DNA from: Cantharellus purpuraceus
Lineage: Eukaryota > Basidiomycota > Agaricomycetes > Cantharellales > Hydnaceae
Assembly: GCA_025174535.1 (NCBI GenBank)
Contig: JALBUN010000006.1
Coordinates: forward strand, 744,001 to 808,000
DNA length: 64,000 nucleotides
Direction of reading: 5' to 3'
Part shown: positions 1-64,000 of the stretch, piece after piece
Layout: every line of letters starts with the position of its first letter
How positions within the stretch are numbered: the stretch's first letter is position 1
Made by a program: the position numbers and the translations under genes
Notes under the pieces: model-generated
The model's input: only the letters and a program-made list of their open reading frames with translations
Database searches by the model: none
What the model was told of the DNA's origin: nothing

Positions 1-1377
1 ACGGCGGCAAACGGCGCGCCCAATGCACTTAACGGCATGCCCAACCAGTCCAAACAGCATATGGGACAACCTTCTGCTACCTCTCTCGAGCTTCGCTCCA
101 ATATCTATCAAACGACAGCCAAGTCATCGCGTCCCGTGTCGGAGGCTGAAGCCAGCGCTCTTGCAGCGTCAACAGCAGCGCAAAATGGCCGGACCATCAG
201 CTACTCCTGCGACACGTGCGGGGTGGACTGCACACCTGTTCGATACCACTCCCTGAAAGTAAAAAACTTTGAGCTTTGCCCGCCTTGTTATCTTGATGGC
301 CGTTTCCCGTCCAACATGTTCAGCGGCGATTTCGTCAAGCTAACGTCTGCCAATGCATCTGCGGGATTGTCTTCGGATGACGACGAGTGGACAGACCAGG
401 AGGTCTTGCTGCTTCTGGAAGGAGTGGAGATGTTTGATGACGATTGGACCGCCATTGAGGAGCACGTTGGAACGCGGTCTGCACACCAGTGCATCAGGAA
501 GTTCCTCGAGCTCCCTATCGAAGACCCTTACCTTGAACGGGAGTCTGAAGCAGCGATGGGACCCTTGCGCTATGCAAGAGTGCCGTTTGAAAAGGCCGAT
601 AATCCAGTCATGAGCGTCGTCGCGTTCCTAGCTGGTGTTGTTGGTCCAGGTCCAGCGGCAGATGCCGCCAAAGCTGCTCTCAAAGATCTCACTGATCCAG
701 GCGAAGCGGACAAGGAGAAGGGCAAAGAAGGTGAAGATACTAAAGTCGACAAGGGCAATGAGCAGCAAGACTCGGAAATGAAAGGTGGCGAATTGGATGC
801 TAAGGTGGAAGCCCCTGTGCCCAAGGTGGAGCCTACCAGCGCTGCACCAACACCTACTGCCGACGTCGGGTCTTCAGAGGCTCCTCACGCAAAAGAAGCC
901 AACGGTGCTGTTGGTGCCAAAGGTATTTCTCGCTCTCGCGTCGAGCGCGCGGCCGACTTGGCGCTCAATGCGTCAGCCAAAGCTGCGTCCTCCCTAGCCA
1001 CCAAGGAAGAAACGCACATCCGTTCAACGCTGGCGACACTGGTGAGGCTGACGCTGACAAAGTTGGAGCTGAAGATGGCGCAGTTTGAAGAGATGGAGGA
1101 GTTGTTGGAGGAGGAAAGGCGGAACTTAGAGATGGCAAAGGTGGGGCTCGTTGCCGAGCGGCAGGGGATTAAGCGTGTCTTGGAGGGGATACGCGCGGAG
1201 ATGGCGAGGAATGGGAGTGGGAGCGGCGGAGCTGCAGCGGTGTTGCCAAGCGATGCGTATCAGGCGGCGGTGAATGCGGGGAGTCAGGCGACGAAGGTGA
1301 CGCCTGTGACGACGGAGGTGCAGCTCCAGGGTGAGTTGGGGCCTATTGCTGAGGGAAGCTATCAGCAGCTCGTGTGA
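1..1377 (+). CDS. SWI/SNF-RSC subunit Swi3/Rsc8-type, 3' part
   Basis: C-terminal part of a chromatin-remodelling scaffold subunit; the frame is open from base 1, so the gene begins left of the window and the first ATG at 37 is probably internal. Numbering from that ATG: a ZZ-type zinc finger at about 54-96 (CDTCG...CPPCY pattern), a SANT domain at about 118-170 (DEWTDQEVLLLLEGVE, tryptophans conserved), a low-complexity Lys/Glu/Ala linker at 215-300, and a coiled coil at 325-385 rich in Leu, Glu and Met, as used for dimerisation in Swi3/Moira/BAF155 proteins. The SWIRM domain expected before the ZZ finger is outside the window. Single exon here; stop at 1375-1377. Acts in the nucleus in an ATP-dependent nucleosome remodeller. 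Whether it is the SWI/SNF or the RSC paralogue cannot be decided from this part. Confidence 0.9.
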   Translation, partial: TAANGAPNALNGMPNQSKQHMGQPSATSLELRSNIYQTTAKSSRPVSEAEASALAASTAAQNGRTISYSCDTCGVDCTPVRYHSLKVKNFELCPPCYLDGRFPSNMFSGDFVKLTSANASAGLSSDDDEWTDQEVLLLLEGVEMFDDDWTAIEEHVGTRSAHQCIRKFLELPIEDPYLERESEAAMGPLRYARVPFEKADNPVMSVVAFLAGVVGPGPAADAAKAALKDLTDPGEADKEKGKEGEDTKVDKGNEQQDSEMKGGELDAKVEAPVPKVEPTSAAPTPTADVGSSEAPHAKEANGAVGAKGISRSRVERAADLALNASAKAASSLATKEETHIRSTLATLVRLTLTKLELKMAQFEEMEELLEEERRNLEMAKVGLVAERQGIKRVLEGIRAEMARNGSGSGGAAAVLPSDAYQAAVNAGSQATKVTPVTTEVQLQGELGPIAEGSYQQLV

Positions 1378-1934
1378 AGTTCGCTCAACTTTGACTTGAC
1401 TTTATTTCGTTTGTTTGTTTCTTTTTCCGTATACAGTACTCGTTACTTACACGCTGTATCTGTCTTTATTGAAGCTTAGCCCGAAGCGTGGGCTTGTGTT
1501 GACAACTGTCAGATGTGTGATTTATATACGTGAGATGAATGAGCATGCATGTCTTCCAGAACATAAATTGAGCCACGTTTTGCCTCAGAAACCTCACTCT
1601 CAAGGACATTAACTCTCGCTGCAGTCTTTCGGAAGGCGCAAAGTCAGCCTCGTGACATTAGTCGGTTTTTTGATAGTGCAAAAAGCTTCACTGATTCTAT
1701 AACGGTCGGAACCGGCTAACTCAGGCCGTCATTGTGGGGTATGCAATACCGTCTATATCGATCACTTTCTTCAGTGAGATGAAGCACCCCGAGTTCTGCA
1801 CGCAGCTGCTTCGCGTCTTCACTATAAATTGGGAGTAACAATGTTCCTTAAATGAATGTCAATATGCATAGAGAATACAGGAATCTCTTCATCACCAGCC
1901 TATACCTCGTTCTTACATGCCGATTATCGATCGA
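1378..1934. other. Intergenic, convergent 3' ends
   Basis: About 560 bases between the stop of the Swi3-type gene and the stop of the MAPEG gene on the other strand. Only short open frames; nothing recognised. It should contain the two transcription termination regions. Confidence 0.5.
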
Positions 1935-2694
1935 TCATCCTGTAGCAACACTCCATAGTAGCCCCAGCAAGCTCGCAATGGCCAACATGTGAGTAAAGCT
2001 CCGTGCAGTGTCATAACCTGCCGCATACATAGGGATGTACACGCATGTCTTCATGAATGCGTGCAGTGCCAGGAGATTCAGACTCTTTTCGAAGAGCTGG
2101 TGGTCCACACCGTAGATAGGGAGAGCGAGTGTTAGGGCGGCACAGATCCCGAATGCTGAGGATGAGGGAGATGTTAATATATGAAGTTTAGAAAATATTA
2201 GGGAACTACCTGGGAAGAATTCCAAGAGGTTGTCGTGCAAGGCGGTCAAGCGATGTGCGAAACCTCTTAACTCTCGCTTTCCTAGCCGTGGTTCTGGAAA
2301 CATAAATCACAAAATATATAGTGTTGTATGATCTCTCGAAGCAGCTGAAATGTCTCACCTCCGTTGCGATAACCGTTTATATTTCCTATAGCCGCTCCGT
2401 TGATCGAGAGCCCACTGCTGAAGGTGTACACTGCGAAGAAGTAATAACCCGATACTGCGGCGACCCGCTGTAGGTCAGAGGGGCCACCAAGCCAAGTCAT
2501 TATTGGGGTTAAAGTATGCGATACAAGCCCCCCAGGCTGGGCTAGAGCAATTGCGATGGGAATTGGCACAACGTCGGCAGCGAGTGTTGAGAACAAGGGA
2601 CTTCACGTTGCAACGTTAGTCATCTAGAGTGTCGTAGGCCAGGCAGTCATGCTTACATTGGAGATTGAGTCTGAGGAAGATCAAAGATGCCCAT
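1935..2694 (-). CDS. MAPEG-family membrane protein
   Basis: Four exons on the minus strand: 2694-2657, 2600-2359, 2293-2210 and 2155-1935; introns of 54-65 bases with GT..AG ends, and the first contains a CTAAC branch point. Exon lengths sum to 195 codons (194 residues), which supports the model. The N-terminus MGIFDLPQTQSPI is followed by hydrophobic stretches near 23-40, 57-80, 120-138 and 150-194. The MAPEG signature lies near residues 95-120: RGFAHRLTALHDNLLEFFP resembles the R..A..H.N..E..P core of this family. MAPEG proteins are small four-helix membrane enzymes of eicosanoid and glutathione metabolism (microsomal glutathione transferases, FLAP) plus many uncharacterised microbial members; substrate unknown here. 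The start is inferred: an in-frame stop lies just upstream of exon 2, so a 5' exon is required. Confidence in the family is good, in the exact start moderate. Confidence 0.72.
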
Positions 2695-4067
2695 GGGATT
2701 CAAAGATGTTGGGTGCTGAAGCTGTTGTCAAAAACAATGCCTCAGGAATGGCAATGTCTGGGGAGTTTTATTGCACCAAATGCAAGAGGGGCCGGTACAA
2801 TCGGATCGAGAAATTCGAAACAATTTTCGATCTGGTCTCCCAGTGTAGATCCATTTCTCTTGGTTGGTATGGTTTATGCGGCTTGCGGGATTGCGTCAAA
2901 CATAGGGTAAACCCAGGTCACCAGTATATTAGTATGTGGGTTACCTTATTCTCCATTGAGGATAAAGAATGTATATCTGAGTCACGACATATGAAAGGCG
3001 TCTATAACCCACAACTCTGAAGTGAACAGAGAAAACGAACAGCTGTAAACCTTTTCAATTGACATTATATCCTAAGAGAGCACATACCACACCGGTTTGG
3101 CATACTTGCACAGGAAATGACATTATTAGGGAATAAGACAACCTCACCAGAGCTTTGCTATCCATGCATGTCGACACAGATCTCCTTCGGCGTTGTAGTG
3201 TGAGCGATAGGATATCTTGGCACTAGTCTAAGACGTCCATCAGCATGATACTGGGTCAACGAAGACAAGTTTACGAAGTGGTTGGCCTTTTCATGCATTA
3301 GGCAAATGATAGATCAACCTGTCATGAGCTATACTTGCTGAAGGACGTAGGAATTTCTAGCTCCGATCACGGTGTGCAGTGAGTTTACCAGTCACTAGTC
3401 AACCTTGATTTAGTTTTTTAAGTCAGCGACACCCAGGAGTTCCTAAGCATCCACACACTTCCTGGGTGAAGTTTCAGAATTGTATGGTATCATCTGCTCG
3501 CTGATTTCCACCAGATGGTGTCCTGGAGTCTGTTGCTCACCTATGATTAGGTCTTCAGAATCGATTGGGTCGACTTCCTCTCGTTCTATTGTTTCTATGC
3601 ATGCCAACGATAATAGTTTGATTAATGTGTACGTATGCTCCTTTCGAATACTTGGTCTGACTTCTGCCAGTGACGGTCAGAGCTGCGTAACCGCACCGTG
3701 TATATAGTACACTCTCGACCAACGTGCCATATTGGTGACACTTACTGAATGGGTGATGGTGTTGCCTAAATCATTATGCCACACAGCATCGGATCCTCCT
3801 GGCGATTCAAGTTTACACATCGAGACCTAAATATCAACTCATCTGTAACTATCCAATTCTTCTTTTCGACTTCGCAAAAAAAATTCTTTTGTGCATACTG
3901 ATGAATGGTTGTTGCAGCAAGGGACATAAAGAGGTCATAGCTGCAAATGTTGTCGACAATCGACGATTCCTTCATGACACATAGCTGACCAACTTCTTTC
4001 CCATACGTTGCTCTCGGTCTTTCTCCAGAGCTACCATTCCATCAAACTGCGATAGTGGCACGGAATG
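2695..4067. other. No recognised gene
   Basis: About 1.4 kb between the start of the MAPEG gene and the stop of the sulfotransferase-like gene. The open frames are short (up to 123 residues at 2649-3020, overlapping the MAPEG first exon antisense) and show no recognisable domain or convincing spliced continuation. No repeat structure seen. Confidence 0.4.
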
Positions 4068-5367
4068 TCATAGTCGGAGCTTCAGTTGTTGAAGAGATTC
4101 GTAGATAGGCAGGTTACGCGAGATGCAGTCCATGACGTGCTGAGGAAGCTTGAGCTCCTCCGGGTCATGCGGGATTTCTTTGAACCCCGTCGAGTCCTCT
4201 ATGTACCCTATGCGTAAGTCACGACTTCATTGTTCATTCCGAGTACTCACGTGCTTGGTCGTGCTAAAACCACATGAACAGTGGGAGGGCGTTCGTAGAT
4301 ATGGATGAGAGGAAAACTGCGCCTTACAAAACCTTTCCACTTATCAAAGGCAGAGACGCGCTTCTTTTCCCAGGTGAGCATGGATCGTTCAAAGGAGATC
4401 CCTACACCTCTGCAGAAGGCACGGAGGGCCCTTTCGGGCTCTGAGATTAGATCGGCAGAGTCGAGGAGCACTAAAGGGTCGCCTGGAAGGAGACGCTTGG
4501 TGTAATCCTGAATATTATAAGAAGGGACCTTTCAGTAAGAACACAATTGTCTTGCCTCTGACATATTACCATAAGAGTCTGTAACTCTGCAAAACCAGCC
4601 TCGTTAGGATCGAATTCACCAAAATCACCACAATCTCCCATTGTGGCTCGGTAGTATGATGGAATGGTCTTCTGCGGGTCACGCATGAGGAAAGCGTGTC
4701 TGAACTTTTTCAAGTCCGTGTCTAGAAACCGCGAAAAGCATCAAAAACCATGAGAAACACAAGCAAAATGACTCGCCGGAGAATACGGTAGGGTTAACTC
4801 GAGGGGAGGCAGAGATGTGTTCGGGACGGACAATGTCTGATGGGTGATAAATACGTATACGGAAATATCATCGGGACCAGGTCGACTCACACTGAGCCAT
4901 ATCCTTGACTAAGATCAATTTCCCGTTTGATTTCTCATGCGTGTGTATGATGAGATTGTGAATATCGGCGTAAGTCACATCCTTTGCGTTAGACGCCGAG
5001 CATTGCGCTTGGGAATAACGTTTCGAGAGACGTTCTGGCCCTAGATATAATCGGAAACATGACATGAGAGTGGCCTAGACACATGTGATTACTGCAGACC
5101 ATAATAGAACGGTTCACCAAACGGCTTTAACGCCTGACCGTTAGATTGGTACCCCATGTTTTGATAGATGGACTGACCCACCTCATGTAACACTTCAGTG
5201 TCTTGTCGTTGCATGAATGCCCTCTCTGCATTTCACCCCAATGAGCCAAAAATATCACGCGTAACCAACTGTGAGACCTCACCAAAGGCAGTGCTAATAC
5301 TCCTAGGCACGGACCACACCAGTATTGGCCGTTCAAGTCGACTAGAGTGACATCGGCCAAAGAACAT
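4068..5367 (-). CDS. P-loop sulfotransferase-like protein
   Basis: Spliced minus-strand gene of about 275 residues, ATG at 5367-5365 (MFFGRCHSSRLERPILVWSV) and TGA at 4070-4068. The N-terminal PAPS-binding-like loop reads SVPRSISTAF, followed across introns by EVLHEPFGEPFYYGPERLS. The central block reads THEKSNGKLILVKDMAQ and the second nucleotide-contact block FRHAFLMRDPQKTIPSYYR. The C-terminal part contains LLDSADLISEPERALRAFC and ends LPIYESLQQLKLRL. This order matches fungal and bacterial P-loop sulfotransferase-like proteins, some of which databases mislabel as branched-chain aminotransferase-like. All junctions keep phase; one intron (beginning near 4775) uses a GC donor. The expected reaction is sulfate transfer from PAPS to a small molecule, but substrate and activity are unknown. 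The gene looks intact. Confidence 0.8.
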
Positions 5368-6438
5368 GACGAGGGGCAGCCGATACGCCTATGTTACACG
5401 CAGGCTAAGTGATCACAGCACTGAAACGCACTCGTTCGTATACATGCTCAGCAACAGACTTCTTTCAGGCTAATACTCAAACACAGCGCCGTGTAAAGTG
5501 GGGGGTTAAACGGCCGGTAGTCCAGAAGACGGGTACACCTATCGCCCTTATATGAGCTGAAAGTGACCTCATCTGTTATATTATTGTGTTGATTACGACC
5601 AACACTGATAACGACTCCCTATTTAAGGCAGACCTAACTGACCATATGAGCCCGGGCCGGGCTATGGGTGTAAACCATTTGGGAGCGTTCAAGATGCGCC
5701 AAAGTGACGTGCATCTTCCGCGAACAGCAACACAACGCTTCTCTTGTCTTCGAATCCCAGGTGAGCGTTGGCGTACACCGCAGAAGTCAGGGCTAGACCT
5801 CTTCCGAACGCTCTGGAAATAACTTATGAGGTTGTGTGTGCTGCTATTTCCCGTAAAGGCCTAGGGGAACCTCCTGTCACTCGTGGACCCTTGTGGGGAC
5901 TCGAAACCCTGAGCAAAGGGGAAGCGATTTGGAGTGACAGCCAGGCGTTCCTCTCGTATAAGATGTTTCCATCTAATCTATGGTCCAATTACGTGGCGGC
6001 CCACGTCTTTCAATAACGTGGAGTCCATTCGTCTCATATCGGCTACTCTGCATCTGCTGGCATTCCCTCGACGCGATGAGTATCTGGCACACTCGTCTCT
6101 GACTCATCTGGATCAGTTCAGCAACTAAGATGCCATCGGATTAAACGGACCCATGTTTGGGGCTATGAGCAGGAGTGTTCAAGGCTGGAAGTGGCGAATA
6201 CGTTGCTCCTCTCTGTTACCCATAGGCTCCCATCCTCAAACTTGCATCTTCTGTCATGGCGAGCGCCTCAATTCTTCTATGGCAGGTATCTCTAGGATTC
6301 GAAATGGCGCTCCCTGTCAAATGCATTTTCATTGATATGTGTTGCATTCGTTTGTGTTGTTAACAAACCCTAGGTTCCGGCCATACATACTAAACCATCA
6401 ATCCAATCCGACTTGTGTAATTAAATTACTTGTCACCA
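5368..6438. other. No recognised gene
   Basis: About 1.1 kb upstream of the sulfotransferase-like gene. It should hold that gene's promoter. The short open frames on both strands (up to 82 residues) gave no family resemblance and no consistent splice chain. Confidence 0.35.
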
Positions 6439-6835
6439 TTAGTCAACAGGAACAGTTACAGGAGGTGCTTCCAGTCCGATAGAGCGGAGAATCGGTATGA
6501 GACTAAATTCATATTGATAGTGACCCAACCGAATCGAGGATCGTGTGCCATTCGAGAAAATTGATCTCATTCGCTTCGCTAACTCTCCCGTTCCTTCCTT
6601 TGCAAAGTGCCCACCACTGAGTGCGGAACGCCCGTACGATTTTCCGGCACGTGTATAATAACACCTGTCTCTCATGGAATGAGTGTCCGCAAGCATGTCT
6701 TCTTCGGAATACATGCCTCGAGTTTGGGTGTCGCCTAGGACAGTGAGAAGTACGGCGTTCCGAATCGGAACCCATACCCAGCAAGTCCTTATACTGTTCA
6801 CAAGACCTCACCGGTGGAACATAAGAGCCTCTCAT
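6439..6835 (-). CDS. Unrecognised small spliced gene (candidate)
   Basis: A possible minus-strand gene: ATG at 6835-6833 (MRGSYVPP), then a middle exon reading GDTQTRGMYSEEDMLADTHS, and a last exon reading SGGHFAKEGTGELAKRMRS and ending RSIGLEAPPVTVPVD with a stop at 6441-6439. The second junction keeps frame with GT..AG ends around 6665-6615; the first junction is not phase-consistent in the form I see. The middle and last segments look coding (balanced composition, no low complexity), but I recognise no domain. It may be the 3' part of a longer gene or a decayed one. It lies 130 bases downstream of the tRNA-Ser. Confidence 0.3.
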
Positions 6836-6960
6836 TCTATGCCTGAGTCGAGAGGAGGAAGCTTCCTATCTCATTAAGGGCACAACACGAAATGACATCC
6901 CCGCGTCTCATTGTTGTTAACCTGTTAATGCAGCCGACATTTTCATTGTTCGAGCCAACC

Positions 6961-6964
6961 AAAA
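6961..6964 (-). terminator. RNA polymerase III T-run after tRNA-Ser
   Basis: Four Ts on the minus strand, four bases after the discriminator base of the tRNA, the usual minimal Pol III stop. Confidence 0.5.
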
Positions 6965-6968
6965 GGTG

Positions 6969-7058
6969 CGACGGCGGCAGGATTCGAACCTACGCCCTCA
7001 GAGAGGATGTGATGCGACTTTTCTAATCACACGCATTAACCAACTTTGCTACGCCGTC
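6969..7058 (-). tRNA. tRNA-Ser(AGA) with a short intron
   Basis: On the minus strand the acceptor stem GACGGCG (7058-7052) pairs perfectly with CGCCGTC (6976-6970) and is followed by discriminator G, as expected for serine. The T arm is GTAGG-TTCGAAT-CCTGC. A long variable arm (TCCTC..GAGGG) marks a type II tRNA. The anticodon stem TGTGA/TCACA encloses TTAGAA, which gives anticodon AGA after the invariant U33. The loop is seven bases too long, consistent with a 7-nt intron at the canonical position after base 37. CCA is not encoded, as normal for eukaryotes. Internal A- and B-box promoters are contained in the D and T arms. Confidence 0.88.
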
Positions 7059-8325
7059 ACAGCGTAGGGGGACATTACCCACATATATCATAAATGGTCA
7101 AGTCAGTGTATTCTTGGATTTGAGATACCATGTAGTGCTCAATTCAGAGCACAGAAAACCGTAACCACCAAGGACGTTTTACCTTGTAGCATTAATCCGT
7201 ACAGTATAAGTTGCTGGCACAGTGAAGAACTTGAATATCGACTTGAGCCGCTATCGGGTCTCCGACTTTGAAGATATGTCGGCGTGCCTCTGATGAAACC
7301 CGTCACTCTCATATCACACTCATTCCACTCTCCTATCTTCAAGCTGAAGCTCGTGCTTGAGCAGTGTCGTAATATTCGAGGGTATTACTGGTCCGGTCGT
7401 CATCTCGATTGAGCCATGACCTGCCAAGGTAGCACAGGTACGATTGTTTCCGTCCTGTAGCAATTGGACGTGTTTACTCCATCTAGACATCATCATCACA
7501 CCGTTCAGCAACGTTGTTGCCAAACAGCAGTTTGGAACTCAGGGCTCACATAGGTGCTCATAGCACGCCATCCCGTCATCGGCTTCTGCTGGTTCCAAGT
7601 CTCGGCTGCTATGTGGATTAGACAGTATCCACGCACAACACTCAGTCCGCCTCTTCTCCGCACCCGTATGCTGTTTTGGGATGCTTCATACCTCTTTGAC
7701 TTCCCGTATTGCTTCTAATTATAGTGGCCGGGAAACTAGTCTACAGAAATAAAAGCGGAGAAATGTCGATCATTGACGGTGCCTTCGCTTCCTTTCGACA
7801 CTCCTGGGCGGCTTGCTGTATTTAGTGAGTCTTATCAATTGTATGTTAGAAAATCCGATGTATATTCATGGGATGTACTTGATCGACCGTCGAAGCTGAA
7901 CCTGGTTGATGCGGGTCCAGAGAGAGATTTCAATTAAGGTTCTCGAAGCGCTGGGTCCAGAAGCACTGGTCAATGCAATCAACCTGCCATCATCAAGATC
8001 CTTGAAACAATCATGACTATTACGTGATCAGGACAACCTGTGATTGCTTGTCGTAAACTGCCAAAAGTAGATCCCGCATCAGCCGTGCGAGGGCATCGGA
8101 CGCAATTGTCCAGTGTAGTCCAAGCGCCATGATGTCGGCTGCGCGTTACGCAAACGCTACATATCGCCTACTCACAGCGGAAATGCACTGTATTACGTCC
8201 GAAGAGAGCGCTGGTGTGTAAACGCTCAACAGGGTGACGTTCTTTCACCCACTTCGTGTTGTACATCGACATACTCAATTCTCTTCCTCTCTGCGAGAGA
8301 TTTCTATCGTTTCACTGACCGTGTC
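7059..8325. other. No firm gene; scattered coding-like segments on minus strand
   Basis: Between the tRNA and the DUF6533 gene. On the minus strand an ATG at 8130 opens a segment MALGLHWTIASDALARLMR, and further segments downstream (for example SASGPSASRTLIEISLWTR near 7960, and ETWNQQKPMTGWRAMSTYV near 7590) have exon-like ends. I could not join them in phase or name a family. This may be an unrecognised or decayed gene. Its upstream end would be divergent from the DUF6533 gene. Confidence 0.25.
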
Positions 8326-10201
8326 ATGTCAAACGTTCACAATGCTACTACCTTGCAGGAGGAATCTGCGATAATAGTGTTGGTAACCCAAATTTACCGT
8401 TTCACTGGAGCATTATGGAGTAAGTAGAGTATTCTTGTTATGAATCAGTCAGAACTTCATCTGATGAATATCATCTGTAATCTAGTCATGCCACTTTGCC
8501 TCATCATGTATGACATTTGTACGCAAGCATAGATTTTGGGTTCATGAGAAATCGTTTCACGTACCTTGCTCCCATGCAGTGCTCACACTAGACGTCGAGG
8601 TATCAACTAGCTGCCTATTCTGTTTGCATCTCGCTCACTTTTTAAAGGTCAGGTACTTCTGGAATGGACGAGGGGGAACTCTATCACGTTGGTTATTCTT
8701 TGTGGTGAGGCGGCATCTTCCATTCCAACTATTCTTCTGGGCTTAAGGTCCGGCCACCGTCCATAGAACAGATACTGGCCGTAAGTCGGATATTCGCTTC
8801 ATAGCGGACGTTTAACTCAGGCAGTGTGCTCTCCCCTCGAAGGGCAGGGAACTTGGTGTAAGTCCTCAACTGAGCGGTTTCGTGTCATTGATCATTGATG
8901 GGATCTTAGCTTTCACAATATAGGTACGATTCCTTCGCGACGGTATATATACAACATCCAGCCTTACTTGAGATACATAGTTCTAAATCTGAGGCATCCG
9001 TCACCATCCGTAGGCATCGTCATCATTCTTCTACAGCCTCTCTGAACTTGACGAGTATATTTTGCAGCTGTATGTCACTTTTCCGAATACCCTGCGACCT
9101 TGTGAATCATTGTTGTTCGTTGTCAAGCTGTACTGGTTGGTTCCAGTACATTGGGTACTCAGCAGGCGCAGAGCATCTGATTGTTGGAGGCACGTCTTCT
9201 CCCTCTGTGCGGCAAGCCATTCTAAATCGCCTGTTCAATTATAGCTATCCTCATCTTGCGTCTCTATGCACTTTACGATTGTAATAGGAGGTTGCTTGCT
9301 GTCCTCCTTGTGCTGTAAGTGGCTACGTATCTACTATAATGCCGAGTTGAGCATAATCACATTTTCTCAAGATACGCATTGTCGATGACATGTGAAACTA
9401 TCCTCATTGGAGTGATCACACATCATTTCCGTTGTAAGTCTGTATTTCCTGCAATACGGCGGGGTCCACTCATATTTGTCAAGCCAATGAGGCGTTGCGG
9501 GGTGTATTCTCTGGATGCGCACCCACCCATATCCCGCTCTGGTGTTATTGGTATTGGGTGCCTTCTATGGCATTCGAGTCTACATTGTTGGTCTTGGCCC
9601 TATATAAAACCCTCAGAGAGGCTCAAAAGTCTGCGATCTATACGAGCGGTCTCATGGGAGTGCTTCTTCGCGATTCAGTGCTTTACTTCGGAGGTGTCAC
9701 ACTGTTCACTGTGGTCCGTCTGACGCCTTGCTATTGGTTACATATGGATATCTGATAATAGGAATTACTGCTGCTCTCATTGCTCAGGCCAATTTCCTCG
9801 CTTGGTTCATTGCTCCGGTAAGCTCTCGAATGCATTTGCAATGCTTTTAATCTCGAGGTAGATTTCTTACCCACCGTTACATTCAGCTTCCATTATACGG
9901 GATGTTTGTCGGGTGAGTATTTAAAATCCATAAAAGCAGCATATTCTCATCAAGGTCATAGTTGCCATATAGGTTTTCAGTCCATCTTGGGATGCCGGAT
10001 GCTGGTACGTATCATCGTCTCACCAGAGCTCAAAATATTGCACTCACAGGTGTTCTCTAGCTAAACATTCGAGAAGCCGCAGGGAAGACGACGTCGGATG
10101 GGTCAAATACCGTCGAGACGATGAAATTTCGACCTGGCCAACCTGTCGATCTCACGTATGCAATCAGGCTGACCTCGAGCCACGCAAGCACCATCGTGTA
10201 A
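8326..10201 (+). CDS. DUF6533-type multi-pass membrane protein
   Basis: Multi-exon plus-strand gene; ATG at 8326 gives MSNVHNATTLQEESAIIVLV. The DUF6533 signature is assembled across two introns in correct phase: LCLIMYDILLTLDVEVRYFW, corresponding to the family's YD.LLTLD.EV.Y.W motif. Downstream exons encode the usual helices: ILILRLYALYDCNRRLLAV near 9250-9330, FESTLLVLALYKTLREAQKS near 9570-9630 and LLRDSVLYFGG near 9665-9695. The last exon ends LNIREAAGK... with a stop at 10199-10201; L.LNIRE near the end is typical of the family. These Basidiomycota-specific proteins have seven helix-like segments and no established function. Some middle exons (8750-9060 and 9880-9990) could not be joined with certain phase, so small errors or damage remain possible. 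Confidence 0.72.
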
Positions 10202-11185
10202 CAGAGTCATGTTCCCAAATCCCCATTTGCATCGTTACCCCAGATCATCTGTACTTTATCCAAATCGGCCTGCTTCTCATTCGTAGTTCGCTGTATTTTG
10301 ACTCTTGCCTGGGAGCTTTGGTCCTCCCGAGCCGCTCATTCATTATACAAGTCTAGACTGAAACAGTTTCCTGCGACGCGCACATGCTGAGTTAATTGAT
10401 GCATCTCTCAGATTGCTATATTCATTGATAAGAGGCAGCAATTTGAAACGGTACCGTTTCATAAAAACTCTACATTTCTACCAACGCGAAATACAGCCGA
10501 TTGAGTTGAAAATTGATAAACTCCAGTGGATCAGAATCTGTGTTCACAGAATGAGGTAAGGGTTACATGGAAGTCTTGGCACTTGCTAGTTTGTGGCTCG
10601 TATTAGTGCAGCACATGCGGGCAGGAAGATCACAGGAACTTGGGATCGTTATACCTCCTGAACCAGAGTCCGAAAGTGCCCCGATCTAAAGAATTCCAGT
10701 GGGACAAAGGCCTGTGGCATAGTCAGCAGATACATATAAATAGTATTCCCAGGGTCTCTCCGATCTGACTGAAGATATCAACATCACCGGATGTTTGTGA
10801 AGACAAGGTCAAATTCCTAGAGTTGTGATTGTGTCGCCAAATTTCCGGAAAAATATTTAGTGCTAGTCGTTTATTCAAGCCAAGCACCGAAAGATGCCTT
10901 AACATTCTCTTCTGTGCACTCTTGTCAGTCGACGTGTCGCATAATCTCGGCCTCGTATGCCCTTGTCGATGCTGATGATATAAGAAGAGCACACATCAAA
11001 GAAACAACTATCTCCAAAGAGAGTATGTGCCAGAGTCATTCCGTAGATACTAAGATGAAATGAAGGTCAGGTGGAAACGGTCACACGGGTGAGAACAACA
11101 CAAACAAACGTAAATATACGCGTCGCGTCTGCGATCAAGTATTACTGAATTGTCGGTGTAACCTCAATCCTCTGGACGGCACATC
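10202..11185. other. Intergenic, no gene recognised
   Basis: About 1 kb between the DUF6533 gene and the AGC kinase. Only short open frames without domain features; it should include the kinase promoter. No repeats seen. Confidence 0.4.
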
Positions 11186-13756
11186 ATGCCACTATCGTGG
11201 ACGCAGCGGCTGTCGCGTCTCTGCAAACTTTTGGGTACAGATGTTGTTGCGGATGATGAGGGACGTCAAGGTCAAGCATTAGATCGGTATCTAGCTTCAC
11301 GACCAACCGAGGGTCGAGGTGTGTGCACGTCTGCTTTGGAGTCCCACTGCGACTAATGTTTTCTCGAATGGTAAAGACGTGGAAGCCCTTCGCTTTTCAG
11401 ATGATGATTTGGGTTTGATTGGCAAGTTAGCCGTTGGCCAATTCGGAGCGGTAACTAACCCTCTCTATGTCACTGCTTAATGCACTCATCTGATATTTGA
11501 GGTGGATGTTGTGAGATGCCATTTAGACTCAAAGGTGTATGCCCGGAAAACGATAGAGAAACGCATTGCTATGAGAGCTCGAGGGGTGCGTCTCACAACT
11601 CCCTTTGTCATGTTGCAACAACTATCAACGGGTGGCACCAGCAATGCTCTCCTCAGCTGGAACGTGATATACTTGTCAAGGCTCTTGTGACAGATTCCTT
11701 ATGGGCTCCCCATCTGCTCTGTGCATTTCAGACCGAGACGGCCTTGAAGCTTGTCATGCAATACGCAGACGGTGGAAACCTTTGGGACGTTATCGAGTCT
11801 TCCCCAGATGGTAAGATCTCTGAACTAGACCTGAGGTGGTGGACACCACAAATGGTCAGTGCTATCGATTGGTGTCACTCTCAAGGTTTTGTGCATCGGT
11901 GTGTGAATTTTCGTGTGAATGAGGGTGTAGCTCCATTGACTTGTTTCTTAGAGACATCAAACCACATAACTTTGTGCTAACTCCAACATCACACTTACTT
12001 CTGGTTGATTTTGGCTCGGCTGCTCCACTTCTTCCCCCATCTCCGTTTGGAGTCCAGCTGATTCCCAAGGAACACTGTCTTGTTCCCTGTGGTACATGTG
12101 ACTACATATCTCCAGAAGTTCTACAGTGCCATGAGGAAGCTCTAGTGGCCTTAGAATTGGAGGACGAACAAACATTCTTAAAGCGGAGTACATCGACTGA
12201 TGAGGACGGGGGTGCTTACGGTCGTGAAACTGATTGGTGGAGTTTTGGCGCTATGCTATATGAGATGGCATTCGGCGTTGCACCATTCTTTGCTAGTGAG
12301 GTAGGACATACCTACATCAAAATAGTCGAGCATCGAGTGAGTTTGACAAAACATTTACGTTTCTCTTCGCTGAGCCTTATCAATCTAGTCAAGCCTCCAA
12401 CTGAGTGCGTCAACCACTCTATCAACTTCTGGAATATCATTACTTAAAGGGTAAGTTACAAGTTTGCCGTATCTGTTGACTTACTGGTGGATTCTAGAGT
12501 GCTCTGTGACAAAGAGCACCGCTTAGGGAGGCATTCCGTTTCGGAAATCAAAGGGCACTCATTCTTTTGCGATGTAGACTGGACAAAGCTACATCAGAGC
12601 AAGTCCTCTATTTTGTGGTGTCTATGTTGCTGGGCTTATTTCTCTTTACACAGTGGACGCTCCTCAGCGACTACATCTTCCGCAGTTCACGTACTCTGCG
12701 CTAGCATCCCAAAAGTTGGAGGATCGCATGTCTGCGCCAGAGGATGTCGAAGATAATGAAAAAGATGAATACATTGATGTGGAACATTTGAGCCAACCAT
12801 TTGCCTTCTCTGCCTTTTTCCAATCTTCCCAGTCGTTGCCTGGGGCATCCATTTTGCAAGGCACACCCACAGATACACACCGACCAGTGGCACACAACCC
12901 TGCCTTGGAGTCGTTTATTGGATTTTCTTGGGGACCTCGGCTAAGTGCTTTCAACCCTCACTCTGCCTCTGCCAGCGAGACAATTTCACCTACCCGACCT
13001 CCGCTGCACCGTGAACCTGTGAATCTAACACCACGTCCCAACATTCCCTCAGGAGCTGTGACCACGTCACTTCTACAGACGGACACGAAAGCACAAGCAT
13101 TTCGCACGCCTATTCGCACGAATTCAGTGCCATTGATGTTTCATGACGGACACACTGTTTCAGTCTCCCGTACAGGAACGGCTCGTCGGATGCAGGGAAA
13201 ACGACCTCTTTCCGACCGCGAAACCATGCAACAACTCGTTGATTGTGTTGGTATGAGCGCGCGCAAGAAAGTTCTCGAGAGCGGTAAAAAACCTATCCAC
13301 ATCAGGACGTCGTCTGGGCGGTGGGGATCCAAGAAAGACATCAAGCGTTTCGCACCCATTGCCAAACCCCTTGTTATCAATACCAGGATGAAGGGAGACA
13401 TGTCGACGGTATCGTCTGAGAGCGAGTCACAGCCACCAAGTCCTACCCCTCGACCTGGAAGTGCTCTGTCACGGAGGAGCGGATGGGGTGGAAGATCAAC
13501 ACCGTCACTTGTGGCAGGACGTTCTACTCCTACGCTAACGTTCACCGCAAGTGGGACAGGTAGTGGTGCCACGGGAAGTGGGATTCTGTCGAGGAACAGT
13601 ATTGGGTCTACTGCAGGGCCAGAGAATTCGAGACGGACTACATCGTTTGATGAGAAGCTCCGAGACGCAGAACAAAGACACGATAAGCTCCTGGACGAGC
13701 TTGCTACTATAGAGAAAGACATCGGTACTGTAGCCTTACATTTAAAAGGGACTTGA
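11186..13756 (+). CDS. AGC-group serine/threonine kinase (DMPK/MRCK-like)
   Basis: Eight exons: 11186-11318, 11377-11450, 11502-11585, 11642-11898, 11952-12336, 12389-12450, 12498-12598 and 12654-13756, summing to exactly 733 codons (732 residues). Kinase landmarks: glycine loop GKLAVGQFGAVD at about 60-71, catalytic lysine 85 in VYARKTIEK, His182-Arg183-Asp184 in HRDIKPHN, DFG at 202-204, a PCGTCDYISPE activation segment and GRETDWWSFGAMLYEM. A hydrophobic-motif-like tail follows (PFAFSAFF, FIGFSWGPR), then a Ser/Pro/Gly-rich region and a final coiled coil (about 705-730). Intron 7 has a GC donor. All catalytic residues are present, so it should be active. Basidiomycete genomes usually label such proteins AGC/DMPK/GEK kinases; the pathway (probably morphogenesis) is inferred. 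Its 3' end has been copied to 16519-16686 and 50640-50983. Confidence 0.88.
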
Positions 13757-14755
13757 TGTAACAGCCATTCGTTCCGTTTCCCATAGACTGTATCGATCAG
13801 CCTGGCATTAATTTATCATACTATAAGGTGTTACAGCTCAATGAGCTGGGTCTGCCAGTGTGGTGTTCAGGGGTCATCAGGACACAACTAGAGTATTGCA
13901 AGGGTTTCAATTCAACACTTGTTGTAGCTGCAAGCACTATGGTGACTCGCGATGGAACTGGTACGTTCGTTTCGCGGTTCCACGTACATTTTGCTCATAC
14001 ACTACTAATCACCTACCCGTGCAGTGTAGGATAGCTAGACGAACACTAAGGTGTGATTTGCAGAACCCGAGGGCGTACCATCTGGATTCTTCCTTCGAGA
14101 CATTTTGAGCAGACGCTTTGTAACATTTCCAGTTCGATGTCAAACGAAGAGGGATAAGAATACCCAATTGAGGAGCACCGTGGCAAGGAAAAGATAGCTA
14201 TTCATGAAGCACTTTTGCGAAACAAGGCAGGAGAATACATGTGGGTCCCTGGGGAAACTATGATGTTCCAGAGGTGTCATCCTGCTGCCCCAGAACAATT
14301 GCGTACCTGTCGTTGATTGTTGAATTAGACTCACAGGCCGCGACTGCTTGCGACAAATTGCACTCCGAAAGCATATCTTCTTTGCTCTGGTACTTGCAGG
14401 ACTTCCTATCGCCGTCGTGGCTCATTGCAAGAATATATATTGATACGTATCCCACTGGAGTTCGAACATAATAAACAAGGCTGACGCTCCAGCCGGTGAA
14501 CAAGGTTCCGTCAAGTCAGGCGCAAGAAATATGAACTCGTACTACGCTTGCAGTGACAGCTTACACTCCGATCGTTCCTACATCAAAGTGGTCTGTTCTT
14601 TCGCGAGCTCTTGTCCTCTCGCATAGTCGAAGGCCTAGGCCACAGTCAATCTGTCGGATGCCTGGCTAAAGGAGGAACGCCTGCTTTAGAGCCGTGCCTT
14701 TCGCCACTGCATAAATATAGCTGTCTACAATGCAATCATACCATCGCCTTTCAGC
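13757..14755. other. Intergenic, no gene recognised
   Basis: About 1 kb between the kinase stop and the WSC gene start. Open frames are 82 residues or shorter on either strand and unrecognised. A TATA-like ATAAATATA sits at 14711-14719, some 40 bases before the WSC gene ATG. Confidence 0.4.
14711..14719 (+). promoter_or_regulatory. TATA-like box of the WSC gene
   Basis: ATAAATATA, 36 bases upstream of the ATG at 14756. Confidence 0.4.
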
Positions 14756-15968
14756 ATGCTTCAGACTCTGCTCTTAGCCGTTGTTTATTCTTCGACACTA
14801 CTCACCGGGGTACGCTCCCTTGACACACTCACGGCTTCCGTTCATAATCTCACGTCATCTAGCTGGCTGATCCCCGTGCATCAAGACGGTCTTTGTCGCA
14901 GAGGCAACAGCCTCCTGGTGACAACGCTTCTGCCCTGCCACCAGGTTGGTCCGGCCAAGGCCAATGCTGGGAGTGCGTGAACGACCTTTCTGTTTCAACA
15001 GTATGCATCTTTGACAGTTTCCAGGGACTTTGGGTTCGCTGGCCCCCTGAACTTCTTCTTACTTGGGCCTTCCTTTGTGGACAACACATCAATGACAATA
15101 GAGCTGTGTGTCGAATTTTGCGATCAGCAAAACAACCGATTGGCTGGAATCGAGGCAGGAAACGAATGTCGTGAGCCGTATACCGTTTGTAAGATTTTTA
15201 TGGACATAGTGATTGACGGCCAGCGTTTATTAGACTGCGGAAACATGTTCAATCCTGACACAGGCTTTGAGAGTGTTTTTGGGGAGTGCGTCCTTCCGTG
15301 TGTGGGGAACGCGGCTGAAGGGTGTGGCGGGCCCAATACACATATAAACATATTCCATAAGGATGATGGACATTGCAACGATTTCTTCTTCTCGGGAGAA
15401 GCAAAGCTCACAAGTGGGCCGTGGCGGTTTTCATATTATTACAAGTATGCCGGCCAGATTGATTTTCGGGTGGTGTTGACGTATTCTCATGAAGCGGACT
15501 GTAGTGATACTGTGGGAGCACGTGCACTTCCTCATAATGCCGTAGATCTCCACCCCTCATTGAAACGTGGTAACCTTACCGTGGAGGCCTGCGTCAATGC
15601 ATGCGGCGCTGCTGGTTTGTTTTTCAAATCTCATCCTGGGATCTCCACCCAGTTTTCTGACATGCACTTACAGGTTTCTTGCTCGCTGGAGTGGAGTATG
15701 CAGACGAATGTTGTATGTCTTTTCCTTGACCCATTGAACTCTGCATCATTCAAATCATTGACCATGCACAGACTGCGGAAACGCACTCGAACATAATAGC
15801 CAGCCTCTCCAAGGATGTTTCAACCCCCCGCCTACGACAGGGGCAATGGGATGTAAAGGGAATCCATTAGAATTTTGTGGTGGCCCCAATCTTCTGTATG
15901 TGTACACGCTCCCCGGGACGAATTTGCAGCCGCTCATTCCGTTCGGTCCCATGTTTGATAATATCTGA
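14756..15968 (+). CDS. Secreted protein with two WSC domains
   Basis: The ATG at 14756 opens a signal peptide (MLQTLLLAVVYSSTLLTG) that ends at an intron. The first WSC domain includes GPSFVDNTSMTIELCVEFC and, across an intron closing in phase near 15178-15236, ECHCGN...CVLPCVGNAAEGCGG. The second runs from about 15490 (GNLTVEACVNACGAAG, then FLLAGVEYADECYCGN across an intron) to CGGPNLLYVYT. The stop is at 15966-15968. The paired CxC/CGGP cysteine pattern is diagnostic of WSC domains, which bind carbohydrate in cell-wall sensors and extracellular enzymes such as glyoxal oxidases. There is no transmembrane segment or catalytic domain after the second WSC, so it is probably a small secreted wall-binding protein. 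The junction between signal peptide and first WSC (14960-15030) is not resolved in phase. Confidence 0.75.
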
Positions 15969-16490
15969 CATGTCGACGATTCATTCATTGCTGGCTTAGT
16001 CTGTGCGGCACGGTTGGTTTAGAAAAATTGCTCCAGTATAAATTCTACCGACGATTTGATGTGTTTGATGTTCACGGGCTAATATTGTGCTATCACAGCG
16101 TTCAGCGTACGCAGTTGGTGTAACAAGTATGCTTCTAATCTTTGCAAGTCCTCTCAATATCGACTCTGAATAAAATATGTCTCTTCGAAGGCATCACATA
16201 AATGGCGAACAAAAAAGAATCACCATTGGAGCATCTAACGACGCCACGCAGCTATAGCAGACGAAAGAGTCTCGAACCACAGAGTATCGATTGATGCCTC
16301 CTTGAGGGGACGCATGTTTTGGTGCTGTATATGGGGGCGCGCCATGTCCTGTGTCTATTCCTGATTGGTCATAGCGAGATGGAGTCGATGGAGGCGGGAA
16401 CGCTCGCCATTGATGCATTATTAGAAGCAGGGAGCACGATGAGGGATTGATCGCAGTGGTTTGAGCTGCTGGCGGCGTGCCGACGACATC
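15969..16490 (-). pseudogene. Decayed copy of the GPI-protein gene 3' end and flank
   Basis: Starting just after the WSC stop, this stretch aligns by eye with 30389-30935, which is the 3' flank and last exon of the GPI-type secreted gene on the minus strand. Shared blocks include ATGTCGACGATTCATTGC, CTAATATTGTGCTATCAC, AAAATATGTCTCTTCG and the exon part around CGCCATTG..TTA.TAGAAGCA. The copy has many substitutions and indels, no open exon and no upstream exons. It therefore begins at the 3' side and stops inside the last exon. It is followed immediately by a kinase-gene fragment, the same order as at 50450-50983. Confidence 0.65.
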
Positions 16491-16518
16491 ATGAGAGCGA
16501 TCATAGCCACTAAGTGCA

Positions 16519-16686
16519 CCCTCGATTTAGAAGTATGCTGTCCCATGGGTGCAGATGGGGTAGAAGTCAACACCGTTGCTTGTGGCCGGTTGTTCTACTT
16601 CTAATGTTGACTGCAACTAGGACAGGAAGTGGTGCCACAGAAGCAGAACTCTATTAAGGAACAGTATTGAGTCTTGTTGAGCAGCA
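16519..16686 (+). pseudogene. Decayed fragment of the AGC-kinase 3' coding region
   Basis: Matches 13432-13625 of the kinase last exon in the same orientation (shared blocks such as AACACCG.T.CTTGTGGC.GG, TTCTACT.CTA, GGACAG..AGTGGTGCCAC and GGAACAGTATTG). It carries stops and indels and has no kinase domain. Not expected to be expressed as protein. Confidence 0.65.
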
Positions 16687-16734
16687 ACTTATGTGACGGT
16701 CGGAGGTAAAAACTAAACTATATTGTGTGCGGCC

Positions 16735-16965
16735 CTTGTAGAACTATACACATGCTGACTAACACAAGTGCACTATATATATAGAGTAAGCAAGTGTATT
16801 TCCTCTTCTACACTCCCCCTTGCTCATTATCATATATCACCAAGCCAAGCTTAGCACAATGTGCACTGTGCAGTGCTAGCAGTAGAGCTTTGGTAAGTGT
16901 GTCTGCCACATCTTTGCAGTTGGGATAAACTGATGAAAACTGAGATGGAACATATCCTCAGTTAT
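16735..16965 (-). mobile_element. Ty1/copia remnant: end of Pol plus LTR start
   Basis: Read on the minus strand, 16965-16810 encodes the very end of a copia polyprotein: PNCKDVADTLTKALLLAL, then HCAKLGLVIYDNEQGGV and a stop. The DTLTKAL motif near the end of RNase H and the GGV stop just before the 3' LTR are typical of Ty1/copia elements. The adjoining AT-rich segment to about 16735 is probably LTR. The rest of Pol is not present upstream. Confidence 0.6.
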
Positions 16966-17199
16966 AATGGATGAGCATAGTCACTGTCCAGGTGCTAGAC
17001 ACTATGCACACAAACTCTGTAGTTACACAATGTTTGTAGAGAGATTATATAATCAACAGAAGTTTTATCAACACTCTGCCTGCATCTTCAAGTTCAATGT
17101 AGATAACTGCCCAAACCTTGTTGGGTTATGGGCCCTGGCAGCACTTAGAAGATACAAAAAAAATAAATCCCCAAACCAGGTGGCACACTCTCATGAAGC

Positions 17200-17331
17200 A
17201 TGACAACACCTGAATCCATCTCTATGAACTGCCCAGTCCTACTAAGCCTGGAGAACTATCAAATATGGAGACTGTGAATAAAAGTGAAACTGAGGAAGGA
17301 AAAGGTCTATGGTGTGGCAGATGGAACTGAG
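17200..17331 (+). mobile_element. Ty1/copia remnant: start of Gag
   Basis: The plus-strand ATG at 17200 gives MTTPESISMNCPVLLSLENY, then a stop in place of the usual W in the QIWR.(W)..K motif, then VKLRKEKVYGVADGTE. This is the N-terminal Gag start of copia elements. It is cut off exactly where the chromovirus LTR begins at 17332. It is in the opposite orientation to the Pol end at 16735-16965, so the two are separate or rearranged pieces. Confidence 0.5.
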
Positions 17332-17691
17332 TGTGAGGGCGACGCTGATGACGAGGCCACAACAACAAGATACTCAATAAGTGAGAGCCGATAAGAAATA
17401 ATGCCAGCTGGTACAGCGGATATCCTCAGTCTATACAGCTGTTTCTGATAAATACATGGGACTTACCTGGTACAGCGGATATCCTCAGAGATCAAGCTGA
17501 GGGGATCACACTGCACCAAGGCAAGTCTTTATACTAAATGATGGAGACGGATAGGAGAACCAAGATAGGGAGGAAAGATAGGGAAGTGATAGGGGCAATG
17601 AAATAGGGGAGACGCACCCTGACAGGCTGCGCTGATAGGGGTGTCAAGAGAAAATACTAAAAATAGAATATGACTTATTTGAACCCTGACA
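17332..17691 (-). repeat. Chromovirus 3' LTR (360 bp)
   Basis: Begins TG, ends CA, and matches 23393-23676 plus 25134-25211 almost base for base. It contains two copies of a CTGGTACAGCGGATATCC block about 65 bases apart. Confidence 0.9.
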
Positions 17692-17704
17692 TCATCTCCC
17701 TCTT
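17692..17704 (-). promoter_or_regulatory. Polypurine tract of the chromovirus
   Basis: AAGAGGGAGATGA on the minus strand immediately upstream of the 3' LTR, the expected plus-strand primer site. Confidence 0.7.
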
Positions 17705-17744
17705 AATGCATGTTGTCTCGATATGCACTATCGTCCCATCCATC

Positions 17745-18182
17745 TCAAGAGAGACACACTCTGAAGCACTCTGCAAGGTCCCTTCTCACTCTCTGCCAAA
17801 GTAGAGCCCATGACGAGTGTTGATGGTGACTCTTCTCTGCCTTGGGGTAAAGTGGGATGGTGAACTCTCCAGGGGATATGGGATTGTTCGTGCTGAAAAC
17901 TGCCCCAAGTATCATCTCCCCTCCCTCATAGGTGACTTTACCGGCGAGCCCTTGGAAGGCATATGGTATGTCATAGTTGCCGATGAATAGAGGGTCCCCG
18001 ATGTAGTATGTCTGGCATCTTGATGGATTACGATGCCAGAAGGGGAAATGAACTTGTGGAGGTGGAGATGGGAGGTTATAATCCTCTACAGCACGTGCAG
18101 TATCCCTTGAGTCAACTGACCAAGTGATTGATGGGTAGGAACGGAGTGAGCATAGAGGGGTGGATTCAGACTGGTAAGGCAT
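17745..18182 (-). CDS. Extra open frame between pol and the 3' LTR
   Basis: Uninterrupted 145-codon frame on the element's coding strand, starting ATG at 18182 (MPYQSESTPLCSLRSYPS) and ending just before the polypurine tract. It begins 107 bases after the pol stop. The middle part is rich in aromatic residues and glycine (CQTYYIGDPLFIGNYDIPYA, then GLAGKVTYEGGEMILGAVFS). No known retroviral-type domain was recognised; it is neither envelope-like nor zinc-finger-like. Unlike gag and pol, it has no internal TGA. It may be a third, accessory ORF of this chromovirus lineage, or a captured fragment. Function unknown. Confidence 0.45.
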   Translation of the reverse strand: MPYQSESTPLCSLRSYPSITWSVDSRDTARAVEDYNLPSPPPQVHFPFWHRNPSRCQTYYIGDPLFIGNYDIPYAFQGLAGKVTYEGGEMILGAVFSTNNPISPGEFTIPLYPKAEKSHHQHSSWALLWQRVRRDLAECFRVCLS

Positions 18183-18288
18183 GGTGGGTTGGGTAGTGAA
18201 TGATGATGGTTTTACTGAGGAAGGGGAAGTGGATTCACTGGCTTATATACAGTTAGTGGAATTTCGGCATGGATGAATTTGGTGAGCG

Positions 18289-21200
18289 CTAAGCTTCACT
18301 GTGCCTGTTCTGCGGCTCTGAATATTCCAATACCACGTGTTGGGTTCCTGCCAGCTGTCCAATCAAAGAGGACCTGTTTGGGAGGTTCTGTGAAGTTCTC
18401 AAAGCGTCTGAAGGGAAGAGCCGCATAGGTGGCTGCCGAAATACGCCTTGGGGCTTCAGGATTTTCCCGATGGAAGTCTGCAATGCGCCTTCTACCCCAC
18501 TGGCATCCTTAGCTGGGATCCAGAGGTCGTCAGCAGCTCCATAGCCCTTCCAATGCACCAGGTATTCCAGTCTTCCTCAGAAAACTCTGCTGTCAAGGAT
18601 CTTCTCAACTTCGTATTCCTGTACTCCATCTTGAATGACTGGAGGTGGTGGAGGAGATGACTGGCGTTCAGGGATGGGATCCTTTTCATAAGGACGGAGT
18701 AAGACAACAGAGAACACTGGATGAGTGCGGCCAAAGATTGGGGGAAGTCGTAGGCCATAGGCATTTCGTGAGACCACCTTATTAATCACATACGGTCCTA
18801 ACCATTTGTGATCAAGTTTCTTGGTTGGACGGGTGGTGGTGATATTTTGTGCATTGAGCCAGACCTTGTCACCAAGTTTGTATACTGGGGCTGCTTGCCG
18901 ATGGGCATCATAGAATCGTGCCATATCATCTGCTGCCTTTTCCAGGGCAGAGCGAGCCTCAGTGGTGGCCGTCTCCATACGCTCAGTGAATTCTTCCAGT
19001 GCTTCAAGTCGTGTCTCTCGGATTGGCTCTAGCCCAAGCCTTGGGTGTTGGCCTGTATCAAGCATGAAGGGGGTTGATTGCGTGGAGGAGTGGATGCGGT
19101 TGTTGTATGTGAATTTGGCAAGAGGAACCCACTCGATCCAGTCATCCTGGCGCTGATTGACGAAAAGCCTCAAGTATTGTTCAATTTCTTGATTGACCCT
19201 TTCCGTCTGACCATCAGTTTGTGGATGATATGCTGTGGATGCTGCAACCTTGATCCCCAAAAGCTTATTGAGCTCGCGCATAAATTGAGAGACAAACTGG
19301 GTGCCACGGTCACTGATGATCTCCTCAGGAAGGCCATGGTGTTTCCACACATGGTCTCAGAAAAGTCGTGCAACTCCTATGGAGTTGATGTCAGAGGTGG
19401 TAGGGATAAAATGTGCTCATTTGGAAAGACGGTCCACAACGACAAGGAGTGCATCATAGCCATGGCTGATGGGTAGTTCTACAATAAGGTCAACAGATAT
19501 CACTTGCCACCTCCGATCTGGGACACAATTAGGCAGGAGTTTACCCATAGGAGGAGCAGGGAAAGTTTTTGTCCGATTGCAGAGGTCACATCCCTTGACG
19601 TATTTGGCAATGTATCGTCCAAATCCAGGCCACCAGTAGCTGCGGGATACAAGTTCTGTTGTTCTCCAGCGACCAGGGTGACCTGTAATGTGAGTATCGT
19701 GGTGTGCCCTTACAATGTCATGGCGCAATTTTGGGTCAAGAGGGACATATACCTTGCCACGATAGAGGATGAGTCCATTCTCCTCGGTCCATTCCTGTCC
19801 TCGTAAATTCCAAGAGGGACCAAGTTCCTTAAGAGCCTTTACAACCTTTTCATCTCTGTTGGTGCAGTTCCGCACACATTCCAGGAATATGTCTCCTTCT
19901 CCTGTGATCATTTGAGCTTCTGGCTCTGGATAGGTGGATGTCGCATTGATGTGGAACAGCTCAGGGCCAAGAAGAACCTGGTTCTGGTTATCTTCCTCCC
20001 CCCGCTTATGATCTACATGTCGTGAGAGGGCATCAGGTTTGGCTGAATGTCGTCCAGGACGGTGGATCAGTTCAAAGTCAAAATGAGAAAGGTATAGTGA
20101 CCAGTGAGCTTGTCGACGATTGAGATTCTGAGCTGTACGGAAATATGTGAGGTTTTGATGGTCGTTAAGGATTTCAATCTTGTATTTGGTCCCTTCCAAG
20201 ATGTGGCGCCATTCTTCTAGTCCACGGATGACTGAGAGCAATTCCTTATCATGGATGGCATGGTTGCGCTCTGCATCTGAAAGGCTCTTGGATACAAAAC
20301 CTACCGGCCTCCATTTCTCATCGTCACAGAGTTGAGATAGAACAGCACCTGTTGCATATGCTGAAGCATCTGTCTCTAGTCGAAAATGCTTGGTTTGATC
20401 TGGGAGGACAAGGATTGGAGTTGACGTGACAAGCTGCTTGAGTTTATCAAAGGCTTCTTGTTCTGGGCCATCAGGTATCCAAGACCACTGTGTATCTGCC
20501 TTTGTTAACCGATTCAGAGGCTTTGCGATATGTGAGAAGTCCTCAATGAAGCGACGATAGAAATTGATGAAACCCAGGAAGGATTTGACTTCTGTCACAT
20601 TGCGTGGTGTGGGCCAGTCCCTGACTCCGGCCACCTTAACTGGGTCCATAGCTACCTGTCCCTGTGAGAGAATCAATCCAAGATAATCTACCTTCTGTTG
20701 CGAGAAAAGGCATTTCTCTGGTTTGAGGTACAGGTGGTTGGCCCGAAGAATTTCAAGGACAGATTGCACGATCGTGTGGTGTTGTTCTAGGGATTCAGTG
20801 AAAATGAGGATGTCGTCCATGAACACTACCATAGTGCCATTATCAATGAGCTCCTTGAAAATGCCATTCATCATCGTCTGAAAGGTTGCTGGGCTGTTTG
20901 TGAGACCAAAGAACATGACCAGGGGTTCAAATAGACCATGATTGGTTCGAAAGGCTGCCTTCCACTCATCGCCCTCTTTAATACGCACATTGTTATATCC
21001 CCATCGGATGTCAAGCTTGGTAAAGTACTTGGCATTGGCTGCGGCAATTTTATTCATGATGTCTGGTACCAGGGGTAGTGGGTAGGTGTTCTTGATTGTG
21101 ATATCATTCAGCTTGCGGTAGTCTTGCACAAAACGAAGATTACTGTCCTTCTTCTTCACAAAAAAGACAGGGGATGCCATGGGTGACTTGGAAGGACATA

Positions 21201-22185
21201 TATGATGATTCTGTAGGTTCTCCTCAAGGAATGCATCCAACTCCTTCTGCTCATTTGGGGACATTGGATAGACCTTTGTGCTGAAGGGTTGCGCTCCTGG
21301 AGTGAGTTCAATAGCGTGGTCCCACAGTTTTCGAGGTGGAAGTTGGTCAAAGGACTCCTTTGCAAAAACATCCTTAAATCCCCAGTACGCCTTTGGGACA
21401 ATCTCCTCAAAGGTTTTGACTGGAGTAGATTCTGCAGCCTTCTGTGCGAGCTGTTGAGAAACTGTTGAACCAGCATAGATATTCTCCAAGTCTTCTTCTA
21501 CAAAGATAACAAATGTTCGGTCTCCCTCGTATTGGGGTTGCCCGTGTGAGTTCTTGCCATTTGAAGGAGTTGTACCAAGCGAATGCTCTTTGTGTTCTGG
21601 TACTTCTCCACATGAATCAGGGCAGCGAGTCATCTGTACCTTTCCTGTACGCCAGTCTACCTCTGGGTTGTGCTTCACAAGCCAGGTGTGCCCAACAATT
21701 ATGCCAAAGGTTCCCAGGCTTGTGACTGAAAATGTGGCACGTTCGGTATGGGTCCCATATGTGCAGATGAGATCGACTTCTTCCTTGATTGAACCTGCTT
21801 CATTTGGGGTCCCATCAATGTTATAAACAGGTATGGCATGTGGTAGAGGGCGTGTTCGAAGTTTCTCTGCTTTGACATATTCTGCATCAATGAACATTCC
21901 TGTAGCACCACTATCGAGGAGTGCATCCACGGCTAGAGGGTATCCAGTGTCTACCGAGTGGATTTTCATGGGAATTCTTGTACATCGACGGATGTCTGCA
22001 GATTGAAGGTAGAGACGAGGAGGGTCATCATGTTTAGCTGGAAGTTGAGAAGGGTTTTCAGGCATGGCTGTTTTGGTTTCAGTCTGATGGACAAGGGAGT
22101 GTGCATGTAACATATCGCTTGTGAGCCCTACAGTACATGATTCAAGAACTGAAAACCGGTTTGTCAGGCAGGGCATGCTCTTCAC
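18289..22185 (-). pseudogene. Chromovirus Pol with three TGA stops
   Basis: One frame from about 22185 to 18289 (about 1,300 codons) broken only by TGA at 19417-19419, 19357-19359 and 18577-18579. Domains in order: aspartic protease VDALLDSGATGMFID; reverse transcriptase with YRKLNDITIKNTYPLP and the catalytic FMDD box in MVVFMDDILIFT; RNase H with ETDASAYATGAVLS and HDKELLSVIRG; integrase zinc finger HITGHPG...CDLCNRTKT and catalytic core beginning VDLIVELP and continuing IISDRGTQFV, AYHPQTDGQTERVNQEIEQY; and a C-terminal chromodomain (EYEVEKILDSR..., LEYLVHWKGYG) that probably targets heterochromatin. Each stop falls at a codon where CGA (Arg) restores sense. The frame overlaps the gag stop by a few bases in a different frame, so Pol is probably made by frameshifting or reinitiation. 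Not active as it stands. Confidence 0.9.
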
Positions 22186-23324
22186 TGCTGACTGGCCTGA
22201 AAATCCTGCTTCTCCTCTTGCTTTGGAATTACTGCCTTCTGCGCTTCTTCCTTGGCCTTCAGTGCAGCTGCTACTGACTCTGATATCATGCCTGCAATTG
22301 CTGTTTGTGTGAGATCAGCTCGGATACGTTCCTTGCGTGGTTCAGGGCATGCTGGGGATATATGGCCACGCTTTCCACAGTTATAGCATGTCTGAGTCTC
22401 AATGCGATGGTGGTTGGAGTCAATATCCATAGGTGCAGCACCATTAGAGGTTGCCAAGGTAGTTGGTACAGAGATGACCGGAGTGCTGTGAGGGCGGGAT
22501 GGGGTAGAGCGGGCAGGAGTGAGGGAAGTCTGAGCACGTCTCACTTCTAGAAGACGACGGTGGTTGCGGTCAATTTGACAGGCCGCTTCCTTCCATGCCT
22601 TGAGATCGGACAGGAGGGATGGCTGTGCATGGATCTTGTCAAGAATCATTGCAGGGAGCCCTCAGGCATAGGCATCTTCCAGTGCTGCATCATTAAACCC
22701 AGTCCTTCCTGCTAGTATCTCAAACTGTGCCGTGTATTCATCCGCTGACATGCCAGGTGTCATCCTAAGATCGTGTAGCTTTGTTCGTGCTGTTCGAGAG
22801 CGGTCAGGGTCCCCAAAAGCATTCTCCACTTGCTTAATGAATTCCTCCAAGGTGGAGAGCGGTGAGGTCCTGTCAATGACTGCCTGTGTCTCATTGTGCG
22901 CCCATACTTCAGCAGAACCTCCTGTCATAAAAGAGAGGGCATAGAGGATCTTGGTCCGCTCATCTGGGAAAGATGTAGGCTGGACTGCAATGGCAAGCCT
23001 GATAGAGCGAATGAAACCTTCCGTCTCTGCACGATCTCCATTGAATTTGGCTGGTTCAGCTGCCCTTATTGGGCGAACGGATGATGATGTAGGAGAAGGT
23101 GTGGGAAATGAGGTGGTCTGAGAGATGGTCTGTGCTGCAGCAATGGCGGCAGCAGTGGCAGCATCTGCTAGGTTGTTCTGGACATTGGCGAACTGGCTTT
23201 GGAGGTGCTGGTTCTGGAGTTGCAGCTGCTGGAGCTGCTGCGCCTGGGTGTTGAACAACGCTCGCAGAAAGCCACCACTTTCACCTAGAGTGTCCCAATA
23301 GGCTTCAGGGAGCTGATCGGTCAT
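22182..23324 (-). pseudogene. Chromovirus Gag with one TGA stop
   Basis: ATG at 23324 (MTDQLPEAYWDTLGESGGFL), a Gln-rich coiled region, then the capsid-like domain (AEPAKFNGDRAETEGFIRSI..., GDPDRSRTARTKLHDLRMTP). A TGA at 22662-22664 sits between EDAYA and GLPAMILDK, where CGA is the likely original. The frame resumes to a CCHC zinc knuckle (CYNCGKRGHISPAC) and ends at 22182. Without the stop it would be about 380 residues. Confidence 0.88.
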
Positions 23325-23676
23325 GGTATCGGTGAAGTAGTTAATAGGGAAAGTGTTATGAGGTGTGGGGTCGTCTTATGAGCTTGATCTTCTGTGAGGG
23401 CGACGCTGATGACGAGGCCACAACAACAAGATACTCAATAAGTGAGAGCCGATAAGAAATAATGCCAGCTGGTACAGTGGATATCCTCAGTCTATACAGC
23501 TGTTTCTGATAAATACATGGGACTTACCTGGTACAGCGGATATCCTCAGAGATCAAGCTGAGGGGATCACACTGCACCAAGGCAAGTCTTTATACTAAAT
23601 GATGGAGATGGATAGGAGAACCAAGATAGGGGAGGAAAGATAGGGGAAGTGATAGGGGCAATGAAATAGGGGAGAC

Positions 23677-25128
23677 TGTTTTGGAACCCGCAAAATTATG
23701 GTGTTAGGGCAAACTCTAAATCACCACAATTCCGTGAATGAACAGCTGAGAAGAATATCAAATCCTACTGCAGCACAACTCCAGAAACGATTTAACGTTT
23801 GTACTTTGGTTACAATCCGTTGTAATGGTCAATGCAGACGATACGCAGGAAGGTAATACGTTTCTTAGCAGTAGGGAATGAATAAGACTTCCAGAGTCTA
23901 GAGTTCACGGACGCTTAGGGGTCCAGATATTCCAAAAAGAGGGGAATGCACTTAGAGGCTAGAGGAAGTAGGTGGATGAATCCGACCGTCCAACCAGTGA
24001 CACTCTGAAGCGGGTAACAGCGATGTGTGAAGTAGTCTAGCAACTGCTTCACACGAGTTCAAGATTCTAATGCTCTGCAAAGGCAGTACACACTAGTAAC
24101 TTAAACAAGAGCACTAATGGCAGGACTATCGACAGACAATCTCACCCTGTAGATTCGTAGTCACGCGAGGTAGATACTACACTCACGCCCAAAGCAGGAC
24201 AATCACTACTTCGAGTGCAATCGAATACAGTTACACAACTGTAAGCGACCCTTGAACTGGACAATCAACAGTTACTGAGATATAGAGGATGACACTGTAT
24301 GTCACTCTAGTCACACTGATGTGCAAATGATGGGGTAGAAATGGTTATTTATTCAGAGGCAGAATGGGCTCCTTTTATATTGTATTTACAGGAGCTGACT
24401 AATACTACTGGAAACTTCTACCTATTAATAGATGGAAACTACTGGAAGCTAGTGGAATATGTGAGAAGGGGGTGGAAGTTTCCTAGCCAATGAGCTGCTT
24501 GATTTGCTCTGACTCATGGCATGAGTCATGGATGGAGTCATAGTGTGACTCAGAGCAGGAGTCATAGTATGAGTAATCACAGGAGTCATGGTATGAGTCA
24601 TGGAAGGAGTCATAGCATGAGTCATGGCAGGAGTCATTGCATGAGTCACCATTACTCAAATAACTCGGTCACTACTTCGTTTCCCAGGCTGATTAGCACA
24701 GCTATGGGTAGGCATGGCTTCTATTGAACTCTCCACTGAAAATGGAGTCAGGAGGTGCAGTGGTTGCGAAGATATTGAGCATTTACTGGCAGTGGTGACC
24801 AGATTGAGTCGGAGATTGAAATGAGTCATGTGATCGACAATGAGTCAGTTGTCCGGGTGACTCCGGCTGACTTTGAGGCTGCTGACATCTGCGAAGGTTT
24901 GTGGGTCCATGTGGGTCCCAAAACTTCGCCCAGCAGAACAATAAGTTTGTAGACTCATTTCTGCATGGAAAATTCCCAAAAAAATATGAAAAAATAGAGA
25001 ATATTTGAATGGCCCTGAATCAAGAGAAAGCAGCAGATATATGCTGATATTTTAAGGCCATCAAGCGAAATTGTACAGTTTCGGGACTTTAAACAAGATC
25101 TTTTTAAGGGAAAACCAGTTCCCATACA
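23677..25128 (-). mobile_element. Solo LTR, family A, inserted in the chromovirus LTR
   Basis: 1,452 bp, TGTTTTGGAAC..CCCATACA, with 5-bp target duplication GAGAC. No coding frame of note. On the minus strand it has a TATA box (about 24380) followed some 30 bases on by GAATAAATA, so it reads as an LTR oriented minus (TGTATGGG at its 5' end, GGGTTCCAAAACA at its 3' end). Related copies: 25212-25555 (partial), 37053-41251 and 38019-40253. Confidence 0.8.
24520..24660. repeat. Minisatellite based on GAGTCATGG
   Basis: About ten imperfect copies of a roughly 12-14 base unit built on (AT)GAGTCATGG(CA), inside family-A LTR 23677-25128. Open frames over it on both strands are repeat artefacts. It is absent from the other family-A copies here. 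Confidence 0.75.
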
Positions 25129-25211
25129 GAGACGCACCCTGACAGGCTGTGCTGATAGGGGTGTCAAGAGAAAATACTAAAAATAGAATATGACTTATTT
25201 GAATCCTGACA

Positions 25212-25555
25212 CTGTTACCTGCTTCAGAGTGTCACTGGTTGGACGGTCGGATTCATCCGCCTACTTCCTCTAGCCTCTAAGTGCATTCCCCTCTTTTTGG
25301 AATATCTGGACCCCTAAGCGTCTGTGAACTCTAGACTCTGGAAGTCTTATTCATTCCCTACTGCTAAGAAACGTATTACCTTCCTGTGTATCGTCTGCAT
25401 TGACCATTACAACGGATTGTAACCAAAGTACAAACGTTAAATCGTTTCTGGAGTTGTGCTGCAGTAGGATTTGATATTCTTCTCAGCTGTTCATTCACGG
25501 AATTGTGGTGATTTAGAGTTTTCCCTGACACCATAATTTTGCGGGTTCCAAAACA
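25212..25555 (+). repeat. Truncated family-A LTR
   Basis: Reverse complement of the first 345 bases of 23677-25128, nearly identical by eye, ending in GGGTTCCAAAACA. It abuts the outer end of the chromovirus 5' LTR directly and lacks its other 1.1 kb. Together with 23677-24020 it forms a long inverted repeat. Confidence 0.85.
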
Positions 25556-26887
25556 GGTGCAATGGGACAGGGAAAAGGAAGCCCAGGATAATGGAAATGA
25601 TGTGGCAGTGGTTTCCATGGAACAGGTCACAAATGGGAATGCCAGGAGCACCACTCCTCTGGCTCCTGTGAGTGGGAACTAAGGTTTGAATGAGCACAAC
25701 CATGCAGTTTACTGAAAGAACCCCCCTTCTTATGTTTGCCATTTCTGACCACATTTTGTTCACTTGCCACCTGATTTAATTTGAATGATTACCGGTTTAC
25801 TTTTCTTACAATAGGCTGCATATGCAAATTTATATCATTCTACATTGGAATTATGGTTGTCATCGTTGATGACGGCGAGCATGCTTTAGATGAGCGGGGA
25901 GGACTGGCGCACCCCCATATTTGGCGAAGACAATGTGTAATGATTTTTTATTTTATTGCAAAATTCGCATCTACATAGGACTCGTCAGTGTCATTGTCGA
26001 CGATGACGAGCACAGGCTTTATATGAGCGGGGAGGACTGGCGCACCCCCATATTTGGACTTAGCTGGCGAAGAGAATGCGAAAAGATTTTTATTTTATTG
26101 CAAAACTCGCATCTACAGTGGAGTTATCGTGCCGGCATTGTGGAGTACGGCTAGGCCGGTGCTGGGCGTTTTTCAACCATGTAAGCGCCAGATGATGCTA
26201 GTTCGCCGGTGTTCAGCTTGACCGATACATAACAGCTCACCTCTGGAATTCCCTTCGTTCCCTGGAATAACAGCTGGAATACACTCACCGCGGCGTAAAA
26301 GCGAGTTAGACTGAGACCACACATGCGTGGTCAGCGGCTAAATGGCTTTGAATCGGATGATATACAGGTGGAGGTTCGTGTCGAGGCGTTGAGCGCTGAG
26401 AGCTTCTCATACGTGTGGCCGGCAGTAGGTATGGCCGGCCGCGCGTGCTCTCCAAAGGTGCCCAGTAACCTGGCCAGGAGCCTGAGGCATTATTTTTCTA
26501 AGGTGAGAATTAAATATGGTATTATTCATTATAAGGCTGTCATTGTGAAAACTACCTACTTAGATGGGTCGCCCGGCCCGACACTACCATCTAACAAGCT
26601 GAGTCATGCTGGGTACCCCAGGTGGCGGCCGTACTGCCGCAAATGAATGTGAAATTCATATATGTCTTACACGTGTGCCTTCGAAGCAGGCTTCGTGACT
26701 GTTGTTCCAGCAGGTATCACCGGTATATACAGTGCAAAGCAATGTGAATACCAATAGATGACCTTATCAAGGTTCGCTTCGCACCTCACCCCAGACCACA
26801 GCGGCATCACTCTTACTCCGACCATCCTAACCGCGGCTTGGTACTCATTATATTTTCCAACACTTGCCTCATCTACTCCAATTCAAG
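25556..26887. other. No gene recognised; contains a tandem duplication
   Basis: Between the truncated LTR and the TKL-KH gene. It contains the 25861-26115 duplication. A 107-residue open frame at 26323-26646 has no recognisable family. The promoter of the TKL-KH gene should lie in its last few hundred bases. Confidence 0.4.
25861..26115. repeat. Two tandem copies of a ~127-bp unit
   Basis: Both copies contain GAGCGGGGAGGACTGGCGCA, CCCCCATATTTGG and TTTTATTTTATTGCAAAA; the second has a small insertion after ATTTGG. Confidence 0.8.
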
Positions 26888-29800
26888 ATGAATACTCCAT
26901 ACAGTAGTAACTTAAATGATAGAGTGGCACTCTTGGAAAAAGTCTTCAAAGGCAAGGCAGGCCTAGACTATCTGCGCTCCCTACGAGGCCCTGAGGCTGA
27001 ACGCGCTCTTGGATTAATGCAAATGGTGATCGTGCATCCTAGCTGTACGGATACTGGCACTAATACGCCCCCACCAAACCGTAGGAGCTCGATGCGCCGA
27101 CCGGGTTCGGTGCAGGCAATGTGGTGAAAGCCATGAAGACGTTGTCGAGTCACTCAGGCCAATTCCCACCAACCTATTGGTTACGTGATGTCAAGCGTGG
27201 CGAACACGTCGAGTCAGGAGGTACTGGCCATGTTTATACAGGCGAATGGCATGATCAGTTGGTAGCAGTGAAGTTTGTACGATACTACCAGTCGGAGGCG
27301 GGAAAAAATACTGAACTGTACAAGGTAAAAATAGGACACAACACCCATATGAGTGCCTCTCATGTTTGTCACCATTATAGCAATTTTGTCACGAAGTCTT
27401 TCTGTGGCACCGATTGTCACATCCCAATATCCTGCCTTTCCTTGGACTGTATAAGGATGGACTGGAACGCGCGATGGTCTCAAAGTGGCAGCACAATGGC
27501 AACTTGACCAAATTCCTGAAGAATAATCCAGACGTGGACAGATACGATCTTGTAGGTTCATTGCGCAATCGCCAGAGTTTTTATTTTCATCCCTGGTTCC
27601 CAGCTTGTGCAGGCGACGAATGGCTTGGCGTACCTTCATGACCAAAAGCCTCCCGTAGTGCATATGGATCTAAAGCCAGTCAGATCTTAGACGTATATTC
27701 TACGTGGACTCGGCTCCTGATATGATAACTAGGAAAACATCCTGATCAGTGATACATACAAGGCGATGCTCGCCGACTTTGGATTTTCTCGGATGAAGCA
27801 TGATCTTTCAGGTGGTTGGACATCAACTGCCATTGGGTACACAAAACGATATTTTTCTCCCGAGTTGCTAAAGGAAAATACAGAGGTAACTGTCCACAGC
27901 GACATCTGGTCTCTCGGGATGGTTATTTTTCAGTGTTTACCGGAAAATTGCCTTATATGCGAGAATGTCCAAAAGGAGCAGAATACTTTATACGGATTCA
28001 AGAAGCGACTCCTCCCCAGAGACCTCTATTCAGTATGATGGACAAGAGCCGGGGTTTGATGGATGATGTATGGGCATTCTTGGAACAGAACTGCTGGGCA
28101 AAGACAAAGCGTCACAGGCCTCTAGCTCGTGATTGTTTTAAAAGGCTGAAGGAATTGAAAGACAGATGGCTATCTAAGAAAGCTTCCACGATACCTACGG
28201 TAAGCGTTTACCTATGAAGAGGTCGAATATATTAATCACATCATTAAAGAAAACGATTGAGGGAAGTGGATTATCTATCAGATCTGCCTAGTGGCCTAAC
28301 ACTACTGGTGTTCAGATATGCCTCTTTCAATCAGAGAGCTTGAACAGTCACTTCTAATGATTGTACTAGCTCCAGGGTGAAAAGGAAAACGTCCTTGCTG
28401 CGAAAGCTGAAATAATAAGTGATATGGAGACACTGGTGTGTAATGATTGGAATCACCTTAGGTCAGAGTCTCACTAGGATACCAAAAGGCAGATAAATGC
28501 TCCCAGACTGTGTCCATCCCTACTCGCTTTCATGCCTCTCTTATTGGTAAAGGCGGTGAATCAGTGAAGGCCATGGAACAAAAACACTGTCAGAATCTAT
28601 TTTGACTCAAAGGAGGAGACGGCAGAGATTGAGGGTGCGTCTTCTGATGTGTCCAAAGCACGGGATGAGTTGATATCAGTCCGTGTTTCTTTGCTTGAGT
28701 TTCATTTGGTCATTGACACGTGGCATTCACAGGCTGTTGAATCCCGTCAATGTTTGGATGACTTCTTGGAAATAGAAGTTTCCAACACGGTCTCCACCCA
28801 CGTCCAGGACAATCGAAAAGAGATATCCTACCAGCTTAAACTTCGAGAATTAAAGTCTCTTGCCGGTGCAGTCATCTATATGAGAGGACCCAAGGACTCG
28901 CTGGAGGCTGGACAGAGATACTTACGCCGATTAAAAGAATATTTCGATAAAGAAGTCACGGAAACCATCGAAGGAGAGGCAAACCTACTTCGAAAAATCT
29001 TCAAAGACCCGTCATGGCTTGAAATTGTGAAGCGATGCGGCGGACCTTCTGACCCAGTCATGCAGAAGAGACTGGTTATAGCGTAGGCATCTCATCTTAG
29101 CTTCGCAGTTATCGCTTTGTTCAGATAGCTTTCACAGGCTATTGACTGATGAAGAGCAATTTTCTCTCCGCGCAGCTCCAGAGCTCTTACAAAAACTGAC
29201 GTGTGCACTTGAACGGGAAGTTGAACGTCGGCGAAAAATTGTAATCGGGGTGGGGATCCCGCAAGATTTACACAGAAACTTGTTACTTGAACATGGGATC
29301 AAGGACATGCAACTAGCCACTAGTACCTCAATTTACTTCCCACGGAGCGACAGTTACTCTAAATTCGATCCCTCGAATTCCCTCGAATTGACTGCAGATG
29401 ACAAAGACATTGTGAAAATACACGGCACACGTCAGTGCTGCGATAATGCAAAGAGAGAACTAATGGTTCGTTCTCTCAACTAGATGTTGTACTGAACCTA
29501 CGCTGAGCTTTTTTCAGAAGCGAGTAAAACAGGAATGTCAATTGAGACGTAAAATCCCTGTCAGTCCCAGACTTGTAGGTGATTTGGCAGGACGTCGTTC
29601 TTAGTGAGCTAAAGCGCAATATGATGCAGCATCACAAGACTCATAAGCTCGTGTTTCGGACGCTCAAGGCCAGCAACATTGAGGTTGAGTCACAGCCCCC
29701 TCAGCCCCTCATTCCGCTAGACGACAATTACCCAACACCGCTACCACTCACGAGCATGGAGCCTTCGTGGGAACAACACAAGATATATAGAAATGAGCAT

Positions 29801-30182
29801 GTCGAGAATTTAGAGTGCACTTGGCTGCTCAGAGCGAAAACCGAAGCCGATTTGGAAAGTGCACTCGCAACCGTGAAAAGAATCCTTCAAAAAGAAATGC
29901 ACAATTCATGGAAAGGGCTGCTCACCTTCCCCACGAATTCAGTCTTTGGACGCATTGTTGGAATAGAGGGCGAAACTGTGAAACGTCTACAAGAAATGAC
30001 AAAAACCGAGATTGATGTCTCCAAAGGAGAAGGGACTACAATTACAATAATTGGTCAGTAGATCCTCTTGTTGTGGAAAGGACTGACTAAAGTCTATTTA
30101 AGGTCCAAGAAGAGGGCTAGATCAGGCGAAAGACATCATATTACAGATGGCTTCCCCATGGAAGACAGTATCAAATGAATAA
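26888..30182 (+). pseudogene. TKL-type kinase fused to a KH-domain array, frameshifted
   Basis: ATG at 26888 (MNTPYSSNLNDRVALLEKVF), then a kinase: glycine loop ESGGTGHVYTGEW, lysine in LVAVKFV, HMDLKPENIL loop (Met replaces the HRD arginine), DFGFSR, SPELL and SDIWSLGM. Near 27934 one base is missing (frame resumes at VFTGKLPYM). After the kinase come KH domains of the vigilin/Scp160 kind: RFHASLIGKGGESVKAM (an extra A near 28580 breaks it), a degenerate pair to 29086, VGIPQDLHRNLLLEHGIKD (29240 on), a segment broken near 29600, and FGRIVGIEGETVKRLQEM with a final exon ending at 30182. Introns elsewhere keep phase. With three frameshifts it is probably a recent pseudogene, unless they are sequencing errors. 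The same architecture is open at 61046-64000; a third partial copy is at 54925-55453. The likely ancestral role is RNA-linked signalling (inference). Confidence 0.75.
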
Positions 30183-30811
30183 CTTGCATTTCAGACGCAT
30201 AAATGTCATCCCAAGGACTCATGCTTGTACATATGTGAATGACCGTGTGGCAGAGTTGTTGTTGTGCGTCTTGTCATTATTTAACACTTCACATCCCCTT
30301 CGGGTTTTCTCAGCGTATTGTATTGTAAATATTCTTCGCCGCAATTATGTGAATCCAGCAAAGGTGCTTGAGTGAGTACTGCACGTCCTGGCATGTCGAC
30401 GATCCATTGCTGGCTTGGTTTTGTACGATGCAGTTGGTCTATATTATTGCTCCGTCCCAGGTTCTACCGGTCGTTTGGTGCGTTTGATATGCACACACTA
30501 ATATTGTGCTATCACGGCGTCCGGCGTATGCAATTGGCGTGGCAGACGTGCTTCTATTCGGTTCTGAGATTTGCAACTTCTCTCAACATCAGCTCTGTGA
30601 GTAAAATATGTCTCTTCGTGAGTAGATCGTAAGTATGTCATGGCATCAGATCGTCAATAGTCAAACAAGCAGTGCAGGGAAATAATAGCAAACAAACGAA
30701 TGCAATCAAAGCTCGAGCCTTCATCGACGCATCTGCTGACGCCCCTATGTAGGTCGCACTTTTTGGTGTAGTATATAGGCACACCGTTTCTGGTGTCTGT
30801 TCCTTATTTCA

Positions 30812-31678
30812 TTATAGTGTGATGGAGCCGGCGAATGCGAGAAGGATCGCCATTGCAGTGTTTACTAGAAGCAAGGTATGGAATGAGGGGTACATTGCAG
30901 TTGCTGCACCGGGAATTGGGGCTGCTGGTGACGTGCCGTTGACCTGCAAATGGAACGCAAGGGTTAGATCTTAGAGACGAACTCACAATTTCGAGCATGG
31001 AGCTCTGAAAGCCAAGGCTCAAGGAAGACATACCTGTTCTCCATTGGCTCCGGTGACATTGCCCAAAAGTGTTGACAATAAACCACAGGCGGAGCGCAAG
31101 TTCGAGATGAAGGATGGTATGTTATCCCCCGATGTGTCTAGCAGCCCCGCCTGGTTGGTTTGCTGGAAGCAATCAACGCACTAAGGAGATACATGCACCC
31201 CATTCACAATGCGAGAAAGTGGCGATTAGACTGATTCACACCTGCGGGAATGCGCTCTGCAGCGTATCCGTGCACGCGCATTTGAGCACGCTAATGAACT
31301 CGCCTGGTGCAAATATGATCTATTGTCGCCCCGGCCCCGCGGAGGAAAGGTTCCACACATCAGCACACACGGTGTTGTAATGAGCGTCATAGTAGACGGG
31401 CATATACCTACCTGCGAGAGATTGGCAAATGCAGGCGCGGCCTGGGCACAGCTGTTGATGCTAGGATAGCTCTGTGCGCATATGGGGCACGACGGCGGCG
31501 TCGGCGGGAATGTTGGGTCCGCACGTCTCACCAACGACGGCGATGCGACGTCGTTGTCGATCTGGCTCCGGCTCTCGCGCGTCGGTGTCGGTGTCAGTGG
31601 GGATGCGCCCACGACACTGAAACTCAACGCACAGAACGAGAGGAAGAGAGCCAGGAGGACTGGGCGCATAGAGGGCAT
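30812..31678 (-). CDS. Small secreted protein, probably GPI-anchored
   Basis: Four exons: 31678-31412, 31319-31242, 31150-31034 and 30943-30812, summing to 198 codons (197 residues). The signal peptide is MPSMRPVLLALFLSFCALSF... with a small-residue cleavage region near 25. A Cys-rich middle follows (CPICAQSYPSINSCAQAAPA, then LKCACTDTLQSAFPQ and SNLRSACGLL), with an N-glycosylation site GNVTG. The hydrophobic C-terminus (LLLVNTAMAILLAFAGSITL) after a small-residue stretch is the pattern of a GPI attachment signal. The protein is expected at the cell surface or wall; the family is not identified. The last exon and 3' flank occur as decayed copies at 15969-16490 and 50450-50630. Confidence 0.75.
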
Positions 31679-31791
31679 ACTTACGGCCGGTGGGCGTGGA
31701 GAACGAAGCACTCAGGGTGGGACTAGAAGCAGGGTGCTATATTATATATGTTACGTAATAATATAGCCACGTGCAGTGATCGCTACGCTTG

Positions 31792-34075
31792 CTACATGTC
31801 AACCCATGTCCCGTGGCGACTGTCCCAATTGCCACATGAGTGCATCCCCACTCCACTCAATATCCCCCAAGTCCCTCCCAGGCCTTTCCATTGACTGAGT
31901 CGCATTTTTCGTTCGTTAGCCACCTCGGCCCATGCTGGTGAGCAAAGCGTCACTGAACACACCTTTGAACTAACGCTCTCTATGCTCATGTTGTGGTCTG
32001 TCCAGTGCGTCCTTGAGGACTCACTTGCGCGGCTGCACACTGATCTGTCGTGGGTGGACTCTTCACGTAGCGGAGTGAGGGTGCCCTGGCCTAGCGGTGT
32101 GTAGCCAACGCCGGAGCCAGAGGCAACACTGTTCTCGACATTTGGAACAACACCGTAGACTGAAATGCCCGGAGCATGGTCGTAGGATGCCTGGAGATGA
32201 GCCGTTAGTGATGGATACATCGCACAACACTGATGGGCGCGAGGTATACGCACCCGGAGCTCCAGGCTTGGGATGCTGCCGGTGGTGGCTTGTGAGAGAT
32301 GAAGATGGGGGGTGGATAGGGCCGGATCGGTGGCTGTTGTATTTGTCCGCATGGTGCTCCTTCTCGAGATTTTGTTAGTTGTCGATTCGGATGCGGCGGT
32401 GAGGTAAGAGGTGGGGTGGTTGCCCCTTTCGCGGGGAGATACACGGGCATTTAGTCTGCACGAGGGTGCGTCGGGAGCGTGAGATTTCAAGACAGAAGAC
32501 TGGGGATACCGCACATTACAAGCATGGAACTGGTGTACACTATGAAGTAGATAGGTGAGAAGAGACCATCGAAACTCGACAAGAGCACCCACATTTTCCC
32601 ACAAGAAAATAAATGGCGATAAAAATCAAGTTGTTCTCCATTGTGACACACTGACATTGTCTTTAGCGACGCTGTGTGTTGACAAGGCAGGTTGGAAACA
32701 TTACGCATATGAAACTTGCCACAGAAACCAAGCTGTATAGTGAAAGGATTCAAATGATGAGCACGGAAATGGCAGAGAATACATACCATGGAAGCACGCC
32801 TGTCTGCAGGATGTATTCCGTCATGGTAAAGACCAGGCTATCCCATTACACAAACAATTCAAGGATCAATGGTGCACATGCTTGATCATAAAGACAGCTC
32901 ACACACCGAGTTGTTGGAGGCCGACCGCGTCGAAGATAGTGCGCCATCAGAGCAGTGATCACCACGTCCGCGGGAAGCGCCGATGCAAGGGATCCGATCA
33001 GCCATCCCTACGTAAGGAATCAGCGGGCTGTGCAAGAGGCTATGTACGGGGTAGAAGGTACCCTTTCCCGGAAGCTCTCACTAAACTTTCCAATGTGTAT
33101 GCTAGAGGGAAGGAGAGCATATAAGCGACGCTACGGTGAGGGAGTATAGGGACTTACACGAAGTAAGTTGTAACTATGTGATTTGTTCGTAAAGATCAGT
33201 GCAAATGTGCTTGTTTTCATCCCACTTACGGATGTGAATGACTACGGGAAACAATGTTAGAAGCATTCGTTCGAGCTGAAGTTCCTACCGCACCTAAAGG
33301 AGCGAGAATTAAAGGAATGATGGGAGCAGTCAACAATATGTTCTTTGCGCTAACTGTAATGAAATTGGGTGTCACAATTGCCAACGATCAAACACCCGTG
33401 TGAACGCTCACAGAACCATATTCTTCTAACAAGAAAGCTGCGGAGATCAAATATGTAAGTCATTGCCTTGTTTATGGTGGACAGAATGCTGACCCCTGAA
33501 CAACGAATGTGATAACGGCCGTAAGCGCAATGTGCAAAGAAAGCGACCTATTTAAACGCAGGGGATCCACACTTCAATCTCCCGAATCGTCACAGAGAGA
33601 AACTATTCACCATAGTTGGACGTCGTCATCCTGTGGACGTAGAAAGTTGGTGATGAGATAGCGATATTGTGCGTAGCTGATGAGGCCCAAATCTAATACA
33701 TTGAAAATCCTGTCAAAGTTCATGAGGCGATAGTAATTCCAGGACACGGATAACCGGAGAAAGTACCATAGTACAACGGCCTTACATATGCATAAAGCCT
33801 TGAGAACCCCTTCTATAGTTGATAACTAGTCGGAGGCTCACCGAGATTCTGAGTACATATGGATCCCTGGAGGATCCACGATAGTACATGTATGTTTGCA
33901 ATGTGATGAACCCAAAAAGAAAGGCAGAGCACAAAAGGCCAATGAGGAGTGCCTAAACATACGGCGAGAGACACGGTATTGTGTTGCATGAGAAACTGAC
34001 GTCCAAATACACACGATGCCCAGAACCACTCACACCAAAGCTTGTGTTGGCGTTACTCAAGACGCTTGTTACCAT
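31792..34075 (-). CDS. DUF6534-type multi-pass membrane protein
   Basis: ATG at 34075 (MVTSVLSNANTSF), an intron, then GALLIGLLCSAFLFGFITLQ and TYMYYRGSSRDPYVLRIS, the standard opening of DUF6534 proteins. Later exons: FNVLDLGLISYAQYRYLITN (33700-33630), LHIALTAVITFVVQG and SFLVRRIWF (33540-33420), KNILLTAPIIPLILAPL (33350-33290), then the domain core SALPADVVITALMAHYLRRG (32980-32920), TMTEYILQTGVLPW (about 32820-32785), NLIFIAIYFLVGK (about 32625-32590) and RLNARVS (about 32460). The last exons encode a hydrophilic cytoplasmic-type tail (GISVYGVVPNVENSVASGSG) and stop at 31792. Several junctions are phase-consistent; two (near 33290 and 32490) are not fully resolved. Function unknown; the family is expanded in Basidiomycota. 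Confidence 0.7.
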
Positions 34076-34878
34076 CGTACATGCACCTCCACCACAGTGT
34101 GTCCCGAGCTCTAGGTTTCAGCTGCAGATCGACGTCGCCGTTCAGTGAGATGGTCAAGGTCGATAAAAACCCCTACACCGTGGGGAATCTCGCGTCACGG
34201 GCCTGATTAGACAAGGGGGTAAACGAGTGGGAAGCAGATTCGCAATATCCTCCTGATCCAACTTCTATTTTCTCGAGTTGACAGCAAGCGCCTGTCTGAG
34301 TCGTGAATGATAGGCTGTGGGTCCCCTATTCTTTGTACACTATGTGGTAGCACATGGTGAACAAAGTGGGAAATAAAACAGTGTTTCCCTGAATAATTTC
34401 AATATATACTCAATGCAGAGTGGCATACGTGCCGGTCCGACACGTGACCACCGGTACCGTCGGCAATACATGTGCTTACTTGAATTAGTGGTCGACAGAT
34501 CTGTTGCGTTCGTCAATCATCGACATTTCCCATGAAAGGAAAAAAATCTAATAATATTGTGAAGTAAATATCCACAAGTTCTTGACGCGTCCTGGCAACA
34601 CCTTGCATGATACGATCTCTCATGTTGTGGAATGGATCACAAATCACTGACGATGGGCAGTGGCTAATAATGCGACACTGCGTGAAGCTCTCCACGTCGA
34701 ACCGCCCATTGTTGATTCACTGCAAACTGGCTGTCAGTACAGACACACTGTATGAAAGAGGTACCCATGTACAGGAACCACCATCCCCGCCTCGTAGGCA
34801 AACGAAAGGCCGTTGATAAGTACATGACCTACCACCCCTATCAGACACCAAACCGAACCACACCAGAATAAATGCAGC
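34076..34878. other. Intergenic, no gene recognised
   Basis: No convincing exon on either strand; the short open frames are unrecognised. No repeats seen. Confidence 0.35.
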
Positions 34879-35429
34879 TCACGGCTTCTCTGCATCACCC
34901 GTCCAACCCGCATCCTCGAGCCTGTCATCCGGCGCATTCGCCAGCCCTACCGCCGCATCCACCACCACTTTGGTCACGAACACGGGCTGGAACAACGCTT
35001 CTGTCCTAGCAGGTGCCCCCGGAGCCAGAGGGAAGAGCGGCAAGAGCCGTGTTGTGCCCTCGGTGCCCGCGTGGAGCTTCCGCGTCAGGGTGGCAAGCAT
35101 GTCAACGAGCTCTTCTAAGATGCCGCGTCACGGTTGTACGACGACGCGTTTGCTCGACATGCAAGTTGTGAGAAGGGTATACGGTGACAGGTGTGAGACA
35201 GGGCTGGAATGCAAGCAGAAACCGACGACTATGGAAGCCTTGCCACCTAGTTGCAGCCTTGGCGGCAAGGAGTGTGTCCAGACAGTCGCTGCCAGTGAAC
35301 TATTATTCACTCAGGCGAGTGCATTGCCAGGGACTGAGAGCGCTACTTGCCTTGATGTGGCGGATGAGCTTACTCACGGAACCAGTCTCGGCGAAGCTTC
35401 TGTCGAGTGTGCTCTTGTAAGTAGTCCAT
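34879..35429 (-). CDS. Unrecognised small gene (candidate)
   Basis: The minus-strand ATG at 35429 (MDYLQEHTRQKLRRDWF) follows a clear TATA box by about 50 bases and ends at a GTGAGT donor. Downstream, two segments join in phase: SLAATVWTHSLPPRLQL and ELVDMLATLTRKLHAGTEGT..., the latter continuing to DRLEDAGWTGDAEKP and a stop at 34879. The first junction is off by one base in the model I see, so the gene may be mis-modelled or damaged. The last exon is GC-rich with coding-like composition. No family recognised. Confidence 0.35.
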
Positions 35430-35480
35430 CCTGCACAAAGTTTGCTCAAAGAAGAGACGCTACTAGCGAAGTGGGATGTA

Positions 35481-35490
35481 CTTTATATAC
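35481..35490 (-). promoter_or_regulatory. TATA box of the 35.4-kb minus-strand gene
   Basis: GTATATAAAG on the minus strand, about 50 bases upstream of the ATG at 35429. Confidence 0.45.
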
Positions 35491-35984
35491 CAGAGTGACC
35501 AGCAGTGGCACAGCGGATACAGGCCTCGCATGACATGAGCACCAAGCAAGGGTGATACAAAAATGCGCGCAGTGAGTGTGATGGGCACGTTGAACTGCGT
35601 CATCGCGAACACGGTGTCCAGGAACCTCTTTTCCACCAGGACTATTATGCTACCAGGAGAGCCTTCTCACGGCATCGTTCTCTCTGCACTCGGTCGCGAT
35701 CTTTGTAGCCCAGAGAAGTTATACAGTGTCCGGGATGTGGGCGTTTCCCCAGCTTCGACGCAGCCGTTCTCCTGCTGCTCAGCGTCTATGACTTGCATGA
35801 CATCTGAGCGATCGGATTGAGTTGAGGAAGATGTTACGGTCGCGTTTGGCGCGTGCAGGGAGGTGGTCTTGCGAGTTGGGCGGAGTCGGTCGCATGGGTG
35901 GCTGAGGTGACTCGGACATCATCGGACGAAGTACGAGTAGCGCGCCCGAGTTAATCACCCTATCAACAAGGGCTTCTTGCACCG

Positions 35985-36131
35985 ACTAACATGAGACAAT
36001 AATGTACGTATACCATCTGCATACGAAAAGTGAACCAAGGGGGCATGAATGCGAAAACGTGAATAAGAAAGAGAAAATCCACATGGTACTTTCCATATTA
36101 GTTGAGCGTCAGATTGAAGCTGGCCACTTGG
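35985..36131 (-). pseudogene. Duplicated 3' end of the kelch gene
   Basis: About 150 bases matching 45930-46086 (shared GAAAAGTGAACCAAGG, TTGAGCGTCAGATTGAAGCT and CACTTGGGGCAAGTAGGCTG). On the minus strand it encodes only the last residues (AAAYLPQVASFNLTLN, stop) plus 3' flank. The upstream kelch sequence is absent. Confidence 0.7.
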
Positions 36132-36175
36132 GGCAAGTAGGCTGCTGCCGCCCCTGTCCTACGAGTAATTTCAAC

Positions 36176-36367
36176 TTAAGCTCCGGCGTTGCCAGAGTGG
36201 GCGAATGGATCGACGAAGGCGTCAAAGTATATATCCCCTTCCTCACCTTTCCTGACTCGGAAGCCGTCTAATTCTTCTTCCCAGGTTGGCTTAGGCACTG
36301 ATGTATCTAAATTTGTGGTGATGACCGTAATATCTGCTGTCTTTGTTGAGGAATCAACAGTCTGCAA
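36176..36367 (-). CDS. Unrecognised exon, acidic C-terminus (candidate)
   Basis: The minus-strand open segment TVDSSTKTADITVITTNL... follows a good acceptor (CCTTTGCAG) and ends VDPFAHSGNAGA with a stop at 36178-36176. It is acidic and hydrophilic. It may be the last exon of a small gene starting in or beyond the inverted repeat at 36480-36860, but I could not join it to an upstream exon. Confidence 0.3.
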   Translation of the reverse strand: MQTVDSSTKTADITVITTNLDTSVPKPTWEEELDGFRVRKGEEGDIYFDAFVDPFAHSGNAGA

Positions 36368-36479
36368 AGGAAGAAAGTGTCACAGATTGTAATTAAGCAT
36401 GAAAATTTATGATCAATATCACAAATCATAAATCACCTGAAATTGGAGCATTTGTCAAAGGAAACCTGGTTGATCGTAT

Positions 36480-36862
36480 AAATAGGAGCTTGTCCTGTCT
36501 CCTCAAGCATCTTCAACACCGTCGCACACCGGTCAGCAATGAACTTTCCCACGGGTAATCACCGATGTTCATCCTGCGCTCACCGGCAGCCCAGCCGTCG
36601 TCAACGACCCCCTCGCCTCCAAGGTGTCTTTATAGGCAATACTGCTGGAACCCATGGCACCACTGCTTATTGACATTTGCAGTGCATGGGAGTTCCAGCA
36701 GTATTGCCTACAAAGACCCCTTGAAGGCAAGGGTCGTTGATGACGTCTGGGCTGCTGGCAAGTGCAGGGTGAATATCGGCGATTACCTGTGGGAAAGTTC
36801 ATTACTGACCGGTGTGTGACGGTGTTGAAGATGCTTGAGGAGACAGGACAACCTCATTGAGT
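36480..36862. repeat. Long inverted repeat with duplicated gene start
   Basis: Left arm about 36489-36651, right arm about 36687-36857 (reverse complement), spacer about 35 bases. Shared blocks: TTGTCCTGTCTCCTCAAGCA, TCTTCAACACCGTC.CACACC, GGTCAG.AATGAACTTTCCCAC, CAGCCCAG.CGTC and GGCAATACTGCTGGAAC. Each arm carries an ATG followed by FPTG and a GTAATC donor, so the two arms look like head-to-head 5' ends of a small gene. The left arm has a TATAAATAGG at 36477-36486. No product recognised. Confidence 0.7.
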
Positions 36863-38180
36863 AGGCACTGATGTCACTGTGACATTAACCAGGGTGCCTA
36901 CTGCAGCTCACAATGTCATCAAATCCTCTCATAGCTGACTGCATATAGTATGTGAAACCCGGTCATTATGCATTATGACTGGCATAATTTTAGGTATGTT
37001 AACAACTCAAACACTGTATGGTTGCTGAGGAGTATCACAGCAGTTACAACATTGTATGGGAACCACCTTTTCCCTATCAAATTCCATTTATGCAGCACCA
37101 ATGTGCTATTCTTTGCTTTTCCATTCCTAAATATCAGCATATATTTGATGCTTGTACCTGGAATGGACTTATTCAAATATTCTCTATTTTTCCATATTTT
37201 TTCAGGAATATTCCATGCAGAACTCGGCTCAGAATCATTTATTTCTGCTGTGCTACAGTTGTGGACCCATAGGCGCCCACAAACCTTCCCACAGCCGGCT
37301 CTCCCCTTTTGGACCAGGCATTCGACCTGAATTCAAGCTCAGATGTCTCTGATCAATAAATATTCTGTACCTGGACAACCACAGCCTCTCAGGGCACAAT
37401 TTTCTGTGGAGATCATCACCTGAGATGTGGCTATCCATGGCTGTCCAAACCAGTGCAGAAAACAGGGTGAACACCCTTCTTTTTGCCTGATCAGTGCCTA
37501 GTTCAGGGATCAGATCAGCTGATGGGTGATCAAATCAGGTGATTGCCTTGGAATATTCTACCCCTTTCCATAACATTCTAGCTGTTTCCCTCTATTATTA
37601 GATAGAACTTTCCAGAACCATTATTCAGCTCCTGATCAGTGTTAGTCCAGTGATCAGAACCTGTGATTGGCTTGGAATATTCTACCCCTTTCTTCCACCT
37701 TCCACAACCTTCCAGTAGTTTCCATCTATTAATAGGTAGAATATTCCAGAACCATTAGTCAGCTCCTGTAAATACAATATATAAGGAGGTCATTTGTTAT
37801 GCACTAGGTCCGATTTGGGGTCAGAGATTGGATTGGAGGTTGGGTCAGAGGTTGGGTCAGAGTCGGAGTATGTCATGGGGGTTGGAACGGACTTGGCTTC
37901 AGCTTATGTGCTGCGCCCTCACTAATACCGGTGTCCGAGATTTCAGAGACGGAGTACGACTTAGAGAGTTAGGATCGGACTTAGGAGCTAGGCATGATTC
38001 GATATTCAAACTGGGGAATGTTTTGGAACCTGCAAAATTATGGTGTTAGGGAAAACTCTAAATCACCACAATTCCATGAATGAACAGCTGAGAAGAATAT
38101 CAAACCCTGCTGCAGCACAACTCCAGAAACGATTTAATGTTTGTACTTTGGTTACAATCCTTTGTATTGGTCAATGCAGA

Positions 38181-39579
38181 TGTTGGGGTATATGCAGTTC
38201 TAAACTACTTCAAATAAGGACTATCATTTAGTAGTTTAAAGGTATTTCAAATGTTCTATTGAATGTACTTATATTTCGCTTTTTTGTGTATTTGAGCCCA
38301 CAAGTGTACACAAGGGGTCGGTTGCTGATATAATCTGTCATTCAACTCCGACGAGCACTCACGCGCGAGCGAACAACGTGCGCATTACATAATCATCAGA
38401 GTTCGCGCACTTCAGCCAAAAGTGGCCACAGAAGGTTCTGACACCTTCCTGGACCTTCCACAAGGTTCCCCAGCCATCTCTTTCCTTCCAGGGGCTTCCC
38501 TAAGCACCGGGAATGTTCTCTGATTAGTTACATAAGCTAGATAGTCCATGTATATAAAAAGGGCTGCAACAGCAGTGCAATAAATAAGATCTTTTTACCA
38601 CACACACACAGCAGTGTCTACTCAAGCATTGAGTAATCATCACATAAGCATCACGCTTATATCAGCTACTCTTAGTGTATATTAACTTTGATTGACTCTC
38701 GGAGAAGCCAGAAGTTATTATATTACAAGCACAGCAGGCTCTAATATTAATCAAACTCGGAGAAGAGGTTAATACAGAGTAACTGATTAGTAATTAACAC
38801 ACTACAAGCCCACTCGGAGCAGTAACTTGAAGTGTATTAATTGTTATTCATTGATCAAGAACCTTACATGTGTAATTGAGACTCTGAGGTTAGCCAAATT
38901 ATCACGTATCGGGCTATTGGTTATAATCAAGAATCTTGCACGTTTAATTGAGACTCTGAGGTTAGTCAGGTTAATACGTACTAGGCTATTGATTGGTCAA
39001 GAATACTGCACGTTTAATTGAGACTCTGAGGTTAGTCAGGTTAACACGTACTTTGCTATTGATCGGTTGGTTCAATTGTGGGCATTTCAATAAATCAACA
39101 ACACAGTCTATTAACTCACCTCTTTGAGACGAGATTAATATCCCTTGACTGTTGATTCTATCACGGATAAACACGTACAGTGAATACGCTTGTTCAGAAG
39201 GAAGTGTTCAAGTGCATATCTATCTTTTTACGTTGAAGGGTAATATTATTGTTAGCTTTAATCCACTCACCCGCGGTACTAAGGCACTAGGTTACTTCCC
39301 CCTTTGAAGTATCTGAACCCTTGAACACCTGTCAATCTTTGACTTTACATTGCATCAGCAGTAAAGTGTGAACTACACGTGACAAGCATAAATCTCTATT
39401 GCTTCACTTCCTGTGGCAACATTGATTGTGATTGCTCACCAGAGTATAATTTCTTAATTGGGTTCTCCATTAAAATAGTTTCAAGCTTATTGCTAGCCTT
39501 GAAAGGTCATACATCCTCGGGCTAAACTTAGATTGTGATTAACACCACAGTTTAGGTTGAAGTTCACGGTTCCAAAACA
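38181..39579 (+). mobile_element. Solo LTR, family D, innermost nest level
   Basis: 1,399 bp, TGTTGGGG..GGTTCCAAAACA, flanked by GCAGA (38176-38180 and 39580-39584). It contains a TATATAAAAAGG promoter at about 38550 and AATAAATAAG about 30 bases on, as in LTR R regions. The last 12 bases equal the 3' end of family A although the rest is unrelated. Confidence 0.85.
38868..39070. repeat. Three tandem ~70-bp units inside family-D LTR
   Basis: Three copies of TTAATTGAGACTCTGAGGTT.AG followed by ..TACGTA..GGCTATTG and TCAAGAAT.TTGCACG. Confidence 0.8.
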
Positions 39580-41706
39580 GCAGACTATATGCAGGAAGGT
39601 AATACGTTTCTTAGCAGCAAGAAATGAATAAGACTTCCAGAGTCTAGAGTTCACGGACGCTTAGGGGTCCAGATATTCCGAAAAGATGGGAATGCACTTA
39701 GAGGCTAATAATAGAGGGAAACAGCTAGAATGTTATGGAAAGGGGTAGAATATTCCAAGGCAATCACCTGATTTGATCACCCATCAGCTGATCTGATCCC
39801 TGAACTAGGCACTGATCAGGCAAAAAGAAGGGTGTCCACCCTGTTTTCTGCACTGGTTTGGACAGCCATGGATAGCCACATCTCAGGTGATGATCTCCAC
39901 AGAAAATTGTGCCCTGAGAGGCTGTGGTTGTCCAGGTACAGAATATTTATTGATCAGAGACATCTGAGCTTGAATTCAGGTCGAATGCCTGGTCCAAAAG
40001 GGGAGAGCCGGCTGTGGGAAGGTTTGTGGGCGCCTATGGGTCCACAACTGTAGCACAGCAGAAATAAATGATTCTGAGCCGAGTTCTGCATGGAATATTC
40101 CTGAAAAAATATGGAAAAATAGAGAATATTTGAATAAGTCCATTCCAGGTACAAGCATCAAATATATGCTGATATTTAGGAATGGAAAAGCAAAGAATAG
40201 CACATTGGTGCTGCATAAATGGAATTTGATAGGGAAAAGGTGGTTCCCATACAGGGAATGAAGTCCCCAGTTGGGCAACTTAAATACATATTTGAAATCT
40301 AATAATAATTACTCTGGTGATGGGTCTCCAAGGCCGATGGCCTTACGTGAGTATGTCCGAGTCCGATGGGGACGGATGTCTGGGTTCCTATGGTGATGCT
40401 GATGCATCAATCGGAACCGGAGACGGATGGGTGGAATCGGCGGTGACAATCGGACAGGTAAATGGAGATGTAGCGGTTTCCAAATGGAGTATATTTCATA
40501 TGCGCAGGGATCTGAGGGGATCGGATGGGGATCTGGGCGTTAATGAATATAGTCATAACATCATTCTGCCTCTGAAATAGTAACATATTCTACCACTTCT
40601 ACCCATCTTCTGCACACCAGTGTGACTAGAGTGACATACAGTGTCATCCTCTATATCTCAGTAACTGTTGATTACCAGTTCAAGGATCTTTTACAGTTGT
40701 GTAACTGTACTTGATTGCACTCAAAGTAGTGATATTCCTGCTTTGGGCGTGAGTGTAGTATCTGCCTCACATGACTACAAATCTACAGGGTGAGATTGTC
40801 TGTTGATAGTCCTGCCATTAGTGCTCTTGTTTAATTTACTAGTGTGTACTGCCTTTGCAGAGCATTAGAAGCTTGAACTCGTGTGAAGCAGTTGCTAGAC
40901 TACTTCACACATCGCTGTTATCCGCTTCAGAGTGCCACTGGTTGGACAGTTGGATTCATCCACCTACTTCCTTTAGCCTCTAAGTGCATTCCCCTCTTTT
41001 TGGAATATCTGGACCCCTAAGTGTCCATGAACTCTAGGCTCTGGAAGTCTTATTCATTTCTTGCTGCTAAGAAACGTATTACTTTTCTGCATATAGTCAC
41101 CAATACAAAGGATTGTTGCCAAAGTACAAATGTTAAATTGTTTCTGGAGTTGTGCTGCAGCAGGGTTTGATATTCTTCTCAGCTGTTCATTCATGGAATT
41201 GTGGTGATTTAGAGTTTGCCCTAACACCATAATTTTGTGGGTTCCAAAACAAACATGTCTTGTAACATTGTACCATGGCATATGTATTGTTGTTTATGGA
41301 TGACAGTGGTTTCCTCGTGCTTGGCCATTCACAGCCCTCTATGGCAAATACTCTTCTGTTCCAAACTTTGAAGTTGCCAACATTCTATGTAGTGACCTCA
41401 CCAATGCGCCACCATCACCAACCCTTGTGTCCTGCTGCTAAGAGACACAAGGAGCATAAGATATATTTTCCCCAGGTTCTTAGGTAGAGTCATCCAAGTT
41501 AAAGACTGTGCTGGATAACTTTGCTTACTGCATCTATCTTAGTTTTGTGAAGGGTGTGAAAGACCCTCTTGCCTGCTCCAACAATGGTGGATTATCTCTC
41601 CCTGTACAGCATTGTTTTAATGCTATATTTTTCAACATTCTGCCAATTGCATATATAAGGGAGACAATATTGGACCCTACTCAGTACAATTTTTTTCTTC
41701 ACATCA

Positions 41707-43573
41707 TGGGATGTTGCCCAGGATGTGCAGAGGAGTTCCCACATCTTCTACCTCACATTCATTGCATGCAGTGTGTGAAAAAGGACTCTGTTGAGTCTGA
41801 GCTAGAACGACAAGCGATTCATGTAAGTGCATCATTCTAGAGGTGACATTTTAGCTAATAAGTTTTTCAGGCTAAGCCACAGTGTCAAGGCTGTGGTGTT
41901 GTCTTTGATTATTTAATGGAAAAGATGTGCCGTTCATGTGTTAAGGCAGTGATGCATGGTATGTTTGAACTTTGTATGTATAGATTGACCTGACCCTGCC
42001 TGTGGTGTTCCAGATATAGATGCAATCCATGAGCATGCATCCTTCCATCAACAGCAAGCTTCAACACATTGTCTTGACCAATGAGTGAAACAAGGTGTCA
42101 ATGCAAATCTTCTGTCTGCTCACAACATCAACTCAAAATGGCATGTGCTCAGAAAGCAAGCTAAGTCCAGTACCTCAACATCAATTATATTCACACTCTA
42201 TACATACCTGTCGATGGGCCACAATACAGGCCAAGCCTGAAAGGTAAGTAGTATAAATAACACTGTCTATGTAGGTACTAAATTACTACATAGGTTCAAA
42301 TGGCTCCCATGGCGCATGCCTGTCATTCAACAGATCAGGCCAATGCAGTCTTCAACACACTCTTGAATAAAGCATGTATTAATTATCTTGCATGCCCAGC
42401 AAACAAAGACAAAGATGATTTTCAAATCCCTCAGTTTAAACGGTAAGCCTTACAATGCTTCAAATATCTGCATATTTACAAGAAGGGGCCAACTAGTGGG
42501 ACTGTTGAGTTTGCTGTAGCAAGAGCACAGGGGCAATGCATGGGAATTGATGAAAGGAAAATACTTGAGGAGGAGCAGACACTTGAGAGCCTCATTGAAA
42601 GTCTGAAGTCCATCAATGCAATTTCAGAGAAGGATCTATGCTCTAACTCTCTCACCATGCACATCTATGTATATGAGAGAGCAATTGCAGTGGTAAGTAG
42701 CTGTTACCTTCTGTTTCAATGGCTAACAATAATAATAGAATTCTGAGGAGGAGGATACTACTAGTGACACCTCACCAAAAAAAAGTGTGTCAAAGTTTAT
42801 AACTTGTAGCATGAAGTGGAAAGCAGACTGTGGTATGTGTGACTAATATATACCATGACTTGACTCACCACACTAAAGGTGAGACATTGCCTCAAGCTAG
42901 CAAATGACCAGCATATGTCAGTGCCTATTGCATACCCTCTCTAAGGGGCCCATAACTTCTGTATGATGCATACAAGTTTCTGGACATTTTGTGTAGCATC
43001 AGATGATGGTGGAGTGGAGAATGTTACATGCAATGATATAGAGACTATTCTAGTACCTAGGGGCTGGTTCACACATGCATGCAAATACATCAGGCCTGGA
43101 GAAGGTTGCCTTGGAAAAGGAATGACTAAGTGGGCTTTTCAGGTGAGTATTTAGACTACAAGTATTTCTTCATGCTTAATGGTCTTTGGGTAGGGATGCA
43201 TTGGTGCTATTGATTATGCAGCATTCCATTTAAGGCACTGGTCCACTAGTTCTAATATTTCAGAGGCCAACAATTATAAGGCTCTACTTGATGAGCTTCA
43301 GCTGCTCCATGAGGCTCGAATCTTGTTAGATGAATTCTTCCACTGAGCAAAGCATTACGACACTGTAATCAGGCATAGTAAGTTGCAGTTGATTTTTCTT
43401 CTATTTACCAGTTAATCTGGACAAATATGTAAGATATTAAATGGAATGCTGCTGGTGCATTCCTTGGTAGTATTACTAGCAATCTTTTACCCTGTCCAGA
43501 ACCAGATGAAATGGATGATCATAATCTTCAGTTCAAGACTATTCTAGTTGCACCATTACTGCATGGGACCAAG
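41707..43573 (+). pseudogene. Broken alpha-kinase-family gene
   Basis: Exon-like segments in order: MGCCPGCAEEFPHLLPH...CMQC; then KPQCQGCGVVFDYLMEKMCR with CxxC pairs; VEFAVARAQGQCMGID; DIETILVPRGWFTHACKYIR..., GKGMTKWAFQ; GCIGAIDYAAFHL; and AFLGSITSNLLPCPEPDEMD...ILVAPLLHGTK. Paired N-terminal CxxC motifs, followed by a basic linker and this kinase N-lobe, are the layout of basidiomycete proteins annotated as alpha-type protein kinases. Stops between segments and missing junctions show decay. The gene is cut off exactly where the family-C element at 43574 starts, and the catalytic C-lobe is absent beyond it. Family assignment is from recall of the pattern, not from a search. Confidence 0.5.
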
Positions 43574-44180
43574 TGTTATGACTATATTCATTAACGACCA
43601 GATCCCCATCCGATCCACTCAGATCCCTGCGCATATGAAATCTATACTCCATTTGGAAACCGCTACGTCTCCATTTACCTGTCCAATTGTCACCACCGAT
43701 TCCACCCATCCATCTCCGGTTCTGATTGATGCATCAGCATCACCATAGGAACCTGGACATCCGTCCCCGTTGGACTCGGACATACTCATGTAAGGCCATC
43801 AGCCTCAGAGACCCATCACCAGAGTAATTATTATTAGATTTCAAAATATGTATTTAAGTTGCCCAACTGGGGACTTCATTCCCCAGTTTGAATATCAAAT
43901 CACGCCTAGCTCCTAAGTCCGATCCTAACTCTCTAAGTCGTACTCCGTCTCCGAAATCTCGGACACCGGTATTAGTGAGGGCGCAGCACATAAGCTGAAG
44001 CCAAGTCCGTTCCAACCCCCACAACATACTCCAACCCAACCTCCAACCCAACCTCCAACCCAACCTCCAACCCAACCTCCAACCCAACCTCCAACCCAAC
44101 CTCCAACCCAACCTCCAACCCAACCTCCAACCCAACCTCCAACCCAATCCCTGACCCCCAATTGGACCTAGTGCATAACA
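43574..44180 (-). mobile_element. Family-C element
   Basis: Reverse copy: TGTTATGACTATATTC at 43574 to CTAGTGCATAACA ending 44180 (607 bp). No matching flanking 5-mers (left CCAAG, right GTGAT), so it has been rearranged after insertion. It contains the 44034-44152 minisatellite that makes it longer than the other copies. Confidence 0.82.
44034..44152. repeat. Minisatellite CCAACCCAACCT
   Basis: About ten tandem copies of the 12-base unit inside a family-C element; other copies have one to three units. The antisense GWVGG-like frame is an artefact of it. Confidence 0.9.
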
Positions 44181-44477
44181 GTGATTCAATATTCGAACTG
44201 GGGAATGAAGTCCCCAGTCAGGCAACTTAAATACATATTTGAAATCTAATAATAATTACTCCAGTGATGGGTCTCCAAGGCCGACAGCCTTACGTGAATA
44301 TGTCCGAGTCCGACAGGGACAGATGTCCAGGTTCCTATGGTGATGCTGATGCATCAATCAGAACCGGAGACAGATGGGTGAGATTCGGTGGTGACAATCG
44401 GACAGATAAATGGAGACATGATGGTTTCCAAATGGAGTATAGATTGGATCTGGGCATTAATGAATATAGTCATAACA
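44181..44477 (+). mobile_element. Truncated family-C element
   Basis: Begins mid-element (GTGATTCAATATTCGAAC) directly after the previous copy and ends AATATAGTCATAACA at 44477. Opposite orientation to its left neighbour, same as 44907-45404. Confidence 0.8.
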
Positions 44478-44838
44478 ACCATAGGAACTCAGACATCCAT
44501 CCCCATCAGACTTGGACATATTCACATAAGGCCGTCAGCCTTGGAGACCCATCACTGGAGTAATTATCATTAGATTTCAAATATGTATTTAAGTTGCCCG
44601 ACTGGGGACCTCATTCCCCAGTTTGAATATTGAATCACACCTAGCTCCTAAGTCTAATCTGAACTGTCTAAATCATACTCTGTCTCCAAAATCTCAGACA
44701 AAGGTATTAGTGAGGGCACAGCATATAAGCTGAAGCCAAGTCTGTTCTGACCCCCACAACACACCCCAACCCCCACTCTGACTCCGACCCAAAACTCCAA
44801 CTCAAACTCCAACCTCCAACCAGACCTAGTGTGTAACA
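44478..44838 (-). mobile_element. Truncated family-C element
   Basis: Reverse copy starting inside the element (ACCATAGGAACTCAGACATC) and ending CCTAGTGTGTAACA at 44838. It carries many C-to-T-like differences from 43574-44180. Confidence 0.78.
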
Positions 44839-44841
44839 GCC

Positions 44842-45751
44842 ATGGAGTTTGGAAATGTGCTGGGGTTTGCAGGTTTGCAGCAGCAACAACTGCAGCAACA
44901 GTTCAATGTTAAGCACTAGGTCCAATGGGAGGTCAGAGCTTGGATTGGAGTCAGAGTTGGTGTCAGGGTGTGTCATGGGGGTCAGAACAGACTTGGCTTC
45001 TGCTTATGTGCTGCACCCTCACTAATACCTGTGTCCAAGATTTCAGAGATGGAGTATGACTTAGATTGTTCAAATCAGACTTAGGAGCTAGGTGTGATTC
45101 AATATTTGAACTGGGGAATGAAGTCCCCAGTAGCATGACTTAAATACACATTCAAAATCTAATAATAATTACTCTGGTGATGGATCTCCAAGGCTGACAG
45201 CCTTACATGAATATGTCTGAGTCTGATGGGGATGGATGTCCAGTTCCTATGGTGATGCTGATGCATCAGTGGACTGGGGAGTTGTGATGATGATCAGACA
45301 GACTATGGGAGATGTATGGTTTCCAAATGGAGTATAGATTTCATATGTGCAGGGATCTGGGGAATTGGATGGGGATCTGGGTGTTAATGAATATAGTCAT
45401 AACATTCAACCAGATCAGTGCAAGGCTTGATTCACTGCATGCAATGATTCTCAACATCCAAATTGTGATGCAAAACCATAGGAACTTCATTCTACTCATG
45501 CCAACTTTTATATTCAGATCCCTGGGGATGGCAATGCATTGGCAGCACCCCTCACCCCTCCTGCCTTGATGCAAGCAGTTCAGGCATATCACCCTCAGGC
45601 CCCCATTGGTGCTGTCCCACCCCAGTTCAACCCCTGCATTGACATTCTTCAACTGATTATCTTTTACAATGATGCCTTTGGTATTAATGTGAAGGATCAA
45701 CTCTTTGAGAGGAAGATATGCTCATGCATTACAAATGCATCTGTACTCTGA
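44842..45751 (+). pseudogene. Agaric-specific hypothetical gene split by a family-C insertion
   Basis: ATG at 44842 (MEFGNVLGFAGLQQQQLQQQ) runs into the insertion at 44907. The same frame resumes after 45404: TTC AAC joins to NQISARLDSLHAMILNIQIV. Further on, after a probable intron, come GDGNALAAPLTPPALMQAVQ and APIGAVPPQFNPCIDILQLI...FYNDAFGI, the conserved C-terminal block of a large paralogous family of short hypothetical proteins in Agaricomycetes (coiled N-terminus, IG.VPP.F motif, L..FYN..FGI). No function is known. The insertion disrupts it. Confidence 0.55.
44907..45404 (+). mobile_element. Family-C element, complete, with TTCAA duplication
   Basis: 498 bp, TGTTAAGCACTAGG..AATATAGTCATAACA, flanked by TTCAA (44902-44906 and 45405-45409). 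The cleanest full-length family-C copy in the window. Confidence 0.88.
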
Positions 45752-46032
45752 TTTTGCATGGCAGCCCTTGGTGAACATCATCATGTATTCACTCCTAGAT
45801 GAACACCACTATAGACTTGAGACTCCACCAAGATGGTCTCTCATCTCAACATCCACCTGACCAAAGAAAAAGATCTTATAAGATATATTGCATACAAAGA
45901 CACCTCTTCACATCAGCAACTAACATCAGACAATAATGTAGATGTAGACCATCTCCATATGAAAAGTGAACCAAGGCGGCATGAATGTGAAAACGTGAAC
46001 AAGAAAAAAAAAACCCCTATGGTACTTTTGTA

Positions 46033-46920
46033 TTAGTTGAGCGTCAGATTGAAGCTGGTCACTTGGGGCAAGTAGGCTGCTGCCGCGAGGTCCAGGATGG
46101 GAAAACGTCGTCAAAACAACTGTAGCCGTCAAATCCGCCAATGACGAAGAGACGACTCTCGGCGAGAACAGTCGCGTGGTATCCTCGTGACGTCGGGTGT
46201 CCTCGGTTCCCACTGGAGTGTGACTGCGACCACGGTCAGATAAGTCATTGAGCAAACGTGACAGAGGGGCCGTACGTACCCAGGTTAAACAGAAGCAGGT
46301 CGTGGTTATATTTTGAGCCATCACGTCCGCCCACGACAAACAGGTAAGACCCGACCTGGGTCGAGCTGTGCGACAGCCGTTTTGTGGGGGGTATCGGGAT
46401 TGATTTGGTACCAGCTGAGTTTCTCTGCACGCAGCATGCCACACAAGAGTCAGCCAAGCCACAGTGCCAAGTCAACAACAATGACTATGCGCCTAAATTG
46501 AGGACCCAAACGTCCTCAAAACACTCCGCCCCATCACTGCTTCCGATGATGACAACCGAATCCCCAATCAGATTCGCTGTATGATAACCCCGCGGCCGGG
46601 GCTTTACACCTCTAACATCGATGGGCTCCCAATCCATCTTTTTGTATGGCAAACTAACGTCTAGGGTCCAGCGTGGCGGGCGATGGGCTGGGGCTCGTGG
46701 GGCGGACAGCTGATCTTGTCCAATTGCACATCACGGTGCCCAGCACGAAGAGATGGTTGTAATACGTCGGGCCCTCGCCACCGCCAAACATGAAGATGCG
46801 AGGGTGCACGACATGGAGGGGAACGTCACCCATGGTCTCGGGGTGTGCCCATTGCATTGTTTCTTTCGGGAGAGGTTGCTGTAGTGTAGCGACAAAGCAG
46901 GGAAACGCATCAATGTCAAA
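46033..46920 (-). pseudogene. Decayed kelch-repeat gene
   Basis: Minus-strand pieces of a basidiomycete kelch/galactose-oxidase-propeller protein: ETMQWAHPETMGDVP (46870-46825), RIFMFGGGEGPTYYNHLFVL, KPRPRGYHTANLIGDSVVII, SSDGAECFEDVWVLNL, KRLSHSSTQVGSYLFVVGGR..., ESRLFVIGGFDGYSCFDDV and the tail LDLAAAAYLPQVTSFNLTLN, stop 46035-46033. There are frameshifts near 46390 (in a run of six C) and near 46097. Compared with the family layout, parts of two repeats (after GDVP and after the NHLFVL block) are missing, and I found no 5' end. A 116-residue open frame at 46975-47325 upstream is not kelch-like. Its 3' end is duplicated at 35985-36131. Probably non-functional. Confidence 0.62.
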
Positions 46921-47760
46921 TGTCAGGATATCACGGGAGCATAACAGATGATCACATTCACTAATCTGAATCGTCTATGAGCGTGATTTGGCAAATGTCC
47001 GTAAACGGGGGCTTTTGACCGTTTCATTATCAGGGCCGGCACGGGTTCTGCGTTGTGGTTTGGAAGCAGGAATATAGCGACGCGGAATAAACGTCCGATG
47101 GTCGGTACGTAACGTGCCTCGTACAGTGTGGGGCTGTGGATGAATTGCGTCACGCTCTGACACTGAAGCGCAAGCAGGGCACAGTGGTGTAGATGAGAGG
47201 GAGAAGCTGGTAGTGAGCGCGTTACCACGACGAGTATGCTCGATTGCCTTTGCGTATGGGGTGCCATGTTTTGGTCGTCTCGGTGTCAACAAGCGGTCAT
47301 GGAGAGCGAGTAGGGTTGATTGCAAGCCGGTTTGTATGGTTTACAGCTAGCTCAATATGTCCTGGAGAGATGTGGGGCATCCCTAACTCTAACAAAAAGT
47401 CCCCTATATAAGTACAGTGTGATGTCTGATGCAAATGCCAGCCTGCGGCAATTGCACAAAAATCATTGGAATGTCGCTGGTTGTGTGTGAGGTGAGAAAC
47501 ATGGGCCATGGACGCGTTAAAGGTACATATGGCGGACGCGATGCTCGCTGCCACAGGCGTTCATTTCAGACCCCGAAGCACCTCCGATTAATACGCCGAG
47601 ACAACTGGTTTACCTCCCGGGCCCCCCTTTGGCGTCATTTATCACACACGGTTGCTATGAGGATGCAGACATGTGCAACATTTTGATCTTTGCAGCCGAC
47701 TCACAGCCGGCGTCACCAGAGCCGTCGGGTCTCGACCAGGACGACATGGGACGCTCCGGT

Positions 47761-47766
47761 TATAAA
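47761..47766 (+). promoter_or_regulatory. TATA box of the aldehyde dehydrogenase gene
   Basis: TATAAA 26 bases upstream of the ATG at 47793; the 5' UTR must be very short or the true start is the second ATG (47796). Confidence 0.5.
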
Positions 47767-47792
47767 GACCATCCCGCATCCTTGCTACACAC

Positions 47793-49598
47793 ATGATGGC
47801 CGTTCCTGTCGCGCAACTCTGGATCGACGGTGCTCCTCGTGCGTCCAGCACAGGACGCACTTATGATGTCCTCAACGGCGGCACGCAAGCAGTCGTCTCC
47901 CGTGCGGCCTGCGCATCGTCAGAGGACGCCATCCTCGCCATCGATGCCGCAGCAGCCGCACAACCCGCATGGGAGGCCACCCCCCCCAACACCAAGCGCG
48001 GCATCTTCCTCAAAGCCGCCGACCTCATCCAGAGCCCAAAGTATGTCGCACGCATCGTGGACACCGTGCAAAAGGAGATATCCGCCACCAAGGACTGGGC
48101 CGCCTTCGAGATCCTTGGTGTATCAAACTGGTTCCGAGATGCTGCGGGGGCGGCGATTAGTCTCCGTGGGGAGGTGTTCCCCAGCGAGCAAACCAATGGT
48201 GGAACCGTTCTTTCGGAGAGGCGGCCGTGGGGGACCGTATTTGGTGTCGCCCCGTTCAACTCCCCTGTCAACCTCACGGGGCGCGCCGTTTCATTTGCCA
48301 TTGCCTGTGGGAACACTATAGTGCTCAAGTCGTCAGAAGTCTCTCCCAGGTGTGCAGAGGTCGTTGTCGAGGCGTTGCACGAGGTATGTCGTGCGTCACG
48401 GATCCTTGCATGGTCTTCCAACCAGTGTCGTCACAGGCGGGGCTGCCGAAAAATGTGCTGAACCTCTTGCACATTGACAGACAGGATGCACCAAAGATTG
48501 TCGCCGAGATCATCGCTCACAAGAGCATCCGGCACATCAACGTGAGCACTCCCTTTATATAATGATTGCTGCATGGCATCTCACATATCCACAGTTCACG
48601 GGCAGCGACCGTGTCGGGAAAATCCTTGCCGCCGAGGCGGCCAAGTACCTCAAGCCCTGTGTCCTCGAACTCGGCGGGAAAGCCGCTGTTGTTGTGAGTG
48701 TCGTTACTCACCGCGTTTCATCCACGTTTTTCACAGTCACACAGGTCCTAGATGACGCCAATGTTGAGGAAGCCGCGCGTTCCATCATCTACGGCGGCAT
48801 GCTGCACGGCGGACAGGTACATACATTCATACACCCATACCCCCCTCCCCACTCACATGCGCACACCCTCAACAGATCTGCATGTCCACCGAGCGCATCA
48901 TCGTCCAGCGCGGCATCTCGCAGGCTCTCATCGCCGCGCTCACGGCGCTTGCGAAGAAGGTGCAGGCAGGCATCGGCGGCAGCGCAAACATCCCACCACT
49001 CTTCACCACCGCCTCGGCGCAGAACGTGATCCGGCTCATCGCCGACGCGCGCACGCGCGGGGGGGACGTCGTCGCGGGCGATGTGGCACACCAGGGGGCG
49101 GTCGTACAGCCGCACATTGTGCTGGGCGTGGAGCCTGGCTGGCCGATCTGGGAGCAGGAGACGTTTGGCCCCGTGTTTGGGGTCAAGATTGCGGATACGG
49201 AGGATGAGCTGGTGGCGTTGGCGAATGCGACGAGGTATTCGCTTATGGGTGCCGTGTGGACGAGGGATGTGAATAAGGGGTTGAGGATTGCGCGGCAGAT
49301 ATATTGCGGTGGGTTTTCTGCTGTCGCGGTGGCACTAGCACTGACGGGGCTTTGCGCGATATAGGCCAGGTGATGGTCAACGGGCCAACCTTTGCTCCCG
49401 AGCCACATTTGGATGTCCACGGCCTTGGGTGCGTTATCGTGTCGCCCTTCACCTTGTCAACAATGTCTGAATACTAATCGTTCCTTTTACAGCGGGGGAA
49501 CCGGATATGGGTGCTTTGACATTGAGCACTTTACTACACGCCGCACGGTGGTCCTTGTCCCTCCTGGGCAGCAGTTTCCGATGCTCAACGACTTGTAA
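47793..49598 (+). CDS. Aldehyde dehydrogenase (salicylaldehyde dehydrogenase-like)
   Basis: Seven exons: 47793-48383, 48437-48541, 48595-48693, 48745-48816, 48876-49308, 49365-49428 and 49493-49598, totalling 490 codons (489 residues), the usual ALDH length. Oxidises an aldehyde to the acid with NAD(P)+. Landmarks: GTVFGVAPFNSPVNLTGRAV (cofactor and substrate tunnel), NTIVLKSSE, FTGSDRVGK (Rossmann turn), general base Glu257 in LELGGKAA, catalytic Cys291 in GGQICMSTERI (spacing as in characterised ALDHs), and QETFGPVFGV (the E-FGP motif). The C-terminus GCFDIEHFTTRRTVV resembles bacterial and fungal salicylaldehyde/vanillin dehydrogenase-like members, so an aromatic aldehyde from lignin-type substrates is a reasonable guess (inference). 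Intact. Confidence 0.93.
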
Positions 49599-50449
49599 AA
49601 TTACTACTAAAACCCGACAGTGACGTCAACGATGTCGCGCAAGTAGTCGATGGTGTTTGGATTATGAGCAGTGTACTATCTTTTTTCGCATTCATGCTGT
49701 TTGGAAGTACGATTTTTAAAGTATGCCCTTGGAATAAAAGGAAAGTGGGTCAATTAGGGTACGGTGATGAGATATGACAGCGACGAAAACCATTTGAAAT
49801 TCTTGCGTGTCGGTTTGTCGAGTTTGTAGCTAGGGATGAATTGTATTTTCTGGTTCAAGTGAGGCGCATATACTCTGCTCCCTCGTGCGCAGTCTACTGT
49901 GGATCTAATGCCCTAATCGCTTGCTCGAGCTTGGAACTGTCATGCTTCGTCGACGGTTCTGAATGCTTTGGCTAACCGTCAGGTCAAAGGCTCGCTTCTC
50001 CGTCAAGGTTTCCGATATTATGGGCCATGGCGACATGACCCGGGGAAACATGCATTGGTTTGGAAGCGGGGGATGGTGGAGCCGAAGAGCGGCCGATGAG
50101 CTGGATCTAGGTTCTGGTCTTCAGGATGGATCATCGGTTCGTGAGGAGGCACGAATACAATAGTGGTCAACAGCCCCTTGCAATGGCGCATGTACAAGTA
50201 CCTGATGGACCTGGATGTACTGATACCCCTTCACCATCACAGGTTTGTCCTTATAATTTTTGTCAAAATCTGGGGGGGGAGGGCTTGAGGAATACAGCAT
50301 GCAATGTGTTAATTGTGGCTGGTGTACTACTGCAGAGACCTTGGTCGACGAAAGAAAAAAAAAAGGGGGGGGGGCTTGCGTTAGATACAGCGTTGCAGAA
50401 ATGGGAACCGAGCTAGGAGAAATCACCAGCGGAGGATTGAACGATGAAA
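49599..50449. other. No gene recognised
   Basis: Downstream of the aldehyde dehydrogenase. Short open frames only, plus homopolymer runs (A10 then G9 at about 50358-50378). No family recognised. Confidence 0.4.
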
Positions 50450-50630
50450 GGGTCTCGAGCTTCTAGCAGAGTATCGATTGATGCCCCCCCCCCCTTGAGC
50501 CTAGGGGTTGCACTGTTTTGATGCCATTGATGCGTTTATTAGAAGCAGGAAGGACGGGTGATCTCAGTGTTTCCACATATTACATGAGACGCTGGCCGCG
50601 CGGGGTGCCGACGTTTGGGTGATCATAGTC
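50450..50630 (-). pseudogene. Second decayed copy of the GPI-protein last exon
   Basis: Aligns with 16264-16510 and more weakly with 30745-30930 (shared GAGTATCGATTGATGCC, TTATTAGAAGCAGG, GGTGCCGACG and TCATAG). It contains a run of C and no open exon. A kinase fragment follows directly. Confidence 0.55.
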
Positions 50631-50639
50631 ACCAACTTA

Positions 50640-50983
50640 GGTCCTACCCCCTCGACCTGCTGGAAGTGCGCTGTCCCAGAGGAGCGGATGGGGGTGGGAC
50701 ATTAACACCGTTGCTCGTGGCGGGTTTGTTCTACTTGTACGTCAACGGTTTTACTGCAACTGGGACAGGAAGGGGTGCTACGTGGCATGCGGATGTGGAA
50801 GCGGGGCTCTGTTGAGGAACAGTAGTGGGTCTGCTTTTAAATTGGGGCGAGAGGGTTCGAGAGGGACTACAGCGTTTTGATGGGAAGTTTCGAGATGCAC
50901 AGAGCAAAGACATGCGTGGTGAGTTCCTGGACGGGCTTGTTGCTCTAGGTACTGTAGCCCTACATTTGAAACGTGACGGTATA
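50640..50983 (+). pseudogene. Second decayed copy of the AGC-kinase 3' end
   Basis: Aligns with 13433-13753 (shared TCCTACCCC.TCGACCTG, GGAGCGGATGG, TTGATG.GAAG.T.CGAGA, CTCCTGGACG.GCTTG-like and TACTGTAGCC.TACATTT). Many indels; the last residues before the kinase stop are recognisable but out of frame. Extends further 3' than the 16519-16686 copy. Confidence 0.68.
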
Positions 50984-51929
50984 GCGCCAAGCGCTCTTCC
51001 ACCAGGTATAGGTCACTAGCTGGAATGCTTCGAGGTGGAAATACGGAAAGCCAAGGCGACAGGTTTTTGCACAAGACCTTGAGAGTTCAGTCGGGCTTGC
51101 GAACAGCGGGATACGACGGGCGGAATGTGCATGTGCCTGTGATAGCACATGATCATGGGACAGTGTGTATAGAGGTTTTGAAGTTGCCCACTTTGGGACC
51201 GTCGCCTGTTAGCTTCGAACAACACCTGATGCTCATACCTGATATATTGCAGCCAACCCCCCAGGATCTAGATCGTGGTCATCCATTCAGCGCAAGCTTG
51301 CCTCCTGGAAGAGAATAGCATGGAGAGAGAATGTTTCCTGGGGTTCGGTTGCCGTTTATTTCTTGTCTGCACGGGGATTGGTAGTGTGTTGAAGTACCTC
51401 TCAACAAGCCGAGATCTCGTTAGTCTATCTTTCTAAGTACTAACCCGAGACTTGTATTGTGGATGTCAATCTGGTCAATTATGCAACGTCAGTTGAATCG
51501 ACCTAGAGCATGAGAAAAGGCGCCCTCACCCAAGACGCTGGAGACGGGCACAGGAGATGGATTAAAGCATACGTTGATCATGCTCATTGGCCCCGAGGCC
51601 TGCCAAAATCCAACACTCAGGACAAGAGAAAGAAAGGAAGCACCGCGTGCACGCGTTATGGGTTTCCAAACTAGCACGCTTATTTTTACCTGCGAATGTC
51701 ATCATTATGCTTACAGTCATCAGGGCAAATCCTATCGTGGAATGTGCTCTCAAGATCTCAAGAGTCGGCAACCTCCGATCTTTATATCACTATATCTTTA
51801 TATCCATGATTTCTCTTGTCCCCCGACCTCACTCTTCGCAGCAGACAACCCCGAGAGCAGGCGAGCAAGCAAGCAAACCTCTTTGAATAGTACGTGGCTG
51901 ATGCAAATGGTGCAAAAGTATCATGGCCC

Positions 51930-52580
51930 TCACCATAAGGTTCGGAATATGAAACTTTTGTACCATTTGCATATCTTCGACAGACGTACATCGAGGTGCT
52001 GTAGGGCTTGGAGACGGTCGTGAGGATTAGCACCCTGTTCAGCGGGCTGCGACTGGGACGTCTCAGACCACTTGGATATTTCCGATAGGAAATCATCCAT
52101 CTGCTCAGGATCAAAGGTCCCACTCGCCTTTCGACGTTTGGGGGGCGTTGTGGATGAACCTGTCAGATGTGGTATAGGCATCATGGTGTCTATGGAGTCT
52201 AGGGATCGAGTCAACAACCCTCTTTGGGGGAATTATGGGCGTGCTACAGTACGCACTGTCGACCCTGCCGGTGGTCTTTGATGCCTCGCACTGGTCATAT
52301 AACCTACCATCCCTGTCCCCCCGCTGAATGCCCGTATTAGGGCGTGACGCATTTGGTGGGGCACTTGCCGGCAGGTTTTTTCATATTCGAGTTTTGCGAG
52401 GCATCTTGTGCCATCGTGGAGGTGCTCACGCAACTTTCTGGAGGGATAATGGAGCATCTTCCCCTCCACCCTCTATGAAATGGTTCAATAATAATAGTAC
52501 GAGGAAGGACCTTGTGTCTACCCTCTGCATCTAGCTTGGCAATCTCTGTGGCAAGAGCTTCGTCGACCTTGATACCAGAG
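51930..52580 (-). pseudogene. Unrecognised triplicated gene, copy 1 (truncated)
   Basis: Retains the middle and 3' exons (for example ASGTFDPEQMDDFLSEISKW) but loses exon 1 after the codons corresponding to GIKVDEALATEIAKL. Upstream sequence is replaced by a short foldback (52557-52615), and the promoter present in copies 2 and 3 is gone. The stop used by the other copies is mutated, so the last exon reads on to about 51930. Probably inactive. Confidence 0.55.
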
Positions 52581-52615
52581 GCGTATTGCCTCCGGTATCA
52601 ACGTCGACAAAGATT
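52557..52615. repeat. Short foldback at the truncated copy
   Basis: Imperfect inverted repeat: CTTCGTCGACCTTGATACCAG..GGC followed after GTATT by GCCTCCGGTATCAACGTCGA. The right arm is an inverted copy of exon-1 sequence. Confidence 0.7.
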
Positions 52616-53384
52616 ATGAAGAGTGCACAAGCTAGCTTGCCTCCCGGAAGAGAATAGCATGGAGAGAATGTTTCCTGGGGTTTAGTTGCCATTTATTTCT
52701 TGCCTGCACGGGGATTGGTAGTGCGTGTTGAAGCACCTCTCAACAGACCGAGATCCCATTAGTCTATCTTTCTAGGTTCCAACCTTAACTTTTGTGGATG
52801 TTCAGCCGGTTCCTTTACAGGACCTCAGATCTCAGAGCCCGAGACTTTTGTCAGTCCATCCTCCTAGCTAATGATGCAGCGTCAGTTGGATCAATCTAGA
52901 GCGTGACAAAATGTTCCCTCACCCAAGACGCTGGCAGGAGAAGGATTGAAACATATGTTGATAACGCTCATTAGCCCCGAGGCCTGCCGAAATCCAACAC
53001 TTAGGTGTAGAAAGAAAGGAAGCACTGCGTGCACGCGTTACAGGTTTCCAAACTAGCACGCTTATTTTTACCTGCGAATATCATCATTATGCTACAGTCA
53101 TCAGGGCAAATCCTATCGTGGAATGTGCTCTCAAGATCTCAGGTGTCGGCAACCTCCGATCTTTATATCACTATGTCTTTTCATATTCATGATTTCCCTT
53201 GTCCCCACTTCACTCTTTGCAGAAGACAACTCTGCGAGCAAGCGAGCAGGCAAGCAAGCAAAATAAACTTATCGGAATAGGATGTGGCTAATACAAATAG
53301 TACATAGGGTTCATGTTTGATCTTTGACAGACATACATCGAGGCCCCATAGGACTTGGAGATGAACGCGAGGGTTCATCGATTA

Positions 53385-54051
53385 GCATCCTGTTCAGCAG
53401 GCTGCGTCTGTGATGTCTCAGACCACTTCAATATCTCCGATAAGAAATCGTCCATCAACTCGGGGTGGAAGGTCCCGCCCGCCTTCTGATGTTTATGGTC
53501 GGGTGCTGTCACTGTGAAAGAACGTGGTTACTGATATGACCATCGCGAGGTATAGGTCATTGCGGACGAACCAATCATTTTTGGCATTGATGTGGTAGTG
53601 TCTGTGGAGTATAGAGATTGAGTCAACAACCCTCTTGAGGGAAATAATGGGCGTGCCACTGTACGCACTGTTAGCACTGTTGACCCCACCGGTGGCCCCC
53701 GATGCCTCGCACTGGTCATGGGGATCATATAACCTACGGTGCTTGTTCTCCCGCTGCATGCCCATATCAGGGCGTGACGTTTTTGGGGGGGTACTTGCCG
53801 GCAGGTTTTTTCTTTGATGTTCGGTGCGAGGCACCTTGTGCCATTGCAGCAGGTGCTCTCGCAACTTTTCTGGAGAGATAATGGGCCTTCTCTCCCCTAC
53901 ACCCGCTGTGAAATAGTTCAATAATAATAGTACGAGGAAGGACCTTGTGCCTACCCTCTGCATCCAGCTTGGCAATCTCTGCGGCGAGAGCTTCATCAAC
54001 CTTGATGCCAGAAGCAAGAAGAACATTTTGAAGAGAATCGTTGTAAGACAT
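53385..54051 (-). CDS. Unrecognised triplicated gene, copy 2
   Basis: ATG at 54051 (MSYNDSLQNVLLASGIKVDE), exon 1 to 53955, a 58-base intron, then a long exon in phase from 53896 (ERRPIISPEKLREHLLQWHK..., YDPHDQCEASGATGGVNSAN, KNDWFVRNDLYLAM). A probable second intron (donor GTAACC near 53535) leads to KAGGTFHPELMDDFLSEILK and a stop at 53387-53385, about 200 residues in all. The protein is hydrophilic and moderately basic in the middle, with no signal peptide or membrane segment. I recognise no family. A minus-strand TATA box lies about 70 bases upstream. Copy 3 preserves the same frame, which supports it as a real gene. Confidence 0.5.
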
Positions 54052-54121
54052 GATGAGTTTAAGTCTTAACCACAGGAAGTGAGGGGTGGGGCTTGATGGA
54101 TGATGGGCACGCCCAGCTACA

Positions 54122-54129
54122 CTTTATAT
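54122..54129 (-). promoter_or_regulatory. TATA box of triplicated gene, copy 2
   Basis: ATATAAAG on the minus strand, about 70 bases upstream of the ATG; the same box is at 56949-56956 for copy 3. Confidence 0.45.
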
Positions 54130-54924
54130 CCTGCCACGCTACTCATATATCTACCAAACTTCTTCAGACAAGCTCCGACTCGGTTCACTAGTGTTGTGTT
54201 CTGCCGAGATCTGAATTGCCGGGTGCGCCTTTTTCGTGAATTCTTTAATACATCGCTAGACACGACATGATAAGCCAGTTGAAAGTAAACGGTACACTTC
54301 CTTGTTTTTCAGATAGGTATGGTCCGCAGCATGCCTAGAAACTTTATACCTGTCACTCGGTTGGTCGGATATGGGAATAATACTAGTATGTACCACTACG
54401 CCAATTTGCTTCCGACTCGTGCATGATATATAAGCTGCTGGACTTTGAGCCTCATGAGTATTATCATTCACTTTGCCACCCCTTCCCCCTTTATATCTAG
54501 CATCGTGGCAGGAGGATTTGTCTTCTCATCTTCCCAGTCGAGGTTGGATTAGCCAACAGCGGGAGTTGAGCTGACAAACTGCATTTATTATCTCTATCCA
54601 GACCGTTCCAGTCACAAGTACGTTGATATCTAAGAAGAGCTGTGGTAGACTGAGCATAATGACTAGGTATGTGCATTTTGACAAGTGATACGGCTCATGC
54701 ATAGGAAATACATGACCAAGGTAGCCGTCTCCATCATCCCCATTCCCTTTATCTACCTGGAGTAAGCTTGTGTTAGATGAAAGCAATGTGAACTTGTCGA
54801 CTGGGAGACACCGCCACTGGCGATGATTTAGAAATAGCTTTACTAAACCACAAACAATGGTGCACAGTCTTCGAATGCTGCTTACGATTCTTAACTACCA
54901 GTGCCACTCAGACAGTGGTTCAAT

Positions 54925-55453
54925 TTCCTTCAGATGCTCAAGGCTAGCAGCAATATTGAGATTGAGCCACTGCCTCTCAGCCACTCACCCCGCTAGACGA
55001 CAACCCCAACACCACTACCACTCATGAGCACGGAACCTTCGTGGGAACAACACAATATATATAGAGACGAGCATGTTGAAATTTCAGAGTGCACTTGGCT
55101 GCTTGGAGCAAAAACGGAAGCCGATTAGAAACTTGAAATGCAATCGCAACTGTGAGAAGCATCCTTCAAGATGAAATGCACAATTCATGGAAAGGGCTGC
55201 TTACCTGCCCCATGAATTCAACATTTGGACACATTGTTGGACTACAGGGCAAAGCTGTGAAATGTCGGCAAGAAAAGACAAACACCAGGATTCATGTCCC
55301 AAAAGCGGGAGAAGGGGCCACAATTATAATAATTGGTCAGTAGCTCCTCTTGAGGACGAGACATTATCTTTATGTAAGGTCCAAGAAGAGCGGTGAATCA
55401 GGTGAAAAATATAATATTACAGCTGGGCTCCCCATGGACGACAGTATCAAATG
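54925..55453 (+). pseudogene. 3' fragment of a TKL-KH gene
   Basis: Matches 29660-30182 plus a little 3' flank (to about 55490): GAACAACACAA.ATATATAGA, CACAATTCATGGAAAGGGCT and the KH end with ATAATTGGTCAGTAG then GGTCCAAGAAGAG. It carries internal stops (for example after KTEAD) and lacks kinase and upstream KH domains. The GxxG loop of the last KH is altered (HIVGLQGKAVK). Diverged clearly more from 26888-30182 than a recent copy would. Confidence 0.75.
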
Positions 55454-56203
55454 ATAATGACACAAATGTCATCCCAAGGATCTCATGAGAGAATGTTCCC
55501 TGGAATTTATTTTATTTCCTGTCTGAACAATGATTTGGTAGTGTGTTTTAAGCACCTTTCTACAGGCCTAGATCTCGTTAGTCTATCTTTCTAGATTGCA
55601 ACCTTAGCTTTTGTAGATATTCAGGCAGTTCCCTAAGGTCTTTAGATTTTAGAGCCTGAGCCTTATATTGTGGATGTGAATCCGTCCTCCTGGTCAGTTA
55701 TGCACCATCAGTTGAATTGATCTAGAGCACGAGAAAGATCCCTCACCCAAGGTGCTGGAGACGGGCACAGGAGATAGATTAACGCATATAAGTTTATCAG
55801 CCCTGAAGCCAGCCGAAATCCAACATTCAGGACAGGTGTAGAAAGAAAGGAAGTACCGCGTGCACGCGTACTGGTTTCCAAACTAGCACGCTTATTTTTA
55901 CCTGCGAATATCATCATTATGCTACAGTCATCAGGGCAAATCCTATCGTGGAATGTGCTCAAGATCTCAGGAGTCGGCAACCTCCGATCTTCATATCACT
56001 ATGTCTTTTCATCTCCATGATTTCCCTTGTCCCCGACTTCACTCTTTGCAGCAAACAACTCTGCGAGCAAGCGAGCAGGCAAGCAAGCAAAATAAACTTA
56101 TCGGAATAGGATGTGGCTAATACAAATAGTACATAGGGTTCATGTTTGATCTTTGACAGACATACATCGAGGCCCCATAGGACTTGGAGATGAACGCGAG
56201 GGT

Positions 56204-56878
56204 TCATCGATTAGCATCCTGTTCAGCAGGCTGCGTCTGTGATGTCTCAGACCACTTCAATATCTCCGATAAGAAATCGTCCATCAACTCGGGGTGGAAG
56301 GTCCCGCCCGCCTTCCGATGTTTATGGTCGGGTGCTGTCACTGAAAGAATGTGGTTACTGATATGACCATCGCAAGGTATAGGTCATTGCGGACGAACCA
56401 ATCATTTTTGGCATTAATGTGGTAGTGTCTGTGGAGTATAGAGACTGAGTCAACAACCCTCTTGAGGGAAATAATGGGCGTGCCACTGTACGCACTGTTA
56501 GCACTGTTGACCCCACCGGTGGCCCCCGATGCCTCGCACTGGTCATGGGGATCATATAACCTACGGTGCTTGTTCTCCCGCTGCATGCCCATATCAGGGC
56601 GTGACGTTTTTGGGGGGGTACTTGCCGGCAGGTTTTTATTTTGATGTTCGGTGCGAGGCACCTTGTGCCATTGCAGCAGGTGCTCTCGCAACTTTTCTGG
56701 AGAGATAATGGGCCTTCTCTCCCCTACAGCCGCTGTGAAATAGTTCAATAATAATAGTACGAGAAAGGACCTTGCGCCTACCCTCTGCATCTAGCTTGGC
56801 AATCTCTGCGGCAAGAGCTTCATCAACCTTGATACCAGAAGCAAGAAGAACATTTTGAAGAGAATCGTTGTAAGACAT
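56204..56878 (-). CDS. Unrecognised triplicated gene, copy 3
   Basis: Near-identical to copy 2 in exons, introns and about 750 bases of upstream sequence. ATG at 56878 (MSYNDSLQNVLLASGIKVDE); the second exon reads ERRPIISPEKLREHLLQWHK and continues in frame. Differences are mostly single bases (for example Gln to Asn in PRTEHQNKN), plus a 3-base deletion near 56343. Stop at 56206-56204. Function unknown. Confidence 0.5.
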
Positions 56879-57745
56879 GATGAGTTCAAGTCTTGACCAC
56901 AGGAAGTGAGGGGTGGGGCTTGATGGATAATGGGCACGCCCAGCTACACTTTATATCCTGCCACGCTACTCATATATCTACCAAACTTCTTCAGACAAGC
57001 TCCGACTCGGTTCACTAGTATTGTGTTCTGCCGAGATCTGAATTGCCGGGTGCGCCTTTTTCGTGAATTCTCTAATACATCGCTAGACACGACATGATAA
57101 GCCAGTTGAAAGTAAACGGTATACTTCCTTGTTTTTCAGATAGGTATGGTCCGCAGCATGCCTAGAAACTTTATACCTGTCACTCGGTTGGTCGGATATG
57201 GGAATAATACTAGTATGTACCACTACGCCAATTTGCTTCCGACTCGTGCATGATATATAAGCTGCTGGACTTTGGGCCTCATGAGTATTATCATTCACTT
57301 TACCACTTCTTCCCCCTTCCTATCTCTAGCAGCGTGGGCAGGAGGGTTTGGAGGTTGGATTAGCCGACAGCGGGAGATGAGACAAACGTATTTAATACCT
57401 CCATCTAGACCGTTCCAGTCACAGCACGTTGGTATCTAAAAAGAGCTGGCGGTAGACTAAGAATATGTGCCTTTTGACAAGTGAATACGGCTCATGCATA
57501 CAGGAAATACATGACCGAAGCAGCCAATGCAGCATCCCCATTCCCGTCAAATACTGTATTCTTTATCCACCTGGAGATAACTTGTGTTAGATGGAAGCAA
57601 ACTGAGCTCGGCGACTGGGAGACACCGCCACTAACGATAATCTAGTGTGACTTTACTACTAAACCACAAACAACGGTGCGCAGTCCTCGAATGCAGCTTA
57701 CGATTATTAACTGTCCAGTCCCACTCAGACGGTGGTTCGATTTCT

Positions 57746-58686
57746 TAGTGGTTACATCGATGCCCCAGAGTCCGATGCCACCGCCGACGCCGCCACCAGC
57801 GCCACCACCAGCGCCACCACCGAGGTACTCAGGTTCCTGGCAGCAACTCTTTGACCTTTCACTGCTAAGCACCCCCTGGGATGCAAAAGCGACTGTTTTC
57901 ACTAAAGAACGTGTACCGAGTTAGTAATTTGTCTGCGGACATTTGGTGGATATGCTCGTGGTGTGGCACAAGATACTCGGAGCGCACGACATCCCACAAT
58001 GACGCTGTTAACTTCCTCTCTGTTCATATGTACCACACATGCCACCTGCCCATTGCATTCTTTCAATGCTCCCGTGGCTTCTGATGCCACCATTGATGAC
58101 AACATCTCAAGCCGAGGCCTCATATCGATGAAGCCTTGAGTTCGGATATTGCTACCATGGTTCTATTCTGTTTGTCAATCTCGGTTTACACATAGTAGAG
58201 GACAAGAGACGAGGCGATGCACTGCCACAGTGGGTCCTTCTTCTCCTTAGCTTGACCACGCAATTGAGAAAGTAGATTGATGCCTTTCAGGGCCAACCAC
58301 CAAGATACCAGTGGAGTTGGCAAAAGTGGGACGCCAGTGTTGCCGCCATGATCGTTTGTTGACCCTAAATCGCACCGAGACGACCAAAACATGGGACTAT
58401 ACCCCAAAATACGACTCTATCCGGTATGTTAGTATACAACAACCCACTATGCAAAGGGTGACGTCAGGCGGAGCGTGACGGCCAATGGCGCACGCATATG
58501 CTTGTGGGTTCAAACACCAGAATGGGAGAGAGACCGCCTAAAAATAATTTTGGCACAGGCCTGTAATACTTAAAAAGACTTGTAATATCGAGCCTGTTGC
58601 GCTTGTACCTTAACAGGCTAATGCTTACACAAGCATTCCTCGTCTCAGTAGTCACATGACCATTTGCCCCCAATTTTCATAATCGA
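57746..58686. other. No gene recognised; GCC-type minisatellite
   Basis: Upstream of ELP5. Contains a short CCACCGCC/GCGCCACCACCA tandem tract at about 57775-57826, which creates proline- and glycine-rich frames on opposite strands. Nothing else recognised. Confidence 0.4.
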
Positions 58687-59991
58687 ATGGGACTGCTCTC
58701 CACGATCTTGACACCAACCCCACGCTCCCGCGAGACTCTGGTTCTTATCCAGAGCACACTGGCCACGCCGATGTGGCTCCCTCTCATGCATGCTATCGTC
58801 AACGCAGGCCCGACCAACGCGACGATTGTGTGCGTGTGTCTGCTACATCCGCCAGAGACGGTGCTTGCGGACCAGGCTGGAAAGTCCACACAGGGGGGGG
58901 TGCGAATCGTTGACTGGACAGAGAGGGTTCCGGGGTATGCGGAGGGAGATGTGGATGAGGATGTTGGTCGACACGGACTGTTGAAGGAAGTATGTAAAGC
59001 CATTGAAGATGGTGTGTACGTGTCTTTGAGGACGACCATCATATTAATGTTTAGCTATGGCATGTCGAAATACAGCACCAGATGGTCCTGTTATCCTCGT
59101 TGTAGACTCTCCCGACACTCTTTGTGAAGACGTCGAGTCACCCTCTAAGGCTTATTTGATTCTCAAAACATGGCATACTGCCATATCAAACCGACCTTGT
59201 TCGTGCTGGTTTATTACGGTCACATGTCAAAACTGACATGTCTAATTCTCATTCAGCACCGTCCCGCCTAGTACTCTCCCTCTCATCCCCCTCTCCCCTC
59301 CTCCCTCTCATCGTCCCCCCTGCCTTCGCCCCTTCCATTGCGCATCTTACCCTCCACCCCACCGCGCTACTCCGCCACCTCTCAACCGAATACCTTACTC
59401 TCCCCCCGCCATATTCTCCTCCAACGAAATTTTGGCCCATATTCGCCGGGCTCGCGACCCGCGGGGAGGGCGAGCGTCTCGTGTGGGGTGCAGACGGGAT
59501 GGGTTCGAGTGTCGAAAGTGTAGTTGAGGTAATTGTGAGAAGTGCTAGTGGGAGGAGAACGGTCGAGCGGAGTCTGGAGGGGTGGAAGAGCAACGGGGTG
59601 TGCAAGTTGGAGGAGTTGGAAGAATTGAGGGATATTTGGAGTAGGAATGGGGGCAGTGTGAGTTTGTTTTTTTCAATTATGCGTGAGAGGCATTGAATAA
59701 TGTCGATTTTACCCCTTCGTTTCATCTATTGCAGCCATCAGTGACGCCGGATCCAACACATAACCTTCCTTTTAACCTCAGTCTCACTGCGTCACAGCAA
59801 CAATCCCGTGCCCAAGTTCCTCTTCCATATGCCCATGAAGGTCCGACACTCTTCCGCATTGCATCATCTCCACTAACTTTGATGCAGGACAACCTAATGA
59901 CAATTCTAGCACGGGAGGTGCAATATATTATGATCCAGACTCGGCGGACGATATTGATGAGGATGATCCGGATGAGGATTTAGATATATAG
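58687..59991 (+). CDS. ELP5: Elongator subunit Elp5 (Iki1)
   Basis: Five exons: 58687-59011, 59055-59198, 59257-59657, 59735-59840 and 59888-59991, summing to 360 codons (359 residues). Elp5 with Elp4 and Elp6 forms the RecA-like hexamer of the Elongator complex that modifies wobble uridines of tRNAs in the cytoplasm. Seen: a RecA-fold-like N-terminus with hydrophobic strands (ETLVLIQSTLATPMWLPLMH, VILVVDSPDTL, SRLVLSLSSPSPLLPLIVPP) and the diagnostic C-terminus LPFNLSLTASQQQSRAQVPL followed by the acidic end YYDPDSADDIDEDDPDEDLD. That conserved tail is why I name it Elp5 rather than Elp6. All junctions are in phase; intact. Confidence 0.88.
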
Positions 59992-61045
59992 GCGACGGCA
60001 TTGTGGTAGGCGTTTTTCGTTGATATTTGAACCCTCGACTTTCTCATGGATTTTGCCCAGCTTTGGGGTGAATTCTCGAGACAATGCGCATCCGGAAAAT
60101 GGTATTTCGCGGAGGGGTGTATTAAAGCTATGAAATAGGTAATGCACCAGCAACGCATGTGGTCGATGGCTGTGCGATGCGATGCGATACTGTAAGTCTT
60201 GCGCTGCGGTGATACATTGTAGTGGGTGGCTTATGCTTGTATCTGTTCGATACTGAATTACAAACATCTCGTTAGTGCTGCCTATTGCTTGCCGTTAGAC
60301 TCGAAGGTTGACGATGTTAGAATTGTATCACGTCATAGTATGACGATAGTTGCATGTGGGTTTTTGTTTCCTAGGAGGCAAACGAAACGTTGAACTAATT
60401 TCTTCTGACCAACTAGAATACACTAACTGCAATGAGTAGCTAGATCAATTTCTATATCCCACTTATGGAGTAGCATATCTAGTTTAGAATATTCTAGATC
60501 ACTATTCAAAAGAAGAGGGGATGAATCGCGTTACTGTGATATGCCAGGTTTTTGCATTGTCGATGTATTCATATTATCCCATCGAGTGTAATCAGGTTTG
60601 CCACAGACGTAATTTTGTATTACATCTCACTACATGTCACAGAACTCATGACACACTCTTTGGCACAATGCCAGGTGGCGCTCCGAGTCACACACATGAC
60701 TCGAGAATGGACCTTCGTTATCAGTGCTGTGGCTGTGAAATAGTAAGCTTGCACCACCAGTTTTCTCTTAGTCTACAAGTTGCGCTTACAGGAGTGTAAA
60801 CTTGTAACAGAAATTTGAAAGAAGAACATGGGTTCCTCATGAATCATGAATTCAGGTCTGCCTCGTGCACGAGCGGGTTTCATAGCTGAAGTGACAATCT
60901 CTAGAGAAGAAGCCATGATGTTCTTGTGGCAGTAGCATCCAAACACGACCACAGGGAAGTGTGATACTTATAACAGACGGTGGTGTGAGCGGTGGCGGCA
61001 TAGGTCTCTCTACCTATCTCTACTTGACGCAGATAGCATACCTCG
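59992..61045. other. Intergenic, no gene recognised
   Basis: About 1 kb between ELP5 and the TKL-KH gene, tandemly oriented. Short unrecognised open frames; it should hold the promoter of the downstream gene. Confidence 0.4.
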
Positions 61046-64000
61046 ATGTCTCCCAAGACCCGACGCTCGTCTTCCTCTTCTGGATCTGTTTCCCTTCCAC
61101 CAATACTTCATAATATACCCAAAGTTTCCCCGGACCAAGCCATCGCTGGCATTCAACAGTTTGGCAAACAGTTGATGTTGAATCGGGTTTGTAATCGCTC
61201 TTTCATTGGATCCAGTGCTTGTCTAACAGACATTATAGTGCCAATTGAAGCGTCTTATAGCAGTTAGTCAGAACGCGTATGACAGCTCAGCTTGCAACGA
61301 GGAAGTTCAGAGGTAAGCGGTCTTCTGTAAAGACCTTCATGAGTGATGGAATGAGCAAAATGTATCCTGCGATTCGAGACTTCTCGCTAGAGTGTACACG
61401 CGCGGTCGAACATGGCGTTCAGTCGGTCCGCTGGAGAGCTTGGTCTTGCTCCCCGATGAAATGAAAACGCTTGAGACGGAGCTGAGTCAGTTTGGCACAC
61501 CGCAGGTTCGTGCGGTCTCCTGGAACCTATAGTCTATTCCTTACTTTCGATCAGTCATTTACATCCAGTCCGCAGGACGAGAGGTCCGAGAAAGCCGCTA
61601 TAACTTCGGCTTTCGAGCGAATTCTCTCAAATGAACAAACTCGGTCACGGGCAATGACTCTTAGAGGTCGTCCCGCAGAGTTGTTCGTTTCATACCTGCA
61701 GACGGTTTGTGTCTTCCTCCTTTCCCGTCACATAACATATAACCCACAATCACAGGCACTAGACCTGTCCCCCGAAATGAACTCTAAGGTTCGGGAGGAA
61801 TGGATCAAAGCGTTGCGAAAGTTGGCTGTCGATGCAGAAGTATTACCTTCAGATTTGAAGATTGAAGAGGTTACTCTTATCGGCACCGAGCCTGTGGCAC
61901 GTGGAGGATATTCTGATGTGTATCAAGGCAAATGGAAAGATAAGTTAGTCGCTGTGAAGCGACCACGTTACTTTACTGCCAAAGACAATTCGGAAGTTTC
62001 CAAGGTTAGAGTAGCTGACTTATTGGACAACCAAACTGACATGATCCTTCTTTAGCAAGTACGACGCGAGATATTGCTATGGCGTCAACTCTCTCACAAC
62101 TATATCCTACCACTCCTGGGTATATTCAATAAAGAAAATATATTGGATGATATGATCTCGGAATGGATGCCGAATGGGACTCTTCGCGCCTTCCTTGAGA
62201 AGAATCCGAATAGAAACCGGCTACAATTGGTTTAGAGCGCAACCTTTACTCGTGCTGCACAGGTATTCTAACACAGTGGATGTAGCTTTGCCAGGTTGCC
62301 TCAGCTCTGAAATACCTTCATACTCATTCACCACCTATTGCGCACGGCGACATAAATGCGGTGAGCTTTTATGTCATCCATAAAATTCTCTCTTTGATAT
62401 TTTAAGAGGAACATATTTGTCAATTCTTCTGAATGTCCAGTAATTGGCGACTTCGGCCAGTCTTGCCTACGCTATACCATTGATAGGACTCTGTCTTCTA
62501 CACTGGAGGGCGGATCAATAAGGTGGATGGCACCGGAGCTTCTTCTTTCCAATTCCATTGGTGATTATGCCAGTGTGATCCCTACCCTTGAAAGCGATAT
62601 GTGGTCCTTCGGGATGCTCGTGCTCGAAGCATTGACAGGGGATGTGCCATATGCAAACATGCCTGACCTAGCCGTATTCCTTTGTCTCACACAGAAGCAG
62701 GAGTTACCTGCACGGCCGAGCTCACATATCACTGAACGTGGTTTAACAGATGATATCTGGAGGCTCCTAAATAGGTGCTGGAATTTTACGCACCCGAAAG
62801 AAAGGCCCTTGGCGACTGATTTACTGGAGCGACTCAAAACGTTGTCACGAGACATACAAATAACTGCAGAGAATGAACGCACAGTAAGAGCACTTCTTTT
62901 GTCTCTAGACACTGCAAAAATAACAATCCTTAGAAAACCGTGTTTATCCCAAAGACACTGGTTAAACAGATTATTGTTTCTAATGCTGCAACTTGGAAGG
63001 ATGTTAGAATTGTTGAGGAAAGTAAAACAACCATCCAGAAAAATACGCATATGGCCATCTTTCAGGTAAGATCATCGTCTCTGAAATTAGTGGCTACTTC
63101 AAGTCACAGCCTCTTTGTAGGTAATAGGACGCGCTGTACCGGTTGCTGCGGCTTGTCTTCGAATTGAAGATTCGATCAAGAAATCTGTATGCCACTCATA
63201 TCTTTCTGCTGTAGGAAGTGACTAAAAGTCGCAGGCGGACGTTCGTGTGACAGATAATATGAATATCCCAAAAGAGTATTACAGTCGAATGATTGGATAT
63301 AAACACTGCAATCACCGCAAGTTGGAGAACTTACATGGGGTTCAGGTTACTTTTCCATCCAAACAATCACCGAGCTCCCAAGTTTCTATTACGGGGTCTG
63401 CGGAAGCGGTTAAGAAAACGAAAGACAGTCTCCGCGAGGTACTCATCCAGCTTCACCGTTTCACTGTTACTGATTGTCTTGATTCAGTTGCTGTGGTTCG
63501 AACGCAATTCAAGGGATGTACTCGAAGTTTCTCCTCGTGTTGCAGAAAAAGTCGACGAACAACGAAAACGCATCCTTCGGTCACCTTTATGGGGATTGAA
63601 AGTGGAGTATCAAGGTGATAGGGCGACAATTACGCTTCGAGGGAAAAAGGAAGGGATAATTATCGCGCAAAAGAGCATACGTGCTATAGAAGAGGAAGTC
63701 AAACGGGAAATTACAGAGGACATCCCTCTAGACGCCTTTCTTCATGGCATGGTCGTATCTGACCGTCAGGCCTGGGTCGATATCGTCGATCGGTGTGAAG
63801 GACCGCCACACCCTGACTCCGACGAGTATCCTTTCGTATTGTCCATGTAAGCCTGTCATTTGCGACTTAATATTCTAAATGTTCACTGGTTGTAGATCAC
63901 CTAACAGCATACAAGTTCGTGGGCCACCAAACCTTGTTAAAGCATTACGCACGGAAGTAGGCGAACTCGGAAATATTGGCCACGACTATGTGTTAGCCAA
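61046..64000 (+). CDS. TKL-type kinase fused to a KH-domain array, 5' part
   Basis: ATG at 61046 (MSPKTRRSSSSSGSVSLPPI); continues past the right edge. N-terminal exons (QLKRLIAVSQNAYDSSACNE, LLPDEMKTLETELSQFGTPQ) lead to a kinase: ARGGYSDVYQGKWKDK glycine loop, lysine in LVAVKRPRY, SHNYILPLLGIF, HGDIN in place of HRDxKxxN, GDFGQS, MAPELL and SDMWSFGMLVLEALTGDVPY. HGD loops are common in agaric TKL kinases. From 62935 onward the chain is KH-like: VFIPKTLVKQIIVSNAATWK with VIGRAVPVAAACLRIEDSIK across an intron, then IPKEYYSRMIG...NHRKLENLHGVQ, and a degenerate unit (VSPRVAEKVDEQRKRILRSP) closely parallel to the 26888-30182 gene. Splice junctions keep phase and I see no frameshift. Expected to be cytoplasmic and RNA-associated, by analogy with vigilin/Scp160 (inference). 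Confidence 0.75.

Follow-up and report, generated by a model that had tools for sequence, protein, structure and literature searches.

Does a protein kinase gene in Cantharellus purpuraceus really run on into an array of KH domains, and if so, how did the two parts come together and what could such a tail do for a kinase? The window analysed here is a stretch of 64,000 nucleotides (C6:744001-808000) in an assembly of 40 Mb and 50 contigs. The preliminary description had placed both parts in one gene at 61046-64000, with the reading phase kept from one into the other, and both statements held up. Gene A forms a single closed frame of 15 exons encoding 1021 residues without an inner stop; its 14 introns, of 46-78 nt, all have GT-AG ends, and the phase is unbroken through all 15 exons. 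Splice sites were picked by hand and checked against paralogues and vigilin, with the start codon of A assumed. A continuous predicted gene in which a KH array follows a TKL-type kinase is thus well supported. Its features are as follows:

61046..64000, running on to 64900 past the window end, plus strand: kinase-vigilin fusion gene A (hand-spliced model)
61046-61186, 61239-61312, 61391-61505, 61576-61704, 61756-62004, plus strand: exons 1-5 of A
62056-62229, 62295-62360, 62407-62883, 62934-63065, 63121-63186, plus strand: exons 6-10 of A
63235-63438, 63488-63846, 63896-64229, plus strand: exons 11-13 of A, the last crossing the window end at 64000
64287-64755, 64824-64900, plus strand: exons 14-15 of A, past the window end
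61888..62835 (introns included), plus strand: protein kinase domain of A, residues 198-459 (Pfam PK_Tyr_Ser-Thr, E 4.7e-35)
62884..62933, plus strand: junction intron between the last kinase exon and the first KH exon, 50 nt, phase 0
62934..64000, on to 64900 past the window, plus strand: KH array of A, colinear with vigilin KH8-KH14 (vigilin-tail profile and alignment)
63253..63432, plus strand: KH9 unit of A, residues 548-607 (Pfam KH_1, E 1.2e-13; also found in the whole-genome KH search)
63488..63846, plus strand: exon 12 of A, KH10 and the start of KH11, Pfam-silent, with a type I KH fold predicted by AlphaFold2

Just beyond the window, 3' of A, lies a reading frame that by eye resembles a small heat-shock (Hsp20) protein (L009, ~5759-6250).

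A genome-wide kinase search placed the kinase domain of A identically, and the motifs RGGYSDV, VAVK, HGDINARN, GDFG, APE and DMWSFG are present, so that the catalytic Lys, HxD-N, DFG and APE of a TKL-type kinase domain can all be found. Because these catalytic residues are in place, the kinase of A is likely active. A second intact kinase-KH gene, C, lies outside the window, 6 kb ahead of its first base and ~67 kb upstream of A:

C6:737654-734228, minus strand: gene C, 13 exons, 894 residues

Its kinase was recognised by Pfam (Pkinase, E 7.9e-35), with HMDLKPEN and ADFG read from the alignment, and is 37% identical to that of A. The two are sisters with moderate support (SH-aLRT 90) in a quickly built 40-row tree, made up of 34 hand-picked fungal matches, four outgroup rows, A and C, without tyrosine kinases or named FslK rows. 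The relatives of the C kinase are mostly Agaricomycete kinases at roughly 29-37% identity (best scorers among the 120 of 2738 matches listed), and A and C branch among or beside them. The closest described kinases are the Agaricomycete TKL group TKL-ccin and FslK, a related lineage confined to fungi (PMC3937382). Kinases of this kind are reported there to have expanded, and by their domain labels, among the matches listed, they bear varied extra domains; unlike A and C, none carries a visible KH_1 label among the 120 of 2738 matches listed, the labels of one of these being truncated.

Vigilin carries ~14 KH domains along its length, of which A and C keep only the last seven, the first half being replaced by the kinase. 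KH units are numbered here by our own count in the Cantharellus anzutake vigilin P0121 (14 counted). The separate vigilin gene of this genome (C12:783244-787638; 3' half spliced by hand) matches P0121 in five pieces at 48-63% identity. Across KH8-KH14, A and C can be aligned with three fungal vigilins, and a profile built from the 3' halves of these three, including the genome's own, scored A at 89.3 bits in two pieces in order (E 5.4e-27), against 4.3 bits for the best of 500 shuffled versions of the A KH part. The pieces of A reach KH12; the placement of its KH13-14, the most divergent of its units, comes from the alignment alone. C scored 173.1 bits in three pieces in order, reaching KH14. 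Identity over the KH part is 24% between A and C, 25% between A and vigilin and 30% between C and vigilin, compared with 57% between the genome's own vigilin and that of Cantharellus anzutake.

Further comparisons are in line with this. In the protein search the C KH part gave five matches, all labelled KH_1 and KH_Vigilin, the best being Cantharellus anzutake P0121 (E 3.6e-36, 25% identity over 92%) and the remainder Rhodosporidiobolus nylandii, Bemisia tabaci and two nameless proteins; against solved structures, its top two matches were vigilin KH domains (E 2e-4 and 8e-4). The same search with residues 475-987 (of 1021) of A gave no match. Three Pfam KH_1 stretches were found in the KH part of C (E 7e-32) and one in A, where KH9 is the only unit to pass. 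The claim of several KH repeats in A therefore does not rest on Pfam; it stands through the vigilin-tail profile and the alignment. For the Pfam-silent exon 12, AlphaFold2 predicts the strand-helix-helix-strand-strand-helix order of a type I KH fold (mean pLDDT 70.5, in the 80s across residues 11-70), and the top Foldseek matches in the PDB are KH domains (best E 8.4e-3, none <0.001). Judged by these comparisons and by shared intron positions, the KH array of A and C is descended from vigilin, as the preliminary term "vigilin-like" had implied. Another multi-KH locus (L013, C1:3284592-3285272) has three KH_1 matches; among the kinase matches listed none fell there, and no match to vigilin P0121 was found.

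The exon structures preserve the manner of the join. C exons end at residues 46, 130, 187, 209, 365, 402, 422, 486, 602.67, 712, 726 and 868.33, while A has three additional N-terminal introns, beyond which its exons end at 153, 236, 294, 316, 475, 519, 541, 609, 728.67, 840 and 996.33. Thus 11 of the 12 C introns have a counterpart of the same order and phase in A, the exons between them being of similar length, and the unmatched one is a 70-nt intron in KH13. An apparent frameshift and stop in KH13, present also in the decayed copy B described below, had at first suggested that C was broken. This reading was dropped, as the stretch is an insertion relative to vigilin and can be read as a GT-AG intron of 70 nt; we infer such an intron, which would make C intact. 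The protein search, structure search, intron comparison with vigilin and kinase tree used the earlier version of C with an X in KH13.

From its first codon onwards, the first KH exon of the fusion matches the vigilin exon located directly after the intron preceding KH8, and this intron is of phase 0 in vigilin, A and C. Among the seven internal introns of this half of vigilin, three recur in the fusion (phases 0, 0 and 2) and four are absent: the first coincides in A and is displaced by two columns in C, the second coincides in both, and the third coincides in C but is displaced by 12 columns in A, where the alignment is gappy. Three other introns common to A and C (phases 0, 0 and 1) are absent from the genome's own vigilin. 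By a rough simulation with two-residue tolerance, the chance of three intron matches of six is ~2e-4, and of two 6e-3. The join is most simply read as an exon-joining event inside an intron. That 11 of 12 introns are alike despite 24% identity of the KH parts points to one old event behind A and C rather than to a gene-model error.

The GXXG loop is the main RNA contact of KH domains, and the parent vigilin binds mRNA. In vigilin and Scp160 most KH units have the loop (six of seven in this half of the genome's own vigilin), whereas it is lost in all seven units of A, whose single GXXG-like string falls outside any loop, and in five of seven in C, which retains GEGG in KH9 and GTQG in KH14. Since no KH unit of A keeps the loop, the label "RNA-binding kinase" is doubtful for A, and its KH array probably docks on proteins instead. 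KH units devoid of GXXG can fail to bind RNA, as described for the extended di-KH of KHNYN and N4BP1 (PMC11997328). There too KH units accompany an enzyme, one of them is without GXXG, and no RNA binding was measured according to that account; the di-KH can thus serve as a model for KH domains as a docking module, although these are animal proteins with a ribonuclease and two KH units, an architecture unrelated to the kinase fusion of A and C.

The reading that best accounts for these observations as a whole, to which we give a probability of roughly 0.55, is an exon-joined TKL kinase with a vigilin tail, anchored at ribosomes or mRNPs. The 5' part of an Agaricomycete-type TKL kinase gene would have been joined, within a phase-0 intron, to the 3' half (KH8-KH14) of a vigilin (Scp160) copy. 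The product would be a kinase of the Ser/Thr type that the C-terminal half of vigilin keeps at ribosomes or mRNPs, from where it could phosphorylate nearby translation or RNP proteins. Yeast Scp160 associates with polysomes, and anchoring is supported in that the fused part corresponds to its C-terminal half and that its C-terminus is reported to crosslink to eIF1A and to Asc1, a 40S protein (PMC6492140); human vigilin is likewise described as contacting the 40S subunit (PMC9117268). Against anchoring, KH13-14, the end nearest the yeast contact, are the most divergent units in A, and one proximity study reported more, not less, Scp160 near Rps2 without Asc1 (PMC6912217). The single Pfam KH unit of A also counts against the reading as a whole, as do the 12-column displacement of the third vigilin intron in A, the hand-picked splice sites and the assumed start codon.

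Alternatively, the KH array could still be an RNA-binding guide, making these proteins true RNA-guided or RNA-regulated kinases, as the preliminary description had proposed. The three Pfam KH_1 stretches of C and its loops in KH9 and KH14 speak for this, as does the mRNA-binding ancestry of the tail. The losses of GXXG throughout A and in most units of C weaken it, and in human vigilin KH5-9 are reported to bind RNA with almost full affinity, the C-terminal five KH domains having bound one mRNA region more weakly (PMC9117268). Such a role is therefore unlikely for the pair, the part that survives being that C may touch RNA via KH9 and KH14. Protein docking at ribosomes or mRNPs is favoured, most strongly for A, because the loops are lost and units without them can lack RNA binding (PMC11997328); residual RNA contact would be possible in C.

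The other copies in this genome bear on whether A and C are maintained at all. Besides A and C, the kinase-KH set comprises two near-full-length decayed copies and seven further short matches; those with defined features are:

Window 26888-30178, plus strand: B, decayed copy of C with lesions relative to it
C6:1.400 Mb (L012): A', a recent duplicate of A and a pseudogene, by comparison with A
Window 54747..55487, plus strand: short 3'-end remnant of a C-type copy (blastn; C6:798929-799447 in the DNA search)

B is the second locus at which the preliminary description had seen both parts. It does hold both, but as a pseudogene, so that within the window only A is intact and the second intact gene is C. 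Compared with C, it has lost 104 of the 111 bases of the first KH exon (exon 6) together with the donor, 1 bp in exon 5 and 2 bp in exon 8, the latter two being frameshifts. Divergence between B and C, with C exon 11 taken as unbroken, is uneven (exon 4, 0/66; exon 2, 43/240; exon 10, 42/328), and because it jumps between exons it suggests gene conversion between them. A' has lost a splice donor and carries five small exon deletions, one exon insertion and two stops. A DNA search with the KH12-14 end of C found nine places, namely C, B and seven more, one of them a match of 114 bases at C6:499996; in the other six, which were read with their surroundings (L011, L017, L018, L019, L020 and window 54747-55487), no kinase part was found among the matches listed.

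Several repeats accompany these copies. Sequence from the 3' end of C and its 3' flank recurs as a dispersed repeat that is 5'-truncated and retains its introns (L010, L011, L017, L018, L019, L020); the copies differ in truncation point and have their downstream sequence in common. A segmental duplication of ~10 kb relates window 54747-64000 to C6:1393036-1402621 (L011, L012), 600 kb off on the same contig; its main pieces are 92-95% identical, and the duplicate carries A' and a C-type remnant. Direct repeats at window 53203-53814 and 56032-56641 lie 2.8 kb apart at 98-99% identity, and a third copy, at 52025-52582, has diverged further. Dispersed repeats at window 23675-25556 and 37053-41251 recur beside the duplicated copies in L011 and L012.

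A, and perhaps C, could themselves be on the way to decay, as young chimeras that have no settled function and drift as the pseudogene copies do. Two near-full-length copies are pseudogenes and most of the others 5'-truncated remnants, the KH parts of A and C are so little alike, and pN/pS between A and A' is 1.09 over the kinase, with no sign of constraint on that part, which also counts against the anchored-kinase reading. Over the N-terminal and KH parts, the same pair gives 0.32 and 0.41, and B and C give 0.48 (N-terminal and kinase), 0.96 (KH 366-602) and 0.48 (exon 10), all of them weak values because they are simple counts on pairs that include a pseudogene. The lower A-A' values argue against drift, as does the retention of long closed frames over many exons in A and C despite very large divergence; this alternative is slightly less probable still than RNA guidance. 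That hand-made models have wrongly joined two separate genes, or that a retained junction intron yields kinase-only products (a kinase-only form of A is possible, as its last kinase exon, unspliced, stays open up to 63069), is very improbable, given a gap of just 50 nt between the exons in A and 116 nt in C, vigilin homology that starts in phase at the first codon past the intron, and an identical join kept in both divergent copies.

TKL kinases and vigilin are ancient, well-known modules. Their combination may be new: a literature search of titles and abstract starts, not exhaustive and in part covering 15 of 354 and 15 of 35 papers, found no earlier description of a kinase fused to an array of KH domains. 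Proteins that combine the two parts were likewise not found among the matches listed in searches with the A KH part, the C KH part or the C kinase, and the five vigilin-type matches of the C KH part bear no kinase label; each search scored ~8000 word-sharing candidates, and as distant KH arrays share few words, absence elsewhere is weakly indicated. As to the family that had been proposed, two intact genes stand, accompanied otherwise by decayed copies and short matches in one genome, the window's own assembly being the one covered by the genome searches.

A join at a phase-0 intron, kept in copies that differ at ~3/4 of aligned KH residues, makes a clear case of exon joining and a new signalling architecture. 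More tentatively, and with less confidence than the reading of the gene itself, a fungal lineage may have evolved ribosome- or mRNP-anchored kinases by joining exons of a TKL kinase to half a vigilin. If so, a kinase would have been built into a ribosome-docking protein, as opposed to being recruited through a separate adaptor. Should the tail still find ribosomes, these genes would give direct access to kinase signalling at ribosomes engaged in translation, and would serve as a natural experiment that tells the protein-docking KH domains of vigilin from those docking on RNA.
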